Below, one piece after another: positions 1-64,000 of a stretch of DNA of 64,000 bases (its first letter is position 1; the number at the start of each line of letters is the position of its first letter). The notes below the pieces were generated by a model. It was not told the DNA's origin and did no database searches. It saw only the letters and a list, made by a program, of their open reading frames with translations. The position numbers and the translations under genes are program-made. Origin of the DNA: Longimonas halophila (lineage in GTDB: Bacteria; Bacteroidota; Rhodothermia; Rhodothermales; Salinibacteraceae); NCBI RefSeq assembly GCF_002554705.1, contig NZ_PDEP01000002.1, forward strand, positions 1-64,000, written 5' to 3'.

Positions 1-289
1 CACGTAAGGCATAGGCAGACGGGTCTATTCTTCAGCACAGGTCATGGTTTGTCTCACGACCTGTACCGCTGGAGGATAGGCCCGTTCTGTTTTGTTAAGA
101 CCCGCCTGAGTTTTGTCATGTACTGTGCGCGGACCCTCTCTTCACTGAGAGAGCCCTATTCTTTATGTATGCGCATAGAACATGCCACGATTGTATTTCT
201 TTGTCTCTCTCTTGAACGCGGCTTTCTGAAACCGCGTATCTATTGATCGTGGTTCGTTTCTGCCGAATCCCTTATTTACCTCTTGCTGC
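1..289. other. Intergenic region before the ABC exporter
   Basis: No convincing gene is seen. Short open frames here lack recognisable content. A small inverted repeat lies near 219-238 (CGCGG...CCGCG), but no T-run follows it. The region presumably carries the promoter of the ABC transporter gene that starts at 290; no clear promoter boxes are visible. Confidence 0.5.
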
Positions 290-2092
290 ATGGCTGATGA
301 TTCTTCGTTCCCTTCTTCGTCCTCTTCAGCGCTTCCGACCCGGCTGTGGACGACCGTCCGCCGCATTCTGCGGCTGGCCTGGCCGTATCGCTGGCGGCTT
401 GGTGGGGCGGTGTTAGCTACGGCATTGGGTGCGATGGTTGCACTGGTGGTGCCCCTGGGACTACGCGAACTGCTGAACGCGGTCTTTGAAACCGCCAACC
501 GCGCCCTGCTCGACCGCCTCACGCTGGGCCTGCTGGTGCTGTTTGTACTGCAAGCCCTGTTCAGCTTTCTGGGCCGGTACGGACTGGAGTGGACCGGCGA
601 GCGCGTCGTTACGGATCTGCGCAAGCGGCTCTACGCTCACCTGCACGGGCAGTCGCTCCGCTTCTTTGCCAATCGCCGCACGGGCGATCTCACCTCGCGC
701 CTCACCAACGACGTCAGTTCGGTTCGCGATGCCGTCACGCAGGCCCTCGCCGAGTCGTTTACGCAGGTGCTCTCGCTCGTGGGCTCGGTTGCGCTCATGA
801 TTGTGCTGAACTGGCGGCTGAGTCTCATCATCTTCGTGGTGGTGCCCGTCGTGACCGCCGCCGCCATCGGGTTTGGGCGATGGATTCGCCGCCTGGCGCG
901 CACGCTCCAGGATGAACTGGCCGACACCACCGCCATTGCCGAGGAGTCGATTGCAGGCATTCGCACCGTGAAGGGCTTCGCGCGCAGTGCCTACGAAACG
1001 AGCCGCTACCATGAGGCCGTGGAGCGCCTTTTCGACACGGCGCACCGCAAGGTGTGGGCCTCCGCGCTGTTCTCGGCCTTGGTTGGGTTCCTGTTCTTTG
1101 GCGCGCTTGTGGCCATCTTCTGGTACGGCGGCCTCGAAGTGCTGGCCGGACGCCTAACGACCGGCGATCTCGTTGCGTTCATCTTCTATGCGTTCAACAT
1201 TGCCCGCAGCGTGGGCGGACTCTCGCGCCTGTACAGCACCCTCAACAGCGCCGCAGGTGCCTCCGAGCGCATCTTCCAACTGCTCGACGAGCCCGCCACC
1301 GACACCGATCCGAGCGGCATGCCTGCGCTTCCCCCGATTAACGGAGCGGTTGCGTTCGACCACGTCACGTTTGCCTATGACCCTGGCACGCCTGTACTGC
1401 ACGACCTGTCATTCGCCGTGCCTGCCGGCCAGACCGTAGCGCTCGTAGGTCCCAGCGGAGCGGGCAAGACCACGCTTATGAGCCTCATCCCGCGCTTCTA
1501 CGACCCGCAGTCCGGTTCCATTCGGGTGGATGCGACGGATATTCGCTCCGTGACGCGGCAGAGCCTGCGCGAACAGCTTGCGGTGGTTTCGCAGGATGTG
1601 CACCTCTTTAACGACACCATTCGCGCCAACATCTGCTACGGCAACCTCGACGCGTCAGATGCTGCGATTGAAGACGCCGCCCGCGCCGCCAATGCTCACG
1701 GGTTCATCGCGGCCCTCGATGACGGATACGAGGCCGCCGTGGGCGAGCGCGGGGTGAAGCTGAGCGGTGGCCAACGACAGCGCATTGCCATTGCCCGGGC
1801 GCTGCTGCGCGATGCGCGCATTCTGCTGCTCGACGAAGCCACGTCGGCGCTGGATGCGGAGTCGGAAGCCGAAGTGCAAGACGCGCTTACGCGGCTCATG
1901 GAATCGCGCACCACCTTCGTGATTGCGCATCGCCTGGCCACGGTGCAAGATGCTGACCGCATCTTGGTGCTTGACGACGGCCGCCTGGTGCAAGACGGCA
2001 CCCACGACGAGTTGCGCACCCAGCCGGGCCTCTACCAGCGTCTGGCCGACCTGCAGTTTCGGGAAGGCTCCGACGCTTCCGCATCCCCCTGA
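290..2092 (+). CDS. ABC exporter, fused permease and ATPase (MsbA-like)
   Basis: A 600-residue half-transporter that probably exports a lipid, drug or peptide as a homodimer in the inner membrane. Roughly residues 20-320 form the six-helix type-IV exporter domain and residues 350-590 the nucleotide-binding domain. Visible motifs are Walker A (GPSGAGKTTL), the ABC signature (LSGGQRQRIAIARAL), Walker B with D-loop (ILLLDEATSALD) and the H-loop (FVIAHRLATV), so the ATPase looks intact. The ATG at 290 gives a charged, serine-rich cytoplasmic start before the first helix. It is monocistronic and converges on the ZnuA-like gene, with only 18 bases between the stops. The substrate cannot be read from sequence; MsbA-like lipid flipping is a family-level guess. 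Confidence 0.93.
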   Translation: MADDSSFPSSSSSALPTRLWTTVRRILRLAWPYRWRLGGAVLATALGAMVALVVPLGLRELLNAVFETANRALLDRLTLGLLVLFVLQALFSFLGRYGLEWTGERVVTDLRKRLYAHLHGQSLRFFANRRTGDLTSRLTNDVSSVRDAVTQALAESFTQVLSLVGSVALMIVLNWRLSLIIFVVVPVVTAAAIGFGRWIRRLARTLQDELADTTAIAEESIAGIRTVKGFARSAYETSRYHEAVERLFDTAHRKVWASALFSALVGFLFFGALVAIFWYGGLEVLAGRLTTGDLVAFIFYAFNIARSVGGLSRLYSTLNSAAGASERIFQLLDEPATDTDPSGMPALPPINGAVAFDHVTFAYDPGTPVLHDLSFAVPAGQTVALVGPSGAGKTTLMSLIPRFYDPQSGSIRVDATDIRSVTRQSLREQLAVVSQDVHLFNDTIRANICYGNLDASDAAIEDAARAANAHGFIAALDDGYEAAVGERGVKLSGGQRQRIAIARALLRDARILLLDEATSALDAESEAEVQDALTRLMESRTTFVIAHRLATVQDADRILVLDDGRLVQDGTHDELRTQPGLYQRLADLQFREGSDASASP

Positions 2093-2110
2093 ATGCGTTC
2101 GTAGTTAGTG

Positions 2111-3076
2111 CTACTCAGCCAGCGCGTCACGGAGCATGCGGGCGTTGTGCCGCATGAGCGCCATGTAGGTGTCGATGTCCGCTCCGCCCAGCGGATCCAG
2201 CGCTACCATGGGCAGCCCGGCGCCCTCGGCCACCGCCTGTGCTGCCGTGGCCGGAAGCTGGCGCTGATACACTATCGCGCGCACATTGGCGGCCTGCGCA
2301 CGCTGCGTAAGCTGGTGGATGCGCCGCGCCGACGGCTCGTGCGCGGGGCTGGTCTCAACCACAGCGACCTGCGACAGTCCATAGCGCCGCACGAAGTAGT
2401 GCAGAAACGGCTGCGAGGCCATAAACGGACGATCCTGTACTGGCGCGAGCATCTCCTCCAGTTCGTGGTGCAACGCCTGGAGCGAGTCCGTAAGGGCCTC
2501 GGCGTTCGACTGGTAGGTGTTGCAACCTTCTGGATCAGCGGTGCAGAGCGTATCGGCCAAAGGCGGCACCAGCGCGCGCACGGCCTGCGGGTCGAGCCAG
2601 AAGTGGGGATCGAGCGTGCCTGTGCTGTGGTTGTGCGCTGTGTCATCATGCGTCGTGTCGGCCCCCGATGCACGCGTGGATTCCGAAGCGTGGCGGTCTT
2701 GCGGGAACGTATGCACGTACTGCGGGGGCACCAGATCGAGAAGCGCATGCGAGCGCGGGGCCTGCATGTTGGCTGCCCAGCCGTCGAGCACATCGGCACC
2801 GTAGAAGAGCGCCTGGCTCTGGCGCACTGCCCGCACCGTCGACGGGCGCGGCTCGAACGTGTGTGGCGAGTCGCCTGCGCTAAGCACCGTGCGTGTGGTA
2901 GCGCGGCCCTCGGCAACCGGCGCAACAATGGACGCCAGGACGGGCAGCGTGACCACGTAATGCGGCTGCGTAGTAGCGCGGGATGCTGCCGAATCCGGCT
3001 CGTTCTCGCATCCCGCCACCAACCCCATCATCCACACGCTTGCTACAACATACGCGATCCACCAAGTGCGTGTCAT
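2111..3076 (-). CDS. Zinc/manganese ABC transporter substrate-binding lipoprotein (ZnuA-like)
   Basis: A 321-residue cluster-9 metal-binding protein. The N-terminus is a lipoprotein signal with lipobox LVAGC, so it should be anchored in a membrane facing the periplasm. A His/Asp-rich loop typical of ZnuA lies around residues 138-155 and runs into DPHFWLDPQAV, which carries a conserved ligand histidine. Further candidate ligands are the His of SPHTFEPRPS, the His of SPAHEP and a late Asp (LDPLGGADIDTY). No matching permease or ATPase is next to it, which is unusual because znuABC genes are normally clustered. Specificity for Zn over Mn is inferred from the His-rich loop only. Confidence 0.88.
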   Translation of the reverse strand: MTRTWWIAYVVASVWMMGLVAGCENEPDSAASRATTQPHYVVTLPVLASIVAPVAEGRATTRTVLSAGDSPHTFEPRPSTVRAVRQSQALFYGADVLDGWAANMQAPRSHALLDLVPPQYVHTFPQDRHASESTRASGADTTHDDTAHNHSTGTLDPHFWLDPQAVRALVPPLADTLCTADPEGCNTYQSNAEALTDSLQALHHELEEMLAPVQDRPFMASQPFLHYFVRRYGLSQVAVVETSPAHEPSARRIHQLTQRAQAANVRAIVYQRQLPATAAQAVAEGAGLPMVALDPLGGADIDTYMALMRHNARMLRDALAE

Positions 3077-3255
3077 TCAGAACGAGGTCTGGTGCGTGCT
3101 CTTACGAGATGCAGGCGAGGCGGCCCAAAGCGGACCCTCGGCATCAACTCCGCCACGGCTACATACCAGGTGTGTATAATGTTGACACCGGTACGTGAAC
3201 CCTTGTCCAAGAAGCTGTCCAGTGCTGTCACCGATCTTATTTTCTGCCAGCGCAC

Positions 3256-4422
3256 CTACTCATAGAGACGGGTCTGAAACGTACGCTCGTCTGCGTTGGA
3301 GGCGGCCACGACCTCGAAGTGCACACGCCCCAGCATGCGTCCGCCCGTTGTTTTTACGTCGATGCGCCACTCGCCGGGTGTGATGTTGCTCTTAAACGTG
3401 TAGCCACGATACCCCCGCATGCGTCCGCCCTGCACCGTGTACGGAATGCGATCAGTCGTTTGCCAGGTGGGGGTGTCATCGCTTAGCGAGCGGCGTTGCC
3501 AGTGATGCACAACGCCGGTTTCGAGGGCGGTAGGCGCAAAGATTGCGGCAAAGAAATAGACACTATCGCCTTCGGCATAGGCAAAGGGGGTGCTACTACG
3601 GCGCCAGAAGCGCGTCCACGGAGGCGTTTCGTAGGTCAGTTTGTAGCCGTCGGGGGTTACCTCTACGTTGTGATACACGTTGCCTGCCTGCATAGAGAGC
3701 GGGACCGGCGGAATCCAGTTCTGCACGTATGCGATGTTCATAGCCACGAGGAGCGCCCCCATGGCCGCAAACGTGCGCGCAAGCTGCTGGGTGGATTCGA
3801 AGGCGCCCCACCGATCCAGCAGCATCGCCAGCCCCCCAACCAGCGCCAGGCTGAGCAGTCCCCCGGCCACGAACAACGCGTAGCTCATGCTCCCCACAAC
3901 GATGGGCAGGAAAAACGTAAAGAAGCAGAACGTGGCGAGGAAATACAGCCCCAGCATGAGGACCAGGTTGATCGAGTCGCGCCAGATAAACTCGTTGGCG
4001 ACCAGCACCCCCACCAGAATCACCAGAAACACCGCCGATGCGGTGAGCGAGGCGCTACGCGTAAAGTAGACCACATACGCGCTGAACAATCCGCCCATAA
4101 AGAACTGCACCCCCGACACCGAGAACGGCCCGATGGTTTCAAGCAGCGGCTGTGCAGGCAGGCGCTGCACCATGCGGAGGGCCGCCAGCACAATGCATCC
4201 GCCCAGCAGTACCAGGTAGGCGCCCAGAATGAGGTTGTCAACGGTATGGTCGATGCGGCGCAGGGTCATGGCATCCCAAAACACACCGCCACCAAAGAAC
4301 ACGGCGGGGGCTATGTCGGCATAGCGCATGTAGAGGCGGCGCATCCACCGGTAGTGGCGGTTGCGCTCCAGACGATTGGCCCACGCGGCCCAGGGCCCAT
4401 CGGCAGTAGACGAGAACTCCAT
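3256..4422 (-). CDS. Membrane protein with C-terminal DUF2914 domain
   Basis: A 388-residue protein. Residues about 25-240 contain six to seven hydrophobic helices. The soluble C-terminal part (about 275-380) matches the DUF2914 pattern, with a segment running VYFFAAIFAP...HHWQRRS...YTVQGGRMRGYRGYTFK...GEWRIDV. That domain is predicted to be all-beta and extracytoplasmic; its role is unknown. The gene lies 18 bases downstream of the CBS-domain gene on the same strand and is probably co-transcribed with it. No function beyond membrane localisation can be supported. Confidence 0.8.
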   Translation of the reverse strand: MEFSSTADGPWAAWANRLERNRHYRWMRRLYMRYADIAPAVFFGGGVFWDAMTLRRIDHTVDNLILGAYLVLLGGCIVLAALRMVQRLPAQPLLETIGPFSVSGVQFFMGGLFSAYVVYFTRSASLTASAVFLVILVGVLVANEFIWRDSINLVLMLGLYFLATFCFFTFFLPIVVGSMSYALFVAGGLLSLALVGGLAMLLDRWGAFESTQQLARTFAAMGALLVAMNIAYVQNWIPPVPLSMQAGNVYHNVEVTPDGYKLTYETPPWTRFWRRSSTPFAYAEGDSVYFFAAIFAPTALETGVVHHWQRRSLSDDTPTWQTTDRIPYTVQGGRMRGYRGYTFKSNITPGEWRIDVKTTGGRMLGRVHFEVVAASNADERTFQTRLYE

Positions 4423-4440
4423 ACAAGCAGGCGGCCCAGG

Positions 4441-4848
4441 CTATGCGGCAGTGTAGTAGCGCAGCAGGTCTTTCGTGGTGATGATGCCAACCAGCTCGTC
4501 ACCCTCGACCACGGGGAGTGCCGAGATCGCACCATCCAGCAGTACAGATGCGGCTTCTTGGGCGGGTGTATCGGGCGTTACGGTGTGAGGCGTCTTGTTC
4601 ATGAGCTCGCGTGCGGGCTGGGCGAGCGTGCGCACGTCGCGCTGCGTTTCGGCGCTTGTGTTGAGAAATGGACTCAGCGCCTTGAGCACGTCGCGGTTGG
4701 AGAGCACGCCCGAGAGCGCCCCGTCATCGTCCACTACCACGAGGTGCCGAAAGCCGTGCTGCTTGAGCAGGTTCTGCACTTCGAGCAGAGGGGTATCAGG
4801 ATGAACGCTGATGACGTCGCGCGTCATGAGAGCAGATACAGATTCCAT
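4441..4848 (-). CDS. Tandem CBS-domain protein
   Basis: A 135-residue stand-alone Bateman module. Two CBS repeats are visible: residues about 6-58 (ALMTRDVISVHPDTPLLEV through GVLSNRDVLKAL) and 78-135 (ELMNKTPHTVTPDTPAQEA through GIITTKDLLRYY). CBS pairs bind adenine nucleotides such as AMP, ATP or SAM and act as energy sensors. With no catalytic partner domain it probably regulates another protein, possibly a neighbouring membrane protein (DUF2914 downstream or the SLC13 transporter upstream), all on the same strand. The ligand is not readable. Confidence 0.88.
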   Translation of the reverse strand: MESVSALMTRDVISVHPDTPLLEVQNLLKQHGFRHLVVVDDDGALSGVLSNRDVLKALSPFLNTSAETQRDVRTLAQPARELMNKTPHTVTPDTPAQEAASVLLDGAISALPVVEGDELVGIITTKDLLRYYTAA

Positions 4849-4997
4849 AAGCTTGTACGGGTGGTAAGCGATCAGGAATACGAGCGGAGGAGCAGTGTTT
4901 TCAATCTATGCATTACAAAAATGGCAAGTTCATAGGCCGTGGGACTTTCGTCTGAATTTGTGCAAGCGCGGGTGGTTTCTATGCAGACGCTGCTCGG

Positions 4998-6605
4998 TTA
5001 TGCCGGTATCCAAAACGCAATGATCGGTCCTCCAAGCGCTACGATGAGCAGTACGGCCACGGCCCCAATGAGCAGGCCCGCCCGCACGAAGTCGCGCGTG
5101 TTACATACGCCGCTGGCATAGGCAATCGCGTTGGGCGGCGTGCTTACGGGCAGCGCCATTGATACAGAGGCAGCCAGCGCAATGCTTATCGCCACCTGCA
5201 CGGGGCTCAGGGCCCCGGCGGATCCAGTTGCCAGAGCAACGCCCACGGGAACGAGCAAGTTAGCCGCAGCGGTGTTCGACATGAGCGTACTGATGAGCAC
5301 GGTAGCAAGTGCCAACGCCCCAATCACAAACGGCCCGCGCCCAGGCACAATGCCAATAAGCACTTCATCGAGACCTGTCTGCTGCATGCCTACGCCAAGT
5401 GCAATCCCCCCCGCAATGAGAAAGAGAATATTCCACTCCAGACTGTCGAAGTCGGCCTGTGTGAGTACGCCCGTAGTGGTAAACGCAACGACCGGAAGCA
5501 ATGCCACCACGGCGGTGGGCAGCCCATGCAGGCTATCGGTGCACCACAGCGCAATCGTTACGCCCATCACGCCAAGTACGAACAGCCCGCGCGTACCCAG
5601 TGAGACATTGGAGGTCGGCAGGTCGATGTCGTCTTGGCGGGGCGGATACATCCAGTACAGCACGGCCCACGACAGCAGCAGCAATCCTGCAGCCAGCGGC
5701 ACCGCCACCAGCATCCACTCTAAGAACGAAATCGAGTAGCCTGCGCTGTTCAGAAAGCCAATGGCCACGGCGTTGGGCGGCGAGGAAATGGGCGTGCTCA
5801 TCCCGCCGATGTTGGCTGCAAACGGCACGGCCAGCACCAAGCCTATGCGCAACGGATCGGACGTATCGACGTCGGCGATGATGGGCATTACGAGGGTGAT
5901 CATCATAGCGGTGGCAGCCGTGTTACTCATCCACATGGAAAAGAGTGCGGTGATGAGCATGAGCCCCATCATAACGTGCCGGGGCTGCGTGCCGAAGCCT
6001 CCCAGGATGAGGCGTGCCAGCGCGCGGTCCACATTTTCCTTGACGGCCGCACGGGCCATGATGAATCCACCCAGGAAGAGCACAATGATCGGATCAGCCA
6101 GCGGCGCCAGAAACACCTCGTACGAGGGTCCAGCCCCGCCTGTGAACCCGAGTCCCGGCCATGCTCCCGGATTGGCAAGCAGAATGATTTCGAGTCCGAT
6201 GATAAGCAGCCCGGTGGCAAAGAGCGGGAGGGCCTCGGTGGCCCAGAGCAGTGCGGCTGCCGCAAAGATGCCCGCCATGAGCGCCGTTTCGCGCGGTAGC
6301 ACGGGGGCCGTTGCCACGACAATGCCTACCGCAACCAGCAGCGCACCCAGTACAATAAGCACGTTTTTGGAGCGAAGCGGAGGGGGCACATGCCGGATGC
6401 GACGCCGCGTGCGATGCCAGGCAATCTCGGCGCGTACCGACGACCGGCTCCACACCCGGCGCAGCTGCCTCTCGGTGGCATGCAGCAGGGCTTCGACTTC
6501 ACGACGGGCCCGCGATTCACGCCGTGCTCTACGCTCAGACGTGGCGTCGTGCTCAGGATCGGAGTCAGCAGGCATAGGAGCGGGAGCGTTGGGCGGGGGC
6601 AGCAT
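4998..6605 (-). CDS. SLC13/DASS-family sodium-coupled anion symporter
   Basis: A 535-residue transporter, probably for dicarboxylates, sulfate or phosphate. About 11-12 hydrophobic segments run from residue 80 to the end. Both internal half-repeats carry the family SNT motif (SNTAATAMM around residue 228 and SNTAAANLL around 444), which forms the Na+/anion site. The region around TPPNAIAYASG near the C-terminus is also characteristic. The first ~75 residues are an Arg-rich soluble extension (RRARRESRARREVEALL) not needed for the fold. It is the third gene of a minus-strand run: universal stress protein, histidine kinase, transporter. Substrate is unresolved. Confidence 0.9.
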   Translation of the reverse strand: MLPPPNAPAPMPADSDPEHDATSERRARRESRARREVEALLHATERQLRRVWSRSSVRAEIAWHRTRRRIRHVPPPLRSKNVLIVLGALLVAVGIVVATAPVLPRETALMAGIFAAAALLWATEALPLFATGLLIIGLEIILLANPGAWPGLGFTGGAGPSYEVFLAPLADPIIVLFLGGFIMARAAVKENVDRALARLILGGFGTQPRHVMMGLMLITALFSMWMSNTAATAMMITLVMPIIADVDTSDPLRIGLVLAVPFAANIGGMSTPISSPPNAVAIGFLNSAGYSISFLEWMLVAVPLAAGLLLLSWAVLYWMYPPRQDDIDLPTSNVSLGTRGLFVLGVMGVTIALWCTDSLHGLPTAVVALLPVVAFTTTGVLTQADFDSLEWNILFLIAGGIALGVGMQQTGLDEVLIGIVPGRGPFVIGALALATVLISTLMSNTAAANLLVPVGVALATGSAGALSPVQVAISIALAASVSMALPVSTPPNAIAYASGVCNTRDFVRAGLLIGAVAVLLIVALGGPIIAFWIPA

Positions 6606-6647
6606 AGACAGTATCGAGGCACTGTAGTCTGCACTGAGCTACGTCTG

Positions 6648-7754
6648 TTAGGACACGGCGGAAGCCTCCAAGACATCGCGCGGAAATTGCACCACGAAGG
6701 TCGTGCCATTGCTGGAGGTATCGGCTACGTCGATGGCACCGCCCAGTGCCTCGGTAAAGGTCTTGCAGATCCACAGGCCCAGCCCTACCGAGTCAGTTCC
6801 GGGACCGGCGTCGGCGCGATAGGCGTCGAACAGCTCATCGCGCAGTTCTTCTGAGATGCCCGGCCCTGTATCCGACACAGCAAAGACAATGGCGTCTTTG
6901 GTGGTGCGCATTGCAAGTTCTACCGTGCCACCGGGGGGCGTGTACTTGAGCGCATTCGTGCCTAAATTATTCAGGATCTGCTCCAGCTTACCAATGTCGG
7001 TGTGCAGTTCCAGATCAGGCGGCTCAGCGCGCACAGTGAGGTCATGGTTGCGGTTGTGAGCCAGCATGTGCAAGTTCTGGCCCACCCGCTGCATGACGGC
7101 GTCGGCCCGGTCGGTTTCTTTGTGCAGGGTGATTTTTCCTTCGCCATAGCGGGCCATGTCGAGCATGGACTGGAACACATCGAGCTGGTACTCGACCGTG
7201 TGCTCCACCTGCTCGGTGAGGCTACGCACGTAGTCCATGTTGGGCTGCTCGGTATCCAACTGCTTAGAAATAACGTCTACCGCCATCAGGACCGACGAGG
7301 CAGGGCCGCGCGCATCGTGGGAGACAATGCCGAGCATGCGATCCTTGAAGGCCAGCAGCGTGCTCAGCTTGGTAAGCGTGCGCTGCGTGTTATGCATCAG
7401 TTGCCCGGCGCGGTCGTTGAAGTGCGTGGGCAGGTCGGGCGGGTCGTGGGTGTCTACGTAGTGCTGCATGGCCTCGGCCGTACAGCGAAGGGGCGCAAGC
7501 AGTCGGTGTAGCACCCAGAGCGTGCAGCCCGTGCCTATGAGCGTAGCCCCGAGCGTAACCTGCAGGATGGGCCCTGCCTGCTGCCACGTTAGGCTCGACA
7601 GCGCCGTGTACCCGACCGCTGTAAGCAGTGGAATGTGCGTGCCCAGAAACGCGACAAGAAAGATCTTGCCTGTGTAGGAGCGGGGTGCGGGCAGCTGCGA
7701 GAGCGCGCTGTAAATGCGAAGTGCATCGGCATGGGAGGAGGAAGCCGAAGCCAT
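6648..7754 (-). CDS. Membrane sensor histidine kinase (orphan)
   Basis: A 368-residue kinase. Two transmembrane helices (about residues 28-50 and 56-76) are followed by a HAMP-like linker, a dimerisation/phosphoacceptor domain with H-box GIVSHDARGPASS (His near residue 145), and an HATPase domain with N-box NNLGTNALKYTPPGG, G1 box VSDTGPGISEE and G2 box GLGLWICKTFTEALGG. There is almost no periplasmic sensor loop, so the signal is probably read in or at the membrane. No response-regulator gene adjoins it. It sits between a universal stress protein and an SLC13 transporter on the same strand, which suggests but does not prove a role in transport or stress control. Confidence 0.92.
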   Translation of the reverse strand: MASASSSHADALRIYSALSQLPAPRSYTGKIFLVAFLGTHIPLLTAVGYTALSSLTWQQAGPILQVTLGATLIGTGCTLWVLHRLLAPLRCTAEAMQHYVDTHDPPDLPTHFNDRAGQLMHNTQRTLTKLSTLLAFKDRMLGIVSHDARGPASSVLMAVDVISKQLDTEQPNMDYVRSLTEQVEHTVEYQLDVFQSMLDMARYGEGKITLHKETDRADAVMQRVGQNLHMLAHNRNHDLTVRAEPPDLELHTDIGKLEQILNNLGTNALKYTPPGGTVELAMRTTKDAIVFAVSDTGPGISEELRDELFDAYRADAGPGTDSVGLGLWICKTFTEALGGAIDVADTSSNGTTFVVQFPRDVLEASAVS

Positions 7755-7834
7755 AGCACGTTAAACACTGTGAGACGGATAAACCAAGCGCAGGCCTTCT
7801 GAATGCACTGTGAGGCCCCATTTCCGAGTAGCAC

Positions 7835-8752
7835 CTATAGCACGTTGGCGAAAGAGCGTGCGGTAATTACGGGCCCTACTGCTTTCCGAAGGACCGACTC
7901 GGCCACGCTGCCCAGCACCATACGCTCCATACCAGTGCGGCCCTCGGTGGCCATCACAACCAGATCGTGAGGGGCAGGGGCCGCTTCGCAAATCACGGAA
8001 GCAGGCCCACCGCTGTGCACCTTCATATCGACAGAAGGTGGGTTGTTCAGATCAACCGTCGCCTGCTCGATCCACTCACCCAGCGCGCGGTATACGCGGC
8101 GCTTGAGGGACTCGCTACTTGCACTTTGCGTCGTTTCACCAACCTCAATGCCGTACACGAGCGGTGCCGAGGGCTCCTCAATGGCATGCACCACAACCGC
8201 TTCAGCCTCCACCCGCTCTGCTAACTGCAACCCGTACGCCAGCGCCTGCCGCGACGGCTCCGAGAAGTCAATCGGAATTACTACGCGCTCGGGTACGGTG
8301 GGAGGCTTGCTCTCGGCGGTAGCGCGCACGGTACATACCGGACACGGCGCGGTGCGTACGACTTCTTCGGCCACGCTGCCCAGCATGGCCCGGCGCACGC
8401 CCCGGCGCCCTGTGGTGCCCATCATAATCAGGTCGATTTCAGCGCGCTCGGCATAGCGCACGATGGCCGGTCCGGCAGCCTCACCGCGCTGCACCTCGTG
8501 TTTAACCGACACGCTGCCCGGATCGTAACCCGACTGCGCCATGTCGCTGTGGGTACGGTCTTTTAGTTGCTCGCGCAGCCGCTCCAACGGACCCGAGCGC
8601 TGCTCAGCGGGCTCAAACGGGTTGTCGTTCGTTACCTGAATCGCCAGAAGATGCACGGTTGAGCCGATGGGACGGGCCCATGCAAAAGCGGCATGCAGGG
8701 CACGGTCGGAGGAGGTTGAGAAATCGCGTGCAACAAGGAGATCGTTGATCAT
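7835..8752 (-). CDS. Tandem universal stress protein (two UspA domains)
   Basis: A 305-residue soluble protein made of two UspA domains, residues about 3-147 and 155-303. Each ends in the ATP-binding signature G-x2-G-x9-G-S: GTTGRRGVRRAMLGS in the first and TEGRTGMERMVLGS in the second. The protein should therefore bind ATP and form an intramolecular dimer. It is the first gene of a minus-strand run leading into the histidine kinase and SLC13 transporter. The exact role is unknown; the family is linked to stress and energy limitation. Confidence 0.92.
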   Translation of the reverse strand: MINDLLVARDFSTSSDRALHAAFAWARPIGSTVHLLAIQVTNDNPFEPAEQRSGPLERLREQLKDRTHSDMAQSGYDPGSVSVKHEVQRGEAAGPAIVRYAERAEIDLIMMGTTGRRGVRRAMLGSVAEEVVRTAPCPVCTVRATAESKPPTVPERVVIPIDFSEPSRQALAYGLQLAERVEAEAVVVHAIEEPSAPLVYGIEVGETTQSASSESLKRRVYRALGEWIEQATVDLNNPPSVDMKVHSGGPASVICEAAPAPHDLVVMATEGRTGMERMVLGSVAESVLRKAVGPVITARSFANVL

Positions 8753-9117
8753 AACAGCCCGAAGCAGATCAGCCAGAAGGTATGCGAGTTGCCGTAGCGT
8801 CTGTCTGACATCGTTGGGAGTCGATGTGTATCGACCGTGAAGACGCTATGCGTGGATAAACATACGCATCGGCGCGCACGGTGTCCAGTCTACAGCCTCC
8901 GATCTCTGCCTTCAGGCGAATTGGGGCGTAGCGCGTGCGGGATTTCCCTACACGGCGGCTCGATGAACGCATAATAGCATCTTCCCTGATAAAAACCTTT
9001 TCTGGGGCGAACGGTCCCCCGTTCGCCCCGCCAGTCTCCGACGACCACCTGGGTTCAGGCTGCTGGTAGCGTTAAACTCTTGCCCGAGAATCTTTCTTGC
9101 GGCAAGCCGTGCCCTTA
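8753..9117. other. Intergenic region with palindromic element
   Basis: About 365 bases without a supported gene. A 67-codon open frame at 8769-8972 on the minus strand has no recognisable content. The notable content is the palindromic repeat at 8982-9029, listed separately. The region should also contain the promoter of the universal stress protein gene, but no clear boxes were identified. Confidence 0.5.
8982..9029 (-). repeat. Palindromic repeat element, copy 1; possible terminator
   Basis: Contains perfect 10-base arms GGGGCGAACG / CGTTCGCCCC around a 6-base spacer. Read on the minus strand the hairpin is followed by AGAAAAGGTTTTTATCAGG. About 42 of 47 bases are shared with a second copy on the plus strand at 17315-17361. 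Lying 90 bases after the methyltransferase stop, this copy could terminate that transcript, but the second copy is not placed as a terminator, so it is better described as a dispersed repeat. Confidence 0.75.
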
Positions 9118-9942
9118 CTACTGCGCGGGCTTCTGTGCTACCACGAGTACGCCGGTGCCGGTGTCGTTGTCATGCGCTACATCGCGGGCGTTGAGCCACA
9201 GGCCCACGGGCAGCACCATCAGGTAGTAGAGCGGCAAGAGGAGCAGCGCCGCCCAGGTGGCGCCCAGCATCTGCATGGGCCGCTTGATGAGCCAGCGCCA
9301 CGCGGTGGAGCCGTACGGACCATAGGTGTACGTCTGCTCAACCGGCGTAAGTCCGGCGCGCTGCAGCTTTTCGCACAGCGCGTCCATGTTGTACCCATCG
9401 CGCACATGCTCGCCGATGAAGCTGTCGTCGGTGTCGGCTTGTACGTCGGAGCCGCCCTGATCCGAGGGCGTGTTGATAACTACGTATCCACCCGGACGCA
9501 ACACGCGCTCGAAGTGCTGAAACACGCCCTCGTCGTCTTTGATATGCTCCATCACATCCACCGACAGGATCAGGTCGTACGGCCCGCTCACCTGCAGGTC
9601 GGTCAGGTCGTCCTGGATCCAGCTGATCTGCGGCCCCACCGAGGTCTGGTCGGCAAAGTGCTGGGCGCGGCGCAGATAGTCGGGCTTGATGTCCACCGCA
9701 TCCACGTGTACGTTCCGAAAGGCCCGTGCCATGAAATAAGCGTACTGCCCGAAGCCCGTACCGGCATCGAGCACGCGCACCGGGCGCGTTTCAGGAAGTG
9801 ACGCCAGCAGGCGGCGCACGGTGCGGCGCACGTACCAGGCGCGCAGAAAAAGCAGGTTCAACACGCCGTAGAACAGGCGTTGCAGCCACGGATGGCGGCT
9901 CATCCACTGGCCCAGGCGGTCTTTGATCGGGTCGTAATCCAT
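9118..9942 (-). CDS. Class I SAM-dependent methyltransferase, membrane-associated
   Basis: A 274-residue protein. The SAM-binding motif I is VRVLDAGTGFGQYAYF (residues about 54-69), followed by the acidic loop VDAVDIKPDYL, then LILSVDVMEHI and RVLRPGGYVVINTP, as in Methyltransf_11/UbiE-like enzymes. Residues about 220-255 form a hydrophobic segment (AALLLLPLYYLMVLPVGLWL), suggesting membrane attachment and a lipid or glycan substrate. The ATG at 9942 (MDYDPIKDRLGQW) is preferred over an upstream in-frame ATG because the extra 30 residues look non-coding. The substrate is unknown. Confidence 0.87.
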   Translation of the reverse strand: MDYDPIKDRLGQWMSRHPWLQRLFYGVLNLLFLRAWYVRRTVRRLLASLPETRPVRVLDAGTGFGQYAYFMARAFRNVHVDAVDIKPDYLRRAQHFADQTSVGPQISWIQDDLTDLQVSGPYDLILSVDVMEHIKDDEGVFQHFERVLRPGGYVVINTPSDQGGSDVQADTDDSFIGEHVRDGYNMDALCEKLQRAGLTPVEQTYTYGPYGSTAWRWLIKRPMQMLGATWAALLLLPLYYLMVLPVGLWLNARDVAHDNDTGTGVLVVAQKPAQ

Positions 9943-10143
9943 GCAGGGGGGAGGCGACGACAAACAATACGATAAAGGGGGTACGCAAGGCCGAACGATG
10001 CGCATCGGGGTTTGTGCCAATGTAGGGAGCAAGCGGTCTGCTATGCCTCCCCAAGAAATGCTGCACGGGTACGATCAAGGAACCAACGCGGATGCGCTTG
10101 ATTCGCCCTGTTGCGTGTACTTGCTTTCTGCTTCTCTCTGTTT

Positions 10144-10692
10144 ATGGACGTTACGCTGGACAAAATACGCATTGAACTGGTGCAAGGCGACATTGCCAAC
10201 CAGCCGGATGTGGAAGCCGTCGTCAATGCAGCCAATGCACAGTTGCGCTCGGGCGGCGGCGTGGCCGGGGCTATTCACCGTGCGGCAGGACCCAAGCTCG
10301 CCGAAGCCTGCAAGCCGCTGGCCCCCATTCAGCCTGGCGAGGCGGTGTGCACCGAGGCGTTCGACCTGCCCAACGACTACGTCATTCACGTGCTGGGTCC
10401 GGTGTACGGGCGCGACGAGCCTGCGGCGGCCCTCTTGCGGTCGGGATACGAGAACGCGCTCGACCTGGCCGAGGAGCACGAGGTTTCCTCGATTGCTTTT
10501 CCAGCCATCTCTACCGGGGCATTTGGCTACCCGATGCGCCCAGCCGCCCACGCTGCGCTCGGCACCATGCTCACGAACGCGCCCATCCTGGAGCACATCG
10601 AGCTGGTACGGTTCGTTCTGTTTGATGCAAAGGCGATGTCGATCTTCGAAGACATGCTCGCCGAGCTCCGCGACGATCCTCTCATGGGATAG
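10144..10692 (+). CDS. Macro-domain protein (probable O-acetyl-ADP-ribose deacetylase)
   Basis: A 182-residue stand-alone macro domain of the MacroD/YmdB type. It shows VQGDIANQ...VEAVVNAANAQL with the glycine loop SGGGVAGAIHRAAG, and the second loop SIAFPAISTGAFGYP that contacts the distal ribose. Such proteins hydrolyse O-acetyl-ADP-ribose or remove ADP-ribose from acidic residues. The ATG at 10144 places the domain at the usual distance from the N-terminus. It is followed 7 bases later by an acyl-ACP thioesterase gene, so the two are probably co-transcribed. Confidence 0.9.
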   Translation: MDVTLDKIRIELVQGDIANQPDVEAVVNAANAQLRSGGGVAGAIHRAAGPKLAEACKPLAPIQPGEAVCTEAFDLPNDYVIHVLGPVYGRDEPAAALLRSGYENALDLAEEHEVSSIAFPAISTGAFGYPMRPAAHAALGTMLTNAPILEHIELVRFVLFDAKAMSIFEDMLAELRDDPLMG

Positions 10693-10699
10693 CCCGCAC

Positions 10700-11464
10700 A
10701 TGAACGCCTCTGTTTCGGCATACACGGCCCACGCACCGCTCCAGCCCCGCGATGCCACGCTGCACGGTACGCTCTCATTGCCTGCGCTCTGCGCCCACTT
10801 GCAAGACGCCGCCGGTGCGCACGCCACCCAGCTCGGCGTGTCGCAGACCGATCTGCTGGCGCAGAACCAGTCGTGGGTGCTGGCCCGCCTTCAGGTGGAG
10901 CTCGATCGCCTGCCCACCTGGCGCGATACGCTGACCATTGAGACATGGCCGTCGGGCCTTTCGGGCCCCTTCGCGCAGCGCGAGTTTCTGTTTCGGGTGG
11001 ATGCAGAGGCCGTTGGCCGAGCCACCAGCACCTGGGTCGTGTTCGACCAAACACGCCGCCGCCCTGCGCGTCCGCCGCAGGTGCTGTCCGAACTTACGTG
11101 GCCCGACCGTCCGCCTGCGCTCAGCGCCGACATCCCCGAGGTGGAGGTGCCTGCGCAGCCCGACTACACGCGCCGCTTTCGCGTTCGCTTTCATGACCTG
11201 GACCTGAACCGCCACGTCAACAACGCGCGCTACGTGGCGTGGGCGCTGGAGACGCTACCCATTGGCTGGCTGGATGCGCATGCCGCACGCGGACTGACGC
11301 TGCACTTCAAATCCGAAACCACCGCCAACACGCCCGTAGCGGCCACCGCTACGGTGTTTGCCGGCGGCCCCGAGCATGCGCCGCTCCGCGTGGTGCATCA
11401 TCTCTACCACGCCGACGACGACACCACGCTCGCCCTGGCCGAAACACGGTGGGCCGTGCGGTAG
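10700..11464 (+). CDS. Acyl-ACP thioesterase (FatA/FatB-like double hotdog)
   Basis: A 254-residue protein with two hotdog domains, matching the bacterial acyl-ACP thioesterase family (about 250 residues). The C-terminal half contains the hallmark RVRFHDLDLNRHVNNARYV, equivalent to the D-x-N-x-H-V-N-N catalytic region of plant FatA/FatB; the N-terminal half has QNQSWVLARLQVELDRLP. It should release free fatty acids from acyl carrier protein in the cytoplasm. The ATG at 10700 lies 7 bases after the macro-domain stop. A longer open frame begins far upstream but would overlap the macro gene completely. Confidence 0.87.
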   Translation: MNASVSAYTAHAPLQPRDATLHGTLSLPALCAHLQDAAGAHATQLGVSQTDLLAQNQSWVLARLQVELDRLPTWRDTLTIETWPSGLSGPFAQREFLFRVDAEAVGRATSTWVVFDQTRRRPARPPQVLSELTWPDRPPALSADIPEVEVPAQPDYTRRFRVRFHDLDLNRHVNNARYVAWALETLPIGWLDAHAARGLTLHFKSETTANTPVAATATVFAGGPEHAPLRVVHHLYHADDDTTLALAETRWAVR

Positions 11465-11784
11465 GGGCCGCTTCGGCGAGGGTGCACCGGAGACGCCTGC
11501 TGACCGAGCTATTCGCTATTTCCAGCGTGCAACCGGGCAGAGGGGCCCGAAGGGTCATGCTTTTTGTGCCATGCGACAAGGGGAAGCGGGGGTCGGGTTC
11601 GGGCTGGCAGAAGCGTTCTCCGCATCGCGCCTTTCCTTAGCCCGGGATCAGAAGCGTTCTCCGCATCGCGCCTTTCCTTAGCCCGGGATCAGAAGCGAAG
11701 AGGAGCCCATCGCTCCGAGAAACCCACCTGCGCGCCCGGCAGTTTACAGTGGTGCATGCTTCCCCCGATGCATCCCTCTGTGCC
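11465..11784. other. Intergenic region with a 41-bp tandem duplication
   Basis: About 320 bases between the thioesterase and cysteine desulfurase genes. No gene is supported; open frames here translate the repeat. The main content is the direct tandem repeat at 11608-11697. Confidence 0.6.
11608..11697. repeat. Direct tandem repeat, 41-bp unit, 2.2 copies
   Basis: Units begin at 11608 and 11649 with CAGAAGCGTTCTCCGCATCG and run on to TTAGCCCGGGAT; the two full copies are identical as read. A third partial copy (CAGAAGCG) begins at 11690. Identity suggests a recent slippage duplication. No spacer sequences are present, so it is not a CRISPR. Confidence 0.95.
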
Positions 11785-12930
11785 ATGCCGCGCTCGGTCT
11801 ATCTCGACTACAACGCCACCACGCCGGTTGCCGACCGCGTGTTCGACCGCATGAAGCCGTACTTTACTACGCACTACGGCAACGCCGCCAGCGGCCACTC
11901 GCACGGCTGGCGCGCCGAAAGCGCCGTGGATGTAGCCCGCGAGCAGGTGGCTGCGCTGCTGGATACCGAGCCCGAGCGCCTCACCTTTACCAGCGGGGCC
12001 ACCGAGGCGCTCAACATGGCCATCAAGGGCATCGCGCAGCATAGCACGGTCGACCGTCCGCACATCGTGACGGTAGCCACCGAGCACAAAGCCGTGCTCG
12101 AATCGTGCCAGGCGCTGGAGCAGCAGGGCACCGCGCGCGTCACCTACTGCCCGGTAGACGCAGAAGGCCGCCTCGACCCCAACACGCTGGCTGATGCGCT
12201 CACCGACGACACGGTGCTGGCAGCTGTGATGCACGCGAACAACGAAACCGGCGTGCGGCATCCTGTAGCCGACTGCTACGATATCGTGCGCAACCACCGC
12301 GCGCTGTTCCTGACCGATGCCACGCAAGCGCTGGGCAAACTTCCGGTGGATGTGCAGCACGCTGACCTGCTCGTGGGCTCGGCGCACAAGCTGTACGGAC
12401 CCAAAGGCGTTGGCGTGCTCTATCGACGGGCGGGCGTGCAGTGCCCCCGCTTCATCGATGGTGGCGGACAAGAGCGCGGGCTGCGCGGCGGCACGCTCAA
12501 CGTACCTGCGGTAGTTGGATTTGGAGCGGCTGCCGAACTTGCAGCCGAGCGTCAGCCCCAGGATGCCGAGCGCTGGCGCACGCTGCAGGCCACCTTCGAA
12601 TCCGCCCTGCAAACGCGTTTTCCAGACATCCGTATTAATGGAGGCGAAGCGGAGCGGCTCCCGCAGACGACGAACGTCACATTGCCTGGCACCAACGCCG
12701 AACGGCTGGTACAGGCCCTGCGCACCGTGTCGTGCGCTACCGGAAGCGCCTGTGCCAGCACTGACCCCAAACCCAGCCACGTGCTGCGCGCTATGGGCCA
12801 CTCGCCCGAGGAAGCGCACGCCTCACTCCGCTTCAGTGCCGGACGCGCCACGACCGAGGACGACCTGCTATACGCCGTCGATGCACTGGAGCAAGCGCGT
12901 CCGCTGGCCCGGTCGGCGCACCCGGCGTAG
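11785..12930 (+). CDS. Cysteine desulfurase (NifS/IscS class V aminotransferase)
   Basis: A 381-residue PLP enzyme that moves sulfur from cysteine to a protein persulfide for Fe-S cluster or tRNA thiolation. It begins with the family start YLDYNATTPV; the GATEAL segment, the PLP lysine in GSAHKLYGPKGVG (near residue 200) and the active-site cysteine in ATGSACAS (near 320) are present. The short, small-residue Cys loop fits group I (IscS/NifS-like). The ATG at 11785 is chosen because it sits directly before the conserved N-terminus. The next gene, a DUF2480 protein, starts 39 bases later. No IscU or SufB gene is adjacent. Confidence 0.92.
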   Translation: MPRSVYLDYNATTPVADRVFDRMKPYFTTHYGNAASGHSHGWRAESAVDVAREQVAALLDTEPERLTFTSGATEALNMAIKGIAQHSTVDRPHIVTVATEHKAVLESCQALEQQGTARVTYCPVDAEGRLDPNTLADALTDDTVLAAVMHANNETGVRHPVADCYDIVRNHRALFLTDATQALGKLPVDVQHADLLVGSAHKLYGPKGVGVLYRRAGVQCPRFIDGGGQERGLRGGTLNVPAVVGFGAAAELAAERQPQDAERWRTLQATFESALQTRFPDIRINGGEAERLPQTTNVTLPGTNAERLVQALRTVSCATGSACASTDPKPSHVLRAMGHSPEEAHASLRFSAGRATTEDDLLYAVDALEQARPLARSAHPA

Positions 12931-12969
12931 CTTAGACCATCTGTTCTTGCGAACCAACTCCGAATCCCC

Positions 12970-13551
12970 ATGGACGACCTGACTGGCGATCTTACCAACC
13001 GCGTTGCCCAGAGCGACATCACGGTCTTCAACCTCGCCGACCTGTGGGACGATGCGCCCGTGGCCGAACTTGACATTGAACCGTTTCTGGTGCAGGGGCT
13101 CATGCTCAAGGAAGAGCCCTTCCGCAAGGCGGTCAAAGACTACGACTTCAGCCAGCACGAGGGTGAACACGTGGCCGTGTACTGCTCAACCGATGCCATC
13201 GTACCTACATGGGGCTACATGCTGCTGGCCTCGAAGCTGGAGGGCGTGGCCCGCTCGGTGGCGTTTGGCCGCAAAGATGATCTGATTCGCGACTACTACG
13301 TCCGTGCGCTCGAGGCGAAAGACTGGAGCCCGTACGCCGATAAGCCGGTCGTAATCAAGGGGTGCGGCGGCGATACCGTACCTGATGTGGCGTATCTGAT
13401 TGCCACGCAGAAGCTGCAAGGCGTCGCCCGCAAGCTGATGTACGGCGAGCCCTGCTCCTCCGTGCCCCTGTGGCGGCGTCCGCAGAAGAAAAAAGAGCCC
13501 ACGGGCCCCGCAAAAGCCGTCTCGGCCAACCTGCCCACGCCGGGCAAATAG
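12970..13551 (+). CDS. DUF2480 family protein
   Basis: A 193-residue acidic soluble protein matching the Bacteroidota family DUF2480: it contains VFNLADLWDD, LMLKEEPFRKAVKDYDFSQHEG, VAVYCSTDAIVPTWGYMLL and KGCGGDTVPDVAYL...LMYGEPCSSVPLW. Two conserved cysteines, CGGD and GEPCS, may be functional. The family has no established function. It follows the cysteine desulfurase by 39 bases on the same strand, an association suggesting a link to Fe-S or sulfur handling, but this is inference. Confidence 0.87.
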   Translation: MDDLTGDLTNRVAQSDITVFNLADLWDDAPVAELDIEPFLVQGLMLKEEPFRKAVKDYDFSQHEGEHVAVYCSTDAIVPTWGYMLLASKLEGVARSVAFGRKDDLIRDYYVRALEAKDWSPYADKPVVIKGCGGDTVPDVAYLIATQKLQGVARKLMYGEPCSSVPLWRRPQKKKEPTGPAKAVSANLPTPGK

Positions 13552-13566
13552 CACATCTAACGCGAC

Positions 13567-14373
13567 CTATGGGCGACTCTTTTGCTGCTCCACACGCTCT
13601 ATGAACGCGCGTAGCAACGCGTTCACCGCATCGGGACGCTCCACAGGGAGGGCGTGCCGTGCATCCGCAACAACGGCAAGCTGCGCATTCGGCATGGCGT
13701 GCGCATGCTGTTGTTTGGCGGATGCAGGGGTGTAGTCATCGTCGGCGGCAAGTACCAGCACCGGATGCTGAATAGCGGGCAACCGATCTTCGACGCTCCA
13801 CCCCACGAGTCCGTCGATGGAGGCCAGGTACGCCTGCTTGTCGTTTGTGGCCCATCGCTCAATGAACTGCGTGCGCAGCTCCTGCTGGTCGGCTTTGATG
13901 AATAGCTTGCGGGCCAAGAGGCGTCCGACCCGGCGCATGCCGAGCGCCTGCACAGCGCCGCGCCGTGACCAGTAGAAGGCATAGTCGCCAAGCCCGTTCA
14001 GCTGCACGCCGGGCACGCTGTTGATAATCGTGCCGCTGCGCACCACTTCGGGCGTGTGAGCCAACAGCTCGTACGTAACCATGCCGCCCATTGACAGGCC
14101 CACTACATGTGCGGGGGCAGCGTCGATCTTGCGTAGCCACACCGCCACATCACGAGCCATCTGCGCAATGCTGTACGGCCCCTCGGGCGTGCTGGTATGG
14201 CCGTGCCCACGCAAATCGCACGTCAGCACGCGAAAGTCGGATGCAAGGGCCTCGACCTGCGGTGCCCAGTCGCGTCCGCTTGACCCTAATCCGTGGACAA
14301 AGACCAGCGGTGGCGCGTCGCGCTCGGTGTCGGTGTAGTGCAGCGCAATGTCGTCAACAGCAAGCGTAGGCAT
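13567..14373 (-). CDS. Alpha/beta-fold hydrolase
   Basis: A 268-residue hydrolase of the 3-oxoadipate enol-lactonase/esterase type. It shows the oxyanion HG motif (FVHGLGSSGRDW), nucleophile elbow GLSMGGMV (Ser near residue 98), the acid in LAADDDYTP and the catalytic His in VADARHALPVERPD. There is no signal peptide, so it is probably cytoplasmic. The ATG at 14373 (MPTLAVDDIALHY) gives the standard family N-terminus. It converges on the DUF2480 gene with 15 bases between. The substrate is unknown. Confidence 0.9.
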   Translation of the reverse strand: MPTLAVDDIALHYTDTERDAPPLVFVHGLGSSGRDWAPQVEALASDFRVLTCDLRGHGHTSTPEGPYSIAQMARDVAVWLRKIDAAPAHVVGLSMGGMVTYELLAHTPEVVRSGTIINSVPGVQLNGLGDYAFYWSRRGAVQALGMRRVGRLLARKLFIKADQQELRTQFIERWATNDKQAYLASIDGLVGWSVEDRLPAIQHPVLVLAADDDYTPASAKQQHAHAMPNAQLAVVADARHALPVERPDAVNALLRAFIERVEQQKSRP

Positions 14374-14486
14374 GTGGCAGTTGGGCAGCGAACAAGAGCA
14401 TCGGCACGGTATAGCAGATGCGGACCACAAAGAGGCGGTTCCACAATGCACTTACGGACCGCCGCGAAACGTTGCTTGGCGTTGGA

Positions 14487-17141
14487 CTATGGCTGAGGTT
14501 GCGTCTGCGCTGCGCGCTGCACCTCGCGGGCATACTGCAGACGCTGGCTGGACGTAGACAAGGCGTTGTTGCCGTCCAGCGATGCGAGGATGGCTGTGCC
14601 TGCCTGCAGCAACGAATCGGCCTGGGGCATCCGTTCTCGTTGTTGGGCAATTAGCGCTCCGTAGTGCACGTTGGCCAGCCCCCGCTCTAACGACGAGTCG
14701 GGGTGGATGCGCTGCACAGCCTGGAAAGCGTCGTCAATGCGAGACTGGCTAACGGCCTCGTCGCGGAGGGCATTACGTACGTATCCCAGATCGATTTGCG
14801 TACGCACCACAAACGAGTGGTCGGGGTCCAGCGTAGTTTCAAAGATGCGAAGCGCCTCCTGAAACGCTGTCTGTGCCTCTGGTAGACGGTTAGTGTACAG
14901 ATAGAGCGTGCCCATTTCACGCAGCGTCATAGCCGTACCGGTATGCGGGTCCTGATGCAGGGCCCGGCGCACCGATAGCGTCTCCTGAAAGAGCGAATCG
15001 GCCTCCTGAAGAGCACCCTGGTCCCGCACCGCCATGGCCAGGTTGTTCAGGGTGAGGGCCACCGTTTCGTGTTCGGTACCATAGATGTCGCGTCGCATCT
15101 GCAACGCCTCCGTCAGCAGCGTCGTAGCGGCTTGAAAGCGTCCCTGATTCATGTAGAGCGCGCCCAGGCTGCTCAAGCTCGTCGCCAGCTTCGGATGCGG
15201 AGTCTCCAGCACAGCCCGTTGTCCATGAATAGCCTGCCGATACCGCTCCTCGGCAGCAGCATAGTCCCCCAAATTATGCAGCGTAATGCCTGCGCGCTTC
15301 ACACTCTCCAACGTTTCGGGGTGCTCTGCCCCCAGCGCATTCCGACGCAGCCGGACGTTGTCGCGATGGAGCGCCAGGGCCTGATCGTACTGCCCCTGAC
15401 GCCGCAATACATAGGCCAGCCGGTGCTGGGTGCGGGCCCGGTCGAGTAAGCTCGCTTCCCCATGCTGATTCCAGATGTCGAGCGATCGACGCAGCGCGGT
15501 TTCAGCTTCCTCAAAGTCGTCAACGGCTGCCAGCAGTGCCCCTTTCTGTTTTAACCCTTCGGCCCGCTCCACATGGGTGGGCGGAAGATGACGGCGTTGC
15601 AGTTCGAGGGCGCGCTCAATGAGCGGGCGTGCATCGTCGTACTCTCCCACCCGTCGGTACACGCGGCCCAGCGCCAGCCGCACCTGCGCTTCCACTTCGG
15701 GCTGCCCGTCGATATGCTCCACGCGTGCCAGCCCATGGCTTAGCAGATCACGCGGCGTGATGGCTCCGCCCCGAGCCTCCGCCGGATCGCCCATCTCAAT
15801 AAGGTCAACCATGAACGATGTAACCGCAGCAGCGGCTTCGGCGTGACGCTCTGCGGTTGTGCGTTCTGTTGAAAGGCGATGCACATGGAAGAGGCTCAGT
15901 CCCACAAAAAGAAGCACTACGCCTGCCGCCACCACAACACCAGACCAGTTGCGCTCCACAAACTTGCGCATACGGTAATGCCATGTTACACGTTGGGCCT
16001 GCACCGGACGGTCATTCAGGTAGCGGGTTAAATCGGCAGCAAACGCCTGGGCCGAGCGGTAGCGGCGTGTCGGCTCCTTACGCAGTGCCTTCAGCACCAC
16101 GGTATCCAGGTCCGTTGTGAGGGACGCGCCCGGTTCGCCTGTCCATGTAGGCAATTCAGACGCTGACCGGACTGCCGATGAAGGCGGTGGAGGCGCTGTG
16201 TCAAGAATGGCTTCTTGAACCGACGTATCGGAATTACGAAACGGATGCGTGCCTGTGAGTATGTGATACGCTAACACACCCAGCTGGTAAATATCGGTCG
16301 CAGTGGTAATGGTGTCGCCCTTAATCTGCTCGGGGGCCGCGTAGGCAGGAGTCATAGGGCACTCGCCTGTGCGCGTCAGAGCCTGCGATGTGTCGTGCGG
16401 GGTGGGATGGAGGAGCTTGGCGATGCCAAAATCAAGCAGCTTTACGGTACCCGACTCTGTAACCAGGATATTGTCGGGTTTGAGATCGCGATGCACCACC
16501 AGATTCTGATGAGCATGATGCAGGGCCTCGCAGATGGTACGCAGGAGCTTCAAACGGCTTTTCAGCGAGCATGCATGCGCCGCGCAGTAGTCGGTAAGCG
16601 GCACCCCGTCCACATACTCCATGACCAAGTACGGCTGCCCTTCCTCTGTGAGACCGCCATCAAGCAGACGTGCAATGTTGGGATGATTCAGCCGCGCCAG
16701 GATCTGGCGTTCGGCCTGGAAGCGCGCCACACGATGATCCGTCTCGAAATGGCGCGGGAGCAACTTGATTGCCACATGCTGCTCGTAGTGCCCGTCGGCC
16801 CGCTCAGCGCGATACACGACGCTCATGCCTCCGGTGCCGATACGTTCAATAAGCCGGTACGACCCCACATACGAATCAGCTTTATCCTCATGGGGCAAGA
16901 CCGCATTAGCCAGCGTCTCGTCGCCCAGTAATGAACGCGTGGCTGCTGCGCCTCCTTGATCCAGAAAATCTATAGTTTGCTCACTGGCACAGAGCATCGC
17001 CTCCACTTCGGCGCGCAAGTCCGGGTCATTACACACCTCATTGAGGAACGGCGCTCGTTCCTCGCATGGCTGCTGCAGGACAAGATCCAACAGCTCCATC
17101 GCACGCGTCCACTGCTCCGTATCGATATGCCCAATACTCAT
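14487..17141 (-). CDS. Transmembrane Ser/Thr protein kinase with TPR sensor domain
   Basis: An 884-residue Hanks-type kinase. The N-terminal ~90 residues are a helical segment common to such kinase-TPR proteins. The kinase domain spans about 97-370 with glycine loop IGTGGMSVVYRA, ATP lysine VAIKLLP, catalytic loop VHRDLKPDNILV, DFGIAK and APEQIKGD, so it looks active. A transmembrane helix (VVVAAGVVLLFVGLSLF) lies near 400-418. The remaining ~460 residues contain about eight TPR units (e.g. HPKLATSLSSLGALYMNQGR) predicted outside the membrane. It is transcribed alone; a perfect palindrome lies 110 bases upstream of the ATG. Confidence 0.93.
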   Translation of the reverse strand: MSIGHIDTEQWTRAMELLDLVLQQPCEERAPFLNEVCNDPDLRAEVEAMLCASEQTIDFLDQGGAAATRSLLGDETLANAVLPHEDKADSYVGSYRLIERIGTGGMSVVYRAERADGHYEQHVAIKLLPRHFETDHRVARFQAERQILARLNHPNIARLLDGGLTEEGQPYLVMEYVDGVPLTDYCAAHACSLKSRLKLLRTICEALHHAHQNLVVHRDLKPDNILVTESGTVKLLDFGIAKLLHPTPHDTSQALTRTGECPMTPAYAAPEQIKGDTITTATDIYQLGVLAYHILTGTHPFRNSDTSVQEAILDTAPPPPSSAVRSASELPTWTGEPGASLTTDLDTVVLKALRKEPTRRYRSAQAFAADLTRYLNDRPVQAQRVTWHYRMRKFVERNWSGVVVAAGVVLLFVGLSLFHVHRLSTERTTAERHAEAAAAVTSFMVDLIEMGDPAEARGGAITPRDLLSHGLARVEHIDGQPEVEAQVRLALGRVYRRVGEYDDARPLIERALELQRRHLPPTHVERAEGLKQKGALLAAVDDFEEAETALRRSLDIWNQHGEASLLDRARTQHRLAYVLRRQGQYDQALALHRDNVRLRRNALGAEHPETLESVKRAGITLHNLGDYAAAEERYRQAIHGQRAVLETPHPKLATSLSSLGALYMNQGRFQAATTLLTEALQMRRDIYGTEHETVALTLNNLAMAVRDQGALQEADSLFQETLSVRRALHQDPHTGTAMTLREMGTLYLYTNRLPEAQTAFQEALRIFETTLDPDHSFVVRTQIDLGYVRNALRDEAVSQSRIDDAFQAVQRIHPDSSLERGLANVHYGALIAQQRERMPQADSLLQAGTAILASLDGNNALSTSSQRLQYAREVQRAAQTQPQP

Positions 17142-17250
17142 AGCATGATGGTGCCCACCCTAAAACAATCCGTGTACTGACGCTCCTGTCTTGTTTAGAG
17201 GTGATTTAGAGGGTCTAACGAAACACAACTTCAATTTTTTTACATATTGA

Positions 17251-17269
17251 TGGTATATTCAGTATACCA
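17251..17269. promoter_or_regulatory. Perfect palindrome, candidate operator upstream of the kinase gene
   Basis: TGGTATA-TTCAG-TATACCA: two perfect 7-base arms with a 5-base centre, in an AT-rich patch about 110 bases before the kinase ATG. The size and symmetry fit a dimeric regulator site. No regulator gene is adjacent, so the binding protein is unknown. Confidence 0.4.
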
Positions 17270-17314
17270 GAGATCTCTCTCACTGTCAACCTCGCTCAAC
17301 ATGACAACCCGCTG

Positions 17315-17361
17315 GAGCGAACGGGGGACCGTTTGCCCCAGCAAAGATTTTTATCAGGGGA
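17315..17361 (+). repeat. Palindromic repeat element, copy 2
   Basis: Begins GAGCGAACGGGGGACCGTTT and ends TTTTTATCAGGGGA; about 42 of 47 bases match copy 1 at 8982-9029 in the opposite orientation. The palindrome is slightly degenerate here. It lies between two minus-strand genes in an orientation that would not terminate either transcript, which argues for a dispersed repeat. Confidence 0.75.
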
Positions 17362-17413
17362 GTTATCGTTTAACGTCTATCCACTACCCCAAAATAAGGA
17401 ATCAAAACGGGCT

Positions 17414-18079
17414 CTAAAACAGGACCCCGAGGGTCACACTCATCCCCCGATTCTGAAGCGAACCGCCTGTGGGCTCGTCCATAAGTTCGGTGAGACCTCG
17501 GTGGTACTGCGCATCGACCCAGATCGTCTGGTAGTTGATGTTGATGTCGATCCCTGCTCCCAGCACGGCACTTATCTCTGTGCGACGTATCTGGTCGCGC
17601 AACGCGGGCACTTCTGGAGAGGGGCGGTCTGCTGTTCGCTCGGCGCTCATGTTGAGTCCGACTGCAGGTCCAGCAAGCACACGCGCAGCTATGTCAGCCC
17701 CGACAGGCCACCGAGCCCCCAGCATCAGCGGAAACTCAATGTAGTTTATCTGCATGGCGATGGTCGTCGACCCGTTGGGAGTGGACTGCTGTTCGCGGGC
17801 CCCCTTTTGCACATACGCTGCGCTGGATTCGATCATGAAATAGTCCGACAGCGGTATTCGAGCAGTGCCTGCAAGCATCCACCCTGTACGGCGGTTGGAA
17901 TCGCTCCAGGGCTCTGCTCCCGACACAGTCGTGAATGTGCGTCCGGCCTTGATGCCCAATTCGGCATTAAGCTGGGCCTGTGCGGGCTGTAGACTGCTTC
18001 CAAGGCTAACAATGAGAAACAAGAGCGGGATCAGCCCTCTGCTACCGCTGTGCCTGCCTATCTCTGTATTTCTGTCCAC
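17414..18079 (-). CDS. Small outer-membrane beta-barrel protein (PorT-like)
   Basis: About 221 residues. After a hydrophobic signal segment (LIPLLFLIVSLGSSLQPAQAQ) the mature part resembles outer-membrane beta-barrel proteins of Bacteroidota: LGIKAGRTFTTV, YFMIESSAAYVQKGARE, IEFPLMLGARWPV, AARVLAGPAVGLNM, a short acidic plug, ISAVLGAGIDINI, and the C-terminal strand GMSVTLGVLF ending in Phe. The start is uncertain: a GTG at 18079 gives a normal-length signal peptide, whereas the in-frame ATG at 18175 would add 32 unlikely residues. Exact role unknown. Confidence 0.8.
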   Translation of the reverse strand: MDRNTEIGRHSGSRGLIPLLFLIVSLGSSLQPAQAQLNAELGIKAGRTFTTVSGAEPWSDSNRRTGWMLAGTARIPLSDYFMIESSAAYVQKGAREQQSTPNGSTTIAMQINYIEFPLMLGARWPVGADIAARVLAGPAVGLNMSAERTADRPSPEVPALRDQIRRTEISAVLGAGIDININYQTIWVDAQYHRGLTELMDEPTGGSLQNRGMSVTLGVLF

Positions 18080-18187
18080 TGTATTGATGGGGCGTTGAGT
18101 GTATACATTGTGGGGTGGAGAACATAGTTGATACAGGGGACAGATGTATGTTATACAAAGATATGCCTGTAACATGCAAACAGCACA

Positions 18188-18230
18188 TAAAAAACCCCCG
18201 GCTTGGCCAGTGTGGCCACGTCGGGGGTCG
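18188..18230 (-). terminator. Rho-independent terminator after tRNA-Ala
   Basis: On the minus strand a GC-rich stem (ACCCCCGAC...TGGCCA / TGGCCA...GCCGGGGGT with a CAC loop) is followed directly by TTTTTT. It lies just downstream of the tRNA 3' end, as expected for its terminator. Confidence 0.85.
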
Positions 18231-18235
18231 GGCAG

Positions 18236-18308
18236 TGGAGCTAAGCGGATTCGAACCGCTGACCTCTGCAGTGCGATTGCAGCGCTCTACCAACTGAGCT
18301 ATAGCCCC
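18236..18308 (-). tRNA. tRNA-Ala (anticodon CGC)
   Basis: The minus strand folds as a complete cloverleaf. Acceptor GGGGCTA pairs with TAGCTCC and includes the alanine identity pair G3-U70. The D arm is GCTCAGTTGGTAGAGC, the anticodon stem is CTGCA/TGCAG with loop ATCGCAC giving anticodon CGC, and the T arm is AGCGG-TTCGAAT-CCGCT. A73 is encoded but CCA is not. It reads GCG codons. A strong terminator follows. Confidence 0.95.
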
Positions 18309-18403
18309 ATTGGATATGTGCAGTGTACCGTAACATCTGCTACAGACCTCGGTTCCGACCTACATTTTCTGCGATGTGATCTTTCATTTAACCCTGTGCC
18401 GAC

Positions 18404-19381
18404 TTACAGCTCGCCTGTCGGTAGCACGGCGCTGAGCTCTTCGGCACACGTGGGAGCCACATCAACGACATGGAGGCGTTCTGCAAGAGGCGTGTTAACA
18501 GTGCGGTCATCAGGAATGGTATCGGCGATCAGCACGCCTTTGACTCCGACCTCGGCCAGTCGGACCGGAGCGGGGTCAACCAGCAGTCCATGTGTAGCTG
18601 CTGCCCACACGGCGTGGGCCCCGTGCTCGTAACAGGTGCGCACCGCCTGCGCCATGGTACCCCCTGTGCTAATCATGTCATCAACCACGACAACGGTACG
18701 GCCTTCCACATCCCCCGTAAACGCATCATGCGTCACGGCGTCGGGACGGATGCGCTGCTTGTGCACCATAGCCAGTTCAACGGCACCGCGTGCGGGCGTT
18801 GATAGCGCCCCAGCCCAAGCACGCGCTCGTTTCCACGCTCCTACATCGGGGGCACACACCGAAAGAGGCACCTGTGCTGGTAGATGCGCATAGAGCGCCT
18901 TTGCCATTGGCGGGACCGCATTCACCGACCACGCCGAACCGGTAAACGCGTTGTGCAGCGCCGCAGGCGTGTGCACGTCTACCGTAAGCAGCGCGTCCAT
19001 CCCGGCGTAGTGCAAGTGGCGCATCACAATCTGCAGACCCACCATGTCTGTTGGAGCCGTTTTGGTGTCGCTGCGCGCATAGCCCAGGTACGGCACCACG
19101 CCGATGCATCGCTCAACGCCAGCGGTTTTCAGTTGGTGGATGCCAAAAACCAATTGCATGAGGCGGTCGTGCAACGAATCCGTCTGCGTGGCGGCCAGCG
19201 ACGCCACCACAACCGCAGTGTGCGGCATTGCTCCAGGATGCCACTGCACCTCCAACTCGCCATCGGGAAAGCGCCTTACGCGGGCCTCCGTACAAGCAAT
19301 TCCGAGCGCATCACTGAACGAGCGGGCAAAGGCAGCATCAGAGGGCAGTGTCATGCAGCCGCAAGAAGTGCGAGACATCAT
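18404..19381 (-). CDS. Ribose-phosphate pyrophosphokinase-like protein (divergent)
   Basis: About 325 residues, the size of PRPP synthetase. The PRPP-binding loop VVVVDDMISTGGTM is intact, as are the ATP/Mg region LTVDVHTPAALHNAF and a flexible-loop-like KQRIRPDA. It departs from the canonical enzyme where RQDRK is expected: here it reads YARSDTKTAPTDMVG. It is therefore either a divergent PRPP synthetase or a specialised paralogue. The start is taken at the ATG at 19381; 19354 (MTLPSDAAFA) is also plausible. It lies 31 bases downstream of a ribbon-helix-helix/zinc protein gene and is probably co-transcribed. Confidence 0.82.
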   Translation of the reverse strand: MMSRTSCGCMTLPSDAAFARSFSDALGIACTEARVRRFPDGELEVQWHPGAMPHTAVVVASLAATQTDSLHDRLMQLVFGIHQLKTAGVERCIGVVPYLGYARSDTKTAPTDMVGLQIVMRHLHYAGMDALLTVDVHTPAALHNAFTGSAWSVNAVPPMAKALYAHLPAQVPLSVCAPDVGAWKRARAWAGALSTPARGAVELAMVHKQRIRPDAVTHDAFTGDVEGRTVVVVDDMISTGGTMAQAVRTCYEHGAHAVWAAATHGLLVDPAPVRLAEVGVKGVLIADTIPDDRTVNTPLAERLHVVDVAPTCAEELSAVLPTGEL

Positions 19382-19412
19382 GTTGAACGGGTCGATATGA
19401 CAAAGGCGCGGG

Positions 19413-19748
19413 TTACACGGCTCGGTCTTCAGCGCACTGCGGACAGTCGAGCCACTCCTCCGCTGGGATTGAGGTAAGGGCCTGCGGACTGGCACCACGC
19501 TCGAACACGGGACGCATTAGAATGTCGCCTGCGCTGTATGTGGTGCCGCATGTATAGCAGGCGGCCTCGTGGTGGAGCTGTACGGGTGTGTAGCCTGCAA
19601 TGACCCACCCGTCGTGGCCGGTGTGAGCAGCTAAGCTTTCCAGCGCAGCGCGTACGGTGCGCGACTTGTTGCCTCCATAATAGGTCGTGGCCAGCTCATC
19701 CAACAACGCGACGGCCTCGGCATCGAGCGTGAAGTTCAGTCGTTTCAT
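19413..19748 (-). CDS. Ribbon-helix-helix protein with C-terminal zinc-ribbon-like cysteines
   Basis: A 111-residue protein. Residues 1-45 (KRLNFTLDAEAVALLDELA ... GNKSRTVRAALESL) fit a MetJ/Arc/CopG ribbon-helix-helix DNA-binding domain. Two Cys pairs, C64-x2-C67 (CYTCG) and C102-x2-C105 (CPQC), could bind one zinc ion. It immediately precedes the PRPP synthetase-like gene and may regulate it or itself. The combination is not one I can name, so the DNA-binding role is inferred from the N-terminal fold only. Confidence 0.7.
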   Translation of the reverse strand: MKRLNFTLDAEAVALLDELATTYYGGNKSRTVRAALESLAAHTGHDGWVIAGYTPVQLHHEAACYTCGTTYSAGDILMRPVFERGASPQALTSIPAEEWLDCPQCAEDRAV

Positions 19749-19860
19749 AGCAGGCTAAAATACGCACAAGGAGTAGCTGCTGCGTGTACTGCAGATGCAT
19801 CCAAAAGATCAAAACGAACCGGCCCCTCCCAACGCACGCAGGCCAACGCACGCATGAGAC

Positions 19861-20562
19861 TCACTGTCCCTCGCGCAGGCGGTAGGCAAGACGTTCAGGA
19901 AGCTGCTCGGCCTCTATGCGGGCTGCTGCAGCGTCTACATCGTAAGAAAACCGTACGCAGCGATGAATTAAGGCCTCGGTATCGAAGAGCACCAGGCTAC
20001 CTTTGGGGGTATGGTCGCGGGGCTGTCCCACACTCCCTACGTTGATCAGGTATCGGTGCCCGGCACGAACTTCGAACACGCCCAGTGCATCTGCAATGAC
20101 GGCGGGAATGTGCGTGTGGCCCATGAAGCAGAACGGCGTATCAAAATGCTCAAACTGCTTACGAATGTCCTGGTACGCAGACAGATGCTTCCACGCGTCG
20201 GGAGCATCGGGCGAGGCGTGCACGAGCGTGCACGGACCTACCGTATCTACCAGCGGAAGGGTGCGCAGAAACGCGAGCTGGTCTGCGCTTAGCACCGAGC
20301 GATGATACGTAGCTGCGCGTTGTGCGTCCTGCGGAAGCTGCTCCATGCCCGTGCCCGTAGCCACCGCCCGGTCATGATTGCCCTGCACCACATGCGTGCA
20401 GTGCTCACGCACAAGATCGACGCACGGACCGGGGTCTGCGTTGTATCCCACGATGTCGCCCAGACAGTAGATAGCCTCTACATCAGCCTGTTCAGCAATG
20501 CGCAGAGCCGCCTGCAGCGCATGCAGGTTAGCATGAATATCGGAGAGAACAGCGAGCCGCAC
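19861..20562 (-). CDS. YfcE/MJ0936-type metallophosphoesterase
   Basis: A 233-residue calcineurin-like phosphoesterase. Metal ligands are visible in order: LSDIHANLHAL (D-x-H), YCLGDIVGYNADP (GD), VVQGNHDRAV (GNHD), LVHASPDAP, and FMGHTHIPAV plus INVGSVGQPRD (GHTH). The order and length match single-domain phosphodiesterases. The start is taken as GTG at 20562 because it lies directly before RLAVLSDIHANL; the frame is open upstream but without family sequence. It is divergent from the D-Ala-D-Ala ligase gene. Substrate unknown. Confidence 0.88.
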   Translation of the reverse strand: MRLAVLSDIHANLHALQAALRIAEQADVEAIYCLGDIVGYNADPGPCVDLVREHCTHVVQGNHDRAVATGTGMEQLPQDAQRAATYHRSVLSADQLAFLRTLPLVDTVGPCTLVHASPDAPDAWKHLSAYQDIRKQFEHFDTPFCFMGHTHIPAVIADALGVFEVRAGHRYLINVGSVGQPRDHTPKGSLVLFDTEALIHRCVRFSYDVDAAAARIEAEQLPERLAYRLREGQ

Positions 20563-20858
20563 AGAACAAAAGGATTGGAATGTTAGACGATGAACGGTGC
20601 AACATACTGAACGTTGAGGTAGCCTACAACCGGAAGAGACACACAGGCGTGCTGTTTGATACGCAATCAATGCAGTACGTAAGGCCGTTCTTCCCTGAAT
20701 CAAACCCTAACCGGTTGTGATGGGTATGCTGCACGTCACCGCTATACGGGCCATACGCAACGGTTTTGTATGGGCTGATGCCCACTGTGGGTGTCGCGTT
20801 CCACACAGGCATCCCACCCCCTTTTGAACTTGGATAACATGGCATTGTGGATTCTTCG

Positions 20859-22085
20859 ATGTGTACGGTTGGCGTGGTATTGGGAGGCGTAGCGCCGGAG
20901 CACGAGGTGTCGATCATCTCGGCCTTGCAAGCCGCTGCCGCACTCGACCGCGAGCGCTACACCCCCGTGCCGCTTTACATTGCTAAAGACGGCACCTGGT
21001 ACACCGGCGATGCGCTGCTGGAGGTAGACACCTATCGCGATCTCGACGCGCTCCGGGACGCAGCCACCCCTGTGGCGCTGCACCCTGGCGGATACGGCAC
21101 GCTACGCGTTGTGGAAGTGCCCCCCGAATCGCGCTGGGAACGCCTGCGCCGCCCCCCACTGCGCCGCGACATCGACGTGATGCTGCTGGGCTTGCATGGA
21201 GGACCTGGCGAGGATGGCAGTGTGCAGGGCCTCTGCGAAGCGATGGGCGTGCCCTACACCGGCAGCGGCGTGCTTGGATCGGCCGTGGGCATGGACAAGG
21301 GGCTCTCCAAACAGCTCTGCCAACAGGCGGGCATCCCGGTCGTCGACTTTGTCACGCTACGCGATAACGACTGGGCAGGGCGCGAAGACGAACAGCTTAC
21401 ACGCTGCCTGGATACGCTGGGCTTGCCCCTCATCGTGAAGCCCGCACGGCTGGGCTCGTCGATTGGTATTGCTCGAGCCGACACGCGCGCCGCGCTTGAC
21501 GCTGCTATCGAGGATGCCCTGCGCTACGACGACAAGGTGATTGTGGAAAAGGCGGTGTCGGACCTTCGCGAGATCAACTGCTCGGTGCTGGGCACCCCGA
21601 CTGAATCCACCGCAAGTGTTCTGGAAGAGCCTGTTCCTTCTGCCGAAGAAGACGTACTCTCTTTTCAGGACAAGTACATGCGCGAATCCGACAATAACGC
21701 GGGCGGCACAAAAACGGGCGGGCCCGAAGGCATGGCTTCGCTCGATCGCATCATTCCTGCCGAGTTGGACGATGCCACCACCGCATCCATTCAGGAGATG
21801 GCCGTACAGATCTTTCAGCTGTTCGAGTGTGCAGGGGTTGCGCGCATCGACTTTATGATAGACCGCGCAACGGGCACCGTGTACTTCAACGAGATTAACA
21901 CCATTCCAGGATCGTTCTCGTTTTACCTGTGGGAGCCGAGCGGTATTCCCTTCGACGAGCTCATGCACCGCACCATTCAGGCTGCTCAGCAGCGGTTTAC
22001 TGAAGCCCGCGGGCGCATCCGCACCTACGATGTGAACCTGCTTTCGGAGCGTAGTCTGTCGGGGCTGAAGGGAAGCAAAGGATAG
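20859..22085 (+). CDS. ddl: D-alanine--D-alanine ligase
   Basis: A 408-residue ATP-grasp ligase making the D-Ala-D-Ala dipeptide of peptidoglycan. Seen are the start VGVVLGGVAPEHEVSIISA, LLGLHGGPGEDGSVQG, GSGVLGSAVGMDKGLSKQL, LIVKPARLGSSIGIARA, and the Mg-binding EINTIPGSFSFYLWEPSGIPFDEL. It is longer than the ~310-370 residues usual for Ddl; part of the extra length is a low-complexity stretch near 270-290 (RESDNNAGGTKTGGPEG) in the region before the second substrate loop. The ATG at 20859 is preferred to a GTG 12 bases upstream. It meets the exosortase partner gene tail to tail with 3 bases between. Confidence 0.93.
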   Translation: MCTVGVVLGGVAPEHEVSIISALQAAAALDRERYTPVPLYIAKDGTWYTGDALLEVDTYRDLDALRDAATPVALHPGGYGTLRVVEVPPESRWERLRRPPLRRDIDVMLLGLHGGPGEDGSVQGLCEAMGVPYTGSGVLGSAVGMDKGLSKQLCQQAGIPVVDFVTLRDNDWAGREDEQLTRCLDTLGLPLIVKPARLGSSIGIARADTRAALDAAIEDALRYDDKVIVEKAVSDLREINCSVLGTPTESTASVLEEPVPSAEEDVLSFQDKYMRESDNNAGGTKTGGPEGMASLDRIIPAELDDATTASIQEMAVQIFQLFECAGVARIDFMIDRATGTVYFNEINTIPGSFSFYLWEPSGIPFDELMHRTIQAAQQRFTEARGRIRTYDVNLLSERSLSGLKGSKG

Positions 22086-22088
22086 CCC

Positions 22089-22553
22089 CTACGCATGCTG
22101 GCGATGCCGCACCCACAGCGCAACGGGCACGCCCAGGCTGTACAGATCCACGCCATAGGTTTGCAGGAAATCGGCTACCCCAAACGCACCGGGCCATGCC
22201 ATGAGTGCTGCGCTCCATGCAGCGACCATGCATGCAAAGAGAAGGCAGTGCCCGGCCCAAAAGAAGAGCCAATATCCGTGCTTAGGGAATGCAGCGACAA
22301 GAAAGAGCGCCGGGAGAAGAAAGGGAATTCCTGCAGGGGCAGGCAACGACGTCTGCGTTCCGCTGGAAAGCGTGATACGGACCGGGCCCCCTCGGGCTTG
22401 CACTGCCGCTTCAGAAGGCGCGCTCCACTGCAATACTGGCACAGCCGCTTCGTTAAGCACAACTCCTCGCATCGGGCGCCAGGCCGTCCAATATCCAATG
22501 AACAGCAGTCCCATTAGTAGCAGGCGGACAGCAATCGTACGGAGGGTGCTCAT
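22089..22553 (-). CDS. Exosortase-associated small membrane protein
   Basis: A 154-residue protein with an N-terminal helix (LLLMGLLFIGYWTAW), a polar extracytoplasmic stretch of about 50 residues, then two or three hydrophobic helices (IPFLLPALFLVAAFP, YWLFFWAGHCLLFACMVAAW). Size, topology and position match the accessory proteins that accompany Bacteroidota exosortases such as the XrtF-system partner. Its start overlaps the exosortase stop in an ATGA arrangement, indicating translational coupling. Function is unknown. Confidence 0.72.
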   Translation of the reverse strand: MSTLRTIAVRLLLMGLLFIGYWTAWRPMRGVVLNEAAVPVLQWSAPSEAAVQARGGPVRITLSSGTQTSLPAPAGIPFLLPALFLVAAFPKHGYWLFFWAGHCLLFACMVAAWSAALMAWPGAFGVADFLQTYGVDLYSLGVPVALWVRHRQHA

Positions 22554-23110
22554 GACGAAAGAGCGGGCGTCTGAGCAGGCGCAGGCGACGCGTCGTTGTC
22601 AGGGTGCGAGCGCGCATCATCGTTGAGGTGGACCCATGCCATCCACAGTCCAAATACGATAACGTAGAAGAACGTCGTCATTCCGAACGAATGCATGGGG
22701 TCGAATGCAGCGGGCCAGTACATCTGGAAGCCCAGCATAGTCACAACTCGGAATACGTTGGCCGCATAGATGGCAAAAATGCCTACGGGAATGAACCATA
22801 GGCGATGCCGCCATGACCCAGGAAAGGCGACTACAAATCCAATAAACAGCCCGATTGTCGTAAGCCCATTGCACCCGTTGATGATGCGCACGCCTGGAAT
22901 GCCCGCCATAAGCACCGTGCGATACTCAGCGAAGGCGTCGAACCCAAGTGTGTTGATAATTGAAGCGGTGACATACGCCACATTCACTGAAAGCCATTCG
23001 TCCAGCCGCCCATCAGGGAGTAGATAGAGGTCGTAGACGACGTACCACACCCCATAGATTGCAAGGCCCTTAAGCAGAAACTGGAGTACCGATTGATAGC
23101 GCGACCACAT
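22550..23110 (-). CDS. Exosortase/archaeosortase family transpeptidase (XrtF-like)
   Basis: A 186-residue polytopic protein with about five helices. The family catalytic triad is recognisable: Cys in INGCNGLTTIGLFIGFVVAF, Arg in YAANVFRVVTMLG and His in FDPMHSFGMTTFF. Exosortases process C-terminal sorting tails of exported proteins and attach them to the cell surface. The ATG at 23110 is preferred over an upstream TTG. It is coupled to the following gene by ATGA overlap. No protein with a recognisable tripartite sorting tail for it was found in this window, so its substrate lies elsewhere. Confidence 0.85.
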   Translation of the reverse strand: MWSRYQSVLQFLLKGLAIYGVWYVVYDLYLLPDGRLDEWLSVNVAYVTASIINTLGFDAFAEYRTVLMAGIPGVRIINGCNGLTTIGLFIGFVVAFPGSWRHRLWFIPVGIFAIYAANVFRVVTMLGFQMYWPAAFDPMHSFGMTTFFYVIVFGLWMAWVHLNDDARSHPDNDASPAPAQTPALSS

Positions 23111-23436
23111 GCGCAATGGGCGAGTGCATTAGGGGAAATACGGAAGAGTGGTATTCTGTCGTCATTGTCTGCGTTCCCTGACATTTGCCTGTGTGGATGC
23201 TACGGAATGCACATGCTTTCAAGTATCGGTACCGGTCTGGCACTGAGAGGGAGCATCCCCAGCGCTTTTGGGGCTCCAAGCAACTGCACTCGGGTCGGTT
23301 CTTCCCCCAATGACAATACGCCTGCCGCTGCGGTTAAGCAGGGCAGGCGCATTGTGCAGATGCACGAAAACGTCGTGCTGATTTCGATCAGCGCTTTTAT
23401 GTCGGGCTCTGCATCGTGATGAAAGGTTGCGGTTGA
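23111..23436. other. Intergenic region upstream of the exosortase gene
   Basis: About 326 bases. No gene is supported. It holds one strong hairpin at 23314-23354, listed separately, and presumably the promoter for the exosortase pair. Confidence 0.55.
23314..23354. other. Strong hairpin downstream of the FN3 lipoprotein gene
   Basis: Arms CAATACGCCTGCC and GGCAGGCGCATTG pair over 13 positions with one mismatch, and an inner CTGC-GGTTAA-GCAG stem completes the structure. It starts about 80 bases past the FN3 gene stop on the minus strand. There is no long T-run, so it may act as a terminator, RNA-stabilising hairpin or repeat. Confidence 0.55.
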
Positions 23437-23916
23437 TTATGGACGATCAGGCGGCCCCGCAAAGGGCGTTACCGCCGCTTCGTTTGAGGCTTCGCTCTCG
23501 GCTTCACCGCCGCCCGTGGTAGACGTTACACGGTAGTAGTACGTGGTGCCGTTTTCCAATTCGGCATCGGTATACGAGCCTCCAGAAACACCCGTTGCCA
23601 CAGGTTCTTCTGGAAGCGCCCCACCCGACGAGGTGGTCCGATACACGCTATACGACACGATGTACGAATCTACCGGATCAACGGTATCCCACACGAGCTC
23701 AACTTCACTGTCGCCCGATGCGGCCTCCAGCCCCGAAGGGGCAGTTGGCGTTTCAGGGGTTGGCAGTTCCGGCACCTCAACCAGGTTGCTTTCGGAATCA
23801 CACCCTGTCTGTACCAGCAGGCCGAGGGATAAAACCCCCACGAACAGGAGCTGAACAGCGCGTGATTGGCGTAGAGAGAGCGTCATAGCGGTCGAAAAGT
23901 TCTTTATAATACGCAT
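23437..23916 (-). CDS. Fibronectin type III domain lipoprotein
   Basis: A 159-residue predicted lipoprotein. The hydrophobic signal VQLLFVGVLSLGLLVQTGC ends in a lipobox; a Pro/Thr-rich linker follows, then one FN3 domain (about residues 58-152) with PTAPSGLEAASGDSEVELVW, the conserved YIVSYSVYRTT and NGTTYYYRVTSTT. It should be tethered outside the cytoplasm. An internal ATG at 23886 gives a more typical signal length and may be the true start. It lies 95 bases downstream of the giant S8 protease gene, so co-expression is possible. Binding partner unknown. Confidence 0.8.
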   Translation of the reverse strand: MRIIKNFSTAMTLSLRQSRAVQLLFVGVLSLGLLVQTGCDSESNLVEVPELPTPETPTAPSGLEAASGDSEVELVWDTVDPVDSYIVSYSVYRTTSSGGALPEEPVATGVSGGSYTDAELENGTTYYYRVTSTTGGGEAESEASNEAAVTPFAGPPDRP

Positions 23917-24011
23917 GATTAAGCAGGTCGATAGACAGAGACTGTGAATGCAGAGGCCTCTCGGCCCCCGCCGGACTCATCCCGGCGGGGAGAGAGGAAA
24001 CGGGGTACAAA

Positions 24012-27000
24012 TTAGCGCACCACCGTGATCTTCTGCGTCAGCGTCTGCCCGCCGACGTGCAAGCGCCCGAAGTAGACACCGCTGGCCAGCTGGCTGGCAT
24101 CAAACGGCACTTCGTGTACCCCCGCCTGCTTGCGCTCATTCGTGAGCGTAGCGACGCGGCGGCCCAGCATATCGTACACTTCGAAGCGTACGTCTTCGGC
24201 TTCGGTGAGCGTGTACTGCACGGTGGCCTGGCTCTGTACCGGATTCGGATACGCCGTGAGCGTAAGCTCGGTCGGCAGCACCTCATCAACAGCACCATCC
24301 ACAAAGGCCTGTGTACCAATAGCCACACGCAGCGTAATTTCGTCGCTGTCGGGCTCAAGCGTGACCGTCGAGTTCGTGCTCAGGTCGTACGTGGTGCCCG
24401 CGCTTGGATGTAGCAGTGCAGCCTCGCGCCCATTCAGGGCCGTCAGATCGCTAAAGCGAATCTCGACGGGTCCCTCTGCCTGGGTGCGCAGCGTAAGCGT
24501 GAAGGTTTCCCCCTCGCCGCTCATCGTGCGCTGCGACCGCATCAGGGGCGGCTGCGTCTCTGCAGAAGCAAGAGCCTGGTCATCAGCATCCGGCTGGATG
24601 CGCAAGCTGACTGCTTCGAAGGCGCTTGGCGGCCCCACAAGGGGCTTGGCCGTTGCGCTCGACTCCGTGACCCCCAGCTGTACCGTCGACGTTACGTCGG
24701 GCCGGTCAACCAGCGTAGCCGCCATGCTTATCAGCGGATCGGTGTCGGGCGTAGCCGCTCCCGCCGTTTCAGAGGGCGGTTCGGGCTGTTCTTCGCCAGG
24801 CTGGAGAACCAGTTCGTTAAGCCCACCATCGTTCAGGAAGTAGTAGGCTTCTCCGCTCATGGCGGAGCCCAACGTTTCCGATTCGCTGAAGGCTCCATTG
24901 AAGGCCCAGAGCGGCTGGAAGCTGCCCTCGTTGAGCGCTTCTACTGCAGCCCAGTCGAGGTCCATACCCATCGGGTTCGATACAATGTTCCAGCCGTCGT
25001 GCAGCGGCACGGCGACGCGCCCGTCAGGACGGTCGAGCTCGATGGCATTGTATTCACCTTGGTGCTCCCAGGCGCTCTGCCCGGTGAGCCAGAAGCCACG
25101 GCCCGGTTCAAAGGTGAAGGTTTCCGTTCCATCGTATTGAACCAGCGCGTCGGCATCGGCACCATTGTCCCAGTACGCTTGCCAATCGAGGCCCACTTCA
25201 CCTGCTACCACATCGCTCATTGGGAGGCTAATGTCTCCCGGCAGTGCCACAAGGCGGTAGTTGGTGGCATCAGCGGCCTGACCGCCAAAGTCGCGGCTTA
25301 CATCCACAGCGAGTTGCCCCACCGTTGCCGCAAACTCAGCGCGAGCTTCGCCATCGGCGTTGCTGGCGGCAATCGACACCGTCGATATGCCAGCGCCGGT
25401 CGGCGTCACTGTCAGCGTGCTCCCTTCCAGTGCCGCATCTACCAGTGCTGGATTCGAGGCTTCGATGCTATATTCGAGGCCATCGCCAATGGGGTCTGTG
25501 AACACCGTGCTGAGGTCTACCTCAAACGGCGCTCCTCCCAGAGTGAGCTCCTGATCGGCCGGGGCATCGGCGATCGTCGGGCCATTTTCGCCGACAACGG
25601 AGAGCACAGCTGGCGTGTAGCCAAACGTAGCCCGTGGGTCGTTCGTGGACACGCCAAGGCCGAAGCGACCTTCCTGTCCGTACACACCCACATCCAGACC
25701 TTCCGAATCGAAGGTAACCTGCACCGATTCGCTCTCACCGCTTCCGATGGAGCCGGATGCCGGCTCGACGTTTGCGATGAACTGTGGCACAAAGGCAATG
25801 TCTACAGCCAGATTGTTCTCGATGTAGTCTGTGCCGAATGCGACCTGCAGCCCATCTGAGCCGTCGGCGTTTTCGACACCTACAGTCGCTCCACTGGTTG
25901 GGCCATCCATATCCAGATACTGGTAGCGGATCATGCCCTCCGCTGTCAGAATAATCTGGAAGGTGTACGCATCTTCTGTTTCACCCAAGGCAAAGGGCGG
26001 AACCTCATTGTACTGAACGATGAAGCGATTATTTTCGCTATCGTCGTACACGTAGACGTTGCCTCCTGCATCCGGATTCAGGTCTACCCAGAACGGAGCC
26101 ACAATGCCATTGGGGGCACCAGGCGTTGGGATTTCCTGATTGATGAAGTAATTCCCGCTCGGGCTATCGAAGAACAGGAATCCGTTGTTATCCACACGGA
26201 CGCTTGTCTTCGCTTCTCCGTAGAAGTCAAACTCGAACGGCAGATCAACCTCAACGGACGGTGTGCCGAGGAAGTCATCGGTAAGGTCGAGTGCTACAGC
26301 ATTCTCGTTTTCGCTGATGTCGACCCACTCGAAGGAGGGACCGCCGAACTCGTTACTATCGATCCAACGATAGCCAAAGCCGTCGGGCCCGCCTGCACCC
26401 AGTTGCACCGGGTGTCCTTGACCCGCATGCGGGTCGGCATCTCCTTTCTCAAAGGAGCGCGTGCCGTTCACTACACTGGAGGTGTTGTTTCGCTCCACCC
26501 CGGGCTGGCTCAGTACGTTCTGAGCAGCAAATGCCGGGAAGCTGTAGTTGAGCGTGCTTCCACTGTCTCCATCGTTGGAGATCGTGAGCGGGACGTCCTC
26601 CTGTGTATTCGTTTGCTGCACGTTCTGCAGGACATCGGGGTTCAGCGCGAGCGCCGGAGGCACAAGGCCTTCGCCTTCTACCGGCAGCGTCACTGTCTCA
26701 TCCTCTCCGATGTTCGTCTGCAGCGTGATTACTCCAGAACGCGTACCAACGGCCGTCGGAGCAAATTCTACGCTCACTTCAGTCGTATCATCGCGCACGT
26801 CAAACGCCAGGTCGTCTTCGATAATGAAGTCCTCAGAGTCAGACGTCACGCTGTCGATGATGAGCGGGTTGCCACCGGCATTGCTGATTTCGAACGTCAG
26901 TGTTCTGCTGGCGCCAACCAGTGTGCCATCAAAGGTGAGCGATTCCGGATCGAGTGCGACTTCGGGCGGCCCGGCGTCTACCAGCATATCTACCGGTACG

Positions 27001-30000
27001 TCGAGCACACTTTGCAGCGGATCGTTATTCAGGATCCGGATGCTTCCCGTGTATGGTCCTGGCTGAATGTCGCCGTTGAACGTGATGGCCAGCTCTTGCT
27101 CGCCATCTGGCGTCACGGTGCCTTCGTTGGGCTCAACCGTCACAGCGTCTGCCGGAAGCGGACGCACGCCCGGTTCACCTTCGACTTCAGAGAAGCCGTC
27201 GGCACGCAGGAGCCAGTTGCCGGGAATGCCCAACTCGTCGTTGTTTCCGAAGAGCCCGTTGTTGGGCAGGTCTTCGACGTCAAGTGCGTTCGGTCCGGCC
27301 AGGACGGTCCAAGAGGCGCCCTGCGGCGAACTGCTCTCATCGAGCGGTGCCGGAAACTCTCCGTCGGCATGATCACGATAGATCGCTGCCACGAAGAATA
27401 CCCCCTCTACCTCCACCGGAGCAATTTCCTCGGTGGTGAAGGTATCTGTGTGCGGCGCTTCTACCGTTGTTTCAACGGATTGCAGCAGTACCGCATCGCT
27501 GGGGTCGCCATCGTTGTTTGGATCGTTGTAAATCAACAGCTCAGCCGGGCCTCCTTCAGGAAAGCCGCTGCCTTCGCTTGATGCCCACGCCGACCCCAGA
27601 TTATCGATGACCGTCGCTTCTTCGACGGTTTCAAAGGCATTCAGCCAGAGAATATCACCGCCACCTTGCGTGCCCAGCGCGTTCTCACTCGATCCATCGT
27701 CGAGCTGATACACAAAGTCGCTGGCCTGGTAAGGCGCAGCCGACATGAGTCCAGCACGCGAGGGTGTGTCCGAGGCGAGAAGATCCGCGTTGCCGGTGTG
27801 CTGCGTGGCAGCATCGGCGCTGTAAGGAGCGGATACGGCAGATGGAGCCAGGTTAGCTGCACCACCCACGATGTTGACCTCATACTCGAGTTCGCCTTCG
27901 CCCGCGTTGCTTACGAGAAGCGTTTCTTCAAGCGTCTCCTCGAACGGAACGGTTACATCGAAGGATTCCGGATCGGCTGCAATGGAAGGAGCAGCGAGTC
28001 CTTCGCCAACAACAGCGACCTCAGCGGTCGGCTTGTTCTCGGCATTGCTTTCGATGGCAATAGTGCCAACTCGCACGCCGGTCTCAGATGGCGTAAACTC
28101 GACCTCAATTTCAGCCGTCTCGTTGTAAGCCAATGGTCCGGCAGACGTCGTAAGCGGCGTGAAGTCATCCGCGGCCGACGTAATGTTAGCGACCTCAAGG
28201 GTATCGCTACCCAGGTTGGTGATGTCGAACGTGAGGGTACCCGTGCTTCCCACCAGACGCTCATCGAACTCCAGCGTACGCGGATCCAGCACAATCTGTG
28301 GCGGACCGGCGTCAATGAAGAGTTCGACAGGCACATCGAGGGGGCTGTTCGCAAAGTCGTTGCTGAACAGGCTAATGTTGCCCTCGTAGTTGCCGGGATC
28401 AGAAGCCGTTCCATCGAACGTAACGGTGAGATCCTGGCTTCCGCCCGGCTCAACCGTTCCTTCGTTTGGAGCAACAGCAACGATGGGCGCGCCCGCATCA
28501 GCGCGGAGGAGCCAGTTCCCCGGCAGGTCGACATCATCGACGTTGGCCGGAGGCACATCGTTGGCCCCAAGATCTTCCGCATCAAAACTGTTCGGTGCAC
28601 TGGATCCAACGACCCACGAAGCACCTTCTGATGTGTCCTGATCTTGTGGAGCCGGGAACTCGTCTGCTCCCTGATCAACATAGAGCGCCGCCACGAAGAA
28701 TACACCTTCGACCTGTGTTGGGGCGATGGAGGCTTCCGTGAACTCGTCGGTGTGCGGGCTTTCAACCGTCACCTCAACGCGATCAAGCAAGACCGCATCG
28801 CTGGGGTCTCCGTCGTCGTTCGGATCTTCGTAAAGCAGGAACTCAGCAACGCGTCCTTCAGGAACACCTTCCTGTCCAGAAGCTCCCCAGGCCGAAGCAA
28901 TCGAGGTTATTGTGGTTGCGCCGTCGACAACTTCGAAAGCGTTCATCCACATCACGTCGCCCCCATCGGTCAAGCCGATGGCATCTTCGGAGCTTCCGTC
29001 GTCTACCTGGTAGATGTAGTCGCTGGCCTGGTAAGGCTGTTGCCCTGCCGGGCGTGCATTGCCCGAGGCCTGAAAGGCATCGGCGTTGGCCGAGCTGGTG
29101 CGTCCGGCAAACGGAGCAGCTACCGCACTCGGTTCTACGTCTTCGCCATTGGTGCTAAACACCGCCTCGTATTCGAGGTCGTTGCCGCCGCTGTTGCTTA
29201 CGCTAAGCGTGCGCTCGGCGATCGATCCGAGATCGACAGTTACGTCGAAGGCGTCTGGATCTACAGCGATTTCAGGCGCTTCCAACCCTTCGCCACTCAC
29301 GGAAACCGTAGTTTCAGGAGCGTTGTCGGCATTGCTCGCTACTGTAACTGCTGCATCGAACGTACCGACCGAGGTTGGAGCGAACGTGACCGGAATGCTT
29401 ACCGGGGCGTCGTCGAACGCCACTGTAATTGGCGTTTCAACGTCAACCGCGAACTGGTCGCTATCGGACTCGATGCTGGTGATCTCCAGATCTTCGCCGC
29501 CGGTGTTGTTGACGGTGAAGGATGCTGTAGCTTCTCCATTTTCGAGCACCGGATCGAACGCAATTTCAGCCGGATCCACCGCAATTTCGGGCGGGCCCGC
29601 AGTTACGCTGACGTTGAACGGAATGACAGACGTTGCTGCATTCGGATCGTTGCTTGCAAGCGGCAGGGTGTTTTCGTAGTCCCCTGCGCCCACGCCGGTT
29701 GCATCCAGCGTTACGGTGATATCATCACTGCTTCCACTGGAGAGCGACCCGGAGGCCGGGCTCACATCAGCAATGAAGTCGGGGACCGCGGCAATGTCTA
29801 CCGCCAACCCGTCTTCGACATAGCTGGTATTGAACGCAACTTGAAGTCCATCCAATCCCTCTGCATTCTCGACTCCAACCGTAGCTTCTTGGGCTGGGGT
29901 CATTGAAAGGTACTGGTAACGGACCGCTCCATTGGAATTCAGGATCACCTGGAAGGTGTTTGAACCATCTCCACCAAAGAACGGGATATCCGTGTACTGA

Positions 30001-32498
30001 ACGATAAACTGATTGCCATCGGCCAGATAATGGACGCTTCCACCGCTCGACGGATCAAGGTCATCCCAGAACGGGGCGATAATGTCGTTCGGATCGTCCG
30101 TATTCGGGATTTCATCGTTTGAAAAGTCCGTCCCGTCGGCTCCAAACGTCAGATATCCATTCGACCCAATCGTGACTTCTTCTTTGGTCTCTCCGTAGAA
30201 GTCGAAGCTAAAGGGCAAGGACACCGTTTCCGAATCGTCATCACCAAGTGTGACGGAGGTGCCCTCACCGGTAATGTCGGTCCAGTTGAAGGACGGTCCG
30301 CCCGGCTCATTGCTATCGATCCAGCGGTATCCGAACTCATCGGGTCCACCCGCGCCTAACAGCACCGGATGACCGGCTCCAGCATTGGGATCTTCGCCCT
30401 TGCTAAAGTTACGTGTCAGCCCAAGGGATGACGTATCGTTCGTTTCGATGCCCGACTGGCTCAGCAGATTCTGAGCAGCGATGCTGGGGAAGCTGTATTC
30501 GAGCGTGCTTCCCGCACTTCCGGTGTTTTCAACAGTGAGGCTTGTTGTCGTCGTACTGTTGATCTCAAGCGACGCATCTACCGACGCAGGGCTAAATGCC
30601 AGCTCGGGAGCCGGGCCTGTATTGGCAGACGGCGAGTTCGAAAGGTCGGAGCTATTGCCAAGTGCGTCAATCGCCTTGATGGAAAAGTAGACCTCTTCCT
30701 CAAACGGAAGGCCCTCGGCAGTGAAGCTTTCAGTTTCGCCTGCTTCCTGCGGGGCTGGTAGGCCCTCGATAGGCGTTGCCGCGTCGAACGCAGCCTCGCT
30801 ATCAATCGGGCCATCCGTGCTGTAACGCAGATCATAGCCCGTGGCTGTGCCTTCATTTCCTGCTTCTCCGGTGGCCGTCCATTGCAGATTCACGACGGCG
30901 CCGGGCGTAATGTTGTTAGGCGTGACCACAGTCAGATCCGTAATGGGATCGGGCGGCGTGTCTTCAGCACTCAGAGCTGCAAACGCATTTACGCGCGGGC
31001 CGATAGGTTCATCGGCGATCGTTTCGTCGCCTGTACCCACGAGACGCGCCTCCACCTGCTCAGCCGTAAAGCCGGGCTCGTTCGACGCAATCAGGGCCGC
31101 GGCTCCTGCAACGTGCGGTGCTGACATGGAGGTACCGACCCATATGTCGCCCCCATACGTGCCTTGTGACGTATGAATGGTGCTGATGGTGGGATGGTCG
31201 AACGCCTCGCCTGTAGGAGCAGAGATGTCTACCCAGTCGCCGAAGTTCGAACCAGAATATTTGTCGTCATTGTGCTGCGTACCCGCAACGGTAAAAGCAG
31301 GCTCGTAATAGCCCGGATACCATTCGTCGTCCGAGTCACTATTTCCAGCAGCAACCACTACGATGCCTCCATCCATGGGGGCATCTGGGCCACCTGCTTC
31401 AGCCACAAAGTAGTCAATGGCGTCAAGCAGCGGCTGTTCAAACACGCCAGGACTGGTGTATCCCCAACTATTGTTGGAGATAATAGCACCGTTGTCGGCT
31501 CCGTAAATCAGCGCTTCGGCGAACCCTGTCACGCTGCTTCCGAATGTCAACCCTGTCATGATGCGCACGCCGCTATCGGCGGTGCCATCACCGCCGGCTA
31601 CGCTTGCTACGCCTTCATTATTGTTGTTGCGCGCAGCAATCGTACCTGACACGTGCAGACCGTGCGAGTTGCCCTCTTGCGAGGGGTCTACAATTTCAGG
31701 ATTCGCGGTGCCATCAGCAAAGTTGTAGCCGTAAATGTCGTCGACATAACCATTGCCGCAGGTGTCGGTCCCGTCTTCTTCCTCACACGGGTTGATCCAG
31801 TAGCTGCCCTGCATATCGGGATGATCGAGCTCAATGCCCGAGTCAATCACCTGAACAATGACCTCCGAGCCCCCCATTTCGATGTCGTGGGCCTCAGGCA
31901 GATCAATGTCTGCATCGGGCGTTCCCCCCGTTTGTCCGGTATTGTTGAAGTGCCACTGATCTTCGTAAAGCGGATCGTTGGTCACATCGAGCCGTCCTTG
32001 CTCAACGTTCTCGACGAGTGCACGAACACGCTCAGTGCGTTCCGCGCGCGTCCCAACCTGCTGCTTTTTCAGCACATGGTCAGCCATTTCGACATTTGCG
32101 TCGGCATGGAAAGCGCTCACTGCGCTCCGCGTGATGCTCTCGGCATCTTCGGCCAGATACACGCGATACCACCGATCGAGCCCCCACTTGGCGTGGCGCT
32201 CGGCGTGGCGCTGATCCGTCGGAAACATGCGCTCGATGCGCTGGGCATCGAACTGGGCACTCAGCGCATCAATGCTGCTGATGCCCATCTGCGCAACATC
32301 GCCTGCATTTGACAGGCTGATGCCCGACTTTGCACTTTCGCTCACCTTAACGTGAAAGACTCCGTTTACGAGCGCATCGCTGGGCGCATCGTGATTCAGC
32401 GCTTGTCCCCAGGCCGTCGGGGCCAACAGGAATAGCGCCATCATCACCGGCCAAGCGCGCGCTGCACTTGATTGGATCCAATCCCACATTGCGGCCAT
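24012..32498 (-). CDS. Giant secreted S8 (subtilisin-like) protease with T9SS C-terminal sorting domain
   Basis: About 2,828 residues and strongly acidic. The ATG at 32498 puts the signal helix WPVMMALFLLAPTAWGQA close to the start; the frame is open further upstream. The S8 catalytic triad is complete: Asp in QVIDSGIELDHPD (near 218), His in SHGLHVSGTIAA (near 279), Ser in GTSMSAPHVAGAAAL (near 457). An FN3-like domain (516-620) follows, then Hydin/SPD-2-like beta modules. Two larger modules occur twice in mirror order: A (~632-920), B (~1074-1336), B' (~1503-1777), A' (~1948-2250). A PKD/cadherin-like stretch comes next, and the last ~85 residues (AYPNPVQSQATVQYTL ... VYDMLGRRVATL ... ASGVYFGRL) are a type A Por/T9SS sorting domain. 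It is expected on the cell surface or secreted through T9SS. Confidence 0.93.
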   Translation of the reverse strand: MAAMWDWIQSSAARAWPVMMALFLLAPTAWGQALNHDAPSDALVNGVFHVKVSESAKSGISLSNAGDVAQMGISSIDALSAQFDAQRIERMFPTDQRHAERHAKWGLDRWYRVYLAEDAESITRSAVSAFHADANVEMADHVLKKQQVGTRAERTERVRALVENVEQGRLDVTNDPLYEDQWHFNNTGQTGGTPDADIDLPEAHDIEMGGSEVIVQVIDSGIELDHPDMQGSYWINPCEEEDGTDTCGNGYVDDIYGYNFADGTANPEIVDPSQEGNSHGLHVSGTIAARNNNNEGVASVAGGDGTADSGVRIMTGLTFGSSVTGFAEALIYGADNGAIISNNSWGYTSPGVFEQPLLDAIDYFVAEAGGPDAPMDGGIVVVAAGNSDSDDEWYPGYYEPAFTVAGTQHNDDKYSGSNFGDWVDISAPTGEAFDHPTISTIHTSQGTYGGDIWVGTSMSAPHVAGAAALIASNEPGFTAEQVEARLVGTGDETIADEPIGPRVNAFAALSAEDTPPDPITDLTVVTPNNITPGAVVNLQWTATGEAGNEGTATGYDLRYSTDGPIDSEAAFDAATPIEGLPAPQEAGETESFTAEGLPFEEEVYFSIKAIDALGNSSDLSNSPSANTGPAPELAFSPASVDASLEINSTTTTSLTVENTGSAGSTLEYSFPSIAAQNLLSQSGIETNDTSSLGLTRNFSKGEDPNAGAGHPVLLGAGGPDEFGYRWIDSNEPGGPSFNWTDITGEGTSVTLGDDDSETVSLPFSFDFYGETKEEVTIGSNGYLTFGADGTDFSNDEIPNTDDPNDIIAPFWDDLDPSSGGSVHYLADGNQFIVQYTDIPFFGGDGSNTFQVILNSNGAVRYQYLSMTPAQEATVGVENAEGLDGLQVAFNTSYVEDGLAVDIAAVPDFIADVSPASGSLSSGSSDDITVTLDATGVGAGDYENTLPLASNDPNAATSVIPFNVSVTAGPPEIAVDPAEIAFDPVLENGEATASFTVNNTGGEDLEITSIESDSDQFAVDVETPITVAFDDAPVSIPVTFAPTSVGTFDAAVTVASNADNAPETTVSVSGEGLEAPEIAVDPDAFDVTVDLGSIAERTLSVSNSGGNDLEYEAVFSTNGEDVEPSAVAAPFAGRTSSANADAFQASGNARPAGQQPYQASDYIYQVDDGSSEDAIGLTDGGDVMWMNAFEVVDGATTITSIASAWGASGQEGVPEGRVAEFLLYEDPNDDGDPSDAVLLDRVEVTVESPHTDEFTEASIAPTQVEGVFFVAALYVDQGADEFPAPQDQDTSEGASWVVGSSAPNSFDAEDLGANDVPPANVDDVDLPGNWLLRADAGAPIVAVAPNEGTVEPGGSQDLTVTFDGTASDPGNYEGNISLFSNDFANSPLDVPVELFIDAGPPQIVLDPRTLEFDERLVGSTGTLTFDITNLGSDTLEVANITSAADDFTPLTTSAGPLAYNETAEIEVEFTPSETGVRVGTIAIESNAENKPTAEVAVVGEGLAAPSIAADPESFDVTVPFEETLEETLLVSNAGEGELEYEVNIVGGAANLAPSAVSAPYSADAATQHTGNADLLASDTPSRAGLMSAAPYQASDFVYQLDDGSSENALGTQGGGDILWLNAFETVEEATVIDNLGSAWASSEGSGFPEGGPAELLIYNDPNNDGDPSDAVLLQSVETTVEAPHTDTFTTEEIAPVEVEGVFFVAAIYRDHADGEFPAPLDESSSPQGASWTVLAGPNALDVEDLPNNGLFGNNDELGIPGNWLLRADGFSEVEGEPGVRPLPADAVTVEPNEGTVTPDGEQELAITFNGDIQPGPYTGSIRILNNDPLQSVLDVPVDMLVDAGPPEVALDPESLTFDGTLVGASRTLTFEISNAGGNPLIIDSVTSDSEDFIIEDDLAFDVRDDTTEVSVEFAPTAVGTRSGVITLQTNIGEDETVTLPVEGEGLVPPALALNPDVLQNVQQTNTQEDVPLTISNDGDSGSTLNYSFPAFAAQNVLSQPGVERNNTSSVVNGTRSFEKGDADPHAGQGHPVQLGAGGPDGFGYRWIDSNEFGGPSFEWVDISENENAVALDLTDDFLGTPSVEVDLPFEFDFYGEAKTSVRVDNNGFLFFDSPSGNYFINQEIPTPGAPNGIVAPFWVDLNPDAGGNVYVYDDSENNRFIVQYNEVPPFALGETEDAYTFQIILTAEGMIRYQYLDMDGPTSGATVGVENADGSDGLQVAFGTDYIENNLAVDIAFVPQFIANVEPASGSIGSGESESVQVTFDSEGLDVGVYGQEGRFGLGVSTNDPRATFGYTPAVLSVVGENGPTIADAPADQELTLGGAPFEVDLSTVFTDPIGDGLEYSIEASNPALVDAALEGSTLTVTPTGAGISTVSIAASNADGEARAEFAATVGQLAVDVSRDFGGQAADATNYRLVALPGDISLPMSDVVAGEVGLDWQAYWDNGADADALVQYDGTETFTFEPGRGFWLTGQSAWEHQGEYNAIELDRPDGRVAVPLHDGWNIVSNPMGMDLDWAAVEALNEGSFQPLWAFNGAFSESETLGSAMSGEAYYFLNDGGLNELVLQPGEEQPEPPSETAGAATPDTDPLISMAATLVDRPDVTSTVQLGVTESSATAKPLVGPPSAFEAVSLRIQPDADDQALASAETQPPLMRSQRTMSGEGETFTLTLRTQAEGPVEIRFSDLTALNGREAALLHPSAGTTYDLSTNSTVTLEPDSDEITLRVAIGTQAFVDGAVDEVLPTELTLTAYPNPVQSQATVQYTLTEAEDVRFEVYDMLGRRVATLTNERKQAGVHEVPFDASQLASGVYFGRLHVGGQTLTQKITVVR

Positions 32499-32996
32499 GT
32501 GCCCCTCTGGGGGCCCCGTGCCATTATGAGATGGATCTGTATCGTTCCAATGATCCATAACTGCAGTTGGTGTACGGTCAGAAAATTGCGAGTACCGTGT
32601 ACTGGCTCCATCTTGGTGGAGACCGGATGTACCTGAAGACACACTGGGTCCCTGTAGCCGCTGGAGTAGATTGCCGTACGGCGGTAGGGGGCGAACGCCC
32701 TTCCATGCACACGGAAAGCCGTCCACTGCCCAGCATTCTTAAACTGTCTCAATAAGGCATCGGCGCGCATACAACGATACGAACTGACTCGATTATGCGC
32801 TTGGGGGACAAGCAGGTACGGCTTTGAACCGCACCTTTTGCACGATGCGTATATTATCGTAACATGACGCTCACAGAAGGGCAAACATGAACTTCACTTT
32901 TATCGTGAACAAGGGATGAACTGACCTGCAGATGCGGAGGTGTGTTTTTTGTACGATGGCAGACGTAAGGCAGTATCTGTTGCGCACGATGCTGCC
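32499..32996. other. Intergenic region upstream of the S8 protease
   Basis: About 500 bases. The first ~230 bases upstream of the protease ATG stay open in its frame but encode a sequence without a signal peptide or known domain, so they are treated as non-coding. The rest is AT-richer and should hold the protease promoter; no confident boxes or palindromes were found. Confidence 0.45.
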
Positions 32997-34193
32997 TTAC
33001 TCGCCAGCGGCCACAGGCACCCATGCGCTGTAGTAATGCTGTGCACCAAGCATCACAATCGACATCCCAGCCAGAAGCATGGCCAGTCCAGCAAAGGCTA
33101 CGCCCCACCCCCACACATCGGCAGCAAAGCCCGTTGCCACGCTGCCCGTTGCCCCTAACACCATGTAGCTGGTGCGGATAAGCCCAAATCCGGCACCGCG
33201 CTCATCGGCGCTGAGGTGGTCCATGAACTTCGGAAGCAGCGCAGCCCCCCAGCTCATGGCAATGCCCACACAACCAGTGGCTACAACGAGCGCCTCCATG
33301 CTGCTTCCTACCACAAAGAGCCCGTACCCTACGGCTCCAACAGTCGTTGCTAACGTAGCCGCAGGGTACCGCCCAATACGATCAGAGAGCCCGCCCACAA
33401 GCGGCTGTCCCAGTCCCTGCACCACGAAATAGGCCGAGAAAAAGACACCGGCTCCTGCTTCTGTGTATCCATGGTGGGCGACCAGAAAGGTGGGAAGAAA
33501 TGACGCAGTGGCCTGCCACACAAACGCCCCCACAAATGCAAGAGCGCCTGTCCACAAGATCGGCGGACGCGCCAGCAGCTCGGCAATAGGGCGTACCCGA
33601 ATGCGTGTCCATACGGCGGTGTCTGGACGGCTTGGGGGGGTGTCGCGGACGGTCTTCACGAAAAGAAGAGCGGTGGGGATGGCCACCATAGCGCCAACGG
33701 CAACGGCGTATCGCCATCCGAACATAGCGCCCAGTGTACCCGCAGCAACCGGCGTAAGCACTCCGGCCAGGGGCGCTCCAGCAGAGTGGATGCCGATCGC
33801 TGTACCCGTTTGGCGGAACGTGCGCGTAAGCAGCGAGGTCGCCGCGCTGTAGTGCAGCCCGGCCATTGCCCCGAGGGCCACCGCTGCAGCAAAAAAGAGC
33901 GCGTACCCGTCTGCAATTGCCAAGAGTCCACTGGTTATAGCGGTACCTACTACCGCTGTGAGGACAACAACCCGCTCGCCCAGCCGATCGCCCAATAGGC
34001 CGCTGGGAAACTGCGAGAGCGCATAGGCCATCCACATCCCCGTAAGCGCAGCACCAATGGCCCCGTTCGACACCCCGAACTCGGCACTCATAGCGGGCAC
34101 TACTGGACTAATAGCCAAACGCGCAGCCATCGTCGCGAAAAAGGCCAGGGTACATGCGGCCAATACGGCTCCGTTATAAGACCACAGGTTCAC
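32997..34193 (-). CDS. Major facilitator superfamily transporter
   Basis: A 398-residue 12-helix transporter. The loop 2-3 motif A is GLLGDRLGERVVVL and its second-half counterpart is GGLSDRIGRYPAATL, both diagnostic of MFS. The GTG at 34193 is taken as the start because the first helix (NGAVLAACTLAFFATMAAR) follows at once; an upstream ATG at 34301 would add 36 polar residues. Transport class is not resolved; the pattern resembles nitrate/oxalate-type or sugar-phosphate antiporter-like carriers. It is monocistronic as far as can be seen. Confidence 0.87.
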   Translation of the reverse strand: MNLWSYNGAVLAACTLAFFATMAARLAISPVVPAMSAEFGVSNGAIGAALTGMWMAYALSQFPSGLLGDRLGERVVVLTAVVGTAITSGLLAIADGYALFFAAAVALGAMAGLHYSAATSLLTRTFRQTGTAIGIHSAGAPLAGVLTPVAAGTLGAMFGWRYAVAVGAMVAIPTALLFVKTVRDTPPSRPDTAVWTRIRVRPIAELLARPPILWTGALAFVGAFVWQATASFLPTFLVAHHGYTEAGAGVFFSAYFVVQGLGQPLVGGLSDRIGRYPAATLATTVGAVGYGLFVVGSSMEALVVATGCVGIAMSWGAALLPKFMDHLSADERGAGFGLIRTSYMVLGATGSVATGFAADVWGWGVAFAGLAMLLAGMSIVMLGAQHYYSAWVPVAAGE

Positions 34194-34653
34194 AGCGCAG
34201 TCAGCTTTGGGCGTAAAGATTGCGAACACCTGCGATACGAAAGGGAACCCGCTGCGGTCCTGTAGCGCGCAACGTGCCTGCAACATTGCCGGGCATTCCA
34301 TCGGATTATCGCATCCGCAATTCCGTACTCATCAGCAGGTGTAGCAATAGCTTCCCACTTTGCGTAATGCACCTGGTGTAATTTGGGACGCGTACTTGTT
34401 ACGTTATCTGATCCTTGTTTCAGTCGGGGCTTCTATGATGGGCGTTGTACAAAAACGGAGCAGTCCTCTGTACGTAAACCGTTCCAGGGTGCCCCTCTCG
34501 GTTTTAACAAGGGCGTTACGCCTACTACCCCCAAAATCACGAAGCCATAATGAACAATGCCCAATCCACAAATCTATGAGCAACGCTTGCGTGCGCCAAT
34601 GCTTTTACATATGCCGTCGATACTTTTGTAAGTGATGCGCGGGGCCTGCTCAA

Positions 34654-34672
34654 CGAGCCACAACCTGGCTCG
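34654..34672. promoter_or_regulatory. Inverted repeat upstream of the mevalonate cluster
   Basis: CGAGCCA-CAACC-TGGCTCG: perfect 7-base arms with a 5-base loop, 183 bases before the HMG-CoA reductase ATG. It could be an operator or part of an RNA leader. Confidence 0.35.
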
Positions 34673-34722
34673 GAGCCATGCATGAAGAACCCATGCGTGC
34701 AGACGCCCCTTACTCTGAGTTA

Positions 34723-34796
34723 GTTTACATGCTCGGCTCTACACAAGTCGAGCGGTCTTCTTGGCCCTGTGCGGGCTCCGATCCCGACATGTAAAC
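34723..34796. promoter_or_regulatory. Large inverted repeat upstream of HMG-CoA reductase
   Basis: GTTTACATG at 34723-34731 pairs perfectly with CATGTAAAC at 34788-34796, and the helix can extend by TCGG/CCGA after a one-base bulge. The roughly 48 enclosed bases contain further complementary stretches. It ends 58 bases before the HMG-CoA reductase ATG, so it would lie in the leader RNA or the promoter. Confidence 0.4.
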
Positions 34797-34854
34797 ATCT
34801 CTTGCAGATGAACGTGGTAACGAGAGTCCTTTGAATCTAAATACCTGTAGGGCA

Positions 34855-36171
34855 ATGAATAGCGGTAGCCCCACCAACGGTACAGCCTCGGCGCGTACCA
34901 CCCTCGAAAAACCAGCCCCAACGCAACGCGAGGAGCTTATTCAAGCCCTGGCCACTGGTCAACTCTCCCTCCACAAACTTCCGAAGGACCTCCCAGCGCG
35001 CGAGGCGGCGTCGATCCGGCGCGAGGCGCTTGAGCAAGCGGCCGATACCAAAACCAAAGGACTTGATCACTATTCGTTTGATGCTGAGGTCGTGTCGACC
35101 CGCAATTGCGAGAACCTCATCGGCGTGGCCCAGGTGCCCATGGGCGCGGTGGGTCCGGTACCGGTGCGCGGCGACTACATCAATGACGACCGCTACGTGC
35201 CACTGGCCACCACCGAGGGCGCCCTCATCGCCAGCGTGAACCGTGGCTGTGCCACCCTGCGGGCGGCCGACGGGGCTATTGTGCATGTGGAGGACGTAGG
35301 CATGACGCGTGCCCCCGTGTTTCGCACATCGGGCATCCGCGAGTCCACGGCCTTTACGGATTGGGTCGAAGACAACGAAGATGAGATTCGCACACAGGTT
35401 GAGGCTACCAGCCGCTACCTCAAGCTGAAAGACATCCGCCCGTTTTCGCTGGGCTCGACCGTGTTTCTGCGCTTTCGCTTCTCCACCGGCGACGCCATGG
35501 GCATGAACATGGCTACACTCGCATGCAATCAGGTCATCCAAGACCTCATTGTGCCCGAAACAGGCGTCGAGTTTGTCTCGCTTTCGGGCAACTACTGCGT
35601 CGATAAAAAGCCTTCCGCCGTAAACGTGCAAGAAGGTCGCGGCAAGCGTATCTTTGCCGAGGTTGAGCTTAGCGAGGAGGTGCTGAAGCGCTACCTGAAA
35701 ACGAATGCGGAAGACCTCACCGAGGTGCAGTACCGCAAGAACATGCTTGGCTCCACCGCAGCGGGTTCCATGGGCATGAACGCCCACTACGCCAACATGG
35801 TGGCGGCCTTCTTTGTGGCCACAGGCCAAGACATCGCGCAGGTTGTTGAGGGCGCGCTGGGCACCACCTGCATCGAAAAACGGGGCGACGGCGGCGTGTA
35901 CATCTCCATCTTTATGCCGGATGTGCCGCTCGGCGCCATTGGGGGCGGCACCACGCTGCAGACGCAGTCGGATGCGCTCTCGCTCATGGGCGTGGCGCTC
36001 GACCCCGACGAACCGGGCGCTGCGGCGATGCAGGTAGCTGAACTGCTGGGGGCAACCGTGCTCGCGGGCGAGCTCTCGCTCATGGGGGCTCTCAGCTCGC
36101 ACCACCTGGCACGGGCCCACAATGACCTGGGCCGCCCCACCCCGCCATCGAACGGCCACGCCGCACAGTAA
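34855..36171 (+). CDS. hmgA: HMG-CoA reductase (class I-like)
   Basis: A 438-residue enzyme that reduces HMG-CoA to mevalonate with NAD(P)H, the committed step of isoprenoid synthesis here. Class I features are present: ENLIGVAQVPMGAVGP, the catalytic Glu in PLATTEGALIASVNRGC, the Lys in DKKPSAVNVQEGRGK, the Asp in TGDAMGMNMAT, GAIGGGTTLQTQ and the C-terminal catalytic His in HHLARAH. No membrane anchor is present, so it is soluble as in archaea. The ATG at 34855 is chosen; a TTG 24 bases upstream is in frame. It leads the mevalonate cluster, with mevalonate kinase starting 35 bases later. Confidence 0.95.
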   Translation: MNSGSPTNGTASARTTLEKPAPTQREELIQALATGQLSLHKLPKDLPAREAASIRREALEQAADTKTKGLDHYSFDAEVVSTRNCENLIGVAQVPMGAVGPVPVRGDYINDDRYVPLATTEGALIASVNRGCATLRAADGAIVHVEDVGMTRAPVFRTSGIRESTAFTDWVEDNEDEIRTQVEATSRYLKLKDIRPFSLGSTVFLRFRFSTGDAMGMNMATLACNQVIQDLIVPETGVEFVSLSGNYCVDKKPSAVNVQEGRGKRIFAEVELSEEVLKRYLKTNAEDLTEVQYRKNMLGSTAAGSMGMNAHYANMVAAFFVATGQDIAQVVEGALGTTCIEKRGDGGVYISIFMPDVPLGAIGGGTTLQTQSDALSLMGVALDPDEPGAAAMQVAELLGATVLAGELSLMGALSSHHLARAHNDLGRPTPPSNGHAAQ

Positions 36172-36206
36172 CACCGCCGCCCCGTCGCTTTTCTGGATGC
36201 GCCTTT

Positions 36207-37292
36207 ATGCACGAAACGACCGTCCGCGCCCCGGCCAAGCTAATCCTGATGGGTGAGCATGCGGTCGTATACCAGCGGCCCGCGCTGGTGGCCGCTCTCG
36301 GCCTCTGGATGCATGCCACCGCCGCTCCCAAGACTACTGCTGGCGTTACGCTTCAGGTGGATGCGTGGGGCCACACCGAAACCACCACCTGGCCTGCCAT
36401 CCGGGCCTATGCCGACGAGATGCGGTCCCGCTGGCGCGACTATGCCGCCTACCCCACTGCCGAGGCCTTCGCGCACCTGCGCAGCACCGACCCCACGCAC
36501 CTCATTAAAGTGGCGCTGGGCGAGGCTGCCCGCGCTGTCGACATCACTCCGCAGCCGCTTACGCTTAGCGTGCAGTCCGATCAGCCGGTGGGGGCCGGAT
36601 TCGGAAGCTCGGCTGCCCTCGGAGTGGCGGTGGCGCGCGCTTACCTCGAAGCCCACGAGGCGCCCTTCACCCACGACTTGCTCTTCGACATTGCCCTCAA
36701 CATCGAGCGGCGCCAGCACGGCACCCCCTCGGGCGTCGACCCCGCTACCATTCTACGTGGCGGGCTCCTGTGGGCCGAGTCCGACAATGACGCGCTGCAC
36801 TGGCACTCGGTGGAAGCGCGCGCGCCGGTGCTCTCCGACATCCGGATCTTTCACACCGGCGCGCCCAACGAATCCACCGGCACCGTGGTCGATGCCGTGC
36901 GCGCCCGCCGGACCGACGACCCCGATGCGTTCGAAGCCATTATTGACCGCATCGAGGCGGCGACGCGTGCGCTTCGCGATCTGCTCTCAGCCCCCGACGT
37001 GTCGCCTTCGGCGCTGGTCGACCTCCTGCAAGAGGGTGAGGCCTGCCTCGAAGCGCTCGGCGTAGTGCCCCCAGCCATCCGCCACCACATCCGCCAGATT
37101 GAAGCACATGGCGGAGCCGCCAAAATCTCGGGCGCGGGTGCCCTCACCGACCCACATGCCGGCTCGCTGATCGCGTATCATCCCGATCCGACCACCGACC
37201 TCTGGGACGACCTGTCTTCGTTCTCTTCGTTTAACGTGCCTCTGTGTGTGCAGGGCGCACATCCTCTTCAATCCGCCCACGTGCATGGCTAA
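36207..37292 (+). CDS. mvk: Mevalonate kinase
   Basis: A 361-residue GHMP kinase converting mevalonate to mevalonate 5-phosphate. Visible are the N-terminal APAKLILMGEHAVVYQRPAL, the ATP loop PVGAGFGSSAALGVAVARAYL, GTPSGVDPATI with the catalytic Asp region, and the C-terminal motif AAKISGAGALTDPH. The family's third motif is normally K-x-x-G-A-G-x-G-G; here the final glycines are replaced (SGAGALTD), a mild deviation. The stop overlaps the next gene's start by 8 bases, indicating translational coupling within the mevalonate operon. Confidence 0.93.
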   Translation: MHETTVRAPAKLILMGEHAVVYQRPALVAALGLWMHATAAPKTTAGVTLQVDAWGHTETTTWPAIRAYADEMRSRWRDYAAYPTAEAFAHLRSTDPTHLIKVALGEAARAVDITPQPLTLSVQSDQPVGAGFGSSAALGVAVARAYLEAHEAPFTHDLLFDIALNIERRQHGTPSGVDPATILRGGLLWAESDNDALHWHSVEARAPVLSDIRIFHTGAPNESTGTVVDAVRARRTDDPDAFEAIIDRIEAATRALRDLLSAPDVSPSALVDLLQEGEACLEALGVVPPAIRHHIRQIEAHGGAAKISGAGALTDPHAGSLIAYHPDPTTDLWDDLSSFSSFNVPLCVQGAHPLQSAHVHG

Positions 37293-38280
37293 AGCAACCG
37301 TTGAAGCTCCCTCCAACATCGCCTTTGTGAAGTACTGGGGCGTCGAAGACATCGACCGCGCCATTCCGCGCGCGCCGTCGCTGTCGATGACGCTGCGCCG
37401 CTGTGCCTCACGCACCACTGTTGCCTTCACCCCCGATGCCGACACCGACGACACGGTGCTCATGGCCGATGCCGAGGGCACCCTGCATCCTGCCGATGAC
37501 GGCTTTGCCGAGCCCGTCGTGCAGCACCTGAATCGCCTGCGCACCTGGGCCGACCGCCCCGGCTCATTCCGCGTGGCCACACAGAATAGCTTCCCCGCCG
37601 CTGCCGGACTCGGCTCCTCGGCCTCGGGCTTTTCGGCGCTTACCCTGGCGACGCTCAAGGCGCTCGACACCTGGCCCGATGCCGCCACCCGCTCGGCGCT
37701 TGCCCGTCAGAGCGGCTCCGGCTCCGCGGCCCGCTCGGTACTCGGCGGATACGTAGCCTGGCCCCACGGCGACAACCACGCCGCCGAACCGGTTGCCCCG
37801 CACACGCACTGGGACCTGCGCGATGTGATCGCGGTCGTCGAGACCGATCCTAAACCCGTCTCCTCGCGCGAGGGGCATCAGCGCGCGCCCAGCAGCCCGT
37901 TTTACGAAAAACGCCTGTCGCATCTGCCTGAGCGCATGCAGACCGCCCGCGCGAGCATCGCGGCGCGCGACTTCGACCGCCTGGGTCCGCTCATCGAAAC
38001 CGAAGGCGTAGAACTGCACCTCATCACCATGTCGTCGCAGCCGCCCATCTACTACTGGAAACCCGCCACGCTCAAGGTGCTGGAGGTTGTGCGCGCCATG
38101 CGATCCGACGGACTCGCCGCCTACGCCACGATGGATGCGGGCGCCAACGTGCATGTCATCTGCCCACCCGAAGACGAGCCGCAGGTCGCCGCTCGCCTCG
38201 ATTCGATGCACGCCGTCCACATGGTCATCCGCGACGGCGTCGGACCCGGCCCCACCACCGACGTCGATCCGCTGTTTTAG
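37285..38280 (+). CDS. Mevalonate (di)phosphate decarboxylase family protein
   Basis: A 331-residue GHMP-family decarboxylase. It has NIAFVKYWGVEDIDRAIP, SLSMTLRRCASRTTV, the phosphate loop AAAGLGSSASGFSALTLATL, the Arg-containing SGSGSAARSVLGGYVAW and the catalytic Asp region in TMDAGANVHVIC. In classical diphosphomevalonate decarboxylases the first motif reads KYWGK; here the Lys is Val. Combined with an isopentenyl phosphate kinase gene next door and no phosphomevalonate kinase in view, the substrate may be mevalonate 5-phosphate instead of the diphosphate. Family assignment is firm; substrate is open. It starts inside the end of mevalonate kinase. Confidence 0.92.
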   Translation: MAKATVEAPSNIAFVKYWGVEDIDRAIPRAPSLSMTLRRCASRTTVAFTPDADTDDTVLMADAEGTLHPADDGFAEPVVQHLNRLRTWADRPGSFRVATQNSFPAAAGLGSSASGFSALTLATLKALDTWPDAATRSALARQSGSGSAARSVLGGYVAWPHGDNHAAEPVAPHTHWDLRDVIAVVETDPKPVSSREGHQRAPSSPFYEKRLSHLPERMQTARASIAARDFDRLGPLIETEGVELHLITMSSQPPIYYWKPATLKVLEVVRAMRSDGLAAYATMDAGANVHVICPPEDEPQVAARLDSMHAVHMVIRDGVGPGPTTDVDPLF

Positions 38281-38421
38281 CATTGTCTTTCAGGGGAACG
38301 CACAGCCCACTGCCTCCCTGATTGCCCGGATGCAGTTCGCCCGGCCCCGGCCTCCCGTAGCGGGCCTCGTATGTGAGCGGCCGTGCTCGTCTCATTTGCC
38401 TCTGCCAGTTTGCCACGCGCC

Positions 38422-39228
38422 ATGCGCCCAGTCACCTTTGTAAAGTGGGGCGGCAGCCTCATCACCGACAAAACGGGCCGCTTCTCCGTACGCACGGATG
38501 TGCTTGAGCGCCTGGCCGACGAGCTGGCCCGCTACCACGCCGCCCCCCCCAACGCGCCGATCGTGCTGGGCCACGGCAGCGGCTCGTTCGGACACGTTGC
38601 CGCCCGCGAGGCCGGGTTCGATCCCGGTGCCCCCCTCCCCGATCCGGCACCCGCTTTGAGCCAGATCCAAAAGGCAGTGGATACCCTGCACCGGCATGTG
38701 GTACACGCCCTGCGCAACGCCGGACTCCCCGTGTTTTCGTGGGCACCGTCCAGCGCGTTTGTCACAACCCGAGGCACCCCCGAACGTAGCTCATCAGATC
38801 CCGTGCATCACGCGCTCTCTGCAGGAGCACTCCCCGTCACCTACGGCGATGTCACGCTCGACACCAAGCACGGGCTGAGCATCTGCTCCACCGAAACCGT
38901 CTTCCGTACGCTTATCGACGCGCTGCAGCAGCAAGGCCCCCCTGTCGCTCGCGTGCTCTGGTGCGGCAACACCGACGGTGTGTACGACGCCAACGGCCAC
39001 ACGCTGCCCGACCTCACCGCCGAACAAGCTCGCACTATGATTGGCGATGTGCATGACCCCGACGGCACCGACGTCACCGGCGGAATGGCATTGCGCCTGC
39101 GCACCGCCAGCGCCCTTGCCGAGCAAGGCATCGACTCGCTGCTACTGAATGGCACCGTGCCGAACCGGTTTGCTGCGGCCCTCCGCAACGACCCCGATGC
39201 GCACCGCACACACATTGCTGCTGGGTAG
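38422..39228 (+). CDS. Isopentenyl phosphate kinase
   Basis: A 268-residue amino-acid-kinase-fold enzyme that phosphorylates isopentenyl phosphate to IPP. It begins TFVKWGGSLITDK, and carries GHGSGSFGHVAA with the His that defines IPK within the fold, PVTYGDVTLD, and the ATP-side motif GNTDGVYDANG followed by TGGMALRLRTASALAEQG. Length and motif order match archaeal and bacterial IPKs. The ATG at 38422 is chosen for its fit to the family start. It closes the mevalonate cluster and ends in a hairpin that overlaps its stop codon. Confidence 0.9.
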   Translation: MRPVTFVKWGGSLITDKTGRFSVRTDVLERLADELARYHAAPPNAPIVLGHGSGSFGHVAAREAGFDPGAPLPDPAPALSQIQKAVDTLHRHVVHALRNAGLPVFSWAPSSAFVTTRGTPERSSSDPVHHALSAGALPVTYGDVTLDTKHGLSICSTETVFRTLIDALQQQGPPVARVLWCGNTDGVYDANGHTLPDLTAEQARTMIGDVHDPDGTDVTGGMALRLRTASALAEQGIDSLLLNGTVPNRFAAALRNDPDAHRTHIAAG

Positions 39229-39254
39229 CTATCGCATAGCTGTCGCCAGCAGCA
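39216..39254. other. Nested hairpin across the isopentenyl phosphate kinase stop codon
   Basis: TGCTGCTGG pairs with CCAGCAGCA (9 perfect pairs) and encloses AGCTAT-CGC-ATAGCT (6 perfect pairs). It spans the end of the isopentenyl phosphate kinase gene and lies between two convergent genes. No T-run follows on either side, so termination by this hairpin alone is uncertain. Confidence 0.55.
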
Positions 39255-39333
39255 CCTCAACGCCAAACGGCCCGCCACCGGGGCGAGCCGCTCATGCTTT
39301 CGGAATCAGGTGGATGAAGCGAAAACGTCGTGC

Positions 39334-40992
39334 TTACGCGGTCTTGGGCGAAGCGTCGAACGCACGATTGACGAGCGCCTGCGCATCTTCGTGGATCTGG
39401 TTGAGATGGTCGCGACCGTTGAAGCTCTCGCCGTAGATCTTGTAGATGGCTTCGGTGCCCGAGGGGCGCGCCACAAACCACCCGTTCTCCGTCTCTACCT
39501 TGAGTCCGCCAATGGCCGCGTCGTTGCCGGGCGCGTTGGTGCGGATCGTCTGAATGGGCTCGCCTGCGAGTTCGTCTTGCGTCACCAGATCGGGCGTCAG
39601 GTTTTTGAGGACGGCCTTCTGTTCGGGCGTGGCCGGTGCATCCACCCGCTCATACACCGGGTTACCAAACTGCTCGGTGAGTTCGTCGTAGCGCTCGCTG
39701 GGGTCTTGACCCGTGCGGGCCGTGATTTCGGCGGCCATGAGTGCCGCGATGATGCCGTCTTTGTCGGTGCTCCAGACTGTGCCGTCCTTGCGCAGGAACG
39801 AGGCCCCCGCGCTCTCTTCGCCTACGAAGCCGCAACTGCCATCGTAGAGCACATCCACGAACCACTTGAAGCCGACCGGCACTTCCGTAACCGGGCGCCC
39901 GTAGTCCGCGGCAATGCGGTTAAGTAGGCGCGTGGTAACGACCGTTTTGCCCACGCCCACATCATCGGCCCAGCCGGTACGGCTGCTGAGCAGTGCATCC
40001 ACCATCACGCTCAGGTACGCATTGGGCGGCATGAGTCCGCCGTTTTTTGTGACGATGCCGTGGCGGTCGTGATCGGTGTCACACGCAAAGGCGACGTCGT
40101 ACTCATCTTTCAGGTTGATGAGCGACTGCATCGCGTAGGCCGACGACGGATCCATGCGGATCTGGCCGTCCCAGTCAAGGGTCATGAACGAGAACGTAGG
40201 GTCGACCTCAGTGCGTAGCACCTCCAACGGCAAGTCGTACGTGTCGGCGATGGCTGTCCAGTAGTGCACGCCGGCTCCGCCCAGCGGGTCGACGGCAAGG
40301 GAGAGCCCCGACTCGCGAATGATCTCCATGTCGAGGACCGCGTCCAGGTCGTCGACGTAGTGACGCAGGAAATCGTACTCTTGCGTGGTGTCGGCCCGCA
40401 GGGCCTGCTCGTAGCCGATGCGCTTCACATCGGCCAGCTTGGTGTCGAGATGCTGATTGGCGCGGTTCTGAATCCAGTTAGTGGCCGTGGGCGTGGCCGG
40501 GCCGCCGGTAGGACCGTTGTACTTAATGCCGCCATCAGCGGGCGGGTTGTGCGAGGGCGTGATGATGACGCCGTCAGCCTGCCCTTCGGCGCGTCCGTCG
40601 TTGTACGTTAGAATGGCGTGGGATACAGCAGGGGTGGGCGTTACCCCGTCATCGGCGGCAATGCGCACATCAATCTCGTTCGCAGCGAACACTTCCAGAC
40701 ACGTGGCCTGTGCGGGGGCCGAGAGGGCATGCGTATCCATCCCCAGGAACAGCGGCCCGGTGATGCCTGCTTCATCGCGATAGTCGCACACGGCCTGGGC
40801 AATGGCCAGGATGTGCGCTTCGTTGAAGGTGCGGTCGAAGGCCGTGCCGCGATGGCCCGAGGTGCCAAACGATACGCGCTGCGCCGCTACTGACGGATCA
40901 GGCTGGTCGTTTTGGTAGGCGGCAAGCAGTGCCGATACGTCGAGCAGTTGGTCGCTGGGGGCCGGTTGTCCGGCTAAGTCGTGTGTGCTCAT
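39334..40992 (-). CDS. pgm: Phosphoglucomutase (alpha-D-glucose phosphate-specific)
   Basis: A 552-residue phosphohexomutase interconverting glucose 1-phosphate and 6-phosphate. It has the N-terminal RVSFGTSGHRGTAFDRTFNE, the phosphoserine loop TPSHNPPADGGIKYNGPTGG, the Mg-binding DTDHDRHGIVT, the sugar-specificity GEESAGASFLR and the phosphate-binding RPSGTEAIYKIYGES. Length matches the E. coli Pgm class. It converges on the mevalonate cluster and appears to be transcribed alone. Confidence 0.95.
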   Translation of the reverse strand: MSTHDLAGQPAPSDQLLDVSALLAAYQNDQPDPSVAAQRVSFGTSGHRGTAFDRTFNEAHILAIAQAVCDYRDEAGITGPLFLGMDTHALSAPAQATCLEVFAANEIDVRIAADDGVTPTPAVSHAILTYNDGRAEGQADGVIITPSHNPPADGGIKYNGPTGGPATPTATNWIQNRANQHLDTKLADVKRIGYEQALRADTTQEYDFLRHYVDDLDAVLDMEIIRESGLSLAVDPLGGAGVHYWTAIADTYDLPLEVLRTEVDPTFSFMTLDWDGQIRMDPSSAYAMQSLINLKDEYDVAFACDTDHDRHGIVTKNGGLMPPNAYLSVMVDALLSSRTGWADDVGVGKTVVTTRLLNRIAADYGRPVTEVPVGFKWFVDVLYDGSCGFVGEESAGASFLRKDGTVWSTDKDGIIAALMAAEITARTGQDPSERYDELTEQFGNPVYERVDAPATPEQKAVLKNLTPDLVTQDELAGEPIQTIRTNAPGNDAAIGGLKVETENGWFVARPSGTEAIYKIYGESFNGRDHLNQIHEDAQALVNRAFDASPKTA

Positions 40993-41102
40993 AGTGGAAT
41001 CGGGAAACGCTATGGGAAAGACTCGTGGGTTCTATGATAACGAATGTCGTGCGGAGATCCTACTCGCTGCTTCCCTCCTGCCAAAAAAAGTCTGGAGCGC
41101 TG

Positions 41103-41645
41103 CTACTGCACGCGATCCGGGTTCGCATCCACAAAGCTGCCCCAGCCGCTGTACTGCTCGGTGGCGCCGTGCGAGCGGCGGTTGGTGTGGCAGAGCGCAA
41201 TGGCCAGCGCGTCGGAGGCGTCGAGGGCGATGGCATCCGCCGTACCGTCCATCTCCAGAATCGCGTGGATCATGTAGCGCACCTGCTGCTTCGACGCGTT
41301 GCCGTTGCCGGTCACCGACTTCTTGACTTCCTTGGGCGTGTACTGCACGACATCCAGATCGTGGTTGAGTCCCGCCATCATGGCGGCGGCCTGCGCGCGC
41401 CCCAGCTTCAGCATCGACTGCGGGTTTTTCCCGTACACGGGCATCTCAATGGCCAGCACCTCCGGGTCGTGCGCCTCGATGAGCACCGCCACCTCGTCGT
41501 AGATGCGCTTGAGCCGGTCGATGTGCGGCGTATCGCTATCCAGCCGAATGACACCCTGGGCCGGGGTCGTTTCGTCGGATCCGGTCACCCGTACCACGCC
41601 GTAGCCCGTACAGTTGGATCCGGGGTCAATACCAAGAATAATCAT
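41103..41645 (-). CDS. ruvC: Crossover junction endodeoxyribonuclease RuvC
   Basis: A 180-residue Holliday junction resolvase. The four acidic catalytic residues are in place: Asp in ILGIDPGSNCTGYG, Glu in LAIEMPVYGKNPQS, and the Asp pair in ALDASDALAIALCH. It cuts recombination intermediates, acting with RuvAB. The gene follows yebC on the same strand with 38 bases between, a neighbourhood widely seen in bacteria; ruvA and ruvB are not in the window. Confidence 0.96.
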   Translation of the reverse strand: MIILGIDPGSNCTGYGVVRVTGSDETTPAQGVIRLDSDTPHIDRLKRIYDEVAVLIEAHDPEVLAIEMPVYGKNPQSMLKLGRAQAAAMMAGLNHDLDVVQYTPKEVKKSVTGNGNASKQQVRYMIHAILEMDGTADAIALDASDALAIALCHTNRRSHGATEQYSGWGSFVDANPDRVQ

Positions 41646-41683
41646 GCCGATGCGCTATTGTCGAGGGAAGTAGCACGCAGACG

Positions 41684-42436
41684 TCAGTCGTCGGAGTGGA
41701 GCGAGAGCGCCTCGCCATCATCGGCGAGCGTCGTGTACACCGCGTCCACATCGTCGTGGTCCTCAATGGCTTCGACAAGCGTGCGCACCTGCTCAGCATC
41801 CGAATCGTCGAGCGATACGGTGGTGGCGGGGATGCGCACCAGATCAGCCTCGTCGACGGGAATGTCAGCCGATTCGAGGGCGTCTTCTACGTTGGTGAAC
41901 GTTTCGACCGGCGTGGTCACGACGTACGTGTCGTCTTCGGTGCGCAGATCTTCGGCGCCCGCCTCCACCACCCGCTCGAACAGCTCCAACTCATCGACGG
42001 CATCCGTGGGCACCTGAATCTCCCCTTTCTGCTCAAAGAGGTAGCCCACGGATCCATCTTTCCCCAGATTGCCGTTGTGGGTGCTGAACAGATGCCGCAG
42101 ATCGGCCACGGTGCGGTTGGTGTTGTCGGTCATCGCCTCGATAAACACCGCTACGCCGTGGGGCGCATAGCCCTCGTAGCTGACCGGCTCATAGTCTTGG
42201 CCTTCGAGTTCGCCCGTGCCTCGCTTGATGGCACGCTCGATGGTGTCCTTGGCCATGTTCTCGGCCTCGGCACGCTCAATGGCGTTGGCCAGCGTCGCAT
42301 TCATCTCAGGATCGCCCCCGCCCTCACGGGCAGCTGTTGCGATCTCGCGCGAGAGACGCGCCCACACCTTCGACTTCTTCTTGTCCTCTTTGGCTTTCTG
42401 CCGCTTGATCTTCGACCATTTATTGTGTCCAGCCAT
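41684..42436 (-). CDS. YebC/PmpR family protein
   Basis: A 250-residue protein with the conserved start MAGHNKWSKIKRQKAKEDKK, the EGGGDPEMNATLANAIERA segment and the acidic central region SVGYLFEQKGEI. The family was long described as transcriptional regulators; more recent work links members to relief of ribosome stalling. The ATG at 42436 is fixed by the conserved N-terminus, discounting an open extension to 42550. It is upstream of ruvC and probably co-transcribed with it. Confidence 0.95.
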   Translation of the reverse strand: MAGHNKWSKIKRQKAKEDKKKSKVWARLSREIATAAREGGGDPEMNATLANAIERAEAENMAKDTIERAIKRGTGELEGQDYEPVSYEGYAPHGVAVFIEAMTDNTNRTVADLRHLFSTHNGNLGKDGSVGYLFEQKGEIQVPTDAVDELELFERVVEAGAEDLRTEDDTYVVTTPVETFTNVEDALESADIPVDEADLVRIPATTVSLDDSDAEQVRTLVEAIEDHDDVDAVYTTLADDGEALSLHSDD

Positions 42437-42556
42437 GCCGTATCCGGAGTCTATTTGCAGAGTGCTGGGTGTGCAGTAGATTTGATACGAAAGGGATGCA
42501 GAGGGGATTCGTAGGAGCGTGACGTCCCTCCCGTTGGCCGCGTTCTCCATGATGGA

Positions 42557-45361
42557 TCACCCCGTGCTTCCCAGCCCACTGCTTATCGCATTGAGGACAA
42601 GCAGCATATCGGGTAGCATCGCTTCGGCTTCGTCGGTCTTGCCATGCTTCTTCAGCGCGCGCCAGGTGCTAATCTGGTCGATCTGCAATTGATGCAGGGG
42701 CGTCAGGCGCTTCGATCGCAGATCGATCATTTCGTACACGCGCGGGCGGCGCTCCCGGAGGTCGTGGCCGTACAGCGTTTCCAGCATTGCTCGGGTGGTG
42801 TGGTACGCATCCACAATCTTGTTCAGGTAATAATCCGCGATCTCCTGATCGTCAACCAAATGGGCCCACTGCTCCATGATACCGGTATCCACAAGGGCAA
42901 TGGCCGACGATGCGTTGGTGATCACGTAGCGAAACGGCATGTAGTTGATCGCATTCGCGCTCAGCGTCTTGAAGTCCGCCGGACGCTCGTTTTGCAGCGT
43001 CTTGAGCGCGCTCCCTACGCCGTACCATCCGGTCAGGAAGTAGCGGCTCTGGCTCCAGCTAAACACCCAGGGGATGGCCCGGAGATCATCGAAGGTGCGC
43101 TGACCGGTACGCCGTGCCGGACGCGACCCGATGCGGCTCTTTTCGATGATGTCGATGGGCGTGGCTTGCGCAAAGAAGCGCACAAAGTCATCTGACTGTA
43201 CGAGGTCCTGGTAGCTCTCCAGACTGTGCGCGTACAGCCGGTCTACAATCTGCTCCAGATGCGCTCTGCTGGTTGTCAAGTTCGGAGCAGGTGTGTTGTC
43301 CGACGCATCGGCTACGACGTTGGTCTTATCGAATACCCCGAGCGTGAGCCCGGTGGTGCCGGCCTGCAGGAGCTCCAGATTGTAGAGCGCTGTAACGGGA
43401 TTTGCGTACTTGTTTGCAATCACCTCGCCCTGCTCAGTCAGCCTCATATCGCCGTGCATGCTTTCAGGCGGCAGGCCTGCGATGAATCGATGCGTGGGGC
43501 CCGCGCCCCGGCTGATGGTGCCGCCGCGTCCGTGAAAGAACTGCAGGCTGATGTCGTGTTTGTCTGCGACATCGTTTAGTGCGCGCTGCGCCTTGTTCAA
43601 GCTCCACAGGCTGGCCAGGATGCCTCCGTCTTTGTTGCTGTCGCTGTATCCCACCATGATCTGTTGCGACCGGCGACCGTCGTGCTGCCTGGCCTGATGG
43701 TCGATGCTTCGCTTTGTGATGGGGTGGCTCAGAAACGCGTCCAGAATCTTGGGACCTCGCTCCAGGTCCTGAATGGTTTCGAGCAGCGGCACCACCGGAA
43801 GCAGACACACCATCTCGCCCTCTTGCTTTTGGAGCAGCCCGGCTTCGCGGCAGAGCAGGTACACGACCAGCAGGTCGGAGAGGCTTCGGGTCATGCTCAC
43901 AATCAGCGAACCGATGCCCGCGCTCCCATATCGCTCGATGTACTGGTAGAGCACCCGGTAGCAAGACAGCACGGCGTCGGCCTCCTCCCCGATCTCCTGC
44001 GTGGGGCGCACAAACGGACGCGTCGTCTGGAGCTCCTCGTTGAGAAAACGAAGCCGCCGCTCTTCGGTCCAGTCGGCAAAGTGGGATCCGTCTTCGATCC
44101 CGGCTTCCATGAGCAGTTGTGCGACTGCAGCATCATGAAAGCTGCTGTTCTGCCGGATGTCGAGGGCAGCAAGATGAAACCCAAACGCTTCTACATTGCG
44201 TGCTACGGGCTCAACATCACGCGCGCTGATGAGTGCTGCGTCGATCTCGTGTAGCGACTGCGTGAACAGGTCGAGGTCGTCAAGCACGGCCTCTGCCGAT
44301 TGATAGTAATGATCGGGATCGGGGTCGCGAACCGGATCACCATTTTTGGTGAGCGGCAGCCGCTGCTGCATCAGGTTGAGATACTGCCGCCAGGGCTCGC
44401 CTGGGTTTCTGTCGAGGGCCGAGGCCGCATCGATGGCGCGTTCAGCAAGCTGGTCGATACGCGCACGCAGGCGGTCGGGCACGTCGACTTCGAAGGCCGA
44501 CACGCTCACCTTCTGCGCCAGATCGTTCAGTCCAGATTTGAGCTGCTGAAGCGCATGTTTCCGGAGCTTTAGCAGGGTCGCTTCCGTTACCTCGTCCGTA
44601 ACAAACGGGTGCCCGTCGCGATCGCCGCCGACCCAGTTGCCAAACCGCACCTGCGGGAGCTGCGTCCGGCTGTCGATCAGGTCGGGATCAAATCCGGTCT
44701 CCCGCCAGGCGGTGCGTAGGCGCTGATCGAGCGCGGGAAGCACGCTGGGGAAGACGTTCACCAGGTAGTGAAGCACGTTGCGAAGCTCATCTCCAATGGA
44801 GGGTTTCTCCAGGAACACCTGCCCGGTCAGCCACAGGCGCTGCATGGCCGCCAGGATATCGTCTCTGATCTGCTCAGCCTCGTTCTCCGACCACATCTGG
44901 TTCTCCCGTTTCACCATCAGCAGGTAGATCGCCCGCAGCTGGTCGATCACCGTCGAGCGCTTCGACTCCGTGGGGTGCGCGGTGAATACAGGCTCGATCC
45001 GCATTTCAGGAAGTCGTTCGGCGATCTGCTTGTCCGTAAATCCACTTGCTTGCAGGTCGTCGAGCGTTCGGCCCCAGAGGCCAGAAATGCGGGTGAGGCC
45101 GTGCTCGTCTTCCAGTGTGCGGCGGAGCTGCACGGCAGCGTTCTCTTCCACAATGGTCATAAGCTGAAAGACCAGCGTGAACGCTTTGCTGAGCTTCTGG
45201 GGATCGTCCAGTGAGTTCGGACGCTGTTCGCCATTGAAGAGAGCCGCAATTTCGGCCTCCCCCGACTCCCGAAGCATCTGAACAAAGCAGTCCTGAAGAT
45301 ACGAAAAGTCCTCTCTTATTTTCGGGAGCTGGATGCTGTCGTCTGTCGTGCTAAAATACAT
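42557..45361 (-). CDS. ppc: Phosphoenolpyruvate carboxylase
   Basis: A 934-residue enzyme forming oxaloacetate from PEP and bicarbonate, replenishing the TCA cycle. The catalytic His region is VFTAHPTESKRSTV, the second signature is GYSDSNKDGG and the mobile loop is FFHGRGGTISRGAGPTH. The last differs from the usual GRGGxxGRGGGP. The C-terminus is LVLNAISSGLGSTG, whereas many bacterial enzymes end in Asn-Thr-Gly. Length is normal. No regulator is adjacent. Confidence 0.94.
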   Translation of the reverse strand: MYFSTTDDSIQLPKIREDFSYLQDCFVQMLRESGEAEIAALFNGEQRPNSLDDPQKLSKAFTLVFQLMTIVEENAAVQLRRTLEDEHGLTRISGLWGRTLDDLQASGFTDKQIAERLPEMRIEPVFTAHPTESKRSTVIDQLRAIYLLMVKRENQMWSENEAEQIRDDILAAMQRLWLTGQVFLEKPSIGDELRNVLHYLVNVFPSVLPALDQRLRTAWRETGFDPDLIDSRTQLPQVRFGNWVGGDRDGHPFVTDEVTEATLLKLRKHALQQLKSGLNDLAQKVSVSAFEVDVPDRLRARIDQLAERAIDAASALDRNPGEPWRQYLNLMQQRLPLTKNGDPVRDPDPDHYYQSAEAVLDDLDLFTQSLHEIDAALISARDVEPVARNVEAFGFHLAALDIRQNSSFHDAAVAQLLMEAGIEDGSHFADWTEERRLRFLNEELQTTRPFVRPTQEIGEEADAVLSCYRVLYQYIERYGSAGIGSLIVSMTRSLSDLLVVYLLCREAGLLQKQEGEMVCLLPVVPLLETIQDLERGPKILDAFLSHPITKRSIDHQARQHDGRRSQQIMVGYSDSNKDGGILASLWSLNKAQRALNDVADKHDISLQFFHGRGGTISRGAGPTHRFIAGLPPESMHGDMRLTEQGEVIANKYANPVTALYNLELLQAGTTGLTLGVFDKTNVVADASDNTPAPNLTTSRAHLEQIVDRLYAHSLESYQDLVQSDDFVRFFAQATPIDIIEKSRIGSRPARRTGQRTFDDLRAIPWVFSWSQSRYFLTGWYGVGSALKTLQNERPADFKTLSANAINYMPFRYVITNASSAIALVDTGIMEQWAHLVDDQEIADYYLNKIVDAYHTTRAMLETLYGHDLRERRPRVYEMIDLRSKRLTPLHQLQIDQISTWRALKKHGKTDEAEAMLPDMLLVLNAISSGLGSTG

Positions 45362-45517
45362 AATGGTTTGGGAGGTGGTACGGGACAGGTCGTGTGTGAT
45401 GCGGCACTCATATCCATATGTCGGACAACGCAGTGCTCTTTTCTCGCGATGACCGCACCACAGAGGGTGCCAATACGGAGACGGCCAGAACCTCTTTGAT
45501 GCTGGTGTGCCCTAACG

Positions 45518-46072
45518 TTAAGCTGCATCCGACATGAATGGCAAGTGCTCTGCCCCACGGACGCCCGCAAATACCCACGGGTCCACCTCATCCGTCGTTT
45601 TCATCACCGCCACGTCTCCCGATGTCTCGAACACCACAGCCAGCACCTGACTCGGATGGGTCACTCCAGCCAGCCGGAGCTTCGAGCGGAGGTCATCTTC
45701 CGACATCCGAACCGTATCGAGATGGTCGGAGAGGACCTGCGCCCCAGCCATCACGAGCACCGGCTCGTTGTCGACCAGCTGCTCGACGGTAGCGGTAAGA
45801 CGGCGCGACGTCGAGACCACGTACTGGATCCCATAGAGCATGGCCATCCCGAATGCACCAGTGAGCAGCGTCGGGGTAGGCGCGAGGATCGTGGAGGCGA
45901 GAACCGAGCCAAATGCGACGGTGATGGCGAAGTCAAAGCTCGACATCTTCGCAAAGCTCCGCAGCCCCGTGATACGCGTGAGAATGAGGAGGGCGATGTA
46001 GATACCAAGGGCCGAGAGCATGACCATAAGCAGGGTCGTGCCGCTCGTCGTGATCCAGCTCCAGTCGATCAT
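45518..46072 (-). CDS. DUF421 membrane protein (YetF-like)
   Basis: A 184-residue protein with three N-terminal helices (about residues 12-32, 43-63 and 68-85), including RITGLRSFAKMSSFDFAITVAFGS, the DUF421 signature. A soluble domain of about 90 residues follows, with EPVLVMAGAQVLSDHL and SEDDLRSKLRLAGV. The family includes B. subtilis YetF; its function is not well established. It is on the same strand as PEP carboxylase, about 156 bases upstream. Confidence 0.87.
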   Translation of the reverse strand: MIDWSWITTSGTTLLMVMLSALGIYIALLILTRITGLRSFAKMSSFDFAITVAFGSVLASTILAPTPTLLTGAFGMAMLYGIQYVVSTSRRLTATVEQLVDNEPVLVMAGAQVLSDHLDTVRMSEDDLRSKLRLAGVTHPSQVLAVVFETSGDVAVMKTTDEVDPWVFAGVRGAEHLPFMSDAA

Positions 46073-46346
46073 GCTTGTCTGAGTTTAGGTGGTGAAATGA
46101 TGTTGACACGCGGTCTAACGCAGGCACTCTGCGCCCAGCGACATTGGCACGCCACAATGCAGGCGCTTAGGGTCTACATCCACTCAGACCAAATCCGGTT
46201 GCCGCATTACGGGGAGCACGTACGCTGTTGAGGCTCACCCCCGTCATCTCGTCGCGGGGCCTGGCCCCCATTCTTGTGGACGGCTGGACGTGTTCTCGTT
46301 CATCCTTAGCTCCCTCCATACCCCAACGACGCATGCAAAATTGGTA

Positions 46347-47333
46347 TCAGTCCTCGTTTACGGGGCGGTTTGCCCAATCATCAGCATATACAGGGGGATG
46401 CGTGGCTGCGTACCCTGCCCGCACAGCCTGAATATGCTCCGATGGCGCGTTTTTCCATGCGGCAGCCCGCTCTTTACTTCGGCGAGTGGTGCTGTAGGGA
46501 TTCGAGGAGGAGCCGCCAGACGCCGCGCTATGAGATGCGATCGCCGCGGGCATCGATGCGTCGTCCCATGCAAGTCCTACGTCGTGGCACAGGCGGCGCA
46601 CCATGCCTTCGGGATCGGTGCAGAGCGTTTCGTATTGCACGGCGGTGTAGGCGTCGTCGGGGCACGCCTGCCGCACGGCCCGATGCGCCAAGCCCTGCAC
46701 CGCGCCGATCTGTCCCCAGAATGATTTGGGCACAGCACTTGGGTCAAGCGGGCTCTCGGCGAGGCGTTCGGGGCTGACGTACTCACGCAGCGTCTGGCTC
46801 GTCCATCCGCGCCGGTACATGCTCTGGGCCACCGCCACCGGATGGCGCACGAGATGAATAACGGTGGGGGCGTAGTGCTTTTGCATCCACCCGACTGCAA
46901 ACGGATTGACCTCTTTGATGAGCACGCGGCGCTCATGGCGGTGGCGCAGGGCCCAGTCGCGTGAGGTGCGTACGGTGGCGTAGGAGAACGCCGGGCATCC
47001 GGCAAAGGCGCGGTCGGCGTAGCGGCGGTAGTGCTTCGGGGCATGGTGGGGGCCTGCATCGGAGACGGCGTATTGCACGTCGGGGTGCCAGCGGCGGCGC
47101 GCTTGTGTGATGGGCTCGCGCAGGTAGCAGGCGTTGTCGGCATACGCCAGCAGCCGCCCCAGCCAGCTCGATCCGCTCCGCGGAAATGCCACGAGCAAAA
47201 TGGGCGGAGACTGCGTGGGAAAACGGCGTGCCAGCAAATCACTACATCCCCCCAGGTTCGCCCACCATACCGGCGAGACGCGGTGTATCAGTCGTTCGAC
47301 CCAGCGGCGGAGGGGAGACGGCGAGGACATCAT
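46347..47333 (-). CDS. Sulfotransferase family protein
   Basis: A 328-residue PAPS-dependent sulfotransferase. The 5'-phosphosulfate loop is VAFPRSGSSWLGRLLAY (near residue 45) and the 3'-phosphate-binding motif is IHLVRHPVAVAQSMYRRGW. No transmembrane anchor is obvious. Members sulfate carbohydrates, lipids or small molecules; the acceptor here is unknown. Two in-frame ATGs, 47333 and 47330, are adjacent; the first is used. The upstream open extension to 47393 is Cys/Arg-rich and looks non-coding. Confidence 0.85.
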   Translation of the reverse strand: MMSSPSPLRRWVERLIHRVSPVWWANLGGCSDLLARRFPTQSPPILLVAFPRSGSSWLGRLLAYADNACYLREPITQARRRWHPDVQYAVSDAGPHHAPKHYRRYADRAFAGCPAFSYATVRTSRDWALRHRHERRVLIKEVNPFAVGWMQKHYAPTVIHLVRHPVAVAQSMYRRGWTSQTLREYVSPERLAESPLDPSAVPKSFWGQIGAVQGLAHRAVRQACPDDAYTAVQYETLCTDPEGMVRRLCHDVGLAWDDASMPAAIASHSAASGGSSSNPYSTTRRSKERAAAWKNAPSEHIQAVRAGYAATHPPVYADDWANRPVNED

Positions 47334-47417
47334 AGGCAGTGGGCAGAAGCATGAGGATGAGCGCGCACGACCACATCCAGCCCCTCTGGGCACCCCCTGC
47401 CAGAAGACGTGCTTCCG

Positions 47418-47627
47418 TCAGTCGGTGGCCGTGTCGCGCTCGAAGTAGAGATAGACGTAGACGGCAAATCCGTACGAGGTGGCGTCGGTAGAGGCCAGGC
47501 GCCAGCCGTCGGCGGTGTACCGATCGAGCAGTTCCTGGATTTCCTCAGACGAGGCCTCGACGATGTGGTTTTTGTTCGTGGTGACCTTCGAGTAATACGT
47601 GCGTGCTTCAACCTTATATTCGGTCAT
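47418..47627 (-). CDS. DUF4177-like small protein
   Basis: A 69-residue soluble protein. MTEYKVEARTY ... LLDRYTADGWRLASTDATSYGFAVYVYLYFER matches the DUF4177 pattern of an amphipathic beta-alpha-beta unit ending in aromatic strands. The function of the family is unknown. The ATG at 47627 starts the recognisable domain; a longer frame to 47741 adds a Cys-rich stretch that is probably not translated. It lies just upstream of the sulfotransferase gene on the same strand. Confidence 0.75.
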   Translation of the reverse strand: MTEYKVEARTYYSKVTTNKNHIVEASSEEIQELLDRYTADGWRLASTDATSYGFAVYVYLYFERDTATD

Positions 47628-47875
47628 GGCGGCGTGGGAGGCCAGGGGTAGAAAGAGTGCGGACCGCTCAACGCGGACGGACCCGCACACAACCGTTGCA
47701 CAGCAGCGGTTCCCCGATTTCTTGCATGTCTTGCATGGCATCGCCCACGTAGGTCAAGCGGTTTCAGGCCGGGCCATCCCGACCGGCTTTCACTGAACGC
47801 TGCGGCGATGCTCCGTGGACGGATGATTTCAGGATAGCTGCCACAATGAGGACGTACGCGCCACCACCCAAAAGC

Positions 47876-50800
47876 TCATTCTGCACTTTCAGGCGCTGCC
47901 TTCTCTGTTAGCTTCTCGGAAGGCGTTGTGCCTGCATCGTTGGGCACGCCGATTGTAATGCGCGTGCCTGCGCCGGGCTCAGCCTCTACGTTGTACCAGC
48001 CGCCAATCATCTCCAATCGCTCACGGATGCTAAAGAGCCCCTGGCCTTCTTCCGTCTCCTCGGTGTGCTCAGCAGGATTGAACCCAGCACCTTCATCACT
48101 CACGGTGATACGCACTGAATCATCATCTGCCGTCACCGTGACGCGGGCTTCGTCGACGTCTGCGTGCTTGACCACGTTGAACAGCAGTTCGCGTGTGGTT
48201 CGAAACAACAGGGTGTGCACGCTCGACTCCAGAGGCGGGCACGGCGTTTCCGTCTCCAGATCTACGGACAGGCCGTACGAGTTCTTCATGTGCAGGGCCA
48301 GCCATTGGAGCGCATCACAGAGCGAATCGTCCCCGATAGGTGGCATCAACTCCGACGACAGGTGCCGTGTAGTCTGAATGGCCGCCTGAAGTTCATCAGC
48401 CACTTTCTGCAGGATCTCGCTGGTGTCCTTGTCGGAGGTGCCCTCGTTGGAGGCACTCTCGTTCGAAGATTGGAGTTGATTCACGCGTATCTGGGCCGCC
48501 ACGAGCAGTTGCTGCAGGTCGTCGTGTAGCACCTGACTCAGACGCTGACGCTCGCGCTCTTCGGCCACCGTAAGCGCTGCGTTCAACGCATGTACCTGCT
48601 CGGTGCGCTGTCGCAGGCGGTCGGTGGCGGCTTTTAGCTTTAGCTCCGACTTTTTGCGGTGCGTGATGTCCATAAACGTAAAGACCACGCCCTCTACCGC
48701 ATCATCGATGGTGCGATAGGGACGAATCCGAATCAGAAACCAGCGGTCGGTCTCGCTCTTCACCTCCCGCTCAAGGGTCGTCTGTTCTTTCAGAACCGTG
48801 CGTGCATCGGCATCCAACTCCGTGTACTCCAGCCGATGCGTGAATGCGCTTATGGAACGGTCCGTATCCTCCTTCTGAATGTTGAACAGGTCTTTTACGG
48901 GCGGCGTAAATCGTTGGATACAAAGCTCCGTATCCAGAAATAACGTCCCGATATCGGTTGCCACAATCAGGTTCTGCAGGTCGCTATTGGCCTGATGCAG
49001 TTCGTTGACCTTGGCTTCGAGCTCCGCGTTCACCGTTTTGAGTTCTTCGTTGACCGATTGGAGTTCTTCCTTGCTGGTTTCCAGCTCTTCAGTCATCGAC
49101 TTATATTCTTCGTTCATCGACCGGAGCTCCTCATTTGCTGCGCGCATTTCTTGCTTCGAGGTTTCATGCTCCTCGATGGTTGTGCGCAACTGATTCTTAG
49201 TCCAGCTCAGCTCCTCCCGCAGGTCGTCGCCTTCCGAATCCCTGCTCACCTTAGCGTCTGCATCCCCATCGAGACGATCGGACACTACTCGATCTTTGAT
49301 AAACATGACCAGAGCCATCCCATTCGCGTTTGCAGACGAGGTGCCTTTCGAGGGGGATACGAAAAGGCGGATCCACTCGGTAGTACCATTTAGCTGGACC
49401 TGCACCGGGGCCGCATTGACCTCTTCTTCGTCAGCAAATGCATTGCGCAGCGATGTTTGCAGCTTGATCTGCAGCTCGGGGCGCACCACTTCCACGATAT
49501 TTGCGCTTGGCGTACCGGCGGGATGCTCCAGATAGCGCCCCACGCCTCTGGAGAGATGCACAATCGTATAGTTTTTATCGACGACCGCACTGGGCGGCGC
49601 ATAGGTCTCTAACATGCGCCGGTGGATCTGAGCAGCCGTCGAACTGCTCGCAGACGGACTGGTTTGCTTTGTCTCTCTCCAGCGCGGCCCGTTGAGCGCC
49701 AACAATGTGGAGGGAAGCTCAGGAACCGTGGTGTTTTCATTCCGCGTGCTTTGGTACAAGCAGTGCGTCTTGTCCACGAGCCGAAACAGGTCGTCTACGC
49801 CACCGGTTGATTCGGAGCTTCCCAGAAAGAGATAGCCGCCGTCGTTAAGCGCATAGTTAAACAGCTTGAACACCGAGGTCTGCAGTTCGCGCCGCAGGTA
49901 GATCAGGAGATTGCGGCACGAGATCAGATCCAGCTTCGAAAATGGAGGATCCCGCAGCAGATCGTGCAGCGTAAAGATGACGCGCTCGCTTAGGATATCC
50001 TTGACTACATACCATGTCTCTTCATCCCGAAAGTAGGTGTTCAGGTAGCGCGTGGGTACATCGGCCGCAATCGACGCAGGGTAGCGTCCGGCCCGAGCCT
50101 TGGCCAGCGCCTCTTTGTCGAGATCCGACGCAAAGATCTGAATCTGCTCGGGGTTGATATCGTGTGTGGCGGCCTCTTCCATCAGCAAGATGGCCAGCGA
50201 ATAGGCTTCTTCGCCCGTAGCACAGCCCGGTACCCATACGCGAATCGGAGTTTCCTTATTCTTATCGGCGTAGATGGCAGGAAGGACCTGATCGCGTAGC
50301 GCGCTGAATGCCTCTGGATTCCGAAAGAAACTACTGACGCTAATCAAGAACTCTTTTCGTAGGCGCTGTGCTTCGGCGGGTTCGTCTTCGATAAGATCGA
50401 GGTAGGCAGATAATGAGGGCACCTGCCGTACCTGCATACGACGCTGGATGCGGCGCAGCATGGTGGGCCGTTTATACCGGTCGAAGTCTTGCCCGGTATG
50501 CATACGCACCTGAGCAAAAATAGCGCGCAGCGTCTCCTGCATGTGAATCCCGGCGCCTACATCGTCGGGGGCGTCTACCGTCTGGAGTGCATGGATGGGG
50601 GTGCTTCCCGTCTCGATGCGCTCGGCCAACTGGGCAGCTGGAAGCACAAAGTCGGCTTCCTGGAGCAGTTCGATGGCAGCGCGAGGCATGCTGTCATATC
50701 CCGCTTCATCGGGCGACTGCACCCCTGTAAGACCACACTGCACCGCGATGGCACGCATTCCCACTGCACCATCGCTGCCTGCTCCCGACAGAATAACGCC

Positions 50801-51202
50801 TACCATCTCCAGATCAGATCGCGCCAGCGAGCGAAAGAAGTGGTCGATAGGCGCTACTCGCCCGGCCGGGTCTTCGAACGCGGTCGAGATCAAGGTATTG
50901 CCGTCCACGTCAAGCGCATGCCCCGGTTCTACCACGTAGACGTGTCCGGCTTCCATATCAGCAGGCTCCGTCACCTGACGCACGGGCATCGACGTGCAGT
51001 GCTGAAGCACCTCTGCCAGCTCGCTTGACTGGTCGGGGACCAGATGCATGACAACAACGAAGACCATGTCTGGGGCCTCCGAGAGTCCTGAAAAGAACTG
51101 CTTCAGGGCCTCAATTCCGCCTGCCGAAGCACCGATTCCCACCACGCGAAGGCGTGACGTAGAATTTTCTTTGGGGGCCTGCGTGGGGGCCATAGCATCC
51201 AT
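47876..51202 (-). CDS. CheB-CheR-PAS-histidine kinase fusion protein
   Basis: About 1,108 residues. Domain order: CheB-type methylesterase (about 18-200) with GIGASAGGIEAL, HLVPDQSS and ILSGAGSDGAVGM; CheR N-terminal helices and methyltransferase (about 210-480) with FLISVSSFFRNPEAF, VWVPGCATGEEAYSLAI and LISCRNLLIYL; a PAS-like region; a long coiled coil (about 670-740: ANEELRSMNEEYKSMTEELE); a second PAS domain; and a C-terminal HisKA_3 kinase with phosphoacceptor His in RLSQVLHDDLQQLL and HATPase DEGAGFNP and GQGLFSIRERLEMIGG. No transmembrane segment or receiver domain is present. Start is the ATG at 51202; a GTG lies at 51226. Confidence 0.92.
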   Translation of the reverse strand: MDAMAPTQAPKENSTSRLRVVGIGASAGGIEALKQFFSGLSEAPDMVFVVVMHLVPDQSSELAEVLQHCTSMPVRQVTEPADMEAGHVYVVEPGHALDVDGNTLISTAFEDPAGRVAPIDHFFRSLARSDLEMVGVILSGAGSDGAVGMRAIAVQCGLTGVQSPDEAGYDSMPRAAIELLQEADFVLPAAQLAERIETGSTPIHALQTVDAPDDVGAGIHMQETLRAIFAQVRMHTGQDFDRYKRPTMLRRIQRRMQVRQVPSLSAYLDLIEDEPAEAQRLRKEFLISVSSFFRNPEAFSALRDQVLPAIYADKNKETPIRVWVPGCATGEEAYSLAILLMEEAATHDINPEQIQIFASDLDKEALAKARAGRYPASIAADVPTRYLNTYFRDEETWYVVKDILSERVIFTLHDLLRDPPFSKLDLISCRNLLIYLRRELQTSVFKLFNYALNDGGYLFLGSSESTGGVDDLFRLVDKTHCLYQSTRNENTTVPELPSTLLALNGPRWRETKQTSPSASSSTAAQIHRRMLETYAPPSAVVDKNYTIVHLSRGVGRYLEHPAGTPSANIVEVVRPELQIKLQTSLRNAFADEEEVNAAPVQVQLNGTTEWIRLFVSPSKGTSSANANGMALVMFIKDRVVSDRLDGDADAKVSRDSEGDDLREELSWTKNQLRTTIEEHETSKQEMRAANEELRSMNEEYKSMTEELETSKEELQSVNEELKTVNAELEAKVNELHQANSDLQNLIVATDIGTLFLDTELCIQRFTPPVKDLFNIQKEDTDRSISAFTHRLEYTELDADARTVLKEQTTLEREVKSETDRWFLIRIRPYRTIDDAVEGVVFTFMDITHRKKSELKLKAATDRLRQRTEQVHALNAALTVAEERERQRLSQVLHDDLQQLLVAAQIRVNQLQSSNESASNEGTSDKDTSEILQKVADELQAAIQTTRHLSSELMPPIGDDSLCDALQWLALHMKNSYGLSVDLETETPCPPLESSVHTLLFRTTRELLFNVVKHADVDEARVTVTADDDSVRITVSDEGAGFNPAEHTEETEEGQGLFSIRERLEMIGGWYNVEAEPGAGTRITIGVPNDAGTTPSEKLTEKAAPESAE

Positions 51203-51470
51203 ATGGGACTGTAGAGAGGGGCGCACGACAGGTTTGACTCGCGCGACGGGTTACTTGCGTACGTAAAGGTATGCGACCTGTGTGCCATCATTAGGGCATC
51301 TGCTTAGATACGATCGACATGATGCCTAATGTGGGGAGAATTGCGTGTACCCAGTACGTTATAATGAATCCGGTTTCATTGGTATTGTTCAAATATAGTG
51401 AACGACGGTGTGGGAACCCCTGCTCTTCTGGATCAGATGCTACTGTGCGCACGGATCATCACACAAATGC

Positions 51471-51504
51471 AAAAGCGCCCCGTCCGTCTCCGAACAGGGC
51501 GCTT
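51471..51504 (-). terminator. Rho-independent terminator downstream of nuoG
   Basis: On the minus strand AAGCGCCCTGTTCG - GAGA - CGGACGGGGCGCTT forms a 14-pair stem including two G-T wobbles, closed by a GAGA tetraloop, and continues as TTTTGCATTTG. It is about 220 bases past the nuoG stop and is the natural end of the nuo transcript. Confidence 0.85.
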
Positions 51505-51573
51505 GCAGAATACTTTTGGGTAGCGGTTCAATGATAAGTGATTGTCATATGGCCGACATCATCGGAGCCAGAC

Positions 51574-51639
51574 AACCCCCTCTGTCTATCAACATCTCCC
51601 CCTTGGAAAAGGGGGAGAAACCCGAAGGGAGAGGGGGTT
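51574..51639. repeat. REP-like nested palindrome
   Basis: Outer arms AACCCCCTCT / AGAGGGGGTT (10 perfect pairs) enclose an inner perfect hairpin CTCCCCCTT-GGAA-AAGGGGGAG at 51596-51617. The architecture resembles REP/REPIN elements spread by RAYT transposases. Only one copy was seen in this window. Confidence 0.75.
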
Positions 51640-51724
51640 CGAATAAGACAAACCTACATTCTACGATAGCCTTATCACTTAGCGTCTACCCACTACCTAC
51701 TTTTGTTCTGCTACAGGTGCGCGG

Positions 51725-53470
51725 TTACGCAGGCTCGCCCGCTTCGGCATCTTCAAGGGCCACGCCTTGCAGGCCCATCGCGTCGTAGGTGGCCCCCTCA
51801 AATGCATCGAGGGCCGACTGCACCTCGTTCATAATGGCCTGGGGTCCCTTCGCATAGTCGAGGTCGAGGCCCACACGATCGGCGATCTGCGGCAGAATCT
51901 CCCAACTGGGCTTGCAGTTGATGCGGTGCGACTCGTTGTGCCAGCGATCGAACGGCGTGCCGTGTTCGTCTTCGCGGCTGGTGCCCATCTCCATCATGAG
52001 CGTGCGGTTCACGCCCTGAATGGCCTTTGCCGGACGCACGCGCTGGGCGCGTCCGTCCTGGTTTACGTAGGTGCCTACGGTCTCCACCACCATGGCGGCG
52101 GGCAGCGCCACATCGACAGCAGGCAGCGTTTCGTTGGTCGTGTTGTAGTAGTGCAGAATCACATCCACATCCTCAAGGTCGGCCAGCGCGCACAGCTCCG
52201 ACGCAACCGGGTCGTCTTCGAGCACGTAGAGCACGTCAATTTCGCCGTTCTGGATGCGCGTGCGCAGCATCTGCATGTCAGCTTCGCGGATGCCAAGGCG
52301 CTCGCAGCCCTGCGCATTGGGCGTCTTGTCGTCGGTGATGAGCCAGTCGTCGCCGGCCCCGGGTTCGATGTGCGGCATGTACACCGGCGTATCGGCCCCA
52401 AGGTGCTCAGCCAGCTGGGTGAGCAGGTAGTTGTCTTCAACGGTCGCGTAGGCAGACCCGACAAACTGGATGCGGTCGCCGTCCACCGGGCCCAGCAGCG
52501 CGGCGGCTTTCGCGTAGGCTTGCGTCCAGTTGGCGTTCACAAGCTGTCCGTTGCTGCGTACCTGCGGACCTTCGGGCCGGTCGTCGTTGAAGCGGTCGTA
52601 GACGAGGCGATCTTCGTCGGGCAGCCAGTATTCGTTCACCTCCATGTTCTGGCGCGGCGTAATGCGCAGCACCTTGTTGTCGCGCACCCAGTACTCGCAG
52701 TTCGCGCCGGTGGCGTTGGTGGTTACGATGGAGGGCGACGAGCTCATCTCCCAGATGCGCGCCTTGAAGCGGAAGTCCGAGGCCGTGAGCGCGCCCACCG
52801 GGCACAGGTCAATCGTGTTCATCGAGTAGGCCTCGTCAAAGTCCTCGCCCGGCGCGGTAATCGGGTAGTTGCGCACGCCCCGGTTGTTGATGGTAAGCTG
52901 CCCACTCTCCGAGATCTCGTCCGTAAAGCGCGTGCAGCGCGTGCAGTTGATGCAGCGCTCGGCATCCAGCGTAACGCGCGGGCCGAGTTTGACGCGCTTC
53001 GGCTTGTGCACTTTGCGGAACTCAAAGCGCGAACCTTCGGGGCCGTACTTGTACGCCTGAATCTGCAAGGGACAGTGCCCCGCCTGGTCGCAGATGGGGC
53101 AGTCGAGCGGATGGTTGATGAGCAGGAACTCCAGCGTGTCTTTCTGCGCCTCGCGCACGGCATCGGAGGTGCGATGCGTTTTCACGACCATGCCGTCTTG
53201 CAGGCCAATCGTGCAGCTGGTCTGCATCCCCGGCATAAACTGGATGTTGGGGTTGCCCTCCTCATCGGTCACCAGTTCGCCGGTGGCGCGGTCGCGCTCG
53301 GGCGTGCCCACCTGCACCAGGCATTGCCGACAGTTGGCCGGGATGGACATGGAGGGGTGGTAACAGAAGTGCGGCAGCTCGATGTCGTGATCGAGGCAGA
53401 ACTGCAGCAGCTTGTCGTGACGGTCGTCATCGTAGGTGTAGACCTGGCCGTCAATTTCAACAGTAGGCAT
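51725..53470 (-). CDS. nuoG: NADH-quinone oxidoreductase subunit G
   Basis: A 581-residue Fe-S subunit of the complex I peripheral arm. It begins with a 2Fe-2S ferredoxin domain (CYHPSMSIPANCRQC), then the His-Cys3 4Fe-4S site (HPLDCPICDQAGHC) and a further cluster (RCINCTRCTRF). The C-terminal molybdopterin-oxidoreductase-like part is shorter than the ~900-residue E. coli protein, as is common in Bacteroidota. The ATG at 53470 fits the family start (MPTVEIDGQVYTY). It is the last gene of the nuo cluster and is followed by a strong terminator. Confidence 0.94.
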   Translation of the reverse strand: MPTVEIDGQVYTYDDDRHDKLLQFCLDHDIELPHFCYHPSMSIPANCRQCLVQVGTPERDRATGELVTDEEGNPNIQFMPGMQTSCTIGLQDGMVVKTHRTSDAVREAQKDTLEFLLINHPLDCPICDQAGHCPLQIQAYKYGPEGSRFEFRKVHKPKRVKLGPRVTLDAERCINCTRCTRFTDEISESGQLTINNRGVRNYPITAPGEDFDEAYSMNTIDLCPVGALTASDFRFKARIWEMSSSPSIVTTNATGANCEYWVRDNKVLRITPRQNMEVNEYWLPDEDRLVYDRFNDDRPEGPQVRSNGQLVNANWTQAYAKAAALLGPVDGDRIQFVGSAYATVEDNYLLTQLAEHLGADTPVYMPHIEPGAGDDWLITDDKTPNAQGCERLGIREADMQMLRTRIQNGEIDVLYVLEDDPVASELCALADLEDVDVILHYYNTTNETLPAVDVALPAAMVVETVGTYVNQDGRAQRVRPAKAIQGVNRTLMMEMGTSREDEHGTPFDRWHNESHRINCKPSWEILPQIADRVGLDLDYAKGPQAIMNEVQSALDAFEGATYDAMGLQGVALEDAEAGEPA

Positions 53471-53521
53471 AGCCGGAGCGAACAATTGGGTCAACAGAAC
53501 AAAAGGGAGGCGCACCAACGG

Positions 53522-54040
53522 CTATCCGTCGGAGGCGGTAAGGCGGACGCCATCAGCAATTAGGTGATACGACGAGCCGGTGGCATCGTTGGCGGCCGCA
53601 TCAGACTTGGGCGCTTCAGCCCCATCGCCGTGCCCGTCGTGCGAGGGCGGGGATTGGGCTACCAGGCGGCCTTGCACCGCAGCCCAACCGCTGGCTGTGG
53701 TAGGCACGGTAAATGCGTATTCCCCCGCGTCGGTTCGCGCCACTTCGACGCGCAACGGTGGCGTGTCGGCGCCGGTGGACAAGGCAAGCCAGCAGCCCTT
53801 ACGCTCGCACACCGCTGAGACGCGCCCTTCGAGCACCACCGTCTGATCCGCGAACTGTGCCGGACTGGCAGCAACACGCTGTACGGGAACAGCCGATCCA
53901 GCGTCTACAGCAGCGCCGTGGGTCGTCTGCGACGGAGCGTCGGGCGCGGTGTCGCCTGATGCACATCCAGCCATACTGACAACAAGAGCCAGCGCAGCAA
54001 CAAGGGAAAGCAGGTCAGAACGCAACATAGGCATAGGCAT
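53522..54040 (-). CDS. DUF4920-like lipoprotein inserted between nuoF and nuoG
   Basis: A 172-residue predicted lipoprotein with lipobox VSMAGC. The mature region contains QTVVLEGRVSAVCERKGCWLAL, the hallmark of DUF4920 proteins (a beta-barrel-like fold with a conserved CWL), followed by VEVARTDAGEYAFTVP and a His/Asp-rich linker. It may sit in the periplasm or outer membrane. Position between nuoF and nuoG, with 12 and 51 bases to its neighbours, indicates co-transcription with complex I genes. Function unknown; the two Cys flanking KG could bind metal or form a disulfide. Confidence 0.78.
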   Translation of the reverse strand: MPMPMLRSDLLSLVAALALVVSMAGCASGDTAPDAPSQTTHGAAVDAGSAVPVQRVAASPAQFADQTVVLEGRVSAVCERKGCWLALSTGADTPPLRVEVARTDAGEYAFTVPTTASGWAAVQGRLVAQSPPSHDGHGDGAEAPKSDAAANDATGSSYHLIADGVRLTASDG

Positions 54041-54052
54041 GGTAGATACAGG

Positions 54053-55399
54053 CTACGCGGCGGTGGCGCCAGCGGCAGAGAGATCGGCCCCGGTGGGATG
54101 CACCGACGGCTTGCACTTAGCTTCGAAGTCCTCGCGGAATCGCTTCACCGTGTTGCGCACGGGCCAGGCGGCGGCATCCGCAAAGGCGCAGATGGTGCGG
54201 CCCTCCATCTGATCGCACAGATCGAGGAGAAGGTCCAGGTCGCGCATGTTGCCCTCGCCCTCATCGATGCGCGTTACGATGCGCTCCAGCCAGCCGGTGC
54301 CTTCGCGGCAGGGCGTGCACTGGCCGCAGCTTTCGTGCTGGTAGAAGTGCGTCACGCGGCGCAGATACGACACCATGTCGGTGTCTTCGTCAAGGATAAG
54401 CATGCCGCCAGTTCCGAGCATCGATCCCGCTTCTTGCAGGCTCTCGGAGTCCATCGTCACCCCGTCGATGCCGTCGCCCCGCAGCGGCGGTACCGAGCAG
54501 CCGCCCGGCACAACGGCCTTGATGCCTTTGTCGTCGATGACGCCCTGTGCCACCTCGTCGATCAGGTCGGTAATGAGCATCCCGGTCGGGTATTCATACA
54601 CGCCCGGTCGGTTCACATGGCCGCTAATGCCGTACAGGATGGGACCTGGGTGCGCTTCGGCGCCGGTGTTGGCGAACCACTCGCCGCCGTTCTCAATGAT
54701 GAGAGGCGCATGCGCGAGCGTTTCCACATTGTTGATGGTTGTGGGACTGGCCCAGAGGCCCTTCTGGGCCGGAAACGGGGGCTTGTACCGCGGATAGCCG
54801 CGCTTGCCCTCCAGGCTTTCCATCAGGCTCGTTTCCTCGCCACAGATGTAGGCCCCGGCACCTTTGTGGAGAACGATATCCATGGAGAAGTCCGTCCCCA
54901 TAATATTGTCGCCCACATAGCCTTTGTCGTAGGCCTTTTGGAGCTGGGCTTCCATGTGGCGGATCCAGTCGGCGTATTCGCCTCGGATGTACACGTAGCA
55001 GGCGTCGAGCTGCATAGCGTACCCCGCAATCAGAATGCCCTCAAACATGAGGTGCGGGTTGTACTCCATGATCTGCCGATCTTTGAACGTGCCCGGCTCG
55101 CTCTCGTCGGCGTTGCAGGCCAGGTAGCGCGGGCGGTCGTCGGGGTCGGGCATAAAGCTCCACTTCAACCCGGTGGGGAAGCCCGCTCCGCCACGTCCAC
55201 GCAGGTTCGAGGCTTTCACCTCATTGGTGACCGACTCCGGCGTCCAGTCATCATTTTCGAGGACGTCACGCAGGCGGTTGTAACCGTTGGCCTCGTTTTC
55301 GTAGACCTCCAGCTTATGCAGATTACGAATGGGGGGCAGCAGAACGCGCTCGTAGTTGCGCCAGTCGCCCGCTTTGGTGGCTCCGTTGGTCAGTTCCAT
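54053..55399 (-). CDS. nuoF: NADH-quinone oxidoreductase subunit F
   Basis: A 448-residue flavoprotein that oxidises NADH and passes electrons through FMN to a 4Fe-4S cluster. Visible are the NADH-binding GRGGAGFPTGLKW, the FMN region GAGAYICGEETSLMESLEG, and the cluster motif ESCGQCTPCREGTGW with a later Cys in GRTICAFADAAAWP. All key residues are present. It is separated from nuoE by an unrelated two-helix protein gene. Confidence 0.96.
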   Translation of the reverse strand: MELTNGATKAGDWRNYERVLLPPIRNLHKLEVYENEANGYNRLRDVLENDDWTPESVTNEVKASNLRGRGGAGFPTGLKWSFMPDPDDRPRYLACNADESEPGTFKDRQIMEYNPHLMFEGILIAGYAMQLDACYVYIRGEYADWIRHMEAQLQKAYDKGYVGDNIMGTDFSMDIVLHKGAGAYICGEETSLMESLEGKRGYPRYKPPFPAQKGLWASPTTINNVETLAHAPLIIENGGEWFANTGAEAHPGPILYGISGHVNRPGVYEYPTGMLITDLIDEVAQGVIDDKGIKAVVPGGCSVPPLRGDGIDGVTMDSESLQEAGSMLGTGGMLILDEDTDMVSYLRRVTHFYQHESCGQCTPCREGTGWLERIVTRIDEGEGNMRDLDLLLDLCDQMEGRTICAFADAAAWPVRNTVKRFREDFEAKCKPSVHPTGADLSAAGATAA

Positions 55400-55540
55400 A
55401 AGGGATTCGGGGGTTCGGCGGCACGCAGCGAGGGGCTGCCAGCCAGATGAACGATAACAGATGCGAAAAGAGCAGGGGACGCTGCTTAACTAATGCAGAT
55501 GCTGTGCACGTGGTAGTGCGCAGCGCACGGAAGCAGTATG

Positions 55541-55924
55541 CTACTCGTCAGAAACCGCAGAGGCCGGACGCGTCCATGCGTGCAGCAGGTCGAGCGTGCG
55601 GGCGCGCCGGTTCCAGTGCATGAAGAAGTACACCGCCCCGGCACCGTGTAGGGCCGCAAAACTACAAGCGGCGGCCATTACGCCCAGTACGTGAAGCGAC
55701 GACAGTGAACGGGCCTCGGTCAGGTACTGGTGCATGAGCCCGGTGGGCAGCACTACAGCCAGCAGTGCCATCACGCTGCCCAGCCCGTAGAGCCACGTGC
55801 GCTGCTCATACCACGCGGTGCGAAGCTGCGCCACGGCACGGTGGCCCTGCCGCTGCACCATCGCCTGTTCGCGCCGAGATAACCTGTGCAACAGTGCATC
55901 AGGAAGCGAGCCGGGAGCATCCAT
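55541..55924 (-). CDS. Small two-helix membrane protein of unknown function
   Basis: A 127-residue protein with a charged N-terminal 40 residues, two hydrophobic helices (LYGLGSVMALLAVVLPTGLM and SSLHVLGVMAAACSFAALHG) and a short basic-then-acidic tail. No family is recognised. It lies between nuoE (60 bases upstream) and nuoF on the same strand, so it is probably expressed with complex I. It might help assembly or be a chance insertion; nothing in the sequence decides. Confidence 0.6.
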   Translation of the reverse strand: MDAPGSLPDALLHRLSRREQAMVQRQGHRAVAQLRTAWYEQRTWLYGLGSVMALLAVVLPTGLMHQYLTEARSLSSLHVLGVMAAACSFAALHGAGAVYFFMHWNRRARTLDLLHAWTRPASAVSDE

Positions 55925-55984
55925 TGCGGGCAGCAGGCTATTCAGGTAGGTGGCATACGAGCGAGCGGCTATTGACGACGTAGT

Positions 55985-56662
55985 TTACTTGACCGCTTCT
56001 GAGCGGGGCGGTGTTTGGTACGTTTCGGTGGCCTCTACGTCGGAGCGCCGATTGCCACCCATCTCGTCTTCGTCTTGCGGCAGCGTCACCGACACAAACG
56101 GCGGCATATTGCCGTCTTTCAGGTCATCGAGCAGCGCATCCACTTTGTCTTTGGTCAGGTTGTGCACGTACGGGCCGTTGGTCACCTGCATCATGGGCGC
56201 CGAGCCGCAGCAGCCCAGGCACTCCACCTCTTCGACAGTGAACAGGCCGTCGTCGGTTGTCTCCCCTTTGTGGATGCCAAGCTTTTCTTCCAGGTAGTGC
56301 AGGATGTCGTATCCGCCCATCATCTGGCAGGAGAAGCACGTGCACACGTCGAGCACAAATTTCCCCTTCTCCTCTTTGTAGTACTGCGTGTAGAAGGTGG
56401 CCACGCCGTACGCCCGGGCGTAATCCATGTCGAGCGTGTCGGCACACAGCCTAATGGCTTCGGGCGGCAGGTAGTCGTACTTTTCTTGCGCCATCCAGAG
56501 CAGATCCATGATGGCCGACTTTGGGTCGGGATACTTGGCTTTGCGCTCCTCGATGCGCTCCTGCTCCTCATCGGTCCAGACCAGCTCCTCATCGGGAATC
56601 TGCTGCTCAGGCTGCTGCTCAGGCAGCTTTACGATGGGGCGCTCGATGTCAAAGTGGGACAT
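55985..56662 (-). CDS. nuoE: NADH-quinone oxidoreductase subunit E
   Basis: A 225-residue thioredoxin-fold 2Fe-2S subunit (24 kDa). The cluster ligands are VCTCFSCQMMGG (C-x4-C) and ECLGCCGSAPMM (C-x3-C). The N-terminal helical region DLLWMAQEKYDYLPPEAIRL is typical. A 40-residue N-terminal extension and an acidic C-terminal tail exceed the ~160-residue norm. The ATG at 56662 is preferred over an upstream GTG frame extension. It follows nuoD with 81 bases between. Confidence 0.95.
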   Translation of the reverse strand: MSHFDIERPIVKLPEQQPEQQIPDEELVWTDEEQERIEERKAKYPDPKSAIMDLLWMAQEKYDYLPPEAIRLCADTLDMDYARAYGVATFYTQYYKEEKGKFVLDVCTCFSCQMMGGYDILHYLEEKLGIHKGETTDDGLFTVEEVECLGCCGSAPMMQVTNGPYVHNLTKDKVDALLDDLKDGNMPPFVSVTLPQDEDEMGGNRRSDVEATETYQTPPRSEAVK

Positions 56663-56743
56663 GTTCGGTGTATGAGTGTGTGGAGTGGATGGACGTATGG
56701 ACGTGCGCACGTTCGCACGCCCATCCTTTGCATGCTTCCAGCC

Positions 56744-58126
56744 TTACTTGTCGGCTTCGCCCATCACCGGATCAATCGACCCGATAATGACGACGGTGTC
56801 GGCCACGAGCGAGCCTTCCATGATGTATTCCATGCCCTGCAGGTTCGTAAACGACGGCGCGTTCACACGCATGCGGGCCGGGCGTCCGGTACCGTCGGAG
56901 GTCAGGTAGAAGCCGAGTTCGCCCTTGGGGCTTTCGATGGCATGGTAGGCGTGCGCTCCTTTCGGGGCCACGGTGCCTACGTCGGTGTACATGAAGTCAT
57001 GAATCATGCCTTCCATGCTGTAATAGACCTCCTCTTTCGAGGGGTACGCCTGCTTGGCATCGTCGGAGCGGATCGGGCCTTCGGGAATGCGCTCCAGACA
57101 CTGCTCGATGATGCGCACGCTCTCGCGCATCTCCTCCATACGCAAGAAGTAGCGCGCCAGGCAGTCGCCCTCTTCGCGGGTCGGCACGTTGAAGTCGACC
57201 TCGTCATACTTCAGGTAGGGCTCAAAGCGGCGCAGGTCGTAGTCGACGCCAGAGCCTCGCAGGTTCGGGCCTGTCATGCCCAGTTCGAGCGCTTCCTCAC
57301 GAGTGATGCGCCCCACGTCTTTGTTGCGATCGACCCAGATGCGGTTGCGGTTCAGGAAGTCTTCCCAGCGTCCCAGTTCGGTGCGGAAGCTTTCGGTGAA
57401 GGCGCGGATGCGACGGAAGGCCTCGGCCGAGAGGTCGCTGGCTACGCCGCCAATGCGGCTGTGACTTACAGTGAAGCGCGCTCCAGCTACTTCGTCAAAG
57501 ATGGAGTAGATGTCCTCACGCTGCTGGAACGTCCACAGAAAGCCCGATACCGCCCCGGCATCCATAAGCCCCACGCCCAGCCATAGGCAGTGCGAGGAGA
57601 TGCGCGCTAACTCGCACATGATCATGCGAATCCACTGGGCGCGCTCGGGTACGTCGATGCTGGCGAGCTTCTCTACCGCCAGGCACCACGCCACGTTGTT
57701 GGAGTAGGGCGAGAGGTAGTCCATGCGGTCGGTGTACGGCATGAACTCCTGGTACGTCTTGTGCTCCGCGAGCTTCTCGATGCCGCGGTGCAGGTAGCCA
57801 ATGTCGAGCACGGCCTTCTCGATGGTTTCGCCATCGAGCTTCACCACACAGCGCAGTACGCCGTGCGTAGCCGGATGCTGTGGCCCAATGTTGAGCGTCA
57901 TCTGGTGGTCGAGCGGGTCCTCCGCTTCGAGCGGCGCGCCATCGCCCGAGGGCTGCGTCGTCAGGGCTTCAGGCGATCCGTCGCCTGCGGCTTCGGCAGC
58001 CGCACGCTTCTCTTCGATCCAGGCGTGCTTGCTCTCCAGCCGCTCGTAGATCTTCTCGTTGTGCTTCGGCCAGAACCGAAACTTGTCGCCTAAGTCGAGT
58101 CCAGGAAAAGACGGAGCTTCAGCCAT
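56744..58126 (-). CDS. nuoD: NADH-quinone oxidoreductase subunit D
   Basis: A 460-residue subunit forming the quinone-binding cavity with NuoB. The core starts at DHQMTLNIGPQHPATHGVL (near residue 72) and contains GYLHRGIEKLAEHKTY, PYTDRMDYLSPYSNN, MTGPNLRGSGVDYDLR and the C-terminal LVADTVVIIGSIDPVMGEADK. About 70 residues precede the normal start: a Trp/Lys-containing segment (KFRFWPKHNEKIYERLESK) and an Ala/Glu linker, which is unusual. It starts 50 bases after nuoC. Confidence 0.95.
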   Translation of the reverse strand: MAEAPSFPGLDLGDKFRFWPKHNEKIYERLESKHAWIEEKRAAAEAAGDGSPEALTTQPSGDGAPLEAEDPLDHQMTLNIGPQHPATHGVLRCVVKLDGETIEKAVLDIGYLHRGIEKLAEHKTYQEFMPYTDRMDYLSPYSNNVAWCLAVEKLASIDVPERAQWIRMIMCELARISSHCLWLGVGLMDAGAVSGFLWTFQQREDIYSIFDEVAGARFTVSHSRIGGVASDLSAEAFRRIRAFTESFRTELGRWEDFLNRNRIWVDRNKDVGRITREEALELGMTGPNLRGSGVDYDLRRFEPYLKYDEVDFNVPTREEGDCLARYFLRMEEMRESVRIIEQCLERIPEGPIRSDDAKQAYPSKEEVYYSMEGMIHDFMYTDVGTVAPKGAHAYHAIESPKGELGFYLTSDGTGRPARMRVNAPSFTNLQGMEYIMEGSLVADTVVIIGSIDPVMGEADK

Positions 58127-58176
58127 AACAGCGGGGCAAGAAGGAAGTAGGGGGAGGCAAAGGGCGCAGCAGGGTG

Positions 58177-58869
58177 CTACTCGTCTTCGATCTCAGGTTC
58201 GTTGTAGCTTTTAGCCGGCTTGGAGCCATGCGCTGCAGCAAACGGATCCATCGTAAGCTCGCCGTCGGGCGCCTGGGGCGGCAGCGGCAGTGAGCCGGGC
58301 ACGCCAAGCTGCGGAAATTCTTTGCGCAACGGATAGTACTCGAAGTCCTCGGGCATGTACATGCGCCGCAGGTCGGGGTGGCCGTCGAAGATGAGCCCGA
58401 GCATGTCGTAGGCTTCGCGCTCGTTCCAGTTGGCCGAGCGATAGACCGAGGTGACGGTGGGCACGTGCAGGTTGTCTTCGTCGACACGCACCTTCAGGCG
58501 GAGGCGCTGCTTTGCCTCCATATTAACCACGTTGTAGAACACCTCAAAGCGCCCCTCCTGCGTAAACCGGTCGATGCCGCCCAGGTCTGCCAGGTAATTA
58601 AAGCCCTGCTCTTCCTTGAGGAAGCGACACACATCGGCAATGCGATCCTTGGACACGTACACCGTGTCTTCGTTGGCATACGTCTCAACCGGACCGATGA
58701 CCTCGTCGCCAAAGGATTCGGTCATTGCGTTAATGACCGCCGGGTTGTGCGTGGTGGCCTTGGCGTGTGGGTTGTCCTCACTTCCCGAAATGGCCGTATC
58801 GGCCGGGGTGTAGTGGAACTTGAGGGCCTCCGACTTGGAAGGCGCGTTCGAGGATTCGTCAGCGGGCAT
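58177..58869 (-). CDS. nuoC: NADH-quinone oxidoreductase subunit C
   Basis: A 230-residue 30-kDa subunit. The signature SANWNEREAYDMLGLIFDGHPDLRRMYMPEDFEYYPLRKEFP is present in order (residues about 148-188). The N-terminal 40 residues are polar and variable. It sits between nuoB (73 bases upstream) and nuoD and is not fused to nuoD, unlike in E. coli. Confidence 0.95.
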   Translation of the reverse strand: MPADESSNAPSKSEALKFHYTPADTAISGSEDNPHAKATTHNPAVINAMTESFGDEVIGPVETYANEDTVYVSKDRIADVCRFLKEEQGFNYLADLGGIDRFTQEGRFEVFYNVVNMEAKQRLRLKVRVDEDNLHVPTVTSVYRSANWNEREAYDMLGLIFDGHPDLRRMYMPEDFEYYPLRKEFPQLGVPGSLPLPPQAPDGELTMDPFAAAHGSKPAKSYNEPEIEDE

Positions 58870-58942
58870 GGGGCACAGCAGCGAGACAAGGAAACAGAGC
58901 AGCAGGCAGACGCCGTATGCGGCAAGCTATTCGTTCAGCAAG

Positions 58943-59542
58943 CTATGCAGCAACAGGCGTCACCGGCGCTGAAGGCGTATTGGGTTTTTCGAGCTGTCCG
59001 GGATACTGGACTGTGTTTTCCGGAATCAGGGGCGCGTTTTTGTACGGGTCGCCGTGCGTATAGTCTTGCGTGATGGAGTACTCGTTGCGCACCTTCTCTT
59101 GGATGTCCATGAGCGCATGCAGCACCGCCTCTGGACGCGGTGGGCAGCCGGGGATGTACACGTCGACCGGCAGGAAATTGTCGCAGCCCTGCACCACGCC
59201 GTAGCAGCGATGCATGCCACCCGTGGAGGCGCAGGCGCCCATCGCAATGCACCACTTGGGGTCGGCCATCTGATCCCATACGCGGCGCACAGCATGGCTC
59301 ATTTTGTAGGAGACCCAGCCCGCCACGATCATAAGATCGGCTTGGCGAGGCGAGAAGCGCATGGCTTCGCTCCCAAAGCGCGCCGAGTCGTACTTCGGTC
59401 CTGCAAAGGCCATCATTTCGATGGCGCAGCAAGCCAGCCCCATGGGCATGGGCATCAGTGAGTTGGAGCGGGCCCAGTTCACGACCGCATCCACGCGCGT
59501 CGTGAAGAAGTTTTCACCGCCAAACGGGGAGGAACCAGCCAT
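58943..59542 (-). CDS. nuoB: NADH-quinone oxidoreductase subunit B
   Basis: A 199-residue subunit carrying the terminal N2 4Fe-4S cluster that reduces quinone. Ligands are the tandem CC in [13 protein letters not shown], the Cys in [19 protein letters not shown] and the Cys in [10 protein letters not shown]. The C-terminal 30 residues (after DPYKNAPLI) are variable. It lies 293 bases downstream of nuoA, an unusually wide gap for this operon. Confidence 0.96.
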
Positions 59543-59835
59543 GACAAACGTTGAAATCTGTGGAGAAACAGGCGGACTGCAGAACGCACGCCCTAATCGA
59601 TTTTCGTATCGGTTCTAATGGTAGAGGCGCGCGCCCTGTTTCAGTACACGACCGCGCATCCCTTAAATTATTGCAAGGCGGGCACAATCCAACCCTTCTT
59701 TTTAACGCGCACTCGCTTCATGCACCTATCCACACATGTTTAGGGTATTAGCACCCTGCTGGAAGTCACGTGCGCTGCCCCTGCGAAGCGCCCCCGAACC
59801 TGCCTATTGGAGATGCCAGGGCCAGATTGAGCCAC
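59543..59835. other. Wide gap between nuoA and nuoB
   Basis: About 293 bases without a supported gene. Part of it is AT-rich (around 59660-59750). A separate promoter for nuoB-G is possible; no clear boxes were found. Confidence 0.4.
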
Positions 59836-60213
59836 TCAGTCGAACTCCAGTCCGCCTTTCTTGATGTCGTAGACCAGACCCAGCGTGAGAATGCCCACGA
59901 ACAGCCCGACTACCGTCATGACGCCGACGGTAGCCACGAGGCCGGCATCAATGAAGTCGTGGAAACTCACGGCCCACGGATACATGAACACGACCTCCAC
60001 ATCAAACACGATGAAGATCATGGCTACCAGGTAAAACTTAACTGAGTAACGCTCGCGTGCCGACCCAATCGGATCCATTCCGCTTTCGTATGGCGTACGC
60101 TTGATCTTGTTGGGCCGCTTGGGTCCAATCCACGACGCTGCTGCCAGCAGCGTAAGGGCAAGCCCCAGCGCAATGGCGATAATGACAAACAGCGGGATGA
60201 AGTCAGCAAACAT
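59836..60213 (-). CDS. nuoA: NADH-quinone oxidoreductase subunit A
   Basis: A 125-residue three-helix membrane subunit. It has the conserved loop TPYESGMDPIGSARERYSVKFYLVAMIFIVFDVEVVF, central to coupling in complex I, with helices at residues about 5-27, 63-82 and 90-112. It is first in the cluster A-B-C-D-E-F-G; nuoH to nuoN are not in the window. Confidence 0.95.
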   Translation of the reverse strand: MFADFIPLFVIIAIALGLALTLLAAASWIGPKRPNKIKRTPYESGMDPIGSARERYSVKFYLVAMIFIVFDVEVVFMYPWAVSFHDFIDAGLVATVGVMTVVGLFVGILTLGLVYDIKKGGLEFD

Positions 60214-60485
60214 GGGCAGGCGGGTCGGTAGTGGCAGTATGCCAGACGGGTCTGTAGCATATCCAGCCTACCAAGACCACACGCCGGATGCAACGCACGG
60301 CTGCCCTTCCATTCCGAAAAGCCGGTAAAGAAGAAGGGCTGCCGTATTCCTTCCGTACAGATAGCAGCAGCGAAGGCATTTGCTCACGTTCTTGCACTGA
60401 TGGGATACGGTTGTTCTTGGGCACATGCAGGTAATCGCGCCGTAACAATGGTATGTTCTGGTTTTGCTCTTTCGGCTCCTGCTTC

Positions 60486-61547
60486 ATGACAACGACAACA
60501 CAGCTCCACATCGGCAACGCAGCACAGATGGAGGCGATCGACGATGCTTCCGTCGACCTGATCGTAACGTCACCGCCGTATCCCATGATTGAGATGTGGG
60601 ACGACCTGTTTGCGGATTGGGTGCCCGAAAGCGAGCAGGCGCTGACGGGTGGTGACCCGGATGCCGCTTTCGACGTCATGCATCAGGCTCTTGACGCTGT
60701 ATGGGCAGAGTGCGCACGCGTCTTGCGCACAGGCGGCATCTGCTGCATCAACATGGGGGATGCGACACGCACCATCGGCGGCACCTTTCAGTTGTATCCA
60801 AACCATGCCCGTACGGTTCAGGATATGACAGCGCACGGGCTGCACCAGTTGCCTGGTATTCTGTGGCGCAAGTCGACCAACAAGCCCAATAAGTTTATGG
60901 GATCTGGCATGATCCCGCCCAATGCGTACGTGACGCTTGAGCACGAACACATCCTGATCTTCCGCAAGCAAGACAAGCGCACCGTAAAGCCGAACCGGCG
61001 CGCAGACCGCTACGAAAGTGCCTACTTTTGGGAGGAGCGTAACCGCTGGTTTTCGGATTTGTGGACGGATCTGCGCGGCACTACGCAGTCGCTTGCAACC
61101 AGCCATGGCGATCTACGCAGTCGCTCTGCGGCCTTCCCGCTGGCCCTTCCGCTTCGCCTCATCAATATGTACTCCATTGCGGGCGACACCGTACTCGATC
61201 CGTTTTGGGGCACCGGTACCACCTCCCTGGCTGCCGCTATGCTCCGCCGCCACTCAGTCGGGTACGAACTGGAGCCGGGGTTCGCCGCCGTATTTGAGGA
61301 CACGGTACACACGCTCCCTGAGCGATCTCATCGCTACAACACGGCCCGCATCGAGCGGCATCGTCGCTTTTTGCGTGAGCGCGACACTCCATGCAAGCAT
61401 ACGAATACGTTCTACGACTTTGGGGTCATCACCAAGCAGGAAACCGAACTGGTCTTCCACGATGTGGACGACGTGACCCGCACGGCCCCCAATCAGTACG
61501 ATTTTGCGTATCAGCCCCATGGGGTGCAGACGGAAGCCTTTGCGTAG
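60486..61547 (+). CDS. Site-specific DNA methyltransferase, beta class (likely N4-cytosine)
   Basis: A 353-residue amino-methyltransferase. Motif IV, DLIVTSPPYPMIEMWDD, lies near residue 30 and the SAM-binding motif I, TVLDPFWGTGTTSLAAAML, near residue 240; this circular order defines the beta class. SPPY rather than DPPY favours N4-cytosine over N6-adenine. The ATG at 60486 is chosen for fit. No restriction enzyme gene is adjacent, so it is an orphan methylase or part of a scattered system. A 60-residue C-terminal extension beyond motif I region is unassigned. Confidence 0.87.
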   Translation: MTTTTQLHIGNAAQMEAIDDASVDLIVTSPPYPMIEMWDDLFADWVPESEQALTGGDPDAAFDVMHQALDAVWAECARVLRTGGICCINMGDATRTIGGTFQLYPNHARTVQDMTAHGLHQLPGILWRKSTNKPNKFMGSGMIPPNAYVTLEHEHILIFRKQDKRTVKPNRRADRYESAYFWEERNRWFSDLWTDLRGTTQSLATSHGDLRSRSAAFPLALPLRLINMYSIAGDTVLDPFWGTGTTSLAAAMLRRHSVGYELEPGFAAVFEDTVHTLPERSHRYNTARIERHRRFLRERDTPCKHTNTFYDFGVITKQETELVFHDVDDVTRTAPNQYDFAYQPHGVQTEAFA

Positions 61548-61608
61548 GGACACTGATGCACTTGGGGACTACTGATGGATCCAGGCTTCGCTATTCTTGC
61601 GCGTGAAC

Positions 61609-61651
61609 GGGGCAGAGCCCCTAAACGAATGCGTCACAAGGCAGAGCCTTG
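61609..61651. repeat. Pair of GGCAGAGCC palindromes
   Basis: GGGG-CAGAG-CCCC (61609-61621) and CAAGG-CAGAG-CCTTG (61637-61651) share the loop CAGAG with different perfect stems. The shared loop with covarying stems suggests related REP-like units. Confidence 0.6.
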
Positions 61652-61794
61652 CGACGAGAGAGGCGGTAGCCCGTATCATTGGTCACTTCCATAGCCGGAT
61701 AACTTGTGCCGAACGCTATAGGCATCGCTTGCATCTCCGGGGACGATGCAAACGAATAGATCCGACGCTGCTGGTCAAACGCAGGAGAAACGTC

Positions 61795-61815
61795 ATCCTG
61801 AACTTGATTCAGGAT
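61795..61815. repeat. Palindromic repeat ATCCTGAA-CTTGA-TTCAGGAT
   Basis: Perfect 8-base arms around CTTGA. The same type of sequence (GTCATCCTGAA...TTCAGGATCT) is a familiar dispersed palindrome in many bacterial genomes and often yields spurious peptides when translated. One copy is present here. Confidence 0.7.
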
Positions 61816-62034
61816 CTACCCACGGGGCATGCAGACGTGTGCATTTTGTCCCCGACTGGCGCAGGAAGTGGCCGGTCTCCGTCCACTTTGAATGCACCGC
61901 CAGATCATATTTATCTACCTCCCCTGACCGTTACAATCGTCTGATACGTGGGCATACGAGGAACTCCTTGTTGCAACGCACGCTATGGACACTCGGCATC
62001 ACGCGCTGTTTTTCTCTTGACCGCTCCCGACTTT

Positions 62035-62991
62035 ATGCAAACCCTTTCCTTCCGCAACGACGATGAGATGCCGATTCTTGGACTGGGCACCTGGAAGTCG
62101 GCCCCGGGCGAGGTGTACGATGCGGTGAAGGTGGCACTGCAGGCCGGGTATCGCCACATCGACTGTGCGCTCATCTACGGCAACGAAGCCGAAGTGGGGC
62201 GTGCGCTCACCGAGTCGTTCGAACACGGCGTGGTCGATCGCGACGATGTCTGGGTGACGTCCAAGCTCTGGAATGATGCCCACGCGCCTGAAGACGTGCG
62301 TCCGGCACTAAAAGAGACGCTGAGCGACCTCCAACTCGACACCATCGACCTGTACCTGATGCACTGGCCCGTGGCGCTGAAGCCCGGCGTGGGCATGCCA
62401 CAGTCACCCGACCAGCTTATCAGCCTGGAGGAGCAGCCGCTTGCTGAAACCTGGGCGGCTATGGAAGACCTTGTGGATGACGGGCTGGCGCGCCACATCG
62501 GCGTGTCTAACTTCAGCGTCCCCAAGCTGCAGTCGCTGCTGGAGGATGCAGAGCGCTATACTCCCGAAATGAATCAGATTGAGCTGCATCCGTATCTGCA
62601 GCAATCTGATATGCTCGACTTCGCACAAGCGCACGGCGTCCACCTGACCGCCTACTCGCCACTCGGGTCCTCGGATCGCCCCGACAATATGAAGGCCGAT
62701 GACGAGCCGGTGCTGATCGATGATGAGACGATTGCCTCCATTGCCAGCAAGCACGACGCCACGCCCGCACAGGTGCTCATCAGTTGGGCCATCCATCGGG
62801 GCACAGCGGTGATCCCCAAGTCGGTGAACGAGGGCCGCATCAAGGAGAACCTGGCCGCGGCTGATGTTGACTTGACCGACGCCGACATGCAGGTGATCGC
62901 CAAGCTCGATCGCGAACGCCGCTACGTGGATGGCGGTGCCTGGACGATAGGCGACAGCCCGTACACGATGGCGAATCTGTGGGATGCGTAG
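62035..62991 (+). CDS. Aldo/keto reductase
   Basis: A 318-residue NADPH-dependent reductase of the AKR superfamily. The catalytic tetrad is present: Asp and Tyr in YRHIDCALIYGNEAEVG, Lys in DVWVTSKLWN and His in DLYLMHWPVA. The cofactor-binding end AVIPKSVNEGRIKENL is also clear. The ATG at 62035 begins the barrel (MQTLSFRNDDEMPILGLGTW). Substrate is a carbonyl compound that cannot be specified. It is on the plus strand, 487 bases after the methyltransferase. Confidence 0.93.
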   Translation: MQTLSFRNDDEMPILGLGTWKSAPGEVYDAVKVALQAGYRHIDCALIYGNEAEVGRALTESFEHGVVDRDDVWVTSKLWNDAHAPEDVRPALKETLSDLQLDTIDLYLMHWPVALKPGVGMPQSPDQLISLEEQPLAETWAAMEDLVDDGLARHIGVSNFSVPKLQSLLEDAERYTPEMNQIELHPYLQQSDMLDFAQAHGVHLTAYSPLGSSDRPDNMKADDEPVLIDDETIASIASKHDATPAQVLISWAIHRGTAVIPKSVNEGRIKENLAAADVDLTDADMQVIAKLDRERRYVDGGAWTIGDSPYTMANLWDA

Positions 62992-63050
62992 GTTCGCTGT
63001 GGGCGATGAGCGCATCGCTGTGTACAGAGCGGTGCGCTGCGCCTCCCCCC

Positions 63051-63524
63051 TTACGACGCTGTGCTATCGTGCTGGTCGGCGTGTCGCATCTGGCGGCCCT
63101 TCAACGTAAGTGCCACACCGCCCAGAAGAAGCGTGAGCCCCAGCAGACGCAGTCCGCTCATGGGCACCGGCTGTCCGCCCAGCACACCGTAATGGTCGAG
63201 CACTGCCGACCCGATGAGTTGCGCAGCCACGAGCAGCATGCTGCCCAGCACCGCGCCAATGCGGGGAATGGCGTAGTTATTGGCCGCCACAACGAGCACG
63301 CCCATGCATCCGCCCGCAAAGTAGAACCACGCCAGGTTGGGTGTGCTCCACGCGGTTACGCCTACGCCAAACGCCACCACCACGCTCGCCACCACCGCAC
63401 CGACCAGGTGGTTAATCCCCGATCCCAGCAGCGCTCCGGTCGCCATAGCCAGCACCGCATTGGCCAGGCGACTCCCGGCCTCGCACAGGCCGTTAATCAC
63501 GGTAAGTAGAAGCATCCAGGCCAT
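63051..63524 (-). CDS. YdcZ/DUF606 family transporter, second gene of a pair
   Basis: A 157-residue membrane protein with five hydrophobic helices and no large soluble part. LLTVINGLCEAGSRLANAVLAMATGALLGSGINHLVGAVV and NNYAIPRIGAVLGSMLLVAAQLIGSAVLDHYG match the YdcZ (DUF606, drug/metabolite transporter-like) family. The ATG at 63524 fits the first helix. It follows a paralogue on the same strand with 57 bases between, as expected for a heteromeric half-size transporter. Substrate unknown. Confidence 0.82.
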   Translation of the reverse strand: MAWMLLLTVINGLCEAGSRLANAVLAMATGALLGSGINHLVGAVVASVVVAFGVGVTAWSTPNLAWFYFAGGCMGVLVVAANNYAIPRIGAVLGSMLLVAAQLIGSAVLDHYGVLGGQPVPMSGLRLLGLTLLLGGVALTLKGRQMRHADQHDSTAS

Positions 63525-63581
63525 TGGAAGGAGCCGATCGTTTAGGAGATTCGAAGGGTACGGGATGCGCATCCGCGCTGC

Positions 63582-64000
63582 TTATCCCAATGTGACGCAC
63601 ACTACCCCTGCTACAATACAGACGATACCCAGTGCTGTGCGCACCGTCATGCGGTGCACCGGTAAACCAAACCATCCGAAATGATCGGCCAGAGCAGATA
63701 CGGTGAGGCTCGTGGCAATAACGATGCTCAGCGTAAGCGCCAGTCCCAGCACCGGCACCACGGCATTGGCCAGCGCCACGATAGCTACCCCCAGCACGCC
63801 GCCCGTCCACGCATACCACGGAATGCTACGCCAGTCGATGGGGCGCGGGCGCCGGGGGTCGAGCACGGCTCGCGCTGCCCAGAGCAACGCAGCGAAGAGC
63901 GTGCCCACCACGTGCACCACCCAGCTCGATGCGACTACGCCCATGTGCACCCCGAGCGTCGCGTTGAGGCGTACCATAAGGGCCACAAGCGCTCCGGCTC
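63582..64000 (-). CDS. YdcZ/DUF606 family transporter, first gene of a pair (5' end outside window)
   Basis: At least 139 residues are visible. The frame stays open to the window edge and reads AGALVALMVRLNATLG there, typical of the start of this family's first helix, so the real start lies just beyond 64000. Five hydrophobic helices and VPVLGLALTLSIVIATSLTVSALADHFGWFG match the family. It is paired with the following paralogue at 63051-63524. Confidence 0.8.
   Translation of the reverse strand, partial: AGALVALMVRLNATLGVHMGVVASSWVVHVVGTLFAALLWAARAVLDPRRPRPIDWRSIPWYAWTGGVLGVAIVALANAVVPVLGLALTLSIVIATSLTVSALADHFGWFGLPVHRMTVRTALGIVCIVAGVVCVTLG

Follow-up and report, generated by a model that had tools for sequence, protein, structure and literature searches.

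The window analysed here, a stretch of 64,000 nucleotides from Longimonas halophila, carries genes for HMG-CoA reductase (HMGR), mevalonate kinase (MK), a decarboxylase of the MVD family and isopentenyl phosphate kinase (IPK) in one row (Table 1). These genes very probably belong to an alternative (haloarchaea-type) mevalonate pathway that is the sole route to IPP in this organism, the gene set having been acquired from a lineage with an acidobacterial-type operon and the MEP pathway having been lost. In this pathway HMG-CoA synthase and HMGR would supply mevalonate, the reductase making it, and MK would convert mevalonate to mevalonate 5-phosphate. The MVD-family enzyme would use ATP to phosphorylate the 3-hydroxyl and then decarboxylate the product to isopentenyl phosphate, which IPK would convert to IPP. 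HMG-CoA synthase and a type 1 isopentenyl diphosphate isomerase (Idi) encoded elsewhere in the genome would complete the route. The predicted order from mevalonate 5-phosphate through isopentenyl phosphate to IPP is well supported by the comparisons given below, and this route would be expected to carry the flux to IPP.

Table 1. Genes of the mevalonate cluster and the two specificity codons of the decarboxylase (positions in the window)
Feature	Position	Strand	Basis
HMG-CoA reductase, class I (NADPH type)	34855..36171	+	TIGR00533 463.9 bits (cut-off 441.8); PF00368 380 bits
Mevalonate kinase (MK), GHMP family	36207..37292	+	TIGR00549 159.2 bits (cut-off 163.05); PF00288 57 bits
Predicted mevalonate 5-phosphate decarboxylase (PMD), MVD family	37285..38280	+	PF22700, PF18376, TIGR01240 223.1 bits (cut-off 171.35)
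Codon of Val20 (KYWG-V)	37342..37344	+	Column of S. epidermidis MDD Lys21; alignment
Codon of His198 (EG-H)	37876..37878	+	Column of S. epidermidis MDD Met196; alignment
Isopentenyl phosphate kinase (IPK), amino acid kinase fold	38422..39228	+	NF040647 143.8 bits (cut-off 120)

The initial annotation had read positions 34855-39228 as a cluster of these four genes in which kinase and decarboxylase overlap, and both observations hold. All four are plus-strand open reading frames recognised by curated profiles; the MK and decarboxylase frames share 8 bases (ATGGCTAA), and 141 bases separate the decarboxylase from IPK. HMGR starts with an ATG at 34855, with an alternative in-frame TTG possible at 34831. 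In the NCBIfam profile search the four scores far exceed chance, and those of HMGR, the decarboxylase and IPK lie over the cut-offs. MK scores slightly under its own; no other family scores better, and its best solved relatives are mevalonate kinases. Gene order and flanking genes are identical in a second genome of the genus (L012). Compared with the congener, HMGR has 98.6% amino acid identity and dN/dS is 0.019 for HMGR, 0.105 for MK, 0.123 for the decarboxylase and 0.268 for IPK, so that all four genes are under purifying selection. Elsewhere in the window, the minus strand (24012-32726) encodes a subtilisin-like protein of 2904 aa with repeated domains and a C-terminus resembling a T9SS sorting signal.

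The assembly comprises 3.73 Mb in 35 contigs, one of which, 337 kb in length, contains the window; it is 92.4% complete. PF00288 identifies three GHMP kinases in the genome, namely MK, the decarboxylase and the homoserine kinase ThrB, which adjoins homoserine dehydrogenase. The absence of a phosphomevalonate kinase (PMK) from the window, pointed out in the initial annotation, therefore extends to the whole assembly as far as the GHMP type is concerned, and the genome search for PMK and for DXP genes turned out as that annotation predicted, with no match to DXR or IspH of the MEP pathway either. Besides HMGR and MK, the genome contains HMG-CoA synthase, on the same contig as the window (C2:246036), and type 1 Idi (C5:98832). 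AcnX (PF04412) has no match in this genome or in six relatives. The parts list thus matches the alternative mevalonate pathway, and none of the other known ways of making IPP, in support of the gene set originally proposed.

Two other mevalonate routes have to be weighed against these absences. The first is the classical pathway, in which a kinase that is unrelated or escaped detection, or MK acting twice, would make mevalonate 5-diphosphate for the decarboxylase, and IPK would only recycle isopentenyl phosphate, as has been proposed for plants. A PMK could lie in the missing part of the 92.4% complete assembly or be of the animal type (PF04275), which is outside the GHMP-type search, but a GHMP-type PMK is also missing from the three related genomes that carry the cluster, whose additional GHMP kinase is ThrB in every case. 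With completeness taken as 92, 86, 85 and 90% for the four genomes, the chance of missing an ancestral PMK in all of them is about 2e-4 if gaps are assumed to be independent. We consider the classical pathway improbable. The second is the archaeal modified (trans-anhydromevalonate) pathway, in which AcnX and trans-anhydromevalonate phosphate decarboxylase would feed IPK and the MVD-family gene would have some other role. It likewise ends with IPK, but it uses no MVD homologues (PMC9254496), yet one adjoins IPK here under purifying selection. The AcnX profile, unmatched in the present genome, does match in archaeal controls, and we regard this explanation as barely credible.

The preferred reading, decarboxylation of mevalonate 5-phosphate, depends on the substrate of the decarboxylase. 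The solved chain nearest to the window decarboxylase is 6n0x (E 1.4e-63), the Anaerolinea thermophila PMD with mevalonate 5-phosphate bound, and mutagenesis has switched PMD specificity to DMD (PMC9254496). Over the aligned stretch 6n0z differs from 6n0x by only two changes, Lys for Asn in KYWGN and Met for His in QGH, and in our reading of the two chains these are probably the specificity mutations of the engineered PMD. At the same two columns the window decarboxylase has the PMD-type residues Val20 and His198, versus Lys and Met in the diphosphate enzymes of S. epidermidis and E. faecalis. A non-lysine at the Lys21 column has been taken as the mark of a PMD (PMC3857490), and a lysine/histidine pair has likewise been used as a specificity mark (PMC11052028). 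The catalytic aspartate is retained (Asp284). At column 193, however, the window decarboxylase has an MDD-like Arg, which counts against the PMD reading. Enzymes of Chloroflexota that share this Lys/His pattern are described as having dual specificity (PMC11052028), so the window decarboxylase may retain some activity on the diphosphate.

The family names given by profiles do not bear on the substrate. TIGR01240 calls the window protein a diphosphomevalonate decarboxylase, which would favour the classical pathway, but the proven Anaerolinea PMD receives the same name, and the PMD state of both specificity positions speaks against that pathway. The window protein scores 153 bits against NF040704 (phosphomevalonate decarboxylase MvaD), under the cut-off of 475; the proven PMD also falls under it, at 197.6 bits, which indicates that this cut-off misses bacterial PMDs. 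We therefore dropped NCBIfam names as evidence for substrate. Arg83 of R. castenholzii (Ile27 column) was also dropped as a PMD marker, Patescibacteria enzymes having Arg or Lys there as well.

Columns 21 and 196 vary with gene context among the relatives of the decarboxylase. Each of the 32 rows from Acidobacteriota, Planctomycetota and Rhodothermota has a non-basic residue at 21 and His at 196, and IPK adjoins the decarboxylase in 30 of them. In the Patescibacteria/DPANN rows (n=16), column 21 holds Lys or Arg in 14 and column 196 holds Gln or Met in 13; mostly two GHMP kinases are nearby, without a neighbouring IPK. Few independent lineages lie behind these 32 and 16 rows and hence behind the link between residues and context. 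As a separate observation, many Patescibacteria/DPANN MVD-family proteins, most of them encoded beside two GHMP kinases, have Asn (TxNTGQ) at the catalytic Asp283 column (L072, L084, L093, L099, L106, L108, L110, L112, L113, L116, L068 and L111).

The identity of IPK is more straightforward. Among solved structures it is closest to isopentenyl phosphate kinases (7lnt, E 3.2e-26), with FomA far lower. The catalytic His is present (His58 in GSFGH), together with the conserved residues that PMC3857490 lists for IPKs. The best of the weak matches to the IPK profile elsewhere in the genome (C1:483352) was rejected as a second IPK, since from its reading frame it is a glutamate 5-kinase beside glutamate-5-semialdehyde dehydrogenase.

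Within the class, IPK scores over the cut-off in 4 of 245 genomes, which belong to two genera of a single family. IPK and the decarboxylase co-occur in four genomes of this family: that of the window, its congener (G005) and two of the second genus (G025 and G026). DXR is found in none of these four. It is present in 19 of the 27 genomes of the family, and it could be argued from this majority that MEP is the true source of IPP and that the cluster was imported and is either secondary or decaying. That DXR and IspH are missing here and in four relatives, and that the four cluster genes are intact with dN/dS of 0.02-0.27, makes such a reading very unlikely. Two genomes of the second genus lack parts of the gene set. 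In G024 HMG-CoA synthase was found, and DXR, IspH, IPK, the decarboxylase and Idi were not detected; with 88% completeness, gaps in the assembly are the probable cause. In G025 (85% complete; L013:4847-7388) the row has no MK between the decarboxylase and HMGR, and the rest of the genome yielded no GHMP kinase of the MK type. The surroundings of the cluster, named from the reading frames, differ between the genera, with an MFS transporter and phosphoglucomutase in Longimonas (window 33000-42550) and G6PDH/6PGL and a DmpA-like peptidase in the other (L013/L014). The cluster has thus either moved or been inserted twice.

Our results also suggest where the gene set may have come from. Relatives of the decarboxylase were drawn from a set of 84,980 species genomes, and the closest outside Rhodothermota are from Acidobacteriota, with 49-57% identity. 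The gene order idi2-HMGR-MK-decarboxylase-IPK is found in most of the related Acidobacteriota loci, in a Planctomycetota locus (L066) and in G026 of Rhodothermota. The tree of the decarboxylase places the four Rhodothermota rows together with 26 from Acidobacteriota and 2 from Planctomycetota in a strongly supported clade (100*). In the concatenated tree Rhodothermota are one clade (100/100), nested in a larger clade, also at 100/100, that includes Acidobacteriota and Planctomycetota, and supported branches force the Acidobacteriota label to change at least twice. The trees point to no particular donor within Acidobacteriota, the base of the clade being a polytomy and the Rhodothermota branch long. 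For homoserine kinase, the protein of the window genome shares 75-77% identity with that of the other cluster-bearing genus and about 52% with those of the MEP-using genera; this one marker agrees with the two genera being sisters and with one gain of the cluster. The second genus retains idi2; the window genus lacks the idi2 of the operon and has type 1 Idi, as do the MEP-using relatives.

Taken with the gene content, these trees suggest a lateral replacement of the MEP pathway from a clade with the idi2-HMGR-MK-PMD-IPK operon. The gene set would have been gained in the common ancestor of the two halophilic genera, from a donor lineage with the acidobacterial type of operon, and the resident MEP pathway would then have been lost; the direction and the timing of this transfer are our inference. 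More broadly, we lean towards the view that the five-gene PMD/IPK operon moves as a unit among Acidobacteriota, Planctomycetota and Rhodothermota, and that it took the place of MEP in a single step in the ancestor of the two genera.

While the chemistry is already known, its occurrence in this lineage and the spread of the operon appear to be new. The alternative pathway has been given for haloarchaea, for certain other archaea and for Chloroflexota (PMC9254496, PMC11052028), and clear bacterial IPKs were found only in class Chloroflexi (PMC3857490). We found no report of the pathway in Rhodothermota or Acidobacteriota in the open-access literature searched, outside which most subscription papers fall. 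The initial description of the route as rarely documented in Bacteroidota relatives was thus right as to its rarity and, given that no Rhodothermota report was found, an understatement. The present data extend the pathway to Rhodothermota and, in operon form, to many Acidobacteriota, and provide a clear natural case of MEP replacement inside one family, with MEP-using relatives at hand for comparison. The pathway has probably been under-counted, since standard profile names mislabel bacterial PMDs, and the divergent PMDs described here offer material for learning what determines mono- versus diphosphate specificity. If the operon is indeed transferred as a unit, the pathway would be widespread among bacteria, hidden under the wrong annotation 'diphosphomevalonate decarboxylase', and no mere curiosity of Chloroflexota and haloarchaea.

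Haloferax and Roseiflexus had been named at the outset as the known examples. The predicted route is the same, but the nearest relatives found belong to an operon that is widespread in Acidobacteriota. The order of reactions predicted for the window is that of Haloferax volcanii, as described where PMC9254496 cites Vannice et al. (2014); this archaeal system is not among the 80 nearest decarboxylase relatives retrieved, and the likeness is one of pathway, not of direct sequence comparison. Like the window, Roseiflexus castenholzii and other Chloroflexota (Dellas et al. 2013, PMC3857490) have HMGR, MK, a PMD-type decarboxylase with a non-lysine at the Lys21 column, and IPK, without PMK. The window differs in being from another phylum, in its operon-like row of genes, in the placement of its decarboxylase on another branch of the tree, and in having Ala at the Ile27 column instead of Arg or Thr. 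The Anaerolinea thermophila PMD (Thomas et al. 2019, as cited in PMC9254496), the nearest solved relative, shares the His and a non-basic residue at the other position, which is Val in the window instead of Asn; at column 193 the window has Arg instead of Thr. Closest of all is the idi2-HMGR-MK-MVD-IPK operon of Acidobacteriota and Planctomycetota, which shares gene order and specificity pattern with the window, at about 48-57% identity for the decarboxylase, and from which the window differs in having no idi2 in the row and a type 1 Idi elsewhere in the genome.
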